Shown in pieces: positions 1-64,000 of a stretch of 64,000 nt of DNA. Location of the stretch: the NCBI GenBank assembly GCA_964036665.1, contig OZ038527.1:14291835-14355834 (forward strand), in the 5' to 3' direction. Source of the DNA: Gordius sp. MW1 (taxonomy: Eukaryota > Nematomorpha > Gordioida > Gordea > Gordiidae). The position numbers were made by a program, and so were the translations under genes. Within the stretch, counting starts at the first letter, position 1, and every line of letters starts with the position of its first letter. Below the pieces are notes generated by a model. That model was not told the DNA's origin. It made no database searches and worked only from the letters and a program-made list of their open reading frames with translations.

Positions 1-1582
1 GACAACTTTTATCGGATGAATACGGTTGAAAGAAAAAAATGTGAAAAATTTTGAGGTAAAAATATTCATTTTTTTCGATTTTATGTGAAAGAGCTTGAAA
101 AAATATATAAAAATAAGCCGATTTGAGAATCTTATTATCCTCGATTGACTTCCGAAAAGAGGTTTTAAGCTGCGAGAACTATCATTTTGACAAAAGACAA
201 CGTTTTATTGTTCCGATTAGTTTGTTGTATCGCAACGTGAGTTTTTAATTTTTGAAAACTGCTCTATGCGATCATGATTTCAAAGTAATAGTTTTCTGAT
301 TCTGATAAATTTACTTTTTATCATATAAACCACGTTAGAAAACGACAACTTTTATCGGATGAATACGGTTGAAAGAAAAAAATGTGAAAAATTTTAAGGT
401 AAAAATATTTATTTTTTTCGATTCTATGTGAAAGAGCTTAAAAAAATATATAAAAATAAGCCGATTTGAGAATCCTATTATCCTCGATTGACTTCCGAAA
501 AGAGGTTTTAAGCTGCGAGAACTATCATTTTGACAAAAGACAACGTTTTATTGTTGCGATTAGTTTGTTGTATCGCAACGTGAGTGCTTAATTTTTGAAA
601 ACTGCACTATGCGATCATGATTTCAAAGTAAAAGTTTTCAGATTCTGATAAATTTTTACTCTTTATCATGGAAACAACGTCTGAAAACGACAACTTTCAT
701 CGGATGAATACGGTTGAATAAAAAAATGTGAAAAATTTTGAGGTAAAAATATTCATTTTTTTCGATTCTATGTGAAAGAGCGTAAAAAAATATATAAAAG
801 TAAGCCAATTTGAGAATCCTATTATCCTCGATTGACTTCCGAAAAGAGGTTTTAAGCTGCGAGAACTATCATTTTGACAAAAGACAACGTTTTATTGTTC
901 CGATTAGTTTGTTGTATCGCAACGTGAGTTTTTAATTTTTGAAAACTGCTCTATGCGATCATGATTTCAAAGTAATAGTTTTCTGATTCTGATAAATTTA
1001 CTTTTTATCATATAAACCACGTTAGAAAACGACAACTTTCATCGGATAAATACGGTTGAATAAAAAAATGTGAAAAATTTTGAGGTAAAAATATTCATTT
1101 TTTTCGATTCTATGTGAAAGAGCGTAAAAAAATATATAAAAGTAAGCCAATTTGAGAATCCTATTATCCTCGATTGACTTCCGAAAAGAGGTTTTAAGCT
1201 GCGAGAACTATCATTTTGACAAAAGACAACGTTTTATTGTTGCGATTAGTTTGTTGTATCGCAACGTGAGTGCTTAATTTTTGAAAACTGCACTATGCGA
1301 TCATGATTTCAAAGTAATAGTTTTCTGATTCTGATAAATTTTTACTTTTTATCATGGAAACAACGTCTGAAAACGACAACTTTCATCGGATGAATACGGT
1401 TGAATAAAAAAATGTGAAAAATTTTGAGGTAAAAATATTCATTTTTTTCGATTCTATGTGAAAGAGCGTAAAAAAATATATAAAAATAAGCCGATTTGAG
1501 AATCCTATTATCCTCGATTGACTTCCGAAAAGAGGTTTTAAGCTGCGAGAAATATCATTTTTACAAAAGACAACGTTTTATT

Positions 1583-1609
1583 GTTGCGATTAGTTTGTTG
1601 TATCGCAAC
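1583..1609. other. Central 8-bp inverted repeat of the monomer (representative)
   Basis: GTTGCGAT (1583-1590) and ATCGCAAC (1602-1609) are perfect reverse complements around an 11-nt loop. In monomer coordinates this is 209-235. Most full-length monomers keep it. Variants TTGTTCCGAT and TTGTTACGAT break one base pair, and the short monomers have lost the loop and inner arm bases. It could form a hairpin or cruciform or be a protein-binding dyad; neither is shown. Confidence 0.85.
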
Positions 1610-1643
1610 GTGAGTGCTTAATTTTTGAAAACTGCACTATGCG

Positions 1644-1651
1644 ATCATGAT
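1644..1651. other. ATCATGAT palindrome (representative)
   Basis: This 8-bp perfect palindrome lies at monomer positions 270-277. It survives in the tails reading CACTGATCATGATTT but is cut down in the GCGCATGATTT variants (6502, 7533, 7875, 9917 and 10260) and changed in GCGACCATGATTT variants. It may be only a chance palindrome. Confidence 0.45.
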
Positions 1652-1675
1652 TTCAAGGTAATAGTTTTCTGATTC

Positions 1676-1698
1676 TGATAAATTTTTACTCTTTATCA
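1676..1698. other. TGATAAA/TTTATCA inverted repeat (representative)
   Basis: TGATAAA at 1676-1682 pairs with TTTATCA at 1692-1698 around a 9-nt loop; monomer coordinates 302-324. It is AT-rich, so pairing would be weak, but both arms are kept in nearly all monomers except the two with the 14-bp deletion. Function unknown. Confidence 0.6.
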
Positions 1699-1820
1699 TG
1701 GAAACAACGTCTGAAAACGACAACTTTCATCGGATGAATACGGTTGAATAAAAAAATGTGAAAAATTTTGAGGTAAAAATATTCATTTTTTTCGATTCTA
1801 TGTGAAAGAGCGTAAAAAAA

Positions 1821-1830
1821 TATATAAAAG
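1821..1830 (+). promoter_or_regulatory. TATA-box-like motif TATATAAAAG (representative, unproven)
   Basis: TATATAAAAG, or TATATAAAAA in the other haplotype, lies at monomer positions 103-112 in nearly every monomer. It matches the TATAWAAR eukaryotic TATA consensus, but 70% A+T sequence makes such matches likely by chance. It is broken in the monomers starting at 15739 and 20540 (TATTTAAAAG near 20644). There is no transcript evidence. Confidence 0.25.
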
Positions 1831-2748
1831 TAAGCCAATTTGAGAATCCTATTATCCTCGATTGACTTCCCGAAAAGAGGTTTTAAGCTGCGAGAACTAT
1901 CATTTTGACAAAAGACAACGTTTTATTGTTGCGATTAGTTTGTTGTATCGCAACGTGAGTGCTTAATTTTTGAAAACTGCACTATGCGATCATGATTTCA
2001 AAGTTTTCTGATTCTGATAAATTTTTACTTTTTATCATGGAAACAACGTCTGAAAACGACAACTTTCATCGGATGAATACGGTTGAATAAAAAAATGTGA
2101 AAAATTTTGAGGTAAAAATATTCATTTTTTTCGATTCTATGTGAAAGAGCGTAAAAAAATATATAAAAATAAGCCGATTTGAGAATCCTATTATCCTCGA
2201 TTGACTTCCGAAATGAGGTTTTAAGCTGCGAGAAATATCATTTTGACAAAAGACAACGTTTTATTGTTACGATTAGTTTGTTGTATCGCAACGTGATTGC
2301 TTAATTTTTGAAAACTGCACTATGCGATCATGATTTCAAAGTAATAGTTTTCTGATTCTGATAAATTTTTACTTTTTATCATGGAAACAACGTCTGAAAA
2401 CGACAACTTTTATCGGATGAATACGGTTGAAAGAAAAAAATGTGAAAAATTTTGAGGTAAAAATATTCATTTTTTTTCGATTCTATGTGAAAGAGCGTAA
2501 AAAAATATATAAAAGTAAGCCAATTTGAGAATCCTATTATCCTCGATTGACTTCCCGAAAAGAGGTTTTAAGCTGCGAGAACTATCATTTTGACAAAAGA
2601 CAACGTTTTATTGTTGCGATTAGTTTGTTGTATCGCAACGTGACTGCTTAATTTTTGAAAACTGCACTATGCGATCATGATTTCAAAGTAATAGTTTTCT
2701 GATTCTGATAAATTTTTACTTTTTATCATGGAAACAACGTCTGAAAAC

Positions 2749-4451
2749 GACAACTTTCATCGGATGAATACGGTTGAATAAAAAAATGTGAAAAATTTTG
2801 AGGTAAAAATATTCATTTTTTTTCGATTCTATGTGAAAGAGCGTAAAAAAATATATAAAAGTAAGACAATTTCAGAATCCTATTATCCTCGATTGACTTC
2901 CGAAAAGAGGTTTTAAGCTGCGAGAACTATCATTTTGACAAAAGACAACGTTTTATTGTTGCGATTTTGTTGTATCGCAACGTGAGTGCTTAATTTTTGA
3001 AAACTGCACTATGCGATCATGATTTCAAGGTAATAGTTTTCTGATTCTGATAAATTTTTACTCTTTATCATGGAAACAACGTCTGAAAACGACAACTTTC
3101 ATCGGATGAATACGGTTGAATAAAAAAATGTGAAAATTTTGAGGTAAAAATATTCATTTTTTTTCGATTCTATGTGAAAGAGCTTAAAAAAATATATAAA
3201 AGTAAGCCAATTTGAGAATCTATTATCCTCGATTGACTTCCGAAAAGAGGTTTTAAGCTGCGAGAACTATCATTTTGACAAAAGACAACGTTTTATTGTT
3301 GCGATTAGTTTGTTGTATCGCAACGTGAGTGTTTAATTTTTGAAAACTGCACTATGCGATCATGATTTCAAAGTAATAGTTTTCTGATTCTGATAAATTT
3401 TTACTTTTTATCATGGAAACAACGTCTGAAAACGACAACTTTCATCGGATGAATACGGTTGAATAAAAAAATGTGAAAAATTTTGAGGTAAAAATATTCA
3501 TTTTTTTTTCGATTCTATGTGAAAGAGCGTAAAAAAATATATAAAAGTAAGCCAATTTGAGAATCCTATTATCCTCGATTGACTTCCGAAAAGAGGTTTT
3601 AAGCTGCGAGAACTATCATTTTGACAAAAGACAACGTTTTATTGTTGCGATTAGTTTGTTGTATCGCAACGTGAGTGCTTAATTTTTGAAAACTGCACTA
3701 TGCGATCATGATTTCAAAGTAATAGTTTTCTAATTCTGATAAATTTTTACTTTTTATCATGGAAACAACGTCTGAAAACGACAACTTTCATCGGATGAAT
3801 ACGGTTGAATAAAAAAATGTGAAAAATTTTGAGGTAAAAATATTCATTTTTTTCGATTCTATGTGAAAGAGCGTAAAAAAATATATAAAAGGAAGACAAT
3901 TTGAGAATCCTATTATCCTCGATTGACTTCCGAAAAGAGGTTTAAGCTGCGAGAACTATCATTTTGACAAAAGACAACGTTTTATTGTTACCGCAACGTG
4001 AGTTTTTAATTTTTGAAAACTGCTCTATGCGATCATGATTTCAAAGTAATAGTTTTCTGATTCTGATAAATTTTTACTTTTTATCATATAAACCACGTCA
4101 GAAAACGACAACTTTTATCGGATGAATACGGTTGAAAGAAAAAAATGTGAAAAATTTTGAGGTAAAAATATTTGTTTTTTTCGATTCTATGTGAAAGAGC
4201 TTGAAAAAATATATAAAAGTAAGCCGATTTGAGAATCCTATTATCCTCGATTGACTTCCGAAAAGAGGTTTTAAGCTGCGAGAACTATCATTTTGACAAA
4301 AGACAACGTTTTAGTGTTGCGATTAGTTTGTTGTATCGCAACGTGACTGCTTAATTTTTGAAAACTGCTCTATGCGATCATGATTTCAAAGTAATAGTTT
4401 TCTGATTCTGATAAATTTTTACTTTTCATCATGGAAACAACGTCTGAAAAC
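2749..4451. repeat. Five-monomer higher-order repeat, copy 1 (1703 bp)
   Basis: Monomer starts are 2749, 3091, 3434, 3780 and 4107. Marks in order are AGACAATTTCAG; the one-base-short GAATCTATTATCC; TTTCTAATTCTG; GGAAGACAATTTGAG with the 16-bp dyad deletion (TTGTTACCGC); and TATTTGTTTTTTT with TTTTAGTGTTGCG. All recur about 1706 bp later in copy 2. The first monomer has a 3-bp loss in the dyad loop (GCGATTTTGTTG near 2961), which explains the 3-bp length difference. Confidence 0.93.
3780..4106. repeat. Short monomer type lacking 16 bp of the central dyad (representative)
   Basis: This is the first of 24 short monomers (about 328 bp). All read TTGTTACCGCAACG where full monomers read TTGTTGCGATTAG...TATCGCAACG; relative to a full monomer with TTGTTACGATTAG, exactly GATTAGTTTGTTGTAT is missing. 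The 24 start at 3780, 5486, 8900, 14378, 19870, 20886, 22590, 24964, 26995, 29044, 31093, 34519, 36226, 39311, 41015, 42377, 44430, 46134, 47496, 49200, 50563, 52267, 56043 and 57404. Most have the tail ATATAAACCACGTC. One shared junction sequence implies a single deletion event later amplified. Confidence 0.93.
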
Positions 4452-6157
4452 GACAACTTTCATCGGATGAATACGGTTGAATAAAAAAATGTGAAAAATT
4501 TTGAGGTAAAAATATTCATTTTTTTTCGATTCTATGTGAAAGAGCGTAAAAAAATATATAAAAGTAAGACAATTTCAGAATCCTATTATCCTCGATTGAC
4601 TTCCGAAAAGAGGTTTTAAGCTGCGAGAACTATCATTTTGACAAAAGACAACGTTTTATTGTTGCGATAAGTTTGTTGTATCGCAACGTGAGTGCTTAAT
4701 TTTTGAAAACTGCACTATGCGATCATGATTTCAAGGTAATAGTTTTCTGATTCTGATAAATTTTTACTCTTTATCATGGAAACAACGTCTGAAAACGACA
4801 ACTTTCATCGGATGAATACGGTTGAATAAAAAAATGTGAAAATTTTGAGGTAAAAATATTCATTTTTTTTCGATTCTATGTGAAAGAGCTTAAAAAAATA
4901 TATAAAAGTAAGCCAATTTGAGAATCTATTATCCTCGATTGACTTCCGAAAAGAGGTTTTAAGCTGCGAGAACTATCATTTTGACAAAAGACAACGTTTT
5001 ATTGTTGCGATTAGTTTGTTGTATCGCAACGTGAGTGTTTAATTTTTGAAAACTGCACTATGCGATCATGATTTCAAAGTAATAGTTTTCTGATTCTGAT
5101 AAATTTTTACTTTTTATCATGGAAACAACGTCTGAAAACGACAACTTTCATCGGATGAATACGGTTGAATAAAAAAATGTGAAAAATTTTGAGGTAAAAA
5201 TATTCATTTTTTTTTCGATTCTATGTGAAAGAGCGTAAAAAAATATATAAAAGTAAGCCAATTTGAGAATCCTATTATCCTCGATTGACTTCCGAAAAGA
5301 GGTTTTAAGCTGCGAGAACTATCATTTTGACAAAAGACAACGTTTTATTGTTGCGATTAGTTTGTTGTATCGCAACGTGAGTGCTTAATTTTTGAAAACT
5401 GCACTATGCGATCATGATTTCAAAGTAATAGTTTTCTAATTCTGATAAATTTTTACTTTTTATCATGGAAACAACGTCTGAAAACGACAACTTACATCGG
5501 ATGAATACGGTTGAATAAAAAAATGTGAAAAATTTTGAGGTAAAAATATTCATTTTTTTCGATTCTATGTGAAAGAGCGTAAAAAAATATATAAAAGGAA
5601 GACAATTTGAGAATCCTATTATCCTCGATTGACTTCCGAAAAGAGGTTTAAGCTGCGAGAACTATCATTTTGACAAAAGACAACGTTTTATTGTTACCGC
5701 AACGTGAGTTTTTAATTTTTGAAAACTGCTCTATGCGATCATGATTTCAAAGTAATAGTTTTCTGATTCTGATAAATTTTTACTTTTTATCATATAAACC
5801 ACGTCAGAAAACGACAACTTTTATCGGATGAATACGGTTGAAAGAAAAAAATGTGAAAAATTTTGAGGTAAAAATATTTGTTTTTTTCGATTCTATGTGA
5901 AAGAGCTTGAAAAAATATATAAAAGTAAGCCGATTTGAGAATCCTATTATCCTCGATTGACTTCCGAAAAGAGGTTTTAAGCTGCGAGAACTATCATTTT
6001 GACAAAAGACAACGTTTTAGTGTTGCGATTAGTTTGTTGTATCGCAACGTGAGTGCTTAATTTTTGAAAACTGCTCTATGCGATCATGATTTCAAAGTAA
6101 TAGTTTTCTGATTCTGATAAATTTTTACTTTTCATCATGGAAACAACGTCTGAAAAC
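4452..6157. repeat. Five-monomer higher-order repeat, copy 2 (1706 bp)
   Basis: Monomer starts are 4452, 4797, 5140, 5486 and 5813; spacings 343, 346, 327 and 345 repeat those of copy 1. The rare mark GGAAGACAATTTGAG lies near 3891 and again near 5597. The few differences include CTTACATCGG near 5492 versus CTTTCATCGG. The match is close enough to indicate a recent 1.7-kb tandem duplication. Confidence 0.93.
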
Positions 6158-9100
6158 GACAACTTTCATCGGATGAATACGGTTGAAAGAAAAAAATGTG
6201 AAAAATTTTGAGGTAAAAATATTCATTTTTTCGATTCTATGTGAAAGAGCGTAAAAAAATATATAAAATTAAGACAATTTGAGAATTCTATTATCCTCGA
6301 TTGACTTCCGAAAAGAAGTTTTAAGCTGCGAGAACTATCATTTTGACAAAAGACAACGTTTTATTGTTGCGATTAGTTTGTTGTATCGCAACGTGAGTGC
6401 TTAATTTTTGAAAACTGCACTATGCGATCATGATTTCAAGGTAATAGTTTTCTTATTCTGATAAACTTTTACTTTTTATCATGGAAACAACGTCTGAAAA
6501 CGACAACTTTCATCGGATGAATACGGTTGAATAAAAAAATGTGAAAAATTTTGAGGTAAAAATATTCATTTTTTTCGATTCTATGTGAAAGAGCGTAAAA
6601 AAATATATAAAAGTAAGACAATTTCAGAATCCTATTATCCTTGATTGACTTCCGAAAAGAGGTTTTAAGCTGCGAGAACTATCATTTTGACAAAAGACAA
6701 CGTTTTATTGTTGCGATTAGTTTGTTGTATCGCAACGTGAGTGCTTAATTTTTGAAAATTGCACTATGCGCATGATTTCAAAGTAATAGTTTTCTGATTC
6801 TGATAAATTTTTACTTTTTATCATGGAAACAACGTCTGAAAACGACAACTTTCATCGGATGAATACGGTTGAATAAAAAAATGTGAAAAATTTTGAGGTA
6901 AAAATATTCATTTTTTTCGATTCTATGTGAAAGAGCGTAAAAAAATATATAAAAGTAAGACAATTTCAGAATCCTATTATCCTCGATTGACTTCCGAAAA
7001 GAGGTTTTAAGCTGCGAGAACTATCATTTTGACAAAAGACAACGTTTTATTGTTGCGATTAGTTTGTTGTATCGCACCGTGAGAGCTTAATTTTTGAAAA
7101 CTGCTCTATGCGATCATGATTTCAAAGTAATAGTTTTCTGATTCTGATAAATTTTTACTTTTTATCATGGAAACAACGTCTGAAAACGACAACTTTCATC
7201 GGATGAATACGGTTGAAAGAAAAAAATGTGAAAAATTTTAAGGTAAAAATATTCATTTTTTTCGATTCTATGTGAAAGAGCGTAAAAAAATATATAAAAG
7301 GAAGACAATTTGAGAATCCTATTATCCTCGATTGACTTCCGAAAAGAAGTTTTAAGCTGCGAGAACTATCATTTTGACAAAGGACAACGTTTTATTGTTG
7401 CGATTAGTTTGTTGTATCGCAACGTGAGTGCTTAATTTTTGAAAACTGCTCTATGCGATCATGATTTCAAAGTAATAGTTTTCTTATTCTGATAAATTTT
7501 TACTTTTTATCATGGAAACAACGTCTGAAAACGACAACTTTCATCGGATGAATACGGTTGAATAAAAAAATGTGAAAAATTTTGAGGTAAAAATATTCAT
7601 TTTTTTCGATTCTATGTGAAAGAGCGTAAAAAAATATATAAAAGTAAGACAATTTCAGAATCCTATTATCCTTGATTGACTTCCGAAAAGAGGTTTTAAG
7701 CTGCGAGAACTATCATTTTGACAAAAGACAACGTTTTATTGTTGCGATTAGTTTGTTGTATCGCAACGTGAGTGCTTAATTTTTGAAAATTGCACTATGC
7801 GCATGATTTCAAAGTAATAGTTTTCTGATTCTGATAAATTTTTACTTTTTATCATGGAAACAACGTCTGAAAACGACAACTTTCATCGGATGAATACGGT
7901 TGAATAAAAAAATGTGAAAAATTTTGAGGTAAAAATATTCATTTTTTTCGATTCTATGTGAAAGAGCGTAAAAAAATATATAAAAGTAAGACAATTTCAG
8001 AATCCTATTATCCTCGATTGACTTCCGAAAAGAGGTTTTAAGCTGCGAGAACTATCATTTTGACAAAAGACAACGTTTTATTGTTGAGATTAGTTTGTTG
8101 TATCGCAACGTGAGTGCTTAATTTTTGAAAATTGCACTATGCGCATGATTTCAAAGTAATAGTTTTCTGATTCTGATAAATTTTTACTTTTTATCATGGA
8201 AACAACGTCTGAAAACGACAACTTTCATCGGATGAATACGGTTGAATAAAAAAATGTGAAAAATTTTGAGGTAAAAATATTCATTTTTTTCGATTCTATG
8301 TGAAAGAGCGTAAAAAAATATAAAAGTAAGCCAATTTGAGAATCCTATTATCCTCGATTGACTTCCGAAAAGAGGTTTTAAGCTGCGAGAACTATCATTT
8401 TGACAAAAGACAACGTTTTATTGTTGCGATTAGTTTGTTGTATCGCAACGTGAGTGCTTAATTTTTTAAAACTGCACTGATCATGATTTCAAAGTAATAG
8501 TTTTCTGATTCTGATAAATTTTTACTTTTTATCATATAAACCACGTCAGAAAACGACAACTTTTATCGGATGAATACGCTTGAAAGAAAAAAATGTGAAA
8601 AATTTTGAGGTAAAAATATTTGTTTTTTTCGATTCTATGTGAAAGAGCTTGAAAAAATATATAAAAGTAAGCCGATTTGAGAATCCTATTATCCTCGATT
8701 GACTTCCGAAAAGAGGTTTTAAGCTGCGAGAACTATCATTTTGACAAAAGACAACGTTTTATTGTTGCGATTAGTTTGTTGTATCGCAACGTGAGTGCTT
8801 AATTTTTGAAAACTGCACTATGCGATCATGATTTCAAGGTAATAGTTTTCTGATTCTGATAAATTTTTACTTTTTATCATGGAAACAACGTCTGAAAACG
8901 ACAACTTTCATCAGATGAATACGGTTGAATAAAAAAATGTGAAAAATTTTGAGGTAAAAATATTCATTTTTTTCGATTCTTTGTGAAAGAGCGTAAAAAA
9001 ATATATAAAAGTAAGCCAATTTGAGAATCCTATTATCCTCGATTGACTTCCGAAAAAAGGTTTTAAGCTGCGAGAACTATCATTTTGACAAAAGACAACG

Positions 9101-12100
9101 TTTTATTGTTACCGCAACGTGAGTTTTTAATTTTTGAAAACTGCTCTATGCGATCATGATTTCAAAGTAATAGATTTCTGATTCTGATAAATTTTTACTT
9201 TTTATCATATAAACCACGTCAGAAAACGACAACTTTTATCGGATGAATACGGTTGAAAGAAAAAAATGTGAAAAATTTTGAGGTAAAAATATTTGTTTTT
9301 TTCGATTCTATGTGAAAGAGCTTGAAAAAATATATAAAAGTAAGCCGATTTGAGAATCCTATTATCCTCGATTGACTTCCGAAAAGAGGTTTTAAGCTGC
9401 GAGAACTATCATTTTGACAAAAGACAACGTTTTAGTGTTGCGATTAGTTTGTTGTATCGCAACGTGAGTGCTTAATTTTTGAAAAGTGCTCTATGCGATC
9501 ATGATTTCAAAGTAATAGTTTTCTGATTCTGATAAATTTTTACTTTTCATCATGGAAACAACGTCTGAAAACGACAACTTTCATCGGATGAATACGGTTG
9601 AAAGAAAAAAATGTGAAAAATTTTGAGGTAAAAATATTCATTTTTTCGATTCTATGTGACAGAGCGTAAAAAAATATATAAAATTAAGACAATTTGAGAA
9701 TTCTATTATCCTCGATTGACTTCCGAAAAGAAGTTTTAAGCTGCGAGAACTATCATTTTGACAAAAGACAACGTTTTATTGTTGCGATTAGTTTGTTGTA
9801 TCGCAACGTGAGTGCTTAATTTTTGAAAACTGCTCTATGCGATCATGATTTCAAAGTAATAGTTTTCTTATTCTGATAAATTTTTACTTTTTATTATGGA
9901 AACAACGTCTGAAAACGACAACTTTCATCGGATGAATACGGTTGAATAAAAAAATGTGAAAAATTTTGAGGTAAAAATATTCATTTTTTTTCGATTCTAT
10001 GTGAAAGAGCGTAAAAAAATATATAAAAGTAAGACAATTTCAGAATCCTATTATCCTCGATTGACTTCCGAAAAGAGGTTTTAAGCTGCGAGAACTATCA
10101 TTTTGACAAAAGACAACGTTTTATTGTTGCGATTAGTTTGTTGTATCGCAACGTGAGTGCTTAATTTTTGAAAATTGCACTATGCGCATGATTTCAAAGT
10201 AATAGTTTTCTGATTCTGATAAATTTTTACTTTTTATCATGGAAACAACGTCTGAAAACGACAACTTTCATCGGATGAATACGGTTGAATAAAAAAATGT
10301 GAAAAATTTTGAGGTAAAAATATTCATTTTTTCGATTCTATGTGAAAGAGCGTAAAAAAATATATAAAAGTAAGACAATTTGAGAATCCTATTATCCTCG
10401 ATTGACTTCCGAAAAGAAGTTTTAAGCTGCGAGAACTATCATTTTGACAAAAGACAACGTTTTATTGTTGCGATTAGTTTGTTGTAACGCAACGTGAGTG
10501 CTTAATTTTTGAAAATTGCACTATGCGCATGATTTCAAAGTAATAGTTTTCTGATTCTGATAAATTTTTACTTTTTATCATGGAAACAACGTCTGAAAAC
10601 GACAACTTTCATCGGATGAATACGGTTGAATAAAAAAATGTGAAAAATTTTGAGGTAAAAATATTCATTTTTTCGATTCTATGTGAAAGAGCGTAAAGAA
10701 ATATATAAAAGTAAGACAATTTGAGAATCCTATTATCCTCGATTGACTTCCGAAAAGAAGTTTTAAGCTGCGAGAACTATCATTTTGACAAAAGACAACG
10801 TTTTATTGTTGCGATTAGTTTGTTGTATCGCAACGTGAGTGCTTAATTTTTGAAAACTGCTCTATGCGATCATGATTTCAAAGTAGTAGTTTTCTTATTC
10901 TGATAAATTTTTACTTTTTATCATGGAAACAACGTCTGAAAACGACAACTTTCATCGGATGAATACAGTTGAATAAAAAAATGTGAAAAATTTTGAGGTA
11001 AAAATATTCATTTTTTTCGATTCTATGTGAAAGAGCGTAAAAAAATATATAAAAGTAAGACAATTTCAGAATCCTATTATCCTCGATTGACTTCCGAAAA
11101 GAGGTTTTAAGCTGCGAGAACTATCATTTTGACAAAAGACAACGTTTTATTGTTGCGATTAGTTTGTTGTATCGCAACGTGAGTGCTTAATTTTTTAAAA
11201 CTGCACTGATCATGATTTCAAAGTAATAGTTTTCTGATTCTGATAAATTTTTACTTTTTATCATATAAACCACGTCAGAAAACGACAACTTTTATCGGAT
11301 GAATACGGTTGAAAGAAAAAAATGTGAAAAATTTTGAGGTAAAAATATTTGTTTTTTTCGATTCTATGTGAAAGAGCTTGAAAAAATATATAAAAGTAAG
11401 CCGATTTGAGAATCCTATTATCCTCGATTGACTTCCGAAAAGAGGTTTTAAGCTGCGAGAACTATCATTTTGACAAAAGACACCGTTTTATTGTTGCGAT
11501 TAGTTTGTTGTATCGCAACGTGAGTGCTTAATTTTTGAAAACTGCTCTATGCTATCATGATTTTAAAGTAATAGTTTTCTGATTCTGATAAATTTTTACT
11601 TTTTATCATGGAAACAACGTCTGAAAACGACAACTTTCATCGGATGAATACGGTTGAAAGAAAAAAATGTGAAAAATTTTGAGGTAAAAATATTCATTTT
11701 TTCGATTCTATGTGAAAGAGCGTAAAAAAATATATAAAAGTAAGACAATTTCAGAATCCTATTATCCTCGATTGACTTCCGAAAAGAGGTTTTAAGCTGC
11801 GAGAAATATCATTTTGACAAAAGACAACGTTTTATTGTTGCGATTAGTTTGTTGTATCGCAACGTGAGTGCTTAATTTTTGAAAACTGCACTATGCGATC
11901 ATGATTTCAAGGTAATAGTTTTCTTATTCTGATAAATTTTTACTTTTTATCATGGAAACAACGTCTGAAAACGACAACTTTCATCGGATGAATACGGTTG
12001 AATAAATAAATGTGAAAAATTTTGAGGTAAAAATATTCATTTTTTTTCGATTCTATGTGAAAGAGCGTAAAAAAATATATAAAAGTAAGACAATTTCAGA

Positions 12101-13002
12101 ATCCTATTATCCTCGATTGACTTCCGAAAAGAGGTTTTAAGCTGCGAGAACTATCATTTTGACAAAAGACAACGTTTTATTGTTGCGATTAGTTTGTTGT
12201 ATCGCAACGTGAGTGCTTAATTTTTTAAAACTGCACTGATCATGATTTCAAAGTAATAGTTTTCTGATTCTGATAAATTTTTACTTTTTATCATATAAAC
12301 CACGTCAGAAAACGACAACTTTTATCGGATGAATACGGTTGAATAAAAAAATGTGAAAAATTTTGAGGTTAAAATATTCATTTTTTTTCGATTCTATGTG
12401 AAAGAGCGTAAAAAAATATATAAAAGTAAGACAATTTCAGAATCCTATTATCCTCGATTGACTTCCGAAAAGAGGTTTTAAGCTGCGAGAACTATCATTT
12501 TGACAAAAGACAACGTTTTATTGTTGCGATTAGTTTGTTGTATCGCAACGTGAGTGCTTAATTTATGAAAACTGCTCTATGCGATCATGATTTCAAAGTA
12601 ATAGTTTTCTGATTCTGATAAATTTTTACTTTTTATCATGGAAACAACGTCTGAAAACGACAATTTTCTTTGGATAAATACGGTTGAATAAAAAAATGTG
12701 AAAAATTTTGAGGTAAAAATATTCATTTTTTTCGATTCTATGTGAAAGAGCTTAAAATAATATATAAAAATAAGCCGATTTGAGAATCCTATTATCCTCG
12801 ATTGACTTCCGAAAAGAGGTTTTAAGCTGCGAGAACTATCATTTTGACAAAAGACAACGTTTTATTGTTGCGATTAGTTTGTTGTATCGCAACGTGAGTG
12901 CTTAATTTTTGAAAACTGCACTATGCGATCATGATTTTAAAGTAATAGTTTTCAGATTCTGATAAATTTTTACTTTTTATCATGGAAACAACGTCTGAAA
13001 AC
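6158..13002. repeat. Mixed satellite monomers with local duplications
   Basis: Monomer starts are 6158, 6502, 6844, 7188, 7533, 7875, 8217, 8555, 8900, 9228, 9573, 9917, 10260, 10601, 10944, 11284, 11629, 11973, 12314 and 12659. The pair 5813-6501 is echoed at 9228-9916 (3415 bp apart): both carry TTTTAGTGTTGCG, CTTTTCATCATGG, then AAATTAAGACAATTTGAG and GAATTCTATTATCC. The monomer at 6502 is echoed 1031 bp later at 7533 (both CCTTGATTGAC and TTGCACTATGCGCATG). A tail form, TTTTTTAAAACTGCACTGATCATG, lacking 4 bp, occurs near 8460, 11190 and 12220. No gene and no regular HOR is seen. Confidence 0.92.
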
Positions 13003-16000
13003 GACAACTTTCATCGGATGAATACGGTTGAATAAAAAAATGTGAAAAATTTTGAGGTAAAAATATTCATTTTTTTTGATTCTATGTGAAAGAGCGTAAA
13101 AAAATATATAAAAGTAAGACAATTTCAGAATCCTATTATCCTCGATTGACTTCCGAAAAGAGGTTTTAAGCTGCGAGAACTATCATTTTGACAAAAGACA
13201 ACGTTTTATTGTTGCGATTAGTTTGTTGTATCGCAACGTGAGTGCTTAATTTTTGAAAACTGCACTATGCGATCATGATTTCAAGGTAATAGTTTTCTGA
13301 TTCTGATAAATTTTTACTCTTTATCATGGAAACAACGTCTGAAAACGACAACTTTCATCGGATGAATACGGTTGAATAAAAAAATGTGAAAAATTTTGAG
13401 GTAAAAATATTCATTTTTTTCGATTCTATGTGAAAGAGCTTAAAAAAATATATAAAAGTAAGCCAATTTGAGAATCTATTATCCTCGATTGACTTCCGAA
13501 AAGAGGTTTTAAGCTGCGAGAACTATCATTTTGACAAAAGACAACGTTTTATTGTTGCGATTAGTTTGTTGTATCGCAACGTGAGTGTTTAATTTTTGAA
13601 AACTGCACTATGCGATCATGATTTCAAAGTAATAGTTTTCTGATTCTGATAAATTTTTACTTTTTATCATGGAAACAACGTCTGAAAACGACAACTTTCA
13701 TCGGATGAATACGGTTGAATAAAAAAATGTGAAAAATTTTGAGGTAAAAATATTCATTTTTTTCGATTCTATGTAAAAGAGCGTAAAAAAATATATAAAA
13801 GTAAGCCAATTTGAGAATCCTATTATCCTCGATTGACTTCCGAAAAGAGGTTTTAAGCTGCGAGAACTATCATTTTGACAAAAGACAACGTTTTATTGTT
13901 GCGATTAGTTTGTTGTATCGCAACGTGAGTGCTTAATTTTTGAAAACTGCACTATGCGATCATGATTTCAAAGTAAAAGTTTTCTGATTCTGAAAAATTT
14001 TTACTTTTTATCATGGAAACAACGTCTGAAAACGACAACTTTCATCGGATGAATACGGTTGAATAAAAAAATGTGAAAAATTTTGAGGTAAAAATATTCA
14101 TTTTTTTTGATTCTATGTGAAAGAGCGTAAAAAAATATATAAAAGTAAGACAATTTCAGAATCCTATTATCCTCGATTGACTTCCGAAAAGAGGTTTTAA
14201 GCTGCGAGAACTATCATTTTGACAAAAGACAACGTTTTATTGTTGCGATTAGTTTGTTGTATCGCAACGTGAGTGCTTAATTTTTGAAAACTGCACTATG
14301 CGATCATGATTTCAAAGTAATAGTTTTCTGATTCTGATAAATTTTTACTTTTTATCATGGAAACAACGTCTGAAAACGACAACTTTCATCGGATGAATAC
14401 GGTTGAATAAAAAAATGTGAAAAATTTTGAGGTAAAAATATTCATTTTTTTCGATTCTATGTGAAAGAGCGTAAAAAAATATATAAAAGTAAGCCAATTT
14501 GAGAATCCTATTATCCTCGATTGACTTCCGAAAAAAGGTTTTAAGCTGCGAGAACTATCATTTTGACAAAAGAAAACGTTTTATTGTTACCGCAACGTGA
14601 GTTTTTAATTTTTGAAAACTGCCCTATGCGATCATGATTTCAAAGTAATAGTTTTCTGATTCTGATAAATTTTACTTTTTATCATATAAACCACGTCAGA
14701 AAACGACAACTTTTATCGGATGAATACGGTTGAAAGAAAAAAATGTGAAAAATTTTGAGGTAAAAATATTCATTTTTTTCGATTCTATGTGAAAGAGCTT
14801 GAAAAAATATATAAAAATAAGCCGATTTGAGAATCCTATTATCCTCGATTGACTTCCGAAAAGAGGTTATAAGCTGCGAAAACTATCATTTTGACAAAAG
14901 ACAACGTTTTATTGTTCCGATTAGTTTGTTGTATCGCAACGTGAGTTTTTAATTTTTGAAAACTGCTCTATGCGATCATGATTTCAAAGTAATAGTTTTC
15001 TGATTCTGATAAATTTTTACTTTTTATCATATAAACCACGTTAGAAAACGACAACTTTTATCGGATGAATACGGTTGAAAGAACAAAATGTGAAAAATTT
15101 TAAGGTAAAAATATTTATTTTTTTCGATTTTATGTGAAAGAGCTTAAAAAAATATATAAAAATAAGCCGATTTGAGAATCCTATTATCCTCGATTGACTT
15201 CCGAAAAGAGGTTTTAAGCTGCGAGAACTATCATTTTGACAAAAGACAACGTTTTATTGTTGCGATTAGTTTGTTGTATCGCAACGTGAGTGCTTAATTT
15301 TTGAAAACTGCACTATGCGATCATGGTTTCAAAGTAATAGTTTTCAGATTCTGATAAATTTTTACTCTTTATCATGGAAACAACGTCTGAAAACGACAAC
15401 TTTCATCGGATAAATACGGTTGAATAAAAAAATGTGAAAAATTTTGAGGTAAAAATATTCATTTTTTTTGATTCTATGTGAAAGAGCGTAAAAAAATATA
15501 TAAAAGTAAGCCAATTTGAGAATCCTATTATCCTCGATTGACTTCCGAAAAGAGGTTTTAAGCTGCGAGAACTATCATTTTGACAAAAGACAACGTTTTA
15601 TTGTTGCGATTAGTTTGTTGTATCGCAACGTGAGTGCTTAATTTTTGAAAACTGCACTATGCGATCATGATTTCAAGGTAATAGTTTTCAGATTCTGATA
15701 AATTTTTACTCTTTATCATGGAAACAACGTCTGAAAACGACAACTTTCATCGGATAAATACGGTTGAATAAAAAAATGTGAAAAATTTTGAGGTAAAAAT
15801 ATTCATTTTTTTTGATTCTATGTGAAAGAGCGTACAAAAAAAATAAATAAAAGTAAGCCAATTTGAGAATCTATTATCCTCGATTGACTTCCGAAAAGAG
15901 GTTTTAAGCTGCGAGAACTATCATTTTGACAAAAGACAACGTTTTATTGTTGCGATTAGTTTGTTGTATCGCAACGTGAGTGCTTAATTTTTGAAAACTG

Positions 16001-17115
16001 CACTATGCGATCATAATTTCAAAGTAATAGTTTTCAGATTCTGATAAATTTTTACTTTTTATCATGGAAACAACGTCTGAAAACGACAACTTTCATCGGA
16101 TGAATACGGTTGAATAAAAAAATGTGAAAAATTTTGAGGTAAAAATATTCATTTTTTTTGATTCTATGTGAAAGAGCGTAAAAAAATATATAAAAGTAAG
16201 ACAATTTCAGAATCCTATTATCCTCGATTGACTTCCGAAAAGAGGTTTTAAGCTGCGAGAACTATCATTTTGACAAAAGACAACGTTTTATTGTTGCGAT
16301 TAGTTTGTTGTATCGCAACGTGAGTGCTTAATTTTTGAAAACTGCACTATGCGATCATGATTTCAAGGTAATAGTTTTCTGATTCTGATAAATTTTTACT
16401 CTTTATCATGGAAACAACGTCTGAAAACGACAACTTTCATCGGATGAATACGGTTGAATAAAAAAATGTGAAAAATTTTGAGGTAAAAATATTCATTTTT
16501 TTCGATTCTATGTGAAAGAGCTTAAAAAAATATATAAAAGTAAGCCAATTTGAGAATCTATTATCCTCAATTGACTTCCGAAAAGAGGTTTTAAGCTGCG
16601 AGAACTATCATTTTGACAAAAGACAACGTTTTATTGTTGCGATTAGTTTGTTGTATCGCAACGTGAGTGTTTAATTTTTGAAAACTGCACTATGCGATCA
16701 TGATTTCAAAGTAATAGTTTTCTGATTCTGATAAATTTTTACTTTTTATCATGGAAACAACGTCTGAAAACGACAACTTTCATCGGATGAATACGGTTGA
16801 ATAAAAAAATGTGAAAAATTTTGAGGTAAAAATATTCATTTTTTTCGATTCTATGTGAAAGAGCGTAAAAAAATATATAAAAGTAAGCCAATTTGAGAAT
16901 CCTATTATCCTCGATTGACTTCCGAAAAGAGGTTTTAAGCTGCGAGAACTATCATTTTGACAAAAGACAACGTTTTATTGTTGCGATTAGTTTGTTGTAT
17001 CGCAACGTGAGTGCTTAATTTTTGAAAACTGCACTATGCGATCATGATTTCAAAGTAATAGTTTTCAGATTCTGATAAATTTTTACTTTTTATCATGGAA
17101 ACAACGTCTGAAAAC
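13003..17115. repeat. Satellite block with a partial nine-monomer echo
   Basis: Monomer starts are 13003, 13347, 13690, 14034, 14378, 14705, 15050, 15395, 15739, 16085, 16429 and 16772. The trio from 13003 (TTTTTTTTGATTC with AGACAATTTCAG; then GAATCTATTATCC with GTGTTTAATTT; then an AGCGT monomer) is repeated from 16085, 3082 bp or nine monomers later. The monomer at 15739 is unusual: its A-rich tract reads GTACAAAAAAAATAAATAAAAG, destroying the TATATAAAAG motif. No gene is present. Confidence 0.9.
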
Positions 17116-19181
17116 GACAACTTTCATCGGATGAATACGGTTGAATAAAAAAATGTGAAAAATTTTGAGGTAAAAATATTTATTTTTTTCGATTCTATGT
17201 GAAAGAGCTTAAAAAAATATATAAAAATAAGCCGATTTGAGAATCCTATTATCCTCGATTGACTTCCGAAAAGAGGTTTTAAGCTGCGAGAAGTATCATT
17301 TTGACAAAAGACAACGTTTTATTGTTGCGATTAGTTTGTTGTATCGCAACGTGAGTGCTTAATTTCTGAAAACTGCACTATGCGATCATGATTTCAAAGT
17401 AATAGTTTTCTGATTCTGATAAATTTTTACTTTTTATCATGGAAACAACGTCTGAAAACGACAACTTTCATCGGATAAATACGGTTGAATAAAAAAATGT
17501 GAAAAATTTTGAGGTAAAAATATTCATTTTTTTCGATTCTATGTGAAAGAGCGTAAAAAAATATATAAAAGTAAGCCAATTTGAGAATCCTATTATCCTC
17601 GATTGACTTCCGAAAAGAGGTTTTAAGCTGCGAGAACTATCATTTTGACAAAAGACAACGTTTTATTGTTGCGATTAGTTTGTTGTATCGCAACGTGAGT
17701 GCTTAATTTATGAAAACTGCACTATGCGATCATGATTTCAAAGTAATAGTGTTCTGATTCTGATAAATTTTAACTTTTTATCATGGAAACAACGTCTGAA
17801 AACGACAACTTTCATCGGATGAATACGGTTGAATAAAAAAATGTGAAAAATTTTGAGGTAAAAATATTCATTTTTTTCGATTCTATGTGAAAGAGCGTAA
17901 AAAAATATATAAAAGTAAGCCAATTTGAAAATCTTATTATCCTCGATTGACTTCCGAAAAGAGGTTTTAAGCTGCGAGAACTATCATTTTGACAAAAGAC
18001 AACGTTTTATTGTTGCGATTAATTTGTTGTATCGCAACGTGAGTGCTTAATTTCTGAAAACTGCACTATGCGATCATGATTTCAAAGTAATAGTTTTCTG
18101 ATTCTGATAAATTTTTACTTTTTATCATGGAAACAACGTCTGAAAACGACAACTTTCATCGGATAAATACGGTTGAATAAAAAAATGTGAAAAATTTTGA
18201 GGTAAAAATATTCATTTTTTTCGATTCTATGTGAAAGAGCGTAAAAAAATATATAAAAGTAAGCCAATTTGAGAATCCTATTATCCTCGATTGACTTCCG
18301 AAAAAAGGTTTTAAGCTGCGAGAACTATCATTTTGACAAAAGACAACGTTTTATTGTTACGATTAGTTTGTTGTATCGCAACGTGAGTTTTTAATTTTTG
18401 AAAACTGCTCTATGCGATCATGATTTCAAAGTAATAATTTTCTGATTCTGATAAATTTTTACTTTTTATCATATAAACCACGTCAGAAAACGACAACTTT
18501 TATCGGATGAATACGGTTGAAAGAAAAAAATGTGAAAAATTTTGAGGTAAAAATATTTATTTTTTTCGATTCTATGTGAAAGAGCTTAAAAAAATATATA
18601 AAAATAAGCCGATTTGAGAATCCTATTATCCTCGATTGACTTCCGAAAAGAGGTTTTAAGCTGCGAGAACTATCATTTTGACAAAAGACAACGTTTTATT
18701 GTTGCGATTAGTTTGTTGTATCTCAACGTGAGTTTTTAATTTTTGAAAACTGCTCTATGCGATCATGATTTCAAAGTAATAGTTTTCTGATTCTGATAAA
18801 TTTTTACTTTTTATCATATAAACCACGTTAGAAAACGACAACTTTTATCGGATGAATACGGTTGAAAGAAAAAAATGTGAAAAATTTTAAGGTAAAAATA
18901 TTTATTTTTTTCGATTCTATGTGAAAGAGCTTAAAAAAATATATAAAAATAAGCCGATTTGAGAATCCTATTATCCTCGATTGACTTCCGAAAAGAGGTT
19001 TTAAGCTGCGAGAAGTATCATTTTGACAAAAGACAACGTTTTATTGTTGCGATTAGTTTGTTGTATCGCAACGTGAGTGCTTAATTTTTGAAAACTGCAC
19101 TATGCGATCATGATTTCAAAGTAATAGTTTTCAGATTCTGATAAATTTTTACTTTTTATCATGGAAACAACGTCTGAAAAC
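17116..19181. repeat. Six-monomer satellite segment (2066 bp), first copy
   Basis: Monomer starts are 17116, 17460, 17804, 18148, 18492 and 18837. The first two monomers and the head of the third recur 2066 bp later: GAGAAGTATCATTTTG, then AATTTATGAAAACTGC, AGTGTTCTGATTC and AAATTTTAAC near 17710-17775 and 19776-19841. The rest is not closely repeated, so this is a partial duplication rather than a mature HOR. Confidence 0.85.
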
Positions 19182-20197
19182 GACAACTTTCATCGGATGA
19201 ATACGGTTGAATAAAAAAATGTGAAAAATTTTGAGGTAAAAATATTTATTTTTTTCGATTCTATGTGAAAGAGCTTAAAAAAATATATAAAAATAAGCCG
19301 ATTTGAGAATCCTATTATCCTCGATTGACTTCCGAAAAGAGGTTTTAAGCTGCGAGAAGTATCATTTTGACAAAAGACAACGTTTTATTGTTGCGATTAG
19401 TTTGTTGTATCGCAACGTGAGTGCTTAATTTTTGAAAACTGCACTATGCAATCATGATTTCAAAGTAATAGTTTTCTGATTCTGATAAATTTTTACTTTT
19501 TATCATGGAAACAACGTCTGAAAACGACAACTTTCATCGGATGAATACGGTTGAATAAAAAAATGTGAAAAATTTTGAGGTAAAAATATTCATTTTTTTC
19601 GATTCTATGTGAAAGAGCGTAAAAAAATATATAAAAGTAAGCCAATTTGAGAATCCTATTATCCTCGATTGACTTCCGAAAAGAGGTTTTAAGCTGCGAG
19701 AACTATCATTTTGACAAAAGACAACGTTTTATTGTTGCGATTAGTTTGTTGTATCGCAACGTGAGTGCTTAATTTATGAAAACTGCACTATGCGATCATG
19801 ATTTCAAAGTAATAGTGTTCTGATTCTGATAAATTTTAACTTTTTATCATGGAAACAACGTCTGAAAACGACAACTTTCATCGGATGAATACGGTTGAAT
19901 AAAAAAATGTGAAAAATTTTGAGGTAAAAATATTTATTTTTTTCGATTCTATGTGAAAGAGCGTAAAAAAATATATAAAAGTAAGCCAATTTGAGAATCC
20001 TATTATCCTCGATTGACTTCCGAAAAAAGGTTTTAAGCTGCGAGAACTATCATTTTGACAAAAGACAACGTTTTATTGTTACCGCAACGTGAGTTTTTAA
20101 TTTTTGAAAACTGCCCTATGCGATCATGATTTCAAAGTAATAGTTTTCTGATTCTGATAAATTTTTACTTTTTATCATATAAACCACGTCAGAAAAC
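19182..20197. repeat. Partial second copy of the 2066-bp six-monomer segment
   Basis: Monomer starts are 19182, 19526 and 19870. The match to 17116 onward holds to about 19936, then is lost: the third monomer has the 16-bp dyad deletion and GAAAAAAGG, whereas its counterpart at 17804 is full length. The junction between copies lies inside that monomer. Confidence 0.82.
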
Positions 20198-21901
20198 GAC
20201 AACTTTTATCGGATGAATACGGTTGAAAGAATAAAATGTGAATTTTAAGGTAAAAATATTCATTTTTTTCGATTCTATGTGAAAGAGCTTAAAAAAATAT
20301 ATAAAAATAAGCCGATTTGAGAATCCTATTATCCTCGATTGACTTCCGAAAAGAGGTTTTAAGCTGCGAGAACTATCATTTTGACAAAAGACAACGTTTT
20401 ATTGTTGCGATTAGTTTGTTGTATCGCAACGTGAGTGCTTAATTTTTGAAAACTGCACTATGCGATCATGATTTCAAAGTAATAGTTTTCAGATTCTGAT
20501 AAATTTTTACTTTTTATCATGGAAACAACGTCTGAAAACGACAACTTTCATCGGATGAATACGGTTGAATAAAAAAATGTGAAAAATTTTGAGGTAAAAA
20601 TATTCATTTTTTTTTTGATTCTATGTGAAAGAGCGTAAAAAAATATTTAAAAGTAAGACAATTTCAGAATCCTATTATCCTCGATTGACTTCCGAAAAGA
20701 GGTTTTAAGCTGCGAGAACTATCATTTTGACAAAAGACAACGTTTTATTGTTGCGATTAGTTTGTTGTATCGCAACGTGAGTGCTTAATTTTTGAAAACT
20801 GCACTATGCGATCATGATTTCAAGGTAATAGTTTTCTGATTCTGATAAATTTTTACACTTTATCATGGAAACAACGTCTGAAAACGACAACTTTCATCGG
20901 ATGAATACGGTTGAATAAAAAAATGTGAAAAATTTTGAGGTAAAAATATTCATTTTTTTCGATTCTATGTGAAAGAGCGTAAAAAAATATATAAAAGTAA
21001 GCCAATTTGAGAATCCTATTATCCTCGATTGACTTCCGAAAAAGGTTTTAAGCTGCGAGAACTATCATCTTGACAAAAGACAACGTTTTATTGTTACCGC
21101 AACGTGAGTTTTTAATTTTTGAAAACTGCCCTATGCGATCATGATTTCAAAGTATAGTTTTCTGATTCTGATAAATTTTTACTTTTTATCATATAAACCA
21201 CGTCAGAAAACGACAACTTTTATCGGATGAATACGGTTGAAAGAAAAAAATGTGAAAAATTTTGAGGTAAAAATATTCATTTTTTTCGATTCTATGTGAA
21301 AGAGCTTGAAAAAATATATAAAAATAAGCCGATTTGAGACTCCTATTATCCTCGATTGACTTCCGAAAAGAGGTTTTAAGCTGCGAGAACTATCATTTTG
21401 ACAAAAGACAACGTTTTATTGTTCCGATTAGTTTGTTGTATCGCAACGTGAGTTTTTAATTTTTGAAAACTGCTCTATGCGATCATGATTTCAAAGTAAT
21501 AGTTTTCTGATTCTGATAAATTTTTACTTTTTATCATATAAACCACGTTAGAAAACGACAACTTTTATCGGATGAATACGGTTGAAAGAAAAAAATGTGA
21601 AAAATTTTAAGGTAAAAATATTTATTTTTTTCGATTTTATGTGAAAGAGCTTAAAAAAATATATAAAAATAAGCCGATTTGAGAATCCTATTATCCTCGA
21701 TTGACTTCCGAAAAGAGGTTTTAAGCTGCGAGAACTATCATTTTGACAAAAGACAACGTTTTATTGTTGCGATTAGTTTGTTGTATCGCAACGTGAGTGC
21801 TTAATTTTTGAAAACTGCATTATGCGATCATGATTTCAAAGTAATAGTTTTCAGATTCTGATAAATTTTTACTTTTTATCATGGAAACAACGTCTGAAAA
21901 C
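20198..21901. repeat. Satellite monomers between repeat blocks
   Basis: Monomer starts are 20198, 20540, 20886, 21212 and 21557. Two short (dyad-deleted) monomers, at 19870 and 20886, lie only three monomers apart. Near 20241 the tract GTGAAAAATTTTAAGG is shortened to GTGAATTTTAAGG, a 3-4 bp loss. The monomer at 21557 resembles those at 23243 and 25618 in the adjacent seven-monomer HOR. No gene is present. Confidence 0.9.
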
Positions 21902-24274
21902 GACAACTTTCATCGGATGAATACGGTTGAATAAAAAAATGTGAAAAATTTTGAGGTAAAAATATTCATTTTTTTTGATTCTATGTGAAAGAGCGTAAAA
22001 AAATATATAAAAGTAAGACAATTTCAGAATCCTATTATCCTCGATTGACTTCCGAAAAGAGGTTTTAAGCTGCGAGCACTATCATTTTGACAAAAGACAA
22101 CGTTTTATTGTTGCGATTAGTTTGTTGTATCGCAACGTGAGTGCTTAATTTTTGAAAACTGCACTATGCGATCATGATTTCAAGGTAATAGTTTTCTGAT
22201 TCTGATAAATTTTTACTCTTTATCATGGAAACAACGTCTGAAAACGACAACTTTCATCGGATGAATACGGTTGAATAAAAAAATGTGAAAATTTTTGAGG
22301 TAAAAATATTCATTTTTTTTCGATTCTATGTGAAAGAGCTTAAAAAAATATATAAAAGTAAGCCAATTTGAGAATCTATTATCCTCGATTGACTTCCGAA
22401 AAGAGGTTTTAAGCTGCGAGAACTATCATTTTGACAAAAGACAACGTTTTATTGTTGCGATTAGTTTGTTGTATCGCAACGTGAGTGTTTAATTTTTGAA
22501 AACTGCACTATGCGATCATGATTTCAAAGTAATAGTTTTCTGATTCTGATAAATTTTTATTTTTTATCATGGAAACAACGTCTGAAAACGACAACTTTCA
22601 TCGGATGAATACGGTTGAATAAAAAAATGTGAAAAATTTTGAGGTAAAAATATTCATTTTTTTCGATTCTATGTAAAAGAGCGTAAAAAAATATATAAAA
22701 GTAAGCCAATTTGAGAATCCTATTATCCTCGATTGACTTCCGAAAAAAGGTTTTAAGCTGCGAGAACTATCATTTTGACAAAAGACAACGTTTTATTGTT
22801 ACCGCAACGTGAGTTTTTAATTTTTGAAAACTGCCCTATGCGATCATGATTTCAAAGTAATAGTTAATTTTTACTTTTTATCATATAAACCACGTCAGAA
22901 AACTTTTATCGAATGAATACGGTTGAAAGAAAAAAATGTGAAAAATTTTGAGGTAAAAATATTCATTTTTTTCGATTCTATGTGAAAGAGCTTGAAAAAA
23001 TATATAAAAATAAGCCGATTTGAGAATCCTATTATCCTCGATTGACTTCCGAAAAGAGGTTTTAAGCTGCGAGAACTATCATTTTGACAAAAGACAACGT
23101 TTTATTGTTCCGATTAGTTTGTTGTATCGCAACGTGAGTTTTTAATTTTTGAAAACTGCTCTATGCGATCATGATTTCAAAGTAATAGTTTTCTGATTCT
23201 GATAAATTTTTACTTTTTATCATATAAACCACGTTAGAAAACGACAACTTTTATCGGATGAATACGGTTGAAAGAAAAAAATGTGAAAAATTTTAAGGTA
23301 AAAATATTTATTTTTTTCGATTTTATGTGAAAGAGCTTAAAAAAATATATAAAAATAAACCGATTTGAGAATCCTATTATCCTCGATTGACTTCCGAAAA
23401 GAGGTTTTAAGCTGCGAGAACTATCATTTTGACAAAAGACAACGTTTTATTGTTGCGATTAGTTTGTTGTATCGCAACGTGAGTGCTTAATTTTTGAAAA
23501 CTGCACTATGCGATCATGATTTCAAAGTAATAGTTTTCAGATTCTGATAAATTTTTACTTTTTATCATGGAAACAACGTCTGAAAACGACAACTTTCATC
23601 GGATGAATACGGTTGAATAAAAAAATGTGAAAAATTTTGAGGTAAAAATATTCATTTTTTTTGATTCTATGTGAAAGAGCGTAAAAAAATATATAAAAGT
23701 AAGACAATTTCAGAATCCTATTATCCTCGATTGACTTCCGAAAAGAGGTTTTAAGCTGCGAGAACTATCATTTTGACAAAAGACAACGTTTTATTGTTGC
23801 GATTAGTTTGTTGTATCGCAACGTGAGTGCTTAATTTTTGAAAACTGCACTATGCGATCATGATTTCAAGGTAATAGTTTTCTGATTCTGATAAATTTTT
23901 ACTCTTTATCATGGAAACAACGTCTGAAAACGACAACTTTCATCGGATGAATACGGTTGAATAAAAAAATGTGAAAAATTTTGAGGTAAAAATATTCATT
24001 TTTTTCGATTCTATGTGAAAGAGCTTAAAAAAATATATAAAAGTAAGCCAATTTGAGAATCTATTATCCTCGATTGACTTCCGAAAAGAGGTTTTAAGCT
24101 GCGAGAACTATCATTTTGACAAAAGACAACGTTTTATTGTTGCGATTAGTTTGTTGTATCGCAACGTGAGTGTTTAATTTTTGAAAACTGCACTATGCGA
24201 TCATGATTTCAAAGTAATAGTTTTCTTATTCTGATAAATTTTTACTTTTTATCATGGAAACAACGTCTGAAAAC
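21902..24274. repeat. Seven-monomer higher-order repeat, copy 1 (2373 bp)
   Basis: Monomer starts are 21902, 22246, 22590, about 22904, 23243, 23588 and 23932. Diagnostic marks are GAGCACTATC in the first monomer, GTGAAAATTTTTGAGG with GAATCTATTATCC in the second, GTAAAAGAG plus the 16-bp dyad deletion in the third, and two further deletions at 22864 and 22897. Each recurs 2373-2375 bp downstream. Confidence 0.92.
22864..22904. other. Linked 14-bp and 6-bp deletions marking the seven-monomer HOR, copy 1
   Basis: AGTAATAGTTAATTTTTAC replaces the usual stretch containing TTCTGATTCTGAT (14 bp lost). About 35 bp later CAGAAAACTTTTATCG replaces CAGAAAACGACAACTTTT (6 bp lost, removing the GACAAC anchor). 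The same pair occurs once more, at about 25239-25279, and nowhere else that I saw. Sharing both is strong evidence that the two HOR copies have one origin. Confidence 0.93.
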
Positions 24275-26649
24275 GACAACTTTCATCGGATGAATACGGT
24301 TGAATAAAAAAATGTGAAAAATTTTGAGGTAAAAATATTCATTTTTTTTCGATTCTATGTGAAAGAGCGTAAACAAATATATAAAAGTAAGACAATTTCA
24401 GAATCCTATTATCCTCGATTGACTTCCGAAAAGAGGTTTTAAGCTGCGAGCACTATCATTTTGACAAAAGACAACGTTTTATTGTTGCGATTAGTTTGTT
24501 GTATCGCAACGTGAGTGCTTAATTTTTGAAAACTGCACTATGCGATCATGATTTCAAGGTAATAGTTTTCTGATTCTGATAAATTTTTACTCTTTATCAT
24601 GGAAACAACGTCTGAAAACGACAACTTTCATCGGATGAATACGGTTGAATAAAAAAATGTGAAAATTTTTGAGGTAAAAATATTCATTTTTTTTCGATTC
24701 TATGTGAAAGAGCTTAAAAAAATATATAAAAGTAAGCCAATTTGAGAATCTATTATCCTCGATTGACTTCCGAAAAGAGGTTTTAAGCTGCGAGAACTAT
24801 CATTTTGACAAAAGACAACGTTTTATTGTTGCGATTAGTTTGATGTATCGCAACGTGAGTGTTTAATTTTTGAAAACTGCACTATGCGATCATGATTTCA
24901 AAGTAATAGTTTTCTGATTCTGATAAATTTTTACTTTTTATCATGGAAACAACGTCTGAAAACGACAACTTTCATCGGATGAATACGGTTGAATAAAAAA
25001 AATGTGAAAAATTTTGAGGTAAAAATATTCATTTTTTTCGATTCTATGTAAAAGAGCGTAAAAAAATATATAAAAGTAAGCCAATTTGAGAATCCTATTA
25101 TCCTCGATTGACTTCCGAAAAAAGGTTTTAAGCTGCGAGAACTATCATTTTGACAAAAGACAACGTTTTATTGTTACCGCAACGTGAGTTTTTAATTTTT
25201 GAAAACTGCCCTATGCGATCATGATTTCAAAGTAATAGTTAATTTTTACTTTTTATCATATAAACCACGTCAGAAAACTTTTATCGAATGAATACGGTTG
25301 AAAGAAAAAAATGTGAAAAATTTTGAGGTAAAAATATTCATTTTTTTCGATTCTATGTGAAAGAGCTTGAAAAAATATATAAAAATAAGCCGATTTGAGA
25401 ATCCTATTATCTTCGATTGACTTCCGAAAAGAGGTTTTAAGCTGCGAGAACTATCATTTTGACAAAAGACAACGTTTTATTGTTCCGATTAGTTTGTTGT
25501 ATCGCAACGTGAGTTTTTAATTTTTGAAAACTGCTCTATGCGATCATGATTTCAAAGTAATAGTTTTCTGATTCTGATAAATTTTTACTTTTTATCATAT
25601 AAACCACGTTAGAAAACGACAACTTTTATCGGATGAATACGGTTGAAAGAAAAAAATGTGAAAAATTTTAAGGTAAAAATATTTATTTTTTTCGATTTTA
25701 TGTGAAAGAGCTTAAAAAAATATATAAAAATAAGCCGATTTGAGAATCCTATTATCCTCGATTGACTTCCGAAAAGAGGTTTTAAGCTGCGAGAACTATC
25801 ATTTTGACAAAAGACAACGTTTTATTGTTGCGATTAGTTTGTTGTATCGCAACGTGAGTGCTTAATTTTTGAAAACTGCACTATGCGATCATGATTTCAA
25901 AGTAATAGTTTTCAGATTCTGATAAATTTTTACTTTTTATCATGGAAACAACGTCTGAAAACGACAACTTTCATCGGATGAATACGGTTGAATAAAAAAA
26001 TGTGAAAAATTTTGAGGTAAAAATATTCATTTTTTTTGATTCTATGTGAAAGAGCGTAAAAAAATATATAAAAGTAAGACAATTTCAGAATCCTATTATC
26101 CTCGATTGACTTCCGAAAAGAGGTTTTAAGCTGCGAGAACTATCATTTTGACAAAAGACAACGTTTTATTGTTGCGATTAGTTTGTTGTATCGCAACGTG
26201 AGTGCTTAATTTTTGAAAACTGCACTATGCGATCATGATTTCAAGGTAATAGTTTTCTGATTCTGATAAATTTTTACTCTTTATCATGGAAACAACGTCT
26301 GAAAACGACAACTTTCATCGGATGAATACGGTTGAATAAAAAAATGTGAAAAATTTTGAGGTAAAAATATTCATTTTTTTCGATTCTATGTGAAAGAGCT
26401 TAAAAAAATATATAAAAGTAAGCCAATTTGAGAATCTATTATCCTCGATTGACTTCCGAAAAGAGGTTTTAAGCTGCGAGAACTATCATTTTGACAAAAG
26501 ACAACGTTTTATTGTTGCGATTAGTTTGTTGTATCGCAACGTGAGTGTTTAATTTTTGAAAACTGCACTATGCGATCATGATTTCAAAGTAATAGTTTTC
26601 TTATTCTGATAAATTTTTACTTTTTATCATGGAAACAACGTCTGAAAAC
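24275..26649. repeat. Seven-monomer higher-order repeat, copy 2 (2375 bp)
   Basis: Monomer starts are 24275, 24620, 24964, about 25279, 25618, 25963 and 26307. Both copies carry the 14-bp and 6-bp deletions and end in the tail TTTTCTTATTCTGAT (near 24228 and 26600). Small differences such as GTAAACAAATATAT in the first monomer and one extra A after GAAT at 24964 separate them. The match ends at about 26650, where the six-monomer HOR pattern begins. Confidence 0.92.
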
Positions 26650-26994
26650 GACAACTTTCATCGGATGAATACGGTTGAATAAAAAAATGTGAAAAATTTT
26701 GAGGTAAAAATATTCATTTTTTTTCGATTCTATGTGAAAGAGCGTAAAAAAATATATAAAAGTAAGCCAATTTGAGAATCCTATTATCCTCGATTGACTT
26801 CCGAAAAGAGGTTTTAAGCTGCGAGAACTATCATTTTGACAAAAGACAACGTTTTATTGTTGCGATTAGTTTGTTGTATCGCAACGTGAGTGCTTAATTT
26901 TTGAAAACTGCACTATGCGATCATGATTTCAAAGTAATAGTTTTCTGATTCTGATAAATTTTTACTTTTTATCATGGAAACAACGTCTGAAAAC
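26650..26994. repeat. Monomer at the junction of seven- and six-monomer HORs
   Basis: This monomer lacks the AGACAATTTCAG and GAGCACTATC marks expected of the next seven-monomer copy. It instead matches the last monomer of the following six-monomer unit (counterparts at 28699, 30748 and 32797; first offset exactly 2049 bp). The switch of HOR type therefore falls near 26.6 kb. Confidence 0.82.
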
Positions 26995-29043
26995 GACAAC
27001 TTTCATCGGATGAATACGGTTGAATAAAAAAAATGTGAAAAATTTTGAGGTAAAAATATTCATTTTTTTCGATTCTATGTGAAAGAGCGTAAAAAAATAT
27101 ATAAAAGTAAGCCAATTTGAGAATCCTATTATCCTCAATTGACTTCCGAAAAAAGGTTTTAAGCTGCGAGAACTATTATTGACAAAAGACAACGTTTTAT
27201 TGTTACCGCAACGTGAGTTTTTAATTTTTGAAAACTGCCCTATGCGATCATGATTTCAAAGTAATAGTTTTCTGATTCTGATAAATTTTTACTTTTTATC
27301 ATATAAACCACGTCAGAAAACGACAACTTTTATCGGATGAATACGGTTGAAAGAAAAAAATGTGAAAAATTTTGAGGTAAAAATATTCATTTTTTTCGAT
27401 TCTATGTGAAAGAGCTTGAAAAAATATATAAAAATAAGCCGATTTGAGAATCCTATTATCCTCGATTGACTTCCGAAAAGAGGTTTTAAGCTGCGAGAAC
27501 TATCATTTTGACAAAAGACAACGTTTTATTGTTCCGATTAGTTTGTTGTATCGCAACGTGAGTTTTTAATTTTTGAAAACTGCTCTATGCGATCATGATT
27601 TCAAAGTAATAGTTTTCTGATTCTGATAATTTTTTACTTTTTATCATATAAACCACGTTAGAAAACGACAACTTTTATCGGATGAATACGGTTGAAAGAA
27701 AAAAATGTGAAAAATTTTGAGGTAAAAATATTCATTTTTTTCGATTTTATGTGAAAGAGCTTAAAAAAATATATAAAAATAAGCCGATTTGAGAATCCTA
27801 TTATCCTCGATTGACTTCCGAAAAGAGGTTTTAAGCTGCGAGAACTATCATTTTGACAAAAGACAACGTTTTATTGTTGCGATTAGTTTGTTGTATCGCA
27901 ACGTGAGTGCTTAATTTTTGAAAACTGCACTATGCGACCATGATTTCAAAGTAATAGTTTTCAGATTCTGATAAATTTTTACTCTTTATCATGGAAACAA
28001 CGTCTGAAAACGACAACTTTCATCGGATAAATACGGTTGAATAAAAAAATGTGAAAATTTTTGAGGTAAAAATATTCATTTTTTTTCATTCTATGTGAAA
28101 GAGCGTAAAAAAATATATAAAAGTAAGCCAATTTGAGAATCCTATTATCCTCGATTGACTTCCGAAAAGAGGTTTTAAGCTGCGAGAACTATCATTTTGA
28201 CAAAAGACAACGTTTTATTGTTGCGATTAGTTTGTTGTATCGCAACGTGAGTGCTTAATTTTTGAAAACTGCACTATGCGATCATGATTTCAAGGTAATA
28301 GTTTTCTGATTCTGATAAATTTTTACTCTTTATCATGGAAACAACGTCTGAAAACGACAACTTTCATCGGATGAATACGGTTGAATAAAAAAATGTGAAA
28401 AATTTTGAGGTAAAAATATTCATTTTTTTCGATTCTATGTGAAAGAGCTTAAAAAAATATATAAAAGTAAGCCAATTTGAGAATCTATTATCCTCGATTG
28501 ACTTCCGAAAAGAGGTTTTAAGCTGCGAGAACTATCATTTTGACAAAAGACAACGTTTTATTGTTGCGATTAGTTTGTTGTATCGCAACGTGAGTGTTTA
28601 ATTTTTGAAAACTGCACTATGCGATCATGATTTCAAAGTAATAGTTTTCTGATTCTGATAAATTTTTACTTTTTATCATGGAAACAACGTCTGAAAACGA
28701 CAACTTTCATCGGATGAGTACGGTTGAATAAAAAAATGTGAAAAATTTTGAGGTAAAAATATTCATTTTTTTTCGATTCTATGTGAAAGAGCGTAAAAAA
28801 ATATATAAAAGTAAGCCAATTTGAGAATCCTATTATCCTCGATTGACTTCCGAAAAGAGGTTTTAAGCTGCGAGAACTATCATTTTGACAAAAGACAACG
28901 TTTTATTGTTGCGATTAGTTTGTTGTATCGCAACGTGAGTGCTTAATTTTTGAAAACTGCACTATGCGATCATGATTTCAAAGTAATAGTTTTCTGATTC
29001 TGATAAATTTTTACTTTTTATCATGGAAACAACGTCTGAAAAC
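26995..29043. repeat. Six-monomer higher-order repeat, copy 1 (2049 bp)
   Basis: Monomer starts are 26995, 27322, 27667, 28012, 28356 and 28699 (lengths 327, 345, 345, 344, 343, 345). Marks are GAACTATTATTGACAAAAG in the short first monomer (two bases lost), ATTCTGATAATTTTTTAC in the second, TGCGACCATG in the third, TTTTTTTTCATTCTATG in the fourth, GAATCTATTATCC with GTGTTTAATTT in the fifth, and CGGATGAGTACGG in the sixth. Copy 2 repeats all of these. Confidence 0.95.
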
Positions 29044-31092
29044 GACAACTTTCATCGGATGAATACGGTTGAATAAAAAAAATGTGAAAAATTTTGAGGT
29101 AAAAATATTCATTTTTTTCGATTCTATGTGAAAGAGCGTAAAAAAATATATAAAAGTAAGCCAATTTGAGAATCCTATTATCCTCAATTGACTTCCGAAA
29201 AAAGGTTTTAAGCTGCGAGAACTATTATTGACAAAAGACAACGTTTTATTGTTACCGCAACGTGAGTTTTTAATTTTTGAAAACTGCCCTATGCGATCAT
29301 GATTTCAAAGTAATAGTTTTCTGATTCTGATAAATTTTTACTTTTTATCATATAAACCACGTCAGAAAACGACAACTTTTATCGGATGAATACGGTTGAA
29401 AGAAAAAAATGTGAAAAATTTTGAGGTAAAAATATTCATTTTTTTCGATTCTATGTGAAAGAGCTTGAAAAAATATATAAAAATAAGCCGATTTGAGAAT
29501 CCTATTATCCTCGATTGACTTCCGAAAAGAGGTTTTAAGCTGCGAGAACTATCATTTTGACAAAAGACAACGTTTTATTGTTCCGATTAGTTTGTTGTAT
29601 CGCAACGTGAGTTTTTAATTTTTGAAAACTGCTCTATGCGATCATGATTTCAAAGTAATAGTTTTCTGATTCTGATAATTTTTTACTTTTTATCATATAA
29701 ACCACGTTAGAAAACGACAACTTTTATCGGATGAATACGGTTGAAAGAAAAAAATGTGAAAAATTTTGAGGTAAAAATATTCATTTTTTTCGATTTTATG
29801 TGAAAGAGCTTAAAAAAATATATAAAAATAAGCCGATTTGAGAATCCTATTATCCTCGATTGACTTCCGAAAAGAGGTTTTAAGCTGCGAGAACTATCAT
29901 TTTGACAAAAGACAACGTTTTATTGTTGCGATTAGTTTGTTGTATCGCAACGTGAGTGCTTAATTTTTGAAAACTGCACTATGCGACCATGATTTCAAAG
30001 TAATAGTTTTCAGATTCTGATAAATTTTTACTCTTTATCATGGAAACAACGTCTGAAAACGACAACTTTCATCGGATAAATACGGTTGAATAAAAAAATG
30101 TGAAAATTTTTGAGGTAAAAATATTCATTTTTTTTCATTCTATGTGAAAGAGCGTAAAAAAATATATAAAAGTAAGCCAATTTGAGAATCCTATTATCCT
30201 CGATTGACTTCCGAAAAGAGGTTTTAAGCTGCGAGAACTATCATTTTGACAAAAGACAACGTTTTATTGTTGCGATTAGTTTGTTGTATCGCAACGTGAG
30301 TGCTTAATTTTTGAAAACTGCACTATGCGATCATGATTTCAAGGTAATAGTTTTCTGATTCTGATAAATTTTTACTCTTTATCATGGAAACAACGTCTGA
30401 AAACGACAACTTTCATCGGATGAATACGGTTGAATAAAAAAATGTGAAAAATTTTGAGGTAAAAATATTCATTTTTTTCGATTCTATGTGAAAGAGCTTA
30501 AAAAAATATATAAAAGTAAGCCAATTTGAGAATCTATTATCCTCGATTGACTTCCGAAAAGAGGTTTTAAGCTGCGAGAACTATCATTTTGACAAAAGAC
30601 AACGTTTTATTGTTGCGATTAGTTTGTTGTATCGCAACGTGAGTGTTTAATTTTTGAAAACTGCACTATGCGATCATGATTTCAAAGTAATAGTTTTCTG
30701 ATTCTGATAAATTTTTACTTTTTATCATGGAAACAACGTCTGAAAACGACAACTTTCATCGGATGAGTACGGTTGAATAAAAAAATGTGAAAAATTTTGA
30801 GGTAAAAATATTCATTTTTTTTCGATTCTATGTGAAAGAGCGTAAAAAAATATATAAAAGTAAGCCAATTTGAGAATCCTATTATCCTCGATTGACTTCC
30901 GAAAAGAGGTTTTAAGCTGCGAGAACTATCATTTTGACAAAAGACAACGTTTTATTGTTGCGATTAGTTTGTTGTATCGCAACGTGAGTGCTTAATTTTT
31001 GAAAACTGCACTATGCGATCATGATTTCAAAGTAATAGTTTTCTGATTCTGATAAATTTTTACTTTTTATCATGGAAACAACGTCTGAAAAC
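29044..31092. repeat. Six-monomer higher-order repeat, copy 2 (2049 bp)
   Basis: Monomer starts are 29044, 29371, 29716, 30061, 30405 and 30748, with the same length series as copy 1. It shares the private marks of copy 1: GAACTATTATTGAC near 29220, ATTCTGATAATTTTTTAC near 29672 and CGGATGAGTACGG near 30761. Copies 1 and 2 look nearly identical, so their duplication is probably very recent. Confidence 0.95.
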
Positions 31093-33141
31093 GACAACTT
31101 TCATCGGATGAATACGGTTGAATAAAAAAATGTGAAAAATTTTGAGGTAAAAATATTCATTTTTTTCAATTCTATGTGAAAGAGCGTAAAAAAATATATA
31201 AAAGTAAGCCAATTTGAGAATCCTATTATCCTCAATTGACTTCCGAAAAAAGGTTTTAAGCTGCGAGAACTATCATTGACAAAAGACAACGTTTTATTGT
31301 TACCGCAACGTGAGTTTTTAATTTTTGAAAACTGCCCTATGCGATCATGATTTCAAAGTAATAGTTTTCTGATTCTGATAAATTTTTACTTTTTATCATA
31401 TAAACCACGTCAGAAAACGACAACTTTTATCGGATGAATACGGTTGAAAGAAAAAAATGTGAAAAATTTTGAGCTAAAAATATTCATTTTTTTCGATTCT
31501 ATGTGAAAGAGCTTGAAAAAATATATAAAAATAAGCCGATTTGAGAATCCTATTATTCTCGATTGACTTCCGAAAAGAGGTTTTAAGCTGCGAGAACTAT
31601 CATTTTGACAAAAGACAACGTTTTATTGTTCCGATTAGTTTGTTGTATCGCAACGTGAGTTTTTAATTTTTGAAAACTGCTCTATGCGATCATGATTTCA
31701 AAGTAATAGTTTTCTGATTCTGATAAATTTTTACTTTTTATCATATAAACCACGTTAGAAAACGACAACTTTTATCGGATGAATACGGTTGAAAGAAAAA
31801 AATGTGAAAAATTTTGAGGTAAAAATATTCATTTTTTTCGATTTTATGTGAAAGAGCTTAAAAAAATATATAAAAATAAGCCGATTTGAGAATCCTATTA
31901 TCCTCGATTGACTTCCGAAAAGAGGTTTTAAGCTGCGAGAACTATCATTTTGACAAAAGACAACGTTTTATTGTTGCGATTAGTTTGTTGTATCGCAACG
32001 TGAGTGCTTAATTTTTGAAAACTGCACTATGCGACCATGATTTCAAAGTAATAGTTTTCAGATTCTGATAAATTTTTACTCTTTATCATGGAAACAACGT
32101 CTGAAAACGACAACTTTCATCGGATAAATACGGTTGAATAAAAAAATGTGAAAATTTTTGAGGTAAAAATATTCATTTTTTTTTGGTTCTATGTGAAAGA
32201 GCGTAAAAAAATATATAAAAGTAAGCCAATTTGAGAATCCTATTATCCTCGATTGACTTCCGAAAAGAGGTATTAAGCTGCGAGAACTATCATTTTGACA
32301 AAAGACAACGTTTTATTGTTGCGATTAGTTTGTTGTATCGCAACGTGAGTGCTTAATTTTTGAAAACTGCACTATGCGATCATGATTTCAAGGTAATAGT
32401 TTTCTGATTCTGATAAATTTTTACTCTTTATCATGGAAACAACGTCTGAAAACGACAACTTTCATCGGATGAATACGGTTGAATAAAAAAATGTGAAAAA
32501 TTTTGAGGTAAAAATATTCATTTTTTTCGATTCTATGTGAAAGAGCTTAAAAAAATATATAAAAGTAAGCCAATTTGAGAATCTATTATCCTCGATTGAC
32601 TTCCGAAAAGAGGTTTTAAGCTGCGAGAACTATCATTTTGACAAAAGACAACGTTTTATTGTTGCGATTAGTTTGTTGTATCGCAACGTGAGTGTTTAAT
32701 TTTTGAAAACTGCACTATGCGATCATGATTTCAAAGTAATAGTTTTCTGATTCTGATAAATTTTTACTTTTTATCATGGAAACAACGTCTGAAAACGACA
32801 ACTTTCATCGGATGAATACGGTTGAATAAAAAAATGTGAAAAATTTTGAGGTAAAAATATTCATTTTTTTTCGATTCTATGTGAAAGAGCGTAAAAAAAT
32901 ATATAAAAGTAAGCCAATTTGAGAATCCTATTATCCTCGATTGACTTCCGAAAAGAGGTTTTAAGCTGCGAGAACTATCATTTTGACAAAAGACAACGTT
33001 TTATTGTTGCGATTAGTTTGTTGTATCGCAACGTGAGTGCTTAATTTTTGAAAACTGCACTATGCGATCATGATTTCAAAGTAATAGTTTTCTGATTCTG
33101 ATAAATTTTTACTTTTTATCATGGAAACAACGTCTGAAAAC
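31093..33141. repeat. Six-monomer higher-order repeat, copy 3 (2049 bp)
   Basis: Monomer starts are 31093, 31419, 31764, 32109, 32454 and 32797. It follows the same order of monomer types but lacks the private marks of copies 1 and 2 (GAACTATCATTGAC instead of GAACTATTATTGAC; CGGATGAATACGG instead of CGGATGAGTACGG). It has its own changes: TTTTGAGCTAAAAATA, CCTATTATTCTCG near 31551, TTTTGGTTCTATG and GAGGTATTAAGC. It is the oldest or most independently changed of the three. Confidence 0.93.
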
Positions 33142-33485
33142 GACAACTTTCATCGGATGAATACGGTTGAATAAAAAAATGTGAAAAATTTTGAGGTAAA
33201 AATATTCATTTTTTTCGATTCTATGTGAAAGAGCTTGAAAAAATATATAAAAATAAGCCGATTTGAGAATCCTATTATTCTCGATTGACTTCCGAAAAGA
33301 GGTTTTAAGCTGCGAGAACTATCATTTTGACAAAAGACAACGTTTTATTGTTCCGATTAGTTTGTTGTATCGCAACGTGAGTTTTTAATTTTTGAAAACT
33401 GCTCTATGCGATCATGATTTCAAAGTAATAGTTTTCTGATTCTGATAAATTTTTACTTTTTATCATATAAACCACGTTAGAAAAC
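33142..33485. repeat. Chimeric satellite monomer at a HOR junction
   Basis: The first ~30 bp match the short-monomer class expected here (ATGGAAAC tail before it, CTTTCATCGG, GAATAAAAAAATG). By 33230 the sequence has switched to the next type in the series (AGCTTGAAAAAATATATAAAAATAAG split over ordinary haplotype marks, then CCTATTATTCTCG, a rare mark also at 31551). Downstream monomers then align 1722 bp back, not 2049. The difference, 327 bp, is the length of the short monomer, so one monomer was lost by exchange inside homologous sequence. Confidence 0.85.
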
Positions 33486-36400
33486 GACAACTTTTATCGG
33501 ATGAATACGGTTGAAAGAAAAAAATGTGAAAAATTTTGAGGTAAAAATATTCATTTTTTTCGATTTTATGTGAAAGAGCTTAAAAAAATATATAAAAATA
33601 AGCCGATTTGAGAATCCTATTATCCTCGATTGACTTCCGAAAAGAGGTTTTAAGCTGCGAGAACTATCATTTTGACAAAAGACAACGTTTTATTGTTGCG
33701 ATTAGTTTGTTGTATCGCAACGTGAGTGCTTAATTTTTGAAAACTGCACTATGCGACCATGATTTCAAAGTAATAGTTTTCAGATTCTGATAAATTTTTA
33801 CTCTTTATCATGGAAACAACGTCTGAAAACGACAACTTTCATCGGATAAATACGGTTGAATAAAAAAATGTGAAAATTTTTGAGGTTAAAAATTCATTTT
33901 TTTTTGGTTCTATGTGAAAGAGCGTAAAAAAATATATAAAAGTAAGCCAATTTGAGAATCCTATTATCCTCGATTGACTTCCGAAAAGAGGTTTTAAGCT
34001 GCGAGAACTATCATTTTGACAAAAGACAACGTTTTATTGTTGCGATTAGTTTGTTGTATCGCAACGTGAGTGCTTAATTTTTGAAAACTGCACTATGCGA
34101 GCATGATTTCAAGGTAATAGTTTTCTGATTCTGATAAATATTTACTCTTTATCATGGAAACAACGTCTGAAAACGACAACTTTCATCGGATGAATACGGT
34201 TGAATAAAAAAATGTGAAAATTTTTGAGGTAAAAATATTCATTTTTTTTCGATTCTATGTGAAAGAGCTTAAAAAAATATATAAAAGTAAGCCAATTTGA
34301 GAATCTATTATCCTCGATTGACTTCCGAAAAGAGGTTTTAAGCTGCGAGAACTATCATTTTGACAAAAGACAACGTTTTATTGTTGCGATTAGTTTGTTG
34401 TATCGCAACGTGAGTGTTTAATTTTTGAAAACTGCACTATGCGATCATGATTTCAAAGTAATAGTTTTCTGATTCTGATAAATTTTTACTTTTTATCATG
34501 GAAACAACGTCTGAAAACGACAACTTTCATCGGATGAATACGGTTGAATAAAAAAATGTGAAAAATTTTGAGGTAAAAATATTCATTTTTTTCGATTCTA
34601 TGTAAAAGAGCGTAAAAAAATATATAAAAGTAAGCCAATTTGAGAATCCTATTATCCTCGATTGACTTCCGAAAAAAGGTTTTAAGCTGCGAGAACTATC
34701 ATTTTGACAAAAGACAACGTTTTATTGTTACCGCAACGTGAGTTTTTAATTTTTGAAAACTGCCCTATGCGATCATGATTTCAAAGTAATAGTTTTCTGA
34801 TTCTGATAAATTTTTACTTTTTATCATATAAACCACGTCAGAAAACGACAACTTTTATCGAATGAATACGGTTGAAAGAAAAAAATGTGAAAAATTTTGA
34901 GGTAAAAATATTCATTTTTTTCGATTCTATGTGAAAGAGCTTGAAAAAATATATAAAAATAAGCCGATTTGAAAATCCTATTATCCTCGATTGACTTCCG
35001 AAAAGAGGTTTTAAGCTGCGAGAACTATCATTTTGACAAAAGACAACGTTTTATTGTTGCGATTAGTTTGTTGTATCGCAACGTGAGTTTTTAATTTTTG
35101 AAAACTGCTCTATGCGATCATGATTTCAAAGTAATAGTTTTCTGATTCTGATAAATTTTTACTTTTTATCATATAAACCACGTTAGAAAACGACAACTTT
35201 TATCGGATGAATACGGTTGAAAGAAAAAAATGTGAAAAATTTTAAGGTAAAAATATTTATTTTTTTCGATTCTATGTGAAAGAGCTTGAAAAAATATATA
35301 AAAATAAGCCGATTTGAGAATCCTATTATCCTCGATTGACTTCCGAAAAGAGGTTTTAAGCTGCGAGAACTATCATTTTGACAAAAGACAACGTTTTATT
35401 GTTCCGATTAGTTTGTTGTATCGCAACGTGAGTTTTTAATTTTTGAAAACTGCTCTATGCGATCATGATTTCAAAGTAATAGTTTTCTGATTCTGATAAA
35501 TTTTTACTTTTTATCATATAAACCACGTTAGAAAACGACAACTTTTATCGGATGAATACGGTTGAAAGAAAAAAATGTGAAAAATTTTGAGGTAAAAATA
35601 TTCATTTTTTTCGATTTTATGTGAAAGAGCTTAAAAAAATATATAAAAATAAGCCGATTTGAGAATCCTATTATCCTCGATTGACTTCCGAAAAGAGGTT
35701 TTAAGCTGCGAGAACTATCATTTTGACAAAAGACAACGTTTTATTGTTGCGATTAGTTTGTTGTATCGCAACGTGAGTGCTTAATTTTTGAAAACTGCAC
35801 TATGCGACCATGATTTCAAAGTAATAGTTTTCAGATTCTGATAAATTTTTACTCTTTATCATGGAAACAACGTCTGAAAACGACAACTTTCATCGGATAA
35901 ATACGGTTGAATAAAAAAATGTGAAAATTTTTGAGGTAAAAATATTCATTTTTTATGATTCTATGTGAAAGAGCGTAAAAAAATATATAAAAGTAAGCCA
36001 ATTTGAGAATCCTATTATCCTCGATTGACTTCCGAAAAGAGGTTTTAAGCTGCGAGAACTATCATTTTGACAAAAGACAACGTTTTATTGTTGCGATTAG
36101 TTTGTTGTATCGCAACGTGAGTGCTTAATTTTTGAAAACTGCACTATGCGATCATGATTTCAAGGTAATAGTTTTCTGATTCTGATAAATTTTTACTCTT
36201 TATCATGGAAACAACGTCTGAAAACGACAACTTTCATCGGATGAATACGGTTGAATAAAAAAATGTGAAAATTTTTGAGGTAAAAATATTCATTTTTTTT
36301 CGATTCTAGGTGAAAGAGCTTAAAAAAATATATAAAAGTAAGCCAATTTGAGAATCTATTATCCTCGATTGACTTCCGAAAAGAGGTTTTAAGCTGCGAG

Positions 36401-39400
36401 AACTATCATTTTGACAAAAGACAACGTTTTATTGTTACCGCAACGTGAGTTTTTAATTTTTGAAAACTGCCCTATGCGATCATGATTTCAAAGTAATAGT
36501 TTTCTGATTCTGATAAATTTTTACTTTTTATCATATAAACCACGTCAGAAAACGACAACTTTTATCGGATGAATACGGTTGAAAGAAAAAAATGTGAAAA
36601 ATTTTGAGGTAAAAATATTTATTTTTTTCGATTCTATGTGAAAGAGCTTGAAAAAATATATAAAAATAAGCCGATTTGAGAATCCTATTATCCTCGATTG
36701 ACTTCCGAAAAGAGGTTTTAAGCTGCGAGAACTATCATTTTGGCAAAAGACAACGTTTTATTGTTCCGATTAGTTTGTTGTATCGCAACGTGAGTTTTTA
36801 ATTTTTGAAAACTGCTCTATGCGATCATGATTTCAAAGTAATAGTTTTCTGATTCTGATAAATTTTTACTTTTTATCATATAAACCACGTTAGAAAACGA
36901 CAACTTTTATCGGATGAATACGGTTGAAAGAAAAAAATGTGAAAAATTTTAAGGTAATATTTATTTTTTTCGATTTTATGTGAAAGAGCTTAAAAAAATA
37001 TATAAAAATAAGCCGATTTGAGAATCCTATTATCCTCGATTGACTTCCGAAAAGAGGTTTTAAGCTGCGAGAACTATCATTTTGACAAAAGACAACGTTT
37101 TATTGTTGCGATTAGTTTGTTGTATCGCAACGTGAGTGCTTAATTTTTGAAAACTGCACTATGCGACCATGATTTCAAAGTAATAGTTTTCAGATTCTGA
37201 TAAATTTTTACTCTTTATCATGGAAACAACGTCTGAAAACGACAACTTTCATCGGATAAATACGGTTGAATAAAAAAATGTGAAAAATTTTGAGGTAAAA
37301 ATATTCATTTTTTTTTGATTCTATGTGAAAGAGCGTAAAAAAATATATAAAAGTAAGCCAATTTGAGAATCCTATTATCCTCGATTGACTTCCGAAAAGA
37401 GGTTTTAAGCTGCGAGAACTATCATTTTGACAAAAGACAACGTTTTATTGTTGCGATTAGTTTGTTGTATCGCAACGTGAGTGCTTAATTTTTGAAAACT
37501 GCACTATGCGATCATGATTTCAAGGTAATAGTTTTCTGATTCTGATAAATTTTTACTTTTTATCATATAAACCACGTTAGAAAACGACAACTTTTATCGG
37601 ATGAATACGGTTGAAAGAAAAAAATGTGAAAAATTTTGAGGTAAAAATATTCATTTTTTTCGATTTTATGTGAAAGAGCTTAAAAAAATATATAAAAATA
37701 AGCCGATTTGAGAATCCTATTATCCTCGATTGACTTCCGAAAAGAGGTTTTAAGCTGCGAGAACTATCATTTTGACAAAAGACAACGTTTTATTGTTGCG
37801 ATTAGTTTGTTGTATCGCAACGTGAGTGCTTAATTTTTGAAAACTGCACTATGCGATCATGATTTCAAAGTAATAGTTTTCAGATTCTGATAAATTTTTA
37901 CTCTTTATCATGGAAACAACGTCTGAAAACGACAACTTTCATCGGATGAATACGGTTGAATAAAAAAATGTGAAAAATTTTGAGGTAAAAATATTCATTT
38001 TTTTTCGATTCTATGTGAAAGAGCGTAAAAAAATATATAAAAGTAAGCCAATTTGAGAATCCTATTATCCTCGATTGACTTCCGAAAAAAGGTTTTAAGC
38101 TGCGAGAACTATCATTTTGACAAAAGACAACGTTTTATTGTTACGATTAGTTTGTTGTATCGCAACGTGAGTTTGTAATTTTTGAAAACTGCTCTATGCG
38201 ATCATGATTTCAAAGTAATAATTTTCTGATTCTGATAAATTTTTACTTTTTATCATATAAACCACGTCAGAAAACGACAACTTTTATCGGATGAATACGG
38301 TTGAAAGAAAAAAATGTGAAAAATTTTGAGGTAAAAATATTCATTTTTTTCGATTCTATGTGAAAGAGCTTGAAAAAATATATAAAAATAAGCCGATTTG
38401 AAAATCCTATTATCCTCGATTGACTTCCGAAAAGAGGTTTTAAGCTGCGAGAACTATCATTTTGACAAAAGACAACGTTTTATTGTTGCGATTAGTTTGT
38501 TGTATCGCAACGTGAGTTTTTAATTTTTGAAAACTGCTCTATGCGATCATGATTTCAAAGTAATAGTTTTCTGATTCTGATAAATTTTTACTTTTTATCA
38601 TATAAACCACGTTAGAAAACGACAACTTTTATCGGATGAATACGGTTGAAAGAAAAAAATGTGAAAAATTTTGAGGTAAAAATATTCATTCTTTTCGATT
38701 TTATGTGAAAGAGCTTAAAAAAATATATAAAAATAAGCCGATTTGAGAATCCTATTATCCTCGATTGACTTCCGAAAAGAGGTTTTATGCTGCGAGAACT
38801 ATCATTTTGACAAAAGACAACGTTTTATTGTTGCGATTAGTTTGTTGTATCGCAACGTGAGTGCTTAATTTTTGAAAACTGCACTATGCGACCATGATTT
38901 CAAAGTAATAGTTTTCTGATTCTGATAAATTTTTACTTTTTATCATATAAACCACGTTAGAAAACGACAACTTTTATCGGATGAATACGGTTGAAAGAAA
39001 AAAATGTGAAAAATTTTGAGGTAAAAATATTCATTTTTTTCGATTCTATGTGAAAGAGCGTAAAAAAATATATAAAAGTAAGCCAATTTGAGAATCCTAT
39101 TATCCTCGATTGACTTCCGAAAAGAGGTTTTAAGCTGCGAGAACTATCATTTTGACAAAAGACAACGTTTTATTGTTGCGATTAGTTTGTTGTATCGCAA
39201 CGTGAGTGCTTAATTTTTGAAAACTGCACTATGCGATCATGATTTCAAGGTAATAGTTTTCTGATTCTGATAAATTTTTACTCTTTATCATGGAAACAAC
39301 GTCTGAAAACGACAACTTTCATCGGATGAATACGGTTGAATAAAAAAATGTGAAAATTTTTGAGGTAAAAATATTCATTTTTTTTCGATTCTAGGTGAAA

Positions 39401-39638
39401 GAGCTTAAAAAAATATATAAAAGTAAGCCAATTTGAGAATCTATTATCCTCGATTGACTTCCGAAAAGAGGTTTTAAGCTGCGAGAACTATCATTTTGAC
39501 AAAAGACAACGTTTTATTGTTACCGCAACGTGAGTTTTTAATTTTTGAAAACTGCCCTATGCGATCATGATTTCAAAGTAATAGTTTTCTGATTCTGATA
39601 AATTTTTACTTTTTATCATATAAACCACGTCAGAAAAC
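33486..39638. repeat. Mixed satellite block between the six- and nine-monomer HORs
   Basis: Monomer starts are 33486, 33831, 34175, 34519, 34847, 35192, 35537, 35882, 36226, 36554, 36899, 37241, 37586, 37931, 38276, 38621, 38966 and 39311. Short dyad-deleted monomers lie at 34519, 36226 and 39311. CTAGGTGAAAG marks those at 36226 and 39311. Near 36953 a loss reduces GGTAAAAATATTTA to GGTAATATTTA. The part from 38621 onward (GAGGTTTTATGCTGCG near 38781) is the first copy of a 5119-bp duplication described below. No gene is present. Confidence 0.92.
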
Positions 39639-42600
39639 GACAACTTTTATCGAATGAATACGGTTGAAAGAAAAAAAAGGGAAAAATTTTGAGGTAAAAA
39701 TATTTATTTTTTTCGATTCTATGTGAAAGAGCTTGAAAAAATATATAAAAATAAGACAATTTCAGAATCCTATTATCCTCGATTGACTTCCGAAAAGAGG
39801 TTTTAAGCTGCGAGAACTATCATTTTGACAAAAGACAACGTTTTATTGTTGCGATTAGTTTGTTGTATCGCAACGTGAGTTTTTAATTTTTGAAAACTGC
39901 TCTATGCGATCATGATTTCAAAGTAATAGTTTTCTGATTCTGATAAATTTTTACTTTTTATCATATAAACCACGTTAGAAAACGACAACTTTTATCGGAT
40001 GAATACGGTTGAAAGAAAAAAATGTGAAAAATTTTGAGGTAAAAATATTCATTTTTTTCGATTTTATGTGAAAGAGCTTAAAAAAATATATAAAAATAAG
40101 CCGATTTGAGAATCCTATTATCCTCGATTGACTTCCGAAAAGAGGTTTTAAGCTGCGAGAACTATCATTTTGACAAAAGACAACGTTTTATTGTTGCGAT
40201 TAGTTTGTTGTATCGCAACGTGAGTGCTTAATTTTTGAAAACTGCACTATGCGACCATGATTTCAAAGTAATAGTTTTCAGATTCTGATAAATTTTTACT
40301 CTTTATCATGGAAACAACGTCTGAAAACGACAACTTTCATCGGATAAATACGGTTGAATAAAAAAATGTGAAAATTTTTGAGGTTAAAATATTCATTTTT
40401 TTTTGGTTCTATGTGAAAGAGCGTAAAAAAATATATAAAAGTAAGCCAATTTGAGAATCCTATTATCCTCGATTGACTTCCGAAAAGAGGTTTTAAGCTG
40501 CGAGAACTATCATTTTGACAAAAGACAACGTTTTATTGTTGCGATTAGTTTGTTGTATCGCAACGTGAGTGCTTAATTTTTGAAAACTGCACTATGCGAT
40601 CATGATTTCAAGGTAATAGTTTTCTGATTCTGATAAATTTTTACTCTTTATCATGGAAACAACGTCTGAAAACGACAACTTTCATCGGATGAATACGGTT
40701 GAATAAAAAAATGTGAAAATTTTTGAGGTAAAAATATTCATTTTTTTTCGATTTGTGAAAGAGCTTAAAAAAATATATAAAAGTAAGCCAATTTGAGAAT
40801 CTATTATCCTCGATTGACTTCCGAAAAGAGGTTTTAAGCTGCGAGAACTATCATTTTGACAAAAGACAACGTTTTATTGTTGCGATTAGTTTGTTGTATC
40901 GCAACGTGAGTGTTTAATTTTTGAAAACTGCACTATGCGATCATGATTTCAAAGTAATAGTTTTCTGATTCTGATAAATTTTTACTTTTTATCATGGAAA
41001 CAACGTCTGAAAACGACAACTTTCATCGGATGAATACGGTTGAATAAAAAAATGTGAAAAATTTTGAGGTAAAAATATTCATTTTTTTCGATTCTATGTA
41101 AAAGAGCGTAAAAAAATATATAAAAGTAAGCCAATTTGAGAATCCTATTATCCTCGATTGACTTCCGAAAAAAGGTTTTAAGCTGCGAGAACTATCATTT
41201 TGACAAAAGACAACGTTTTATTGTTACCGCAACGTGAGTTTTTAATTTTTGAAAACTGCCCTATGCGATCATGATTTCAAAGTAATAGTTTTCTGATTCT
41301 GATAAATTTTTACTTTTTATCATATAAACCACGTCAGAAAACGACAACTTTTATCGAATGAATACGGTTGAAAGAAAAAAAAGGGAAAAATTTTGAGGTA
41401 AAAATATTTATTTTTTTCGATTCTATGTGAAAGAGCTTGAAAAAATATATAAAAATAAGACAATTTCAGAATCCTATTATCCTCGATTGACTTCCGAAAA
41501 GAGGTTTTAAGCTGCGAGAACTATCATTTTGACAAAAGACAACGTTTTATTGTTGCGATTAGTTTGTTGTATCGCAACGTGAGTGCTTAATTTTTGAAAA
41601 CTGCACTATGCGATCATGATTTTAAGGTAATAGTTTTCTGATTTTGATAAATTTTTACTCTTTATCATGGAAACAACGTCTGAAAACGACAACTTTCATC
41701 GGATGAATACGGTTGAATAAAAAAATGTGAAAAATTTTGAGGTAAAAATATTCATTTTTTTTCGATTCTATGTGAAAGAGCTTAAAAAAATATATAAAAG
41801 TAAGCCAATTTGAGAATCTATTATCCTCGATTGACTTCCGAAAAGAGGTTTTAAGCTGCGAGAACTATCATTTTGACAAAAGACACCGTTTTATTGTTGC
41901 GATTAGTTTGTTGTATCGCAACGTGAGTGTTTAATTTTTGAAAACTGCACTATGCGATCATGATTTCAAAGTAATAGTTTTCTGATTCTGATAAATTTTT
42001 ACTTTTTATCATGGAAACAACGTCTGAAAACGACAACTTTCATCGGATGAATACGGTTGAATAAAAAAATGTGAAAAATTTTGAGGTAAAAATATTCATT
42101 TTTTTTCGATTCTATGTGAAAGAGCGTAAAAAAATATATAAAAGTAAGCCAATTTGAGAATCCTATTATCCTCGATTGACTTCCGAAAAGAGGTTTTAAG
42201 CTGCGAGAACTATCATTTTGACAAAAGACAACGTTTTATTGTTGCGATTAGTTTGTTGTATCGCAACGTGAGTGCTTAATTTTTGAAAACTGCACTATGC
42301 GATCATGATTTCAAAGTAATAGTTTTCTGATTCTGATAAATTTTTACTTTTTATCATGGAAACAACGTCTGAAAACGACAACTTTCATCGGATGAATACG
42401 GTTGAATAAAAAAATGTGAAAAATTTTGAGGTAAAAATATTTAGTTTTTTCGATTCTATGTGAAAGAGCGTAAAAAAATATATAAAAGTAAGCCAATTTG
42501 AGAATCCTATTATCCTCGATTGACTTCCGAAAAAAGGTTTTAAGCTGCGAGAACTATCATTTTGACAAAAGACAACGTTTTATTGTTACCGCAACGTGAG

Positions 42601-43739
42601 TTTTTAATTTTTGAAAACTGCCCTATGCGATCATGATTTCAAAGTAATAGTTTTCTGATTCTGATAAATTTTTACTTTTTATCATATAAACCACGTCAGA
42701 AAACGACAACTTTTATCGAATGAATACGGTTGAAAGAAAAAAAAGGGAAAAATTTTGAGGTAAAAATATTTATTTTTTTCGATTCTATGTGAAAGAGCTT
42801 GAAAAAATATATAAAAATAAGACAATTTCAGAATCCTATTATCCTCGATTGACTTCCGAAAAGAGGTTTTAAGCTGCGAGAACTATCATTTTGACAAAAG
42901 ACAACGTTTTATTGTTGCGATTAGTTTGTTGTATCGCAACGTGAGTTTTTAATTTTTGAAAACTGCTCTATGCGATCATGATTTCAAAGTAATAGTTTTC
43001 TGATTCTGATAAATTTTTACTTTTTATCATATAAACCACGTTAGAAAACGACAACTTTTATCGGATGAATACGGTTGAAAGAAAAAAATGTGAAAAATTT
43101 TGAGGTAAAAATATTCATTTTTTTCGATTTTATGTGAAAGAGCTTAAAAAAATATATAAAAATAAGCCGATTTGAGAATCCTATTATCCTCGATTGACTT
43201 CCGAAAAGAGGTTTTAAGCTGCGAGAACTATCATTTTGACAAAAGACAACGTTTTATTGTTGCGATTAGTTTGTTGTATCGCAACGTGAGTGCTTAATTT
43301 TTGAAAACTGCACTATGCGACCATGATTTCAAAGTAATAGTTTTCAGATTCTGATAAATTTTTACTCTTTATCATGGAAACAACGTCTGAAAACGACAAC
43401 TTTCATCGGATAAATACGGTTGAATAAAAAAATGTGAAAATTTTTGAGGTTAAAATATTCATTTTTTTTTGGTTCTATGTGAAAGAGCGTAAAAAAATAT
43501 ATAAAAGTAAGCCAATTTGAGAATCCTATTATCCTCGATTGACTTCCGAAAAGAGGTTTTAAGCTGCGAGAACTATCATTTTGACAAAAGACAACGTTTT
43601 ATTGTTGCGATTAGTTTGTTGTATCGCAACGTGAGTGCTTAATTTTTGAAAACTGCACTATGCGATCATGATTTCAAAGTAATAGTTTTCTGATTCTGAT
43701 AAATTTTTACTTTTTATCATATAAACCACGTTAGAAAAC
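38621..43739. repeat. 15-monomer (5119-bp) superunit, copy 1
   Basis: This unit is three monomers (38621, 38966, 39311), a nine-monomer HOR (39639-42704) and three more monomers (42705, 43050, 43395). The next 15 monomers repeat it: counterparts lie 5119 bp downstream, for example 39639 to 44758, 41015 to 46134 and 42705 to 47824. Rare marks agree: GAGGTTTTATGC near 38781 and 43900, CTAGGTGAAAG near 39391 and 44511, CGATTTGTGAAAG at 40749 and 45868, GACACCG at 41882 and 47001. Confidence 0.9.
39639..42704. repeat. Nine-monomer higher-order repeat, copy 1 (3066 bp)
   Basis: Monomer starts are 39639, 39984, 40329, 40674, 41015, 41343, 41688, 42032 and 42377 (lengths 345, 345, 345, 341, 328, 345, 344, 345, 328). 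Monomers 1 and 6 carry AAAAAAAGGGAAAAATTT and AGACAATTTCAG. Monomer 3 has GGATAAATACGG and TTTTGGTTCTATG. Monomer 4 has the 3-bp loss CGATTTGTGAAAG. Monomers 5 and 9 lack 16 bp of the dyad. Monomer 7 has GACACCG. Private changes include ATTTTGATAAATT near 41641 and ATTTAGTTTTTTCG near 42438. Confidence 0.94.
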
Positions 43740-44757
43740 GACAACTTTTATCGGATGAATACGGTTGAAAGAAAAAAATGTGAAAAATTTTGAGGTAAAA
43801 ATATTCATTTTTTTCGATTTTATGTGAAAGAGCTTAAAAAAATATATAAAAATAAGCCGATTTGAGAATTATATTATCCTCGATTGACTTCCGAAAAGAG
43901 GTTTTATGCTGCGAGAACTATCATTTTGACAAAAGACAACGTTTTATTGTTGCGATTAGTTTGTTGTATCGCAACGTGAGTGCTTAATTTTTGAAAACTG
44001 CACTATGCGACCATGATTTCAAAGTAATAGTTTTCTGATTCTGATAAATTTTTACTTTTTATCATATAAACCACGTTAGAAAACGACAACTTTTATCGGA
44101 TGAATACGGTTGAAAGAAAAAAATGTGAAAAATTTTGAGGTAAAAATATTCATTTTTTTCGATTCTATGTGAAAGAGCGTAAAAAAATATATAAAAGTAA
44201 GCCAATTTGAGAATCCTATTATCCTCGATTGACTTCCGAAAAGAGGTTTTAAGCTGCGAGAACTATCATTTTGACAAAAGACAACGTTTTATTGTTGCGA
44301 TTAGTTTGTTGTATCGCAACGTGAGTGCTTAATTTTTGAAAACTGCACTATGCGATCATGATTTCAAGGTAATAGTTTTCTGATTCTGATAAATTTTTAC
44401 TCTTTATCATGGAAACAACGTCTGAAAACGACAACTTTCATCGGATGAATACGGTTGAATAAAAAAATGTGAAAATTTTTGAGGTAAAAATATTCATTTT
44501 TTTTCGATTCTAGGTGAAAGAGCTTAAAAAAATATATAAAAGTAAGCCAATTTGAGAATCTATTATCCTCGATTGACTTCCGAAAAGAGGTTTTAAGCTG
44601 CGAGAACTATCATTTTGACAAAAGACAACGTTTTATTGTTACCGCAACGTGAGTTTTTAATTTTTGAAAACTGCCCTATGCGATCATGATTTCAAAGTAA
44701 TAGTTTTCTGATTCTGATAAATTTTTACTTTTTATCATATAAACCACGTCAGAAAAC
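42705..44757. repeat. Six-monomer insert between nine-monomer HOR copies (2053 bp)
   Basis: Monomer starts are 42705, 43050, 43395, 43740, 44085 and 44430. The first three match monomers 1-3 of the nine-monomer HOR. At about 43670-43740 the pattern switches: the tail reads CAAAGTAATAG with ATATAAACCACGTT rather than CAAGGTAATAG with ATGGAAACAACG. The last three monomers match the linker 38621-39638. The block is the seam of the 15-monomer duplication. GAATTATATTATCC near 43866 is private to it. Confidence 0.9.
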
Positions 44758-47700
44758 GACAACTTTTATCGAATGAATACGGTTGAAAGAAAAAAAAGGG
44801 AAAAATTTTGAGGTAAAAATATTTATTTTTTTCGATTCTATGTGAAAGAGCTTGAAAAAATATATAAAAATAAGACAATTTCAGAATCCTATTATCCTCG
44901 ATTGACTTCCGAAAAGAGGTTTTAAGCTGCGAGAACTATCATTTTGACAAAAGACAACGTTTTATTGTTGCGATTAGTTTGTTGTATCGCAACGTGAGTT
45001 TTTAATTTTTGAAAACTGCTCTATGCGATCATGATTTCAAAGTAATAGTTTTCTGATTCTGATAAATTTTTACTTTTTATCATATAAACCACGTTAGAAA
45101 ACGACAACTTTTATCGGATGAATACGGTTGAAAGAAAAAAATGTGAAAAATTTTGAGGTAAAAATATTCATTTTTTTCGATTTTATGTGAAAGAGCTTAA
45201 AAAAATATATAAAAATAAGCCGATTTGAGAATCCTATTATCCTCGATTGACTTCCGAAAAGAGGTTTTAAGCTGCGAGAACTATCATTTTGACAAAAGAC
45301 AACGTTTTATTGTTGCGATTAGTTTGTTGTATCGCAACGTGAGTGCTTAATTTTTGAAAACTGCACTATGCGACCATGATTTCAAAGTAATAGTTTTCAG
45401 ATTCTGATAAATTTTTACTCTTTATCATGGAAACAACGTCTGAAAACGACAACTTTCATCGGATAAATACGGTTGAATAAAAAAATGTGAAAATTTTTGA
45501 GGTTAAAATATTCATTTTTTTTTGGTTCTATGTGAAAGAGCGTAAAAAAATATATAAAAGTAAGCCAATTTGAGAATCCTATTATCCTCGATTGACTTCC
45601 GAAAAGAGGTTTTAAGCTGCGAGAACTATCATTTTGACAAAAGACAACGTTTTATTGTTGCGATTAGTTTGTTGTATCGCAACGTGAGTGCTTAATTTTT
45701 GAAAACTGCACTATGCGATCATGATTTCAAGGTAATAGTTTTCTGATTCTGATAAATTTTTACTCTTTATCATGGAAACAACGTCTGAAAACGACAACTT
45801 TCATCGGATGAATACGGTTGAATAAAAAAATGTGAAAATTTTTGAGGTAAAAATATTCATTTTTTTTCGATTTGTGAAAGAGCTTAAAAAAATATATAAA
45901 AGTAAGCCAATTTGAGAATCTATTATCCTCGATTGACTTCCGAAAAGAGGTTTTAAGCTGCGAGAACTATCATTTTGACAAAAGACAACGTTTTATTGTT
46001 GCGATTAGTTTGTTGTATCGCAACGTGAGTGTTTAATTTTTGAAAACTGCACTATGCGATCATGATTTCAAAGTAATAGTTTTCTGATTCTGATAAATTT
46101 TTACTTTTTATCATGGAAACAACGTCTGAAAACGACAACTTTCATCGGATGAATACGGTTGAATAAAAAAATGTGAAAAATTTTGAGGTAAAAATATTCA
46201 TTTTTTTCGATTCTATGTAAAAGAGCGTAAAAAAATATATAAAAGTAAGCCAATTTGAGAATCCTATTATCCTCGATTGACTTCCGAAAAAAGGTTTTAA
46301 GCTGCGAGAACTATCATTTTGACAAAAGACAACGTTTTATTGTTACCGCAACGTGAGTTTTTAATTTTTGAAAACTGCCCTATGCGATCATGATTTCAAA
46401 GTAATAGTTTTCTGATTCTGATAAATTTTTACTTTTTATCATATAAACCACGTCAGAAAACGACAACTTTTATCGAATGAATACGGTTGAAAGAAAAAAA
46501 AGGGAAAAATTTTGAGGTAAAAATATTTATTTTTTTCGATTCTATGTGAAAGAGCTTGAAAAAATATATAAAAATAAGACAATTTCAGAATCCTATTATC
46601 CTCGATTGACTTCCGAAAAGAGGTTTTAAGCTGCGAGAACTATCATTTTGACAAAAGACAACGTTTTATTGTTGCGATTAGTTTGTTGTATCGCAACGTG
46701 AGTGCTTAATTTTTGAAAACTGCACTATGCGATCATGATTTTAAGGTAATAGTTTTCTGATTCTGATAAATTTTTACTCTTTATCATGGAAACAACGTCT
46801 GAAAACGACAACTTTCATCGGATGAATACGGTTGAATAAAAAAATGTGAAAAATTTTGAGGTAAAAATATTCATTTTTTTTCGATTCTATGTGAAAGAGC
46901 TTAAAAAAATATATAAAAGTAAGCCAATTTGAGAATCTATTATCCTCGATTGACTTCCGAAAAGAGGTTTTAAGCTGCGAGAACTATCATTTTGACAAAA
47001 GACACCGTTTTATTGTTGCGATTAGTTTGTTGTATCGCAACGTGAGTGTTTAATTTTTGAAAACTGCACTATGCGATCATGATTTCAAAGTAATAGTTTT
47101 CTGATTCTGATAAATTTTTACTTTTTATCATGGAAACAACGTCTGAAAACGACAACTTTCATCGGATGAATACGGTTGAATAAAAAAATGTGAAAAATTT
47201 TGAGGTAAAAATATTCATTTTTTTTCGATTCTATGTGAAAGAGCGTAAAAAAATATATAAAAGTAAGCCAATTTGAGAATCCTATTATCCTCGATTGACT
47301 TCCGAAAAGAGGTTTTAAGCTGCGAGAACTATCATTTTGACAAAAGACAACGTTTTATTGTTGCGATTAGTTTGTTGTATCGCAACGTGAGTGCTTAATT
47401 TTTGAAAACTGCACTATGCGATCATGATTTCAAAGTAATAGTTTTCTGATTCTGATAAATTTTTACTTTTTATCATGGAAACAACGTCTGAAAACGACAA
47501 CTTTCATCGGATGAATACGGTTGAATAAAAAAATGTGAAAAATTTTGAGGTAAAAATATTTATTTTTTTCGATTCTATGTGAAAGAGCGTAAAAAAATAT
47601 ATAAAAGTAAGCCAATTTGAGAATCCTATTATCCTCGATTGACTTCCGAAAAAAGGTTTTAAGCTGCGAGAACTATCATTTTGACAAAAGACAACGTTTT

Positions 47701-48858
47701 ATTGTTACCGCAACGTGAGTTTTTAATTTTTGAAAACTGCCCTATGCGATCATGATTTCAAAGTAATAGTTTTCTGATTCTGATAAATTTTTACTTTTTA
47801 TCATATAAACCACGTCAGAAAACGACAACTTTTATCGAATGAATACGGTTGAAAGAAAAAAAAGGGAAAAATTTTGAGGTAAAAATATTTATTTTTTTCG
47901 ATTCTATGTGAAAGAGCTTGAAAAAATATATAAAAATAAGACAATTTCAGAATCCTATTATCCTCGATTGACTTCCGAAAAGAGGTTTTAAGCTGCGAGA
48001 ACTATCATTTTGACAAAAGACAACGTTTTATTGTTGCGATTAGTTTGTTGTATCGCAACGTGAGTTTTTAATTTTTGAAAACTGCTCTATGCGATCATGA
48101 TTTCAAAGTAATAGTTTTCTGATTCTGATAAATTTTTACTTTTTATCATATAAACCACGTTAGAAAACGACAACTTTTATCGGATGAATACGGTTGAAAG
48201 AAAAAAATGTGAAAAATTTTGAGGTAAAAATATTCATTTTTTTCGATTTTATGTGAAAGAGCTTAAAAAAATATATAAAAATAAGCCGATTTGAGAATCC
48301 TATTATCCTCGATTGACTTCCGAAAAGAGGTTTTAAGCTGCGAGAACTATCATTTTGACAAAAGACAACGTTTTATTGTTGCGATTAGTTTGTTGTATCG
48401 CAACGTGAGTGCTTAATTTTTGAAAACTGCACTATGCGACCATGATTTCAAAGTAATAGTTTTCAGATTCTGATAAATTTTTACTCTTTATCATGGAAAC
48501 AACGTCTGAAAACGACAACTTTCATCGGATAAATACGGTTGAATAAAAAAATGTGAAAATTTTTGAGGTTAAAATATTCATTTTTTTTTGGTTCTATGTG
48601 AAAGAGCGTAAAAAAATATATAAAAGTAAGCCAATTTGAGAATCCTATTATCCTCGATTGACTTCCGAAAAGAGGTTTTAAGCTGCGAGAACTATCATTT
48701 TGACAAAAGACAACGTTTTATTGTTGCGATTAGTTTGTTGTATCGCAACGTGAGTGCTTAATTTTTGAAAACTGCACTATGCGATCATGATTTCAAGGTA
48801 ATAGTTTTCTGATTCTGATAAATTTTTACTCTTTATCATGGAAACAACGTCTGAAAAC
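43740..48858. repeat. 15-monomer (5119-bp) superunit, copy 2
   Basis: Monomer starts are 43740, 44085, 44430, 44758, 45103, 45448, 45793, 46134, 46462, 46807, 47151, 47496, 47824, 48169 and 48514. The three-monomer linker 43740-44757 repeats 38621-39638. After 48859 the sequence continues as a nine-monomer HOR instead of returning to the linker, so the superunit is present only twice. Confidence 0.88.
44758..47823. repeat. Nine-monomer higher-order repeat, copy 2 (3066 bp)
   Basis: Monomer starts are 44758, 45103, 45448, 45793, 46134, 46462, 46807, 47151 and 47496, with the same length series as copy 1. All diagnostic marks are in the same order: AAAAAAGGGAAAAATTT at monomers 1 and 6, CGATTTGTGAAAG at 45868, and GACACCG at 47001. 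Confidence 0.95.
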
Positions 48859-50890
48859 GACAACTTTCATCGGATGAATACGGTTGAATAAAAAAATGTG
48901 AAAATTTTTGAGGTAAAAATATTCATTTTTTTTCGATTTGTGAAAGAGCTTAAAAAAATATATAAAAGTAAGCCAATTTGAGAATCTATTATCCTCGATT
49001 GACTTCCGAAAAGAGGTTTTAAGCTGCGAGAACTATCATTTTGACAAAAGACAACGTTTTATTGTTGCGATTAGTTTGTTGTATCGCAACGTGAGTGTTT
49101 AATTTTTGAAAACTGCACTATGCGATCATGATTTCAAAGTAATAGTTTTCTGATTCTGATAAATTTTTACTTTTTATCATGGAAACAACGTCTGAAAACG
49201 ACAACTTTCATCGGATGAATACGGTTGAATAAAAAAATGTGAAAAATTTTGAGGTAAAAATATTCATTTTTTTCGATTCTATGTAAAAGAGCGTAAAAAA
49301 ATATATAAAAGTAAGCCAATTTGAGAATCCTATTATCCTCGATTGACTTCCGAAAAAAGGTTTTAAGCTGCGAGAACTATCATTTTGACAAAAGACAACG
49401 TTTTATTGTTACCGCAACGTGAGTTTTTAATTTTTGAAAACTGCCCTATGCGATCATGATTTCAAAGTAATAGTTTTCTGATTCTGATAAATTTTTACTT
49501 TTTATCATATAAACCACGTCAGAAAACGACAACTTTTATCGAATGAATACGGTTGAAAGAAAAAAAAGGGAAAAATTTTGAGGTAAAAATATTTATTTTT
49601 TTCGATTCTATGTGAAAGAGCTTGAAAAAATATATAAAAATAAGACAATTTCAGAATCCTATTATCCTCGATTGACTTCCGAAAAGAGGTTTTAAGCTGC
49701 GAGAACTATCATTTTGACAAAAGACAACGTTTTATTGTTGCGATTAGTTTGTTGTATCGCAACGTGAGTGCTTAATTTTTGAAAACTGCACTATGCGATC
49801 ATGATTTTAAGGTAATAGTTTTCTGATTCTGATAAATTTTTACTCTTTATCATGGAAACAACGTCTGAAAACGACAACTTTCATCGGATGAATACGGTTG
49901 AATAAAAAAATGTGAAAAATTTTGAGGTAAAAATATTCATTTTTTTTCGATTCTATGTGAAAGAGCTTAAAAAAATATATAAAAGTAAGCCAATTTGAGA
50001 ATCTATTATCCTCGATTGACTTCCGAAAAGAGGTTTTAAGCTGCGAGAACTATCATTTTGACAAAAGACACCGTTTTATTGTTGCGATTAGTTTGTTGTA
50101 TCGCAACGTGAGTGTTTAATTTTTGAAAACTGCACTATGCGATCATGATTTCAAAGTAATAGTTTTCTGATTCTGATAAATTTTTACTTTTTATCATGGA
50201 AACAACGTCTGAAAACGACAACTTTCATCGGATGAATACGGTTGAATAAAAAAATGTGAAAAATTTTGAGGTAAAAATATTCATTTTTTTTTCGATTCTA
50301 TGTGAAAGAGCGTAAAAAAATATATAAAAGTAAGCCAATTTGAGAATCCTATTATCCTCGATTGACTTCCGAAAAGAGGTTTTAAGCTGCGAGAACTATC
50401 ATTTTGACAAAAGACAACGTTTTATTGTTGCGATTAGTTTGTTGTATCGCAACGTGAGTGCTTAATTTTTGAAAACTGCACTATGCGATCATGATTTCAA
50501 AGTAATAGTTTTCTGATTCTGATAAATTTTTACTTTTTATCATGGAAACAACGTCTGAAAACGACAACTTTCATCGGATGAATACGGTTGAATAAAAAAA
50601 TGTGAAAAATTTTGAGGTAAAAATATTTATTTTTTTCGATTCTATGTGAAAGAGCGTAAAAAAATATATAAAAGTAAGCCAATTTGAGAATCCTATTATC
50701 CTCGATTGACTTCCGAAAAAAGGTTTTAAGCTGCGAGAACTATCATTTTGACAAAAGACAACGTTTTATTGTTACCGCAACGTGAGTTTTTAATTTTTGA
50801 AAACTGCCCTATGCGATCATGATTTCAAAGTAATAGTTTTCTGATTCTGATAAATTTTTACTTTTTATCATATAAACCACGTCAGAAAAC
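47824..50890. repeat. Nine-monomer higher-order repeat, copy 3 (3067 bp)
   Basis: Monomer starts are 47824, 48169, 48514, 48859, 49200, 49528, 49873, 50217 and 50563. Length differs from copy 2 by one base, an extra T in the T run near 50282. CGATTTGTGAAAG is at 48934 and GACACCG at 50067, each 3066 bp after the copy 2 positions. It directly abuts copy 2. Confidence 0.95.
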
Positions 50891-53628
50891 GACAACTTTT
50901 ATCGAATGAATACGGTTGAAAGAAAAAAAAGGGAAAAATTTTGAGGTAAAAATATTTATTTTTTTCGATTCTATGTGAAAGAGCTTGAAAAAATATATAA
51001 AAATAAGACAATTTCAGAATCCTATTATCCTCGATTGACTTCCGAAAAGAGGTTTTAAGCTGCGAGAACTATCATTTTGACAAAAGACAACGTTTTATTG
51101 TTGCGATTAGTTTGTTGTATCGCAACGTGAGTTTTTAATTTTTGAAAACTGCTCTATGCGATCATGATTTCAAAGTAATAGTTTTCTGATTCTGATAAAT
51201 TTTTACTTTTTATCATATAAACCACGTTAGAAAACGACAACTTTTATCGGATGAATACGGTTGAAAGAAAAAAATGTGAAAAATTTTGAGGTAAAAATAT
51301 TCATTTTTTTCGATTTTATGTGAAAGAGCTTAAAAAAATATATAAAAATAAGCCGATTTGAGAATCCTATTATCCTCGATTGACTTCCGAAAAGAGGTTT
51401 TAAGCTGCGAGAACTATCATTTTGACAAAAGACAACGTTTTATTGTTGCGATTAGTTTGTTGTATCGCAACGTGAGTGCTTAATTTTTGAAAACTGCACT
51501 ATGCGACCATGATTTCAAAGTAATAGTTTTCAGATTCTGATAAATTTTTACTCTTTATCATGGAAACAACGTCTGAAAACGACAACTTTCATCGGATAAA
51601 TACGGTTGAATAAAAAAATGTGAAAATTTTTGAGGTTAAAATATTCATTTTTTTTTGGTTCTATGTGAAAGAGCGTAAAAAAATATATAAAAGTAAGCCA
51701 ATTTGAGAATCCTATTATCCTCGATTGACTTCCGAAAAGAGGTTTTAAGCTGCGAGAACTATCATTTTGACAAAAGACAACGTTTTATTGTTGCGATTAG
51801 TTTGTTGTATCGCAACGTGAGTGCTTAATTTTTGAAAACTGCACTATGCGATCATGATTTCAAGGTAATAGTTTTCTGATTCTGATAAATTTTTACTCTT
51901 TATCATGGAAACAACGTCTGAAAACGACAACTTTCATCGGATGAATACGGTTGAATAAAAAAATGTGAAAATTTTTGAGGTAAAAATATTCATTTTTTTT
52001 CGATTTGTGAAAGAGCTTAAAAAAATATATAAAAGTAAGCCAATTTGAGAATCTATTATCCTCGATTGACTTCCGAAAAGAGGTTTTAAGCTGCGAGAAC
52101 TATCATTTTGACAAAAGACAACGTTTTATTGTTGCGATTAGTTTGTTGTATCGCAACGTGAGTGTTTAATTTTTGAAAACTGCACTATGCGATCATGATT
52201 TCAAAGTAATAGTTTTCTGATTCTGATAAATTTTTACTTTTTATCATGGAAACAACGTCTGAAAACGACAACTTTCATCGGATGAATACGGTTGAATAAA
52301 AAAATGTGAAAAATTTTGAGGTAAAAATATTCATTTTTTTCGATTCTATGTAAAAGAGCGTAAAAAAATATATAAAAGTAAGCCAATTTGAGAATCCTAT
52401 TATCCTCGATTGACTTCCGAAAAAAGGTTTTAAGCTGCGAGAACTATCATTTTGACAAAAGACAACGTTTTATTGTTACCGCAACGTGAGTTTTTAATTT
52501 TTGAAAACTGCCCTATGCGATCATGATTTCAAAGTAATAGTTTTCTGATTCTGATAAATTTTTACTTTTTATCATATAAACCACGTCAGAAAACGACAAC
52601 TTTTATCGAATGAATACGGTTGAAAGAAAAAAAAGGGAAAAATTTTGAGGTAAAAATATTTATTTTTTTCGAATCTATGTGAAAGAGCTTGAAAAAATAT
52701 ATAAAAATAAGACAATTTCAGAATCCTATTATCCTCGATTGACTTCCGAAAAGAGGTTTTAAGCTGCGAGAACTATCATTTTGACAAAAGACAACGTTTT
52801 ATTGTTGCGATTAGTTTGTTGTATCGCAACGTGAGTGCTTAATTTTTTAAAACTGCACTATGCGATCATGATTTTAAGGTAATAGTTTTCTGATTCTGAT
52901 AAATTTTTACTCTTTATCATGGAAACAACGTCTGAAAACGACAACTTTCATCGGATGAATACGGTTGAATAAAAAAATGTGAAAAATTTTGAGGTAAAAA
53001 TATTCATTTTTTTTCGATTCTATGTGAAAGAGCTTAAAAAAATATATAAAAGTAAGCCAATTTGAGAATCTATTATCCTCGATTGACTTCCGAAAAGAGG
53101 TTTTAAGCTGCGAGAACTATCATTTTGACAAAAGACACCGTTTTATTGTTGCGATTAGTTTGTTGTATCGCAACGTGAGTGTTTAATTTTTGAAAACTGC
53201 ACTATGCGATCATGATTTCAAAGTAATAGTTTTCTGATTCTGATAAATTTTTACTTTTTATCATGGAAACAACGTCTGAAAACGACAACTTTCATCGGAT
53301 GAATACGGTTGAATAAAAAAATGTGAAAAATTTTGAGGTAAAAATATTCATTTTTTTTTGATTCTATGTGAAAGAGCGTAAAAAAATATATAAAAGTAAG
53401 CCAATTTGAGAATCCTATTATCCTCGATTGACTTCCGAAAAGAGGTTTTAAGCTGCGAGAACTATCATTTTGACAAAAGACAACGTTTTATTGTTGCGAT
53501 TAGTTTGTTGTATCGCAACGTGAGTGCTTAATTTTTGAAAACTGCACTATGCGATCATGATTTCAAGGTAATAGTTTTCTGATTCTGATAAATTTTTACT
53601 CTTTATCATGGAAACAACGTCTGAAAAC
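50891..53628. repeat. Nine-monomer higher-order repeat, copy 4, incomplete
   Basis: Monomer starts are 50891, 51236, 51581, 51926, 52267, 52595, 52940 and 53284. CGATTTGTGAAAG is at 52001 and GACACCG at 53134, 3067 bp after copy 3. The pattern breaks in the eighth monomer: it has TTTTTTTTTGATTC and a CAAGGTAATAG tail instead of the expected TCGATTC and CAAAGTAATAG, and the ninth, dyad-deleted monomer is missing. Private changes include CGAATCTATG near 52669 and TTTTTTAAAACTGCACTATG near 52843. Confidence 0.92.
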
Positions 53629-54318
53629 GACAACTTTCATCGGATGAATACGGTTGAATAAAAAAATGTGAAAAATTTTGAGGTAAAAATATTCATTTTT
53701 TTTCGATTCTATGTGAAAGAGCGTAAAAAAATATATAAAAGTAAGCCAATTTGAAAATCCTATTATCCTCGATTGACTTCCGAAAAGAGGTTTTAAGCTG
53801 CGAGAACTATCATTTTGACAAAAGACAACGTTTTATTGTTGCGATTAGTTTGTTGTATCGCAACGTGAGTGCTTAATTTTTGAAAACTGCACTATGCGAT
53901 CATGATTTCAAAGTAATAGTTTTCAGATTCTGATAAATTTTTACTCTTTATCATGGAAACAACGTCTGAAAACGACAACTTTCATCGGATGAATACGGTT
54001 GAATAAAAAAATGTGAAAAATTTTGAGGTAAAAATATTCATTTTTTTTCGATTCTATGTGAAAGAGCGTAAAAAAATATATAAAAGTAAGCCAATTTGAA
54101 AATCCTATTATCCTCGATTGACTTCCGAAAAGAGGTTTTAAGCTGCGAGAACTATCATTTTGACAAAAGACAACGTTTTATTGTTGCGATTAGTTTGTTG
54201 TATCGCAACGTGAGTGCTTAATTTTTGAAAACTGCACTATGCGATCATGATTTCAAAGTAATAGTTTTCAGATTCTGATAAATTTTTACTCTTTATCATG
54301 GAAACAACGTCTGAAAAC
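53629..54318. repeat. Perfect tandem monomer doublet (2 x 345 bp)
   Basis: Read base by base, the monomers at 53629 and 53974 appear identical over 345 bp, including the uncommon TTTGAAAATCC, TTTTCAGATTC and TTACTCTTTATC. A third copy that looks the same is at 58768. Adjacent identical monomers are rare in this array, where neighbours usually belong to different types, so this looks like a very recent single-monomer duplication. Confidence 0.88.
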
Positions 54319-56370
54319 GACAACTTTCATCGGATGAATACGGTTGAATAAAAAAATGTGAAAAATTTTGAGGTAAAAATATTCATTTTTTTTCGATTCT
54401 ATGTGAAAGAGCGTAAAAAAATATATAAAAGTAAGCCAATTTGAGAATCCTATTATCCTCGATTGACTTCCGAAAAAAGGTTTTAAGCTGCGAGAACTAT
54501 CATTTTGACAAAAGACAACGTTTTATTGTTACGATTAGTTTGTTGTATCGCAACGTGAGTTTGTAATTTTTGAAAACTGCTCTATGCGATCATGATTTCA
54601 AAGTAATAATTTTCTGATTCTGATAAATTTTTACTTTTTATCATATAAACCACGTCAGAAAACGACAACTTTTATCGGATGAATACGGTTGAAAGAAAAA
54701 AATGTGAAAAATTTTGAGGTAAAAATATTCATTTTTTTCGATTCTATGTGAAAGAGCTTGAAAAAATATATAAAAATAAGCCGATTTGAAAATCCTATTA
54801 TCCTCGATTGACTTCCGAAAAGAGGTTTTAAGCTGCGAGAACTATCATTTTGACAAAAGACAACGTTTTATTGTTGCGATTAGTTTGTTGTATCGCAACG
54901 TGAGTTTTTAATTTTTGAAAACTGCTCTATGCGATCATGATTTCAAAGTAATAGTTTTCTGATTCTGATAAATTTTTACTTTTTATCATATAAACCACGT
55001 TAGAAAACGACAACTTTTATCGGATGAATACGGTTGAAAGAAAAAAATGTGAAAAATTTTAAGGTAAAAATATTTATTTTTTTCGATTCTATGTGAAAGA
55101 GCTTGAAAAAATATATAAAAATAAGCCGATTTGAGAATCCTATTATCCTCGATTGACTTCCGAAAAGAGGTTTTAAGCTGCGAGAACTATCATTTTGACA
55201 AAAGACAACGTTTTATTGTTCCGATTAGTTTGTTGTATCGCAACGTGAGTTTTTAATTTTTGAAAACTGCTCTATGCGATCATGATTTCAAAGTAATAGT
55301 TTTCTGATTCTGATAAATTTTTACTTTTTATCATATAAACCCGTTAGAAAACGACAACTTTTATCGGATGAATACGGTTGAAAGAAAAAAATGTGAAAAA
55401 TTTTGAGGTAAAAATATTCATTTTTTTCGATTTTATGTGAAAGAGCTTAAAAAAATATATAAAAATAAGCCGATTTGAGAATCCTATTATCCTCGATTGA
55501 CTTCCGAAAAGAGGTTTTAAGCTGCGAGAACTATCATTTTGACAAAAGACAACGTTTTATTGTTGCGATTAGTTTGTTGTATCGCAACGTGAGTGCTTAA
55601 TTTTTGAAAACTGCACTATGCGACCATGATTTCAAAGTAATAGTTTTCAGATTCTGATAAATTTTTACTCTTTATCATGGAAACAACGTCTGAAAACGAC
55701 AACTTTCATCGGATAAATACAGTTGAATAAAAAAATGTGAAAATTTTTGAGGTAAAAATATTCATTTTTTTTTGATTCTATGTGAAAGAGCGTAAAAAAA
55801 TATATAAAAGTAAGCCAATTTGAGAATCCTATTATCCTCGATTGACTTCCGAAAAGAGGTTTTAAGCTGCGAGAACTATCATTTTGACAAAAGACAACGT
55901 TTTATTGTTGCGATTAGTTTGTTGTATCGCAACGTGAGTGCTTAATTTTTGAAAACTGCACTATGCGATCATGATTTCAAGGTAATAGTTTTCTGATTCT
56001 GATAAATTTTTACTCTTTATCATGAAAACAACGTCTGAAAACGACAACTTTCATCGGATGAATACGGTTGAATAAAAAAATGTGAAATTTTTTGAGGTAA
56101 AAATATTCATTTTTTTTCGATTCTAGGTGAAAGAGCTTAAAAAAATATATAAAAGTAAGCCAATTTGAGAATCTATTATCCTCGATTGACTTCCGAAAAG
56201 AGGTTTTAAGCTGCGAGAACTATCATTTTGACAAAAGACAACGTTTTATTGTTACCGCAACGTGAGTTTTTAATTTTTGAAAACTGCCCTATGCGATCAT
56301 GATTTCAAAGTAATAGTTTTCTGATTCTGATAAATTTTTACTTTTTATCATATAAACCACGTCAGAAAAC
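54319..56370. repeat. Satellite segment echoing 34.8-38.6 kb
   Basis: Monomer starts are 54319, 54664, 55009, 55353, 55698 and 56043. The rare GTGAGTTTGTAATTTTTG near 54556 also occurs near 38168 and in no other place I saw. The monomers at 54664 and 55009 share CCGATTTGAAAATCC and TTTTAAGGTAAAAATATTT with 34847 and 35192. CTAGGTGAAAG near 56124 matches 36226. Near 55340 the tail CATATAAACCCGTT has lost one base. No gene is present. Confidence 0.9.
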
Positions 56371-59112
56371 GACAACTTTTATCGAATGAATACGGTTGAA
56401 AGAAAAAAAAGGGAAAAATTTTGAGGTAAAAATATTTATTTTTTTCGATTCTATGTGAAAGAGCTTGAAAAAATATATAAAAATAAGACAATTTCAGAAA
56501 CCTATTATCCTCGATTGACTTCCGAAAAGAGGTTTTAAGCTGCGAGAACTATCATTTTGACAAAAGACAACGTTTTATTGTTGCGATTAGTTTGTTGTAT
56601 CGCAACGTGAGTGCTTAATTTTTGAAAACTGCACTATGCGATCATGATTTTAAGGTAATAGTTTTGTGATTCTGATAAATTTTTACTCTTTATCATGGAA
56701 ACAACGTCTGAAAACGACAACTTTCATCGGATGAATACGGTTGAATAAAAAAATGTGAAAAATTTTGAGGTAAAAATATTCATTTTTTTTCGATTCTATG
56801 TATAGAGCTTAAAAAAATATATAAAAGTAAGCCAATTTGAGAATCTATTATCTTCGATTGACTTCCGAAAAGAGGTTTTAAGCTGCGAGAACTATCATTT
56901 TGACAAAAGACAACGTTTTATTGTTGCGATTAGTTTGTTGTATCGCAACGTGAGTGTTTAATTTTTGAAAACTGCACTATGCGATCATGATTTCAAAGTA
57001 ATAGTTTTCTGATTCTGATAAATTTTTACTTTTTATCATGGAAACAACGTCTGAAAACGACAACTTTCATCGGATGAATACGGTTGAATAAAAAAATGTG
57101 AAAAATTTTGAGGTAAAAATATTCATTTTTTTTCGATTCTATGTGAAAGAGCGTAAAAAAATATATAAAAGTAAGCCAATTTGAGAATCCTATTATCCTC
57201 GATTGACTTCCGAAAAGAGGTTTTAAGCTGCGAGAACTATCATTTTGACAAAAGACAACGTTTTATTGTTGCGATTAGTTTGTTGTATCGCAACGTGAGT
57301 GCTTAATTTTTGAAAACTGCACTATGCGATCATGATTTCAAAGTAATAGTTTTCTTATTCTGATAAATTTTTACTTTTTATCATGGAAACAACGTCTGAA
57401 AACGACAACTTTCATCGGATGAATACGGTTGAATAAAAAAATGTGAAAAATTTTGAGGTAAAAATATTCATTTTTTTCGATTCTATGTTGAAAGAGCGTA
57501 AAAAAATATATAAAAGTAAGCCAATTTGAGAATCCTATTATCCTCGATTGACTTCCGAAAAAAGGTTTTAAGCTGCGAGAACTATCATTTTGACAAAAGA
57601 CAACGTTTTATTGTTACCGCAACGTGAGTTTTTAATTTTTGAAAACTGCCCTATGCGATCATGATTTCAAAGTAATAGTTTTCTGATTCTGATAAATTTT
57701 TACTTTTTATCATATAAACCACGTCAGAAAACGACAACTTTTATCGGATGAATACGGTTGAAAGAAAAAAATGTGAAAAATTTTGAGGTAAAAATATTCA
57801 TTTTTTTCGATTCTATATGAAAGAGCTTGAAAAAATATATAAAAATAAGCCGATTTGAGAATCCTATTATCCTCGATTGACTTCCGAAAAGAGGTTTTAA
57901 GCTGCGAGAACTATCATTTTGACAAAAGACAACGTTTTATTGTTCCGATTAGTTTGTTGTATCGCAACGTGAGTTTTTAATTTTTGAAAACTGCTCTATG
58001 CGATCATGATTTCAAAGTAATAGTTTTCTGATTCTGATAAATTTTTACTTTTTATCATATAAACCACGTTAGAAAACGACAACTTTTATCGGATGAATAC
58101 GGTTGAAAGAAAAAAATGTGAAAAATTTTAAGGTAAAAATATTTATTTTTTTCGATTTTATGTGAAAGAGCTTAAAAAAATATATAAAAATAAGCCGATT
58201 TGAGAATCCTATTATCCTCGATTGACTTCCGAAAAGAGGTTTTAAGCTGCGAGAACTATCATTTTGACAAAAGACAACGTTTTATTGTTGCGATTAGTTT
58301 GTTGTATCGCAACGTGAGTGCTTAATTTTTGAAAACTGCACTATGCGACCATGATTTCAAAGTAATAGTTTTCAGATTCTGATAAATTTTTACTCTTTAT
58401 CATGGAAACAACGTCTGAAAACGACAACTTTCATCGGATAAATACGGTTGAATAAAAAAATGTGAAAAATTTTGAGGTAAAAATATTCATTTTTTTTTGA
58501 TTCTTTGTGAAAGAGCGTAAAAAAATATATAAAAGTAAGCCAATTTGAGAATCCTATTATCCTCGATTGACTTCCGAAAAGAGGTTTTAAGCTGCGAGAA
58601 CTATCATTTTGACAAAAGACAACGTTTTATTGTTGCGATTAGTTTGTTGTATCGCAACGTGAGTGCTTAATTTTTGAAAACTGCACTATGCGATCATGAT
58701 TTCAAGGTAATAGTTTTCTGATTCTGATAAATTTTTACTCTTTATCATGGAAACAACGTCTGAAAACGACAACTTTCATCGGATGAATACGGTTGAATAA
58801 AAAAATGTGAAAAATTTTGAGGTAAAAATATTCATTTTTTTTCGATTCTATGTGAAAGAGCGTAAAAAAATATATAAAAGTAAGCCAATTTGAAAATCCT
58901 ATTATCCTCGATTGACTTCCGAAAAGAGGTTTTAAGCTGCGAGAACTATCATTTTGACAAAAGACAACGTTTTATTGTTGCGATTAGTTTGTTGTATCGC
59001 AACGTGAGTGCTTAATTTTTGAAAACTGCACTATGCGATCATGATTTCAAAGTAATAGTTTTCAGATTCTGATAAATTTTTACTCTTTATCATGGAAACA
59101 ACGTCTGAAAAC
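56371..59112. repeat. Satellite block with HOR-derived monomers
   Basis: Monomer starts are 56371, 56716, 57059, 57404, 57733, 58078, 58423 and 58768. The monomer at 56371 has AAAAAAGGGAAAAATTT and is followed, as in the nine-monomer HOR, by a GAATCTATTATC monomer, but without GACACCG. The monomer at 56716 has the private change CTATGTATAGAGC near 56797. One at 57404 is short and carries an extra T (ATGTTGAAAG near 57486). No gene is present. Confidence 0.9.
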
Positions 59113-62100
59113 GACAACTTTCATCGGATGAATACGGTTGAATAAAAAAATGTGAAAAATTTTGAGGTAAAAATATTCATTTTTTTTCGATTCTATGTGA
59201 AAGAGCGTAAAAAAATATATAAAAGTAAGCCAATTTGAGAATCCTATTATCCTCGATTGACTTCCGAAAAGAGGTTTTAAGCTGCGAGAACTATCATTTT
59301 GACAAAAGACAACGTTTTATTGTTGCGATTAGTTTGTTGTATCGCAACGTGAGTGCTTAATTTTTTAAAACTGCACTGATTATGATTTCAAAGTAATAGT
59401 TTTCTGATTCTGATAACTTTTTACTTTTTATCATATAAACCACGTCAGAAAACGACAACTTTTATCGGATGAATACGGTTGAAAGAAAAAAATGTGAAAA
59501 ATTTTGAGGTAAAAATATTTGTTTTTTTCGATTCTATGTGAAAGAGCTTGAAAAAATATATAAAAGTAAGCCAATTTGAGAATCCTATTATCCTCGATTG
59601 ACTTCCGAAAAAAGGTTTTAAGCTGCGAGAACTATCATTTTGACAAAAGACAACGTTTTATTGTTACGATTAGTTTGTTGTATCGCAACGTGAGTTTTTA
59701 ATTTTTGAAAACTGCTCTATGCGATCATGATTTCAAAGTAATAGTTTTCTGATTCTGATAAATTTTTACTTTTTATCATGGAAACAACGTCTGAAAACGA
59801 CAACTTTCATCGGATGAATACGGTTGAAAGAAAAAAATGTGAAAAATTTTGAGGTAAAAATATTTATTTTTTTCGATCCTATGTGAAAGAGCTTAAAAAA
59901 ATATATAAAAATAAGCCGATTTGAGAATCCTATTATCCTCGATTGACTTCCGAAAAGAGGTTTTAAGCTGCGAGAACTATCATTTTGACAAAAGACAACG
60001 TTTTATTGTTGCGATTAGTTTGTTGTATCGCAACGTGAGTGCTTAATTTTTGCAAACTGCACTATGCGATCATGATTTCAAAGTAATAGTTTTCTGATTC
60101 TGATAAATTTTTACTTTTTATCATGGAAACAACGTCTGAAAACGACAACTTTCATCGGATGAATACGGTTGAATAAAAAAATGTGAAAAATTTTGAGGTA
60201 AAAATATTCATTTTTTTCGATTCTATGTGAAAGAGCGTAAAAAAATATATAAAAGTAAGCCAATTTGAGAATCCTATTATCCTCGATTGACTTCCGAAAA
60301 AAGGTTTTAAGCTGCGAGAACTATCATTTTGACAAAAGACAACGTTTTATTGTTACGATTAGTTTGTTGTATCGCAACGTGAGTTTTTAATTTTTGAAAA
60401 CTGCTCTATGCGATCATGATTTCAAAGTAATAGTTTTCTGATTCTGATAAATTTTTACTTTTTATCATATAAACCACGTCAGAAAACGACAACTTTTATC
60501 GGATGAATACGGTTGAAAGAAAAAAATGTGAAAAATTTTGAGGTAAAAATATTTATTTTTTTCGATCCTATGTGAAAGAGCTTGAAAAAATATATAAAAA
60601 TAAGCCGATTTGAGAATCCTATTATCCTCGATTGACTTCCGAAAAGAGGTTTTAAGCTGCGAGAACTATCATTTTGACAAAAGACAACGTTTTATTGTTG
60701 CGATTAGTTTGTTGTATCGCAACGTGAGTGCTTAATTTTTTAAAACTGCACTATGCGATCATGATTTCAAAGTAATAGTTTTCTGATTCTGATAAATTTT
60801 TACTTTTTATCATGGAAACAACGAAAACGACAACTTTCATCGGATGAATACGGTTGAATAAAAAAATGTGAAAAATTTTGAGGTAAAAATATTCATTTTT
60901 TTCAATTCTATGTGAAAGAGCGTAAAAAAATATATAAAAGTAAGCCCATTTGAGAATCCTATTATCCTCGATTGACTTCCGAAAAAAGGTTTTAAGCTGC
61001 GAGAAATATCATTTTGACAAAAGACAACGTTTTATTGTTGCGATTAGTTTGTTGTATCGCAACGTGAGTGCTTAATTTTTGAAAACTGCACTATGCGACC
61101 ATGATTTCAAAGTAATAGTTTTCTGATTCTGATAAATTTTTACTTTTTATCATATAAACCACGTCAGAAAACGACAACTTTTATCGGATGAATACGGTTG
61201 AAAGAAAAAAAAGGGAAAAATTTTGAGGTAAAAATATTTATTTTTTTCGATTCTATGTGAAAGAGCTTGAAAAAATATATAAAAATAAGCCGATTTGAGA
61301 ATCCTATTATCCTCGATTGACTTCCGAAAAGAGGTTTTAAGCTGCGAGAACTATCATTTTGACAAAAGACAACGTTTTATTGTTGCGACTAGTTTGTTGT
61401 ATCGCACCGTGTGAGCTTAATTTTTGAAAACTGCTCTATGCGATCATGATTTCAAATTAATAGTTTTCTGATTGTGATAAATTTTTACTTTTTATCATGG
61501 AAACAACGTCTGAAAACGACAACTTTCATCGGATGAATACGGTTGAAAGAAAAAAATGTGAAAAATTTTAAGGTAAAAATATTCATTTTTTTCGATTCTA
61601 TGTGAAAGAGCGTAAAAAAATATATAAAAGTATGCCAATTTGAGAATCCCATTATCCTCGATTGACTCCCGAAAAGAGGTTTTAAGCTGCTAGAACAATC
61701 ATTTTGACAAAAGACAACGTTTTATTGTTGCGATTAGTTTGTTGTATCAAACGTGAGTGCTTAATTTTTGAAAACTGCTCTATGCAATCATGATTTCAAA
61801 GTAATAGTTTTCTGATTCTGATAAATTTTTACTTTTTATCATGGAAACAACGTCTGAAAACGACAACTTTCATTGGATGAATACGGTTGAAAGAAAAAAA
61901 TGTGAAAAACTTTGAGGTAAAAATATTCATTTTTTTCGATTCTATGTGAAAGAGCGTAAAAAAATATATAAAAGTAAGACAATTTCAGAATACTATTATC
62001 CTCGATTGACTTCCGAAAAGAGGTTTTAAGCTGCGAGAACTATCATTTTGACAAAAGACAACGTTTTATTGATGCGATTAGTTTGTTGTATCGCAACGTG

Positions 62101-63920
62101 AGTGCTTAATTTTTGAAAACTGCACTATGCGATCATGATTTCAAAGTAATAGTTTTCTGATTCTGATAAATTTTTACTTTTTATCATGGAAACAACGTCT
62201 GAAAACGACAACTTTCATCGGATGAATACGGTTTAATAAAAAAATGTGAAAAATTTTGAGGTAAAAATATTCATTTTTTTCGATTCTATGTGAAAGAGCG
62301 TAAAAAAATATATAAAAGTAAGCCAATTTGAGAATCCTATTATCCTCGATTGACTTCCGAAAAGAGGTTTTAAGCTGCGAGAACTATCATTTTGACAAAA
62401 GACAACGTTTTATTGTTGCGATTAGTTTGTTGTATCGCAACGTGAGTGCTTAATTTTTTAAAACTGCACTGATCATGATTTCAAAGTAATAGTTTTCTGA
62501 TTCTGATAAATTTTTACTTTTTATCATATAAACCACGTCAGAAAACGACAACTTTTATCGGATGAATACGGTTGAAAGAAAAAAAAGGGAAAAATTTTGA
62601 GGTAAAAATATTTATTTTTTTCGATTCTATGTGAAAGAGCTTGAAAAAATATATAAAAATAAGCCGATTTGAGAATCCTATTATCCTCGATTGACTTCCG
62701 AAAAGAGGTTTTAAGCTGCGAGAACTATCATTTTGACAAAAGACAACGTTTTATTATTGCGACTAGTTTGTTGTATCGCACCGTGAGAGCTTAATTTTTG
62801 AAAACTGCTCTATGCGATCATGATTTCAAATTAATAGTTTTCTGATTCTGATAAATTTTTACTTTTTATCATGGAAACAACGTCTGAAAACGACAACTTT
62901 CATTGGATGAATACGGTTGAAAGAAAAAAATGTGAAAAATTTTAAGGTAAAAATAGTCATTTTTTCGATTCTATGTGAAAGAGCGTAAAAAAATATATAA
63001 AAGTGAGACAATTTCAGAATCCTATTATCCTCGATTGACTTCCGAAAAGAGGTTTTAAGCTGCGAGAAATATCATTTTGACAAAGACAACGTTTTATTGT
63101 TGCGATTAGTTTGTTGTATCGCAACGTGAGTGCTTAATTTTTTAAAACTGCACTGATCATGATTTCAAAGTAATAGTTTTCTGATTCTGATAAATTTTTA
63201 CTTTTTATCATATAAACCACGTCAGAAAACGACAACTTTTATCGGATGAATACGGTTGAAAGAAAAAAAAGGGAAAAATTTTGAGGTAAAAATATTTATT
63301 TTTTTCGATTCTGTGTGAAAGAGCTTGAAAAAATATATAAAAATAAGCCGATTTGAGAATCCTATTATCCTCGATTGACTTCCGAAAAGAGGTTTTTAGC
63401 TGCGAGAACTATCATTTTGACAAAAGACAACGTTTTATTGTTACGATTAGTTTGTTGTATCGCAACGTGAGTTTTTAATTTTTGAAAACTGCTCTATGCG
63501 ATCATGATTTGAAAGTAATAGTTTTCTGATTCTGATAAATTTTTACTTTTTATCATATAAACCACGTCAGAAAACGACAACTTTTATCGGATGAATACGG
63601 TTGAAAGAAAAAAATGTGAAAAATTTTGAGGTAAAAATATTTATTTTTTTCGATCCTATGTGAAAGAGCTTAAAAAAATATATAAAAATAAGCCGATTTG
63701 AGAATCCTATTATCCTCGATTGACTTCCGAAAAGAGGTTTTAAGCTGCGAGAACTATCATTTTGACAAAAGACAACGTTTTATTGTTGCGATTAGTTTGT
63801 TGTATCGCAACGTGAGTGCTTAATTTTTGCAAACTGCACTATGCGATCATGATTTCAAAGTAATAGTTTTCTGATTCTGATAAATTTTTACTTTTTATCA
63901 TGGAAACAACGTCTGAAAAC
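59113..63920. repeat. Mixed, less ordered satellite monomers
   Basis: Monomer starts are 59113, 59454, 59799, 60144, 60488, 60829, 61173, 61518, 61862, 62207, 62547, 62892, 63231 and 63576. No short dyad-deleted monomer is present here. AAAAAAGGGAAAAATTT occurs at 61173, 62547 and 63231 but without the AGACAATTTCAG partner of the HOR. TTTTTTAAAACTGCACTGAT occurs near 59360, 62452 and 63137. TCGATCCTATG (59873, 60564, 63651), TTTTTGCAAACTGC (60045, 63824) and GCGACTAG (61386, 62759) hint at 4- and 11-monomer echoes. No gene is present. Confidence 0.9.
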
Positions 63921-64000
63921 GACAACTTTCATCGGATGAATACGGTTGAATAAAAAAATGTGAAAAATTTTGAGGTAAAAATATTCATTTTTTTCGATTC
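63921..64000. repeat. Partial satellite monomer at window end
   Basis: The first 80 bp of a GAATAAAAAA-type monomer are cut by the window end, so the array continues beyond it. Confidence 0.97.

Follow-up and report, generated by a model that had tools for sequence, protein, structure and literature searches.

The DNA analysed here (the window) is a 64,000-nucleotide stretch of contig C1 (G000:C1:14291835-14355834) in the 12-contig, 211.8-Mb genome assembly of Gordius sp. MW1. Tandem Repeats Finder reports a single array with a period of 345 that spans all 64,000 nt. The window is satellite DNA in the usual sense (a long head-to-tail array of one monomer), and the mean identity over all pairs of its 186 monomers is 94.5%. 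The array, which lies mid-chromosome, continues through an extended 264-kb region (C1 14141835-14405834) with 746 monomer anchors, every one on the plus strand; 742 monomers were aligned, leaving out three long gaps and the open last one. Rfam produced no matches in the window at gathering scores, and no dimer structure exceeding shuffles was found inside the monomer. A 10.45-bp AA/TT peak was set aside because it is a harmonic of the repeat (345/33). The assembly has eight large contigs, C1 to C7 (28.2 to 21.1 Mb) and C8 (37.4 Mb), and C1 carries TTAGGG telomere repeats at either end. The remaining contigs are small pieces and the mitochondrial C12, which reads by the invertebrate code and on which Pfam found COX1, with nad1 (minus strand), cox2 and atp6 recognised by eye beside it. 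The published cox1-cox2-cox3 order of Strigamia (PMC4368715), an animal with 2n = 16 (PMC4769173), differs from this arrangement. A search for the cuticle family PF00379, run with no positive control, gave no match, and an arthropod source seems unlikely on that account. Within the satellite lie four copies of a block of nine monomers (N), whose monomers are 329 bp alongside 341-345 bp long.

1..64000 (entire window), plus strand: ~345-bp satellite, head-to-tail, 187 monomer anchors
39469..42534, plus strand: N1, nine-monomer copy 1, 3066 bp, with changes of its own at 41644 and 42444
44588..47653, plus strand: N2, nine-monomer copy 2, 3066 bp
47654..50720, plus strand: N3, nine-monomer copy 3, 3067 bp
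50721..53566 (end approximate), plus strand: N4, nine-monomer copy 4, about 93% of the unit, with divergence after it

The nine-monomer copies are marked by two short sequences with exactly the same spacings (5119, 3066 and 3067). The 13-bp mark CGATTTGTGAAAG occurs at 40749, 45868, 48934 and 52001 and is absent from the rest of the window (expected number 0.01), and it has four copies across the 264-kb region. GACACCG occurs at 41882, 47001, 50067 and 53134, as the preliminary description of this DNA had reported along with the positions and spacings of CGATTTGTGAAAG; a further copy at 11479 went unmentioned there (expected number in the window 1.18). The pattern rests on stretches repeated without a mismatch: 2891 bp at offset 5119, 2638 bp at offset 3066 and 2388 bp at offset 3067. 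The fraction of window monomer pairs that are at least 99% identical is 0.13-0.18 at shifts of 6, 9, 15 and 24 monomers and 0.02-0.11 at the remaining 36 shifts in the range 1-40.

The units were compared pairwise, one of the checks proposed in that description. The interval 39639-42704 differs from 44758-47823 by 2 mismatches in 3066 bp and from 47824-50890 by 2 mismatches and 1 gap, while the latter two differ by 0 mismatches and 1 gap. The three complete units therefore share more than 99.9% identity (0-2 substitutions per ~3 kb) against a monomer background of 94.5%, so that in the local sense of a higher-order repeat (HOR; multi-monomer units far more alike than their own monomers) the nine qualifies. 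The gap reflects a T run (50275-50293) that is longer by one T in N3 than in N1 and N2. N4 has private substitutions at 52673 and 52848, which precede its own T-run change: its run has nine Ts and the C that follows is absent. Either N4 shares the extra T of N3 and has lost the C, or the C has separately changed to T. The last copy had been described as a broken nine; it is indeed incomplete but holds ~93% of the unit (50721 to ~53566) before diverging.

The four copies are embedded in a larger duplication of 15 monomers, whose boundaries resolve the structure between N1 and N2.

38753..43677, plus strand: 15-monomer duplication, left copy, offset 5119, 2 mismatches in 4925 bp against 43872-48796
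43872..48796, plus strand: 15-monomer duplication, right copy
42535..43677, plus strand: truncated nine, its opening 3.3 monomers, 1143 bp without a mismatch to 39469-40611 and to 44588-45730
43535..43879, plus strand: chimeric monomer that joins monomer 4 of the nine (left) to flank sequence from upstream of N1 (right)
43658..43677, plus strand: 20-bp interval in which the exchange behind the 15-monomer duplication would lie

The nested arrangement of nine-monomer units and a 15-monomer duplication was thus correctly perceived from the start. In the proposed order of nine, six, nine, nine and a broken nine, the apparent six (42705-44757) is not a unit of its own and consists of a truncated nine (its first 3.3 monomers) followed by the upstream flank. 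According to the exact repeats, a two-monomer flank leads into N1, the opening 3.3 monomers of N come next, then flank again, and N2, N3 and N4 complete the series. The seam lies within one monomer (43535-43879), which agrees with the nine until 43677 and with the upstream flank (offset 5119) from 43658; the last mismatch to the flank parent is at 43657 and the first mismatch to the nine parent is at 43678. These unit identities, junctions and the chimeric monomer can be read directly from the letters, and they provide a base-resolved view of an apparent single unequal exchange in which both parents, the chimeric monomer and the 20-bp interval are visible.

The sequence of events that we infer from them begins with N, which would have been tandemly duplicated once or more. 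Monomer 4 of a second N would then have exchanged once with a flank monomer upstream, an event that duplicated 15 monomers and left the chimeric monomer and the apparent six behind; a few point changes would have followed. The exchange may have been unequal, homologous and in register, with either the sister chromatid or the homologue as partner, or mispairing during replication may have had the same effect; a single in-register exchange would yield the observed order as long as N was already tandem. The nine-to-nine junction 42445-43677 is exact over 1233 bp to 47564-48796 and 50631-51863. Because each copy of the 15-monomer duplication already contains this junction, the nine would have been duplicated in tandem at least once before the 15-monomer step. 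The nine-monomer duplication thus most likely preceded the larger one, the reverse of the earlier proposal that the 5119-bp stretch was duplicated first or together with the nine. Later gene conversion could imitate the same junction pattern and, with so few events, could blur the order. The flank part of the seam (43658-43871) counts against one simple young exchange: it has 3 mismatches in 214 bp to its partner, more than expected given 2 in 4925 bp within the duplication, and would call for a subsequent conversion tract. These sequences do not tell exchange from break-induced replication or from conversion. The feature is very probably a recent, private, four-copy local amplification by unequal exchange within a large array of the ~345-bp satellite, and the nine-mer itself is most likely without function.

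Long, near-identical repeats are structures that assemblers can miscount, and units of 3 kb with more than 99.9% identity are of this kind. Miscopying of the nine-mer by the assembler is nevertheless unlikely, as it would have to accommodate the private changes carried by N1 (41644, 42444), N3 (the extra T) and N4 (52673, 52848 and its T run), a specific chimeric junction, and a contig capped at both ends by TTAGGG repeats.

The nine-mer is one of many duplications in this array. Two others lie upstream of it in the window.

26670..31130, plus strand: separate six-monomer tandem duplication, 2.5 copies, 2412 bp exact, offset 2049
23360..26748, plus strand: separate seven-monomer duplication, 1014 bp exact, offset 2375

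The 264-kb region contains 74 runs of at least four near-identical monomers, and shuffling of the monomer order produced none in 20 of 20 shuffles. Tandem multi-monomer duplications there amount to 21 rows, which overlap as structures (the 15-monomer row, the 24-monomer row and one 9-monomer row are all the nine-mer feature), with 12 unit lengths of 4, 6, 7, 8, 9, 10, 12, 14, 15, 17, 18 and 24 monomers. They involve 297 of the 742 monomers. The highest copy count by run length is 2.9, that of the nine-mer (four copies when N1 is included), and no duplicated unit in the region exceeds about four copies. Nested-looking spacings also arise on other chromosomes: clusters of a rare variant at 16.25-16.28 Mb on C6 are spaced 2044, 2754, 2053, 2754 and 2052 apart, and the series 2729, 1034, 1031 recurs at 11.77 Mb on C2 among the matches listed. 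When blocks were duplicated in tandem or deleted at random, with mutation, in an unfitted toy simulation, duplications of differing unit lengths overlapped in 27 of 27 runs, with 24-632 rows and a median monomer divergence of 3 to 152 differences (19 observed). Since it was unfitted and every row count lay above the observed 21, the simulation speaks to sufficiency and is not a match; if anything, the real array is less structured. The pattern looks like stochastic local unequal exchange rather than a chromosome-wide HOR. As a pattern of duplication it is real, and ordinary for satellite DNA.

The ~345-bp family as a whole is a large component of the genome. With up to 3 mismatches allowed, a 66-bp core gave 23,525 + 32,646 matches (at least 56,171), which at ~344 bp each corresponds to ~19 Mb or ~9% of the genome by arithmetic. 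On C1, sparse probes and the matches listed show an interrupted satellite that changes orientation and extends from 11.25 to 14.58 Mb. They place it on the plus strand at 11.25, 11.65-12.45 and 13.30-14.52 Mb and on the minus strand at 11.30, 12.70 and 14.54-14.58 Mb; probes at 11.20, 14.60 and 14.62 Mb found no satellite, the anchor found none at 13.00 Mb, and 13.15 Mb gave a weak match (142 bases, 68%). Two samples of rare variants (42 of 42 and 61 of 61 matches) fell in the interior of C1, C2, C3, C5, C6, C7 and C8, with none of the 42 + 61 on C4. Among the listed matches of the 66-bp core is one stray at C3:3.41 Mb. One variant, present 10,641 times in the genome, has no exact copy in the 264-kb region, where an even spread predicts ~140 (by arithmetic), and the arrays are therefore regionally distinct.

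Its position inside the chromosomes, its dominance and its homogenisation by region suit a satellite of the centromere or its surroundings. A centromeric satellite would be expected to form one major block per chromosome, with which the lack of C4 matches in the two samples may be at odds. The family is a promising candidate for the genome's main (peri)centromeric satellite, and a (peri)centromeric role is plausible at the level of the satellite. The CENP-C_C profile has no match in the genome, which is a weak test as the 85-position domain may be split among exons and the search had no eukaryotic control. The histone-fold places read (the stronger matches) are H3, an H3 that seems to contain introns and a pseudogene of H3, and no CENP-A gene was identified among them. 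The CENP-B box is missing from many centromeric satellites; its core has no exact match on either strand of the window and 3 matches with up to 2 mismatches on the plus strand, the one searched with mismatches allowed. A bolder proposal is that the array is the functional centromere of C1, that the youngest private duplications mark the kinetochore site, and that, with its switches of orientation, it is a macro-dyad centromere in an animal other than Tribolium; this seems very unlikely. Hardly to be expected, finally, is that the nine-mer stretch belongs to an active-centromere HOR, maintained and amplified since kinetochore chromatin forms there: the interior matches of the family on 7 of 8 chromosomes and the regional distinctness of its arrays would suit it, but the 48-bp context of CGATTTGTGAAAG has only 4 exact copies in the whole 211.8-Mb genome, all within the window, no unit length dominates the 264 kb, and the missing CENP-B-box core and (as a weak test) CENP-C_C match also count against it. 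The likeness to active centromeric HORs suggested by the preliminary description is not supported at the HOR level, where neighbouring duplications have unrelated unit lengths, and a two-level HOR pattern should not be taken to indicate an active centromere. Should the satellite prove centromeric, the genome would supply several assembled arrays for the study of homogenisation.

A literature search, mostly of papers outside subscription, found no named satellite that could be tied to the ~345-bp one, nor, among the papers listed in one search, the term "345 bp". A local HOR within a satellite is a known kind of structure, and as far as these searches go only this ~345-bp satellite is new. In alpha-satellite HORs, one unit is repeated hundreds to thousands of times over megabases. 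No one unit occupies most of the array described here, where units in the 264 kb range from 4 to 24 monomers and, unlike a human alpha-satellite HOR, the nine-mer has a mark context with 4 exact genome copies. The two are alike in that units are far more alike than monomers and in that crossovers expand and homogenise human alpha-satellite HORs (see PMC2853522). In Tribolium madens too, putative (peri)centromeric satellite regions span megabases and switch orientation (PMC13081366). Its macro-dyad symmetry regions, unlike the present array, mix two intermingled satellites, and its orientation switches every few to tens of kb, whereas the switches here are known from sparse probes and matches; the comparison is one of descriptions (PMC13081366). 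HORs are widespread: among 171 species represented by Sanger data, Melters et al. (2013, PMC4053949) report clear examples in 76. The same study describes a switchgrass centromere HOR with a 1,131-bp unit of six monomers and a truncated one, of which five and a half copies lie within one read. Switchgrass differs in being a plant with a 175-bp monomer, compared with a ~345-bp animal satellite here, but its HOR units mix complete and truncated monomers (PMC4053949), much as the nine described here mixes 329-bp monomers with others of 341-345 bp.

A tandem duplication, a retrotransposon and a non-satellite insertion flank the window on C1 (contig OZ038527.1).

C1:14373809-14385446, right of the window, 17-monomer tandem duplication of 5819 bp
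C1:14360319-14366220, LTR retrotransposon within the satellite, 4.5 kb past the right-hand end of the window
C1:14278344-14281052, left of the window, ~2.4 kb of non-satellite DNA interrupting a single monomer

The copies of the 17-monomer duplication differ at one place over 17 monomers, and the duplication is larger than, and about equal in age to, the nine- and 15-monomer duplication of the window. It has a related copy whose spacing stretches across the LTR insertion. The two LTRs of that element (618 bp each) showed no differences when compared with one another; thus, the retrotransposon is a young insertion. From our reading of the printed sequence by eye, it is a candidate Gypsy-type element. 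The left-hand insertion, likewise read by eye, is a putative decayed DNA element containing a FLYWCH-like stretch.

On C2, another large contig of the assembly, the last satellite match among those listed lies at 12.33 Mb, and the contig carries two large tandem histone gene clusters.

C2:12985957-13214431, histone cluster 1, period ~5.2 kb, at least two strand changes
C2:15175767-15284061, histone cluster 2, period ~6.3 kb

A Pfam profile search also found mitochondrial COX1 as multiple nuclear copies on C1 and four other large contigs (C3, C4, C5 and C8). Part of this set lies close to contig ends, and the profile match of the copy at 2.83 Mb on C8 is as long as that of the mitochondrial gene.

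Across the satellite block of C1 (11.25-14.58 Mb), sampled by sparse probes and the matches listed, the strand flips repeatedly. These orientation switches recall the macro-dyad arrays of Tribolium (PMC13081366).
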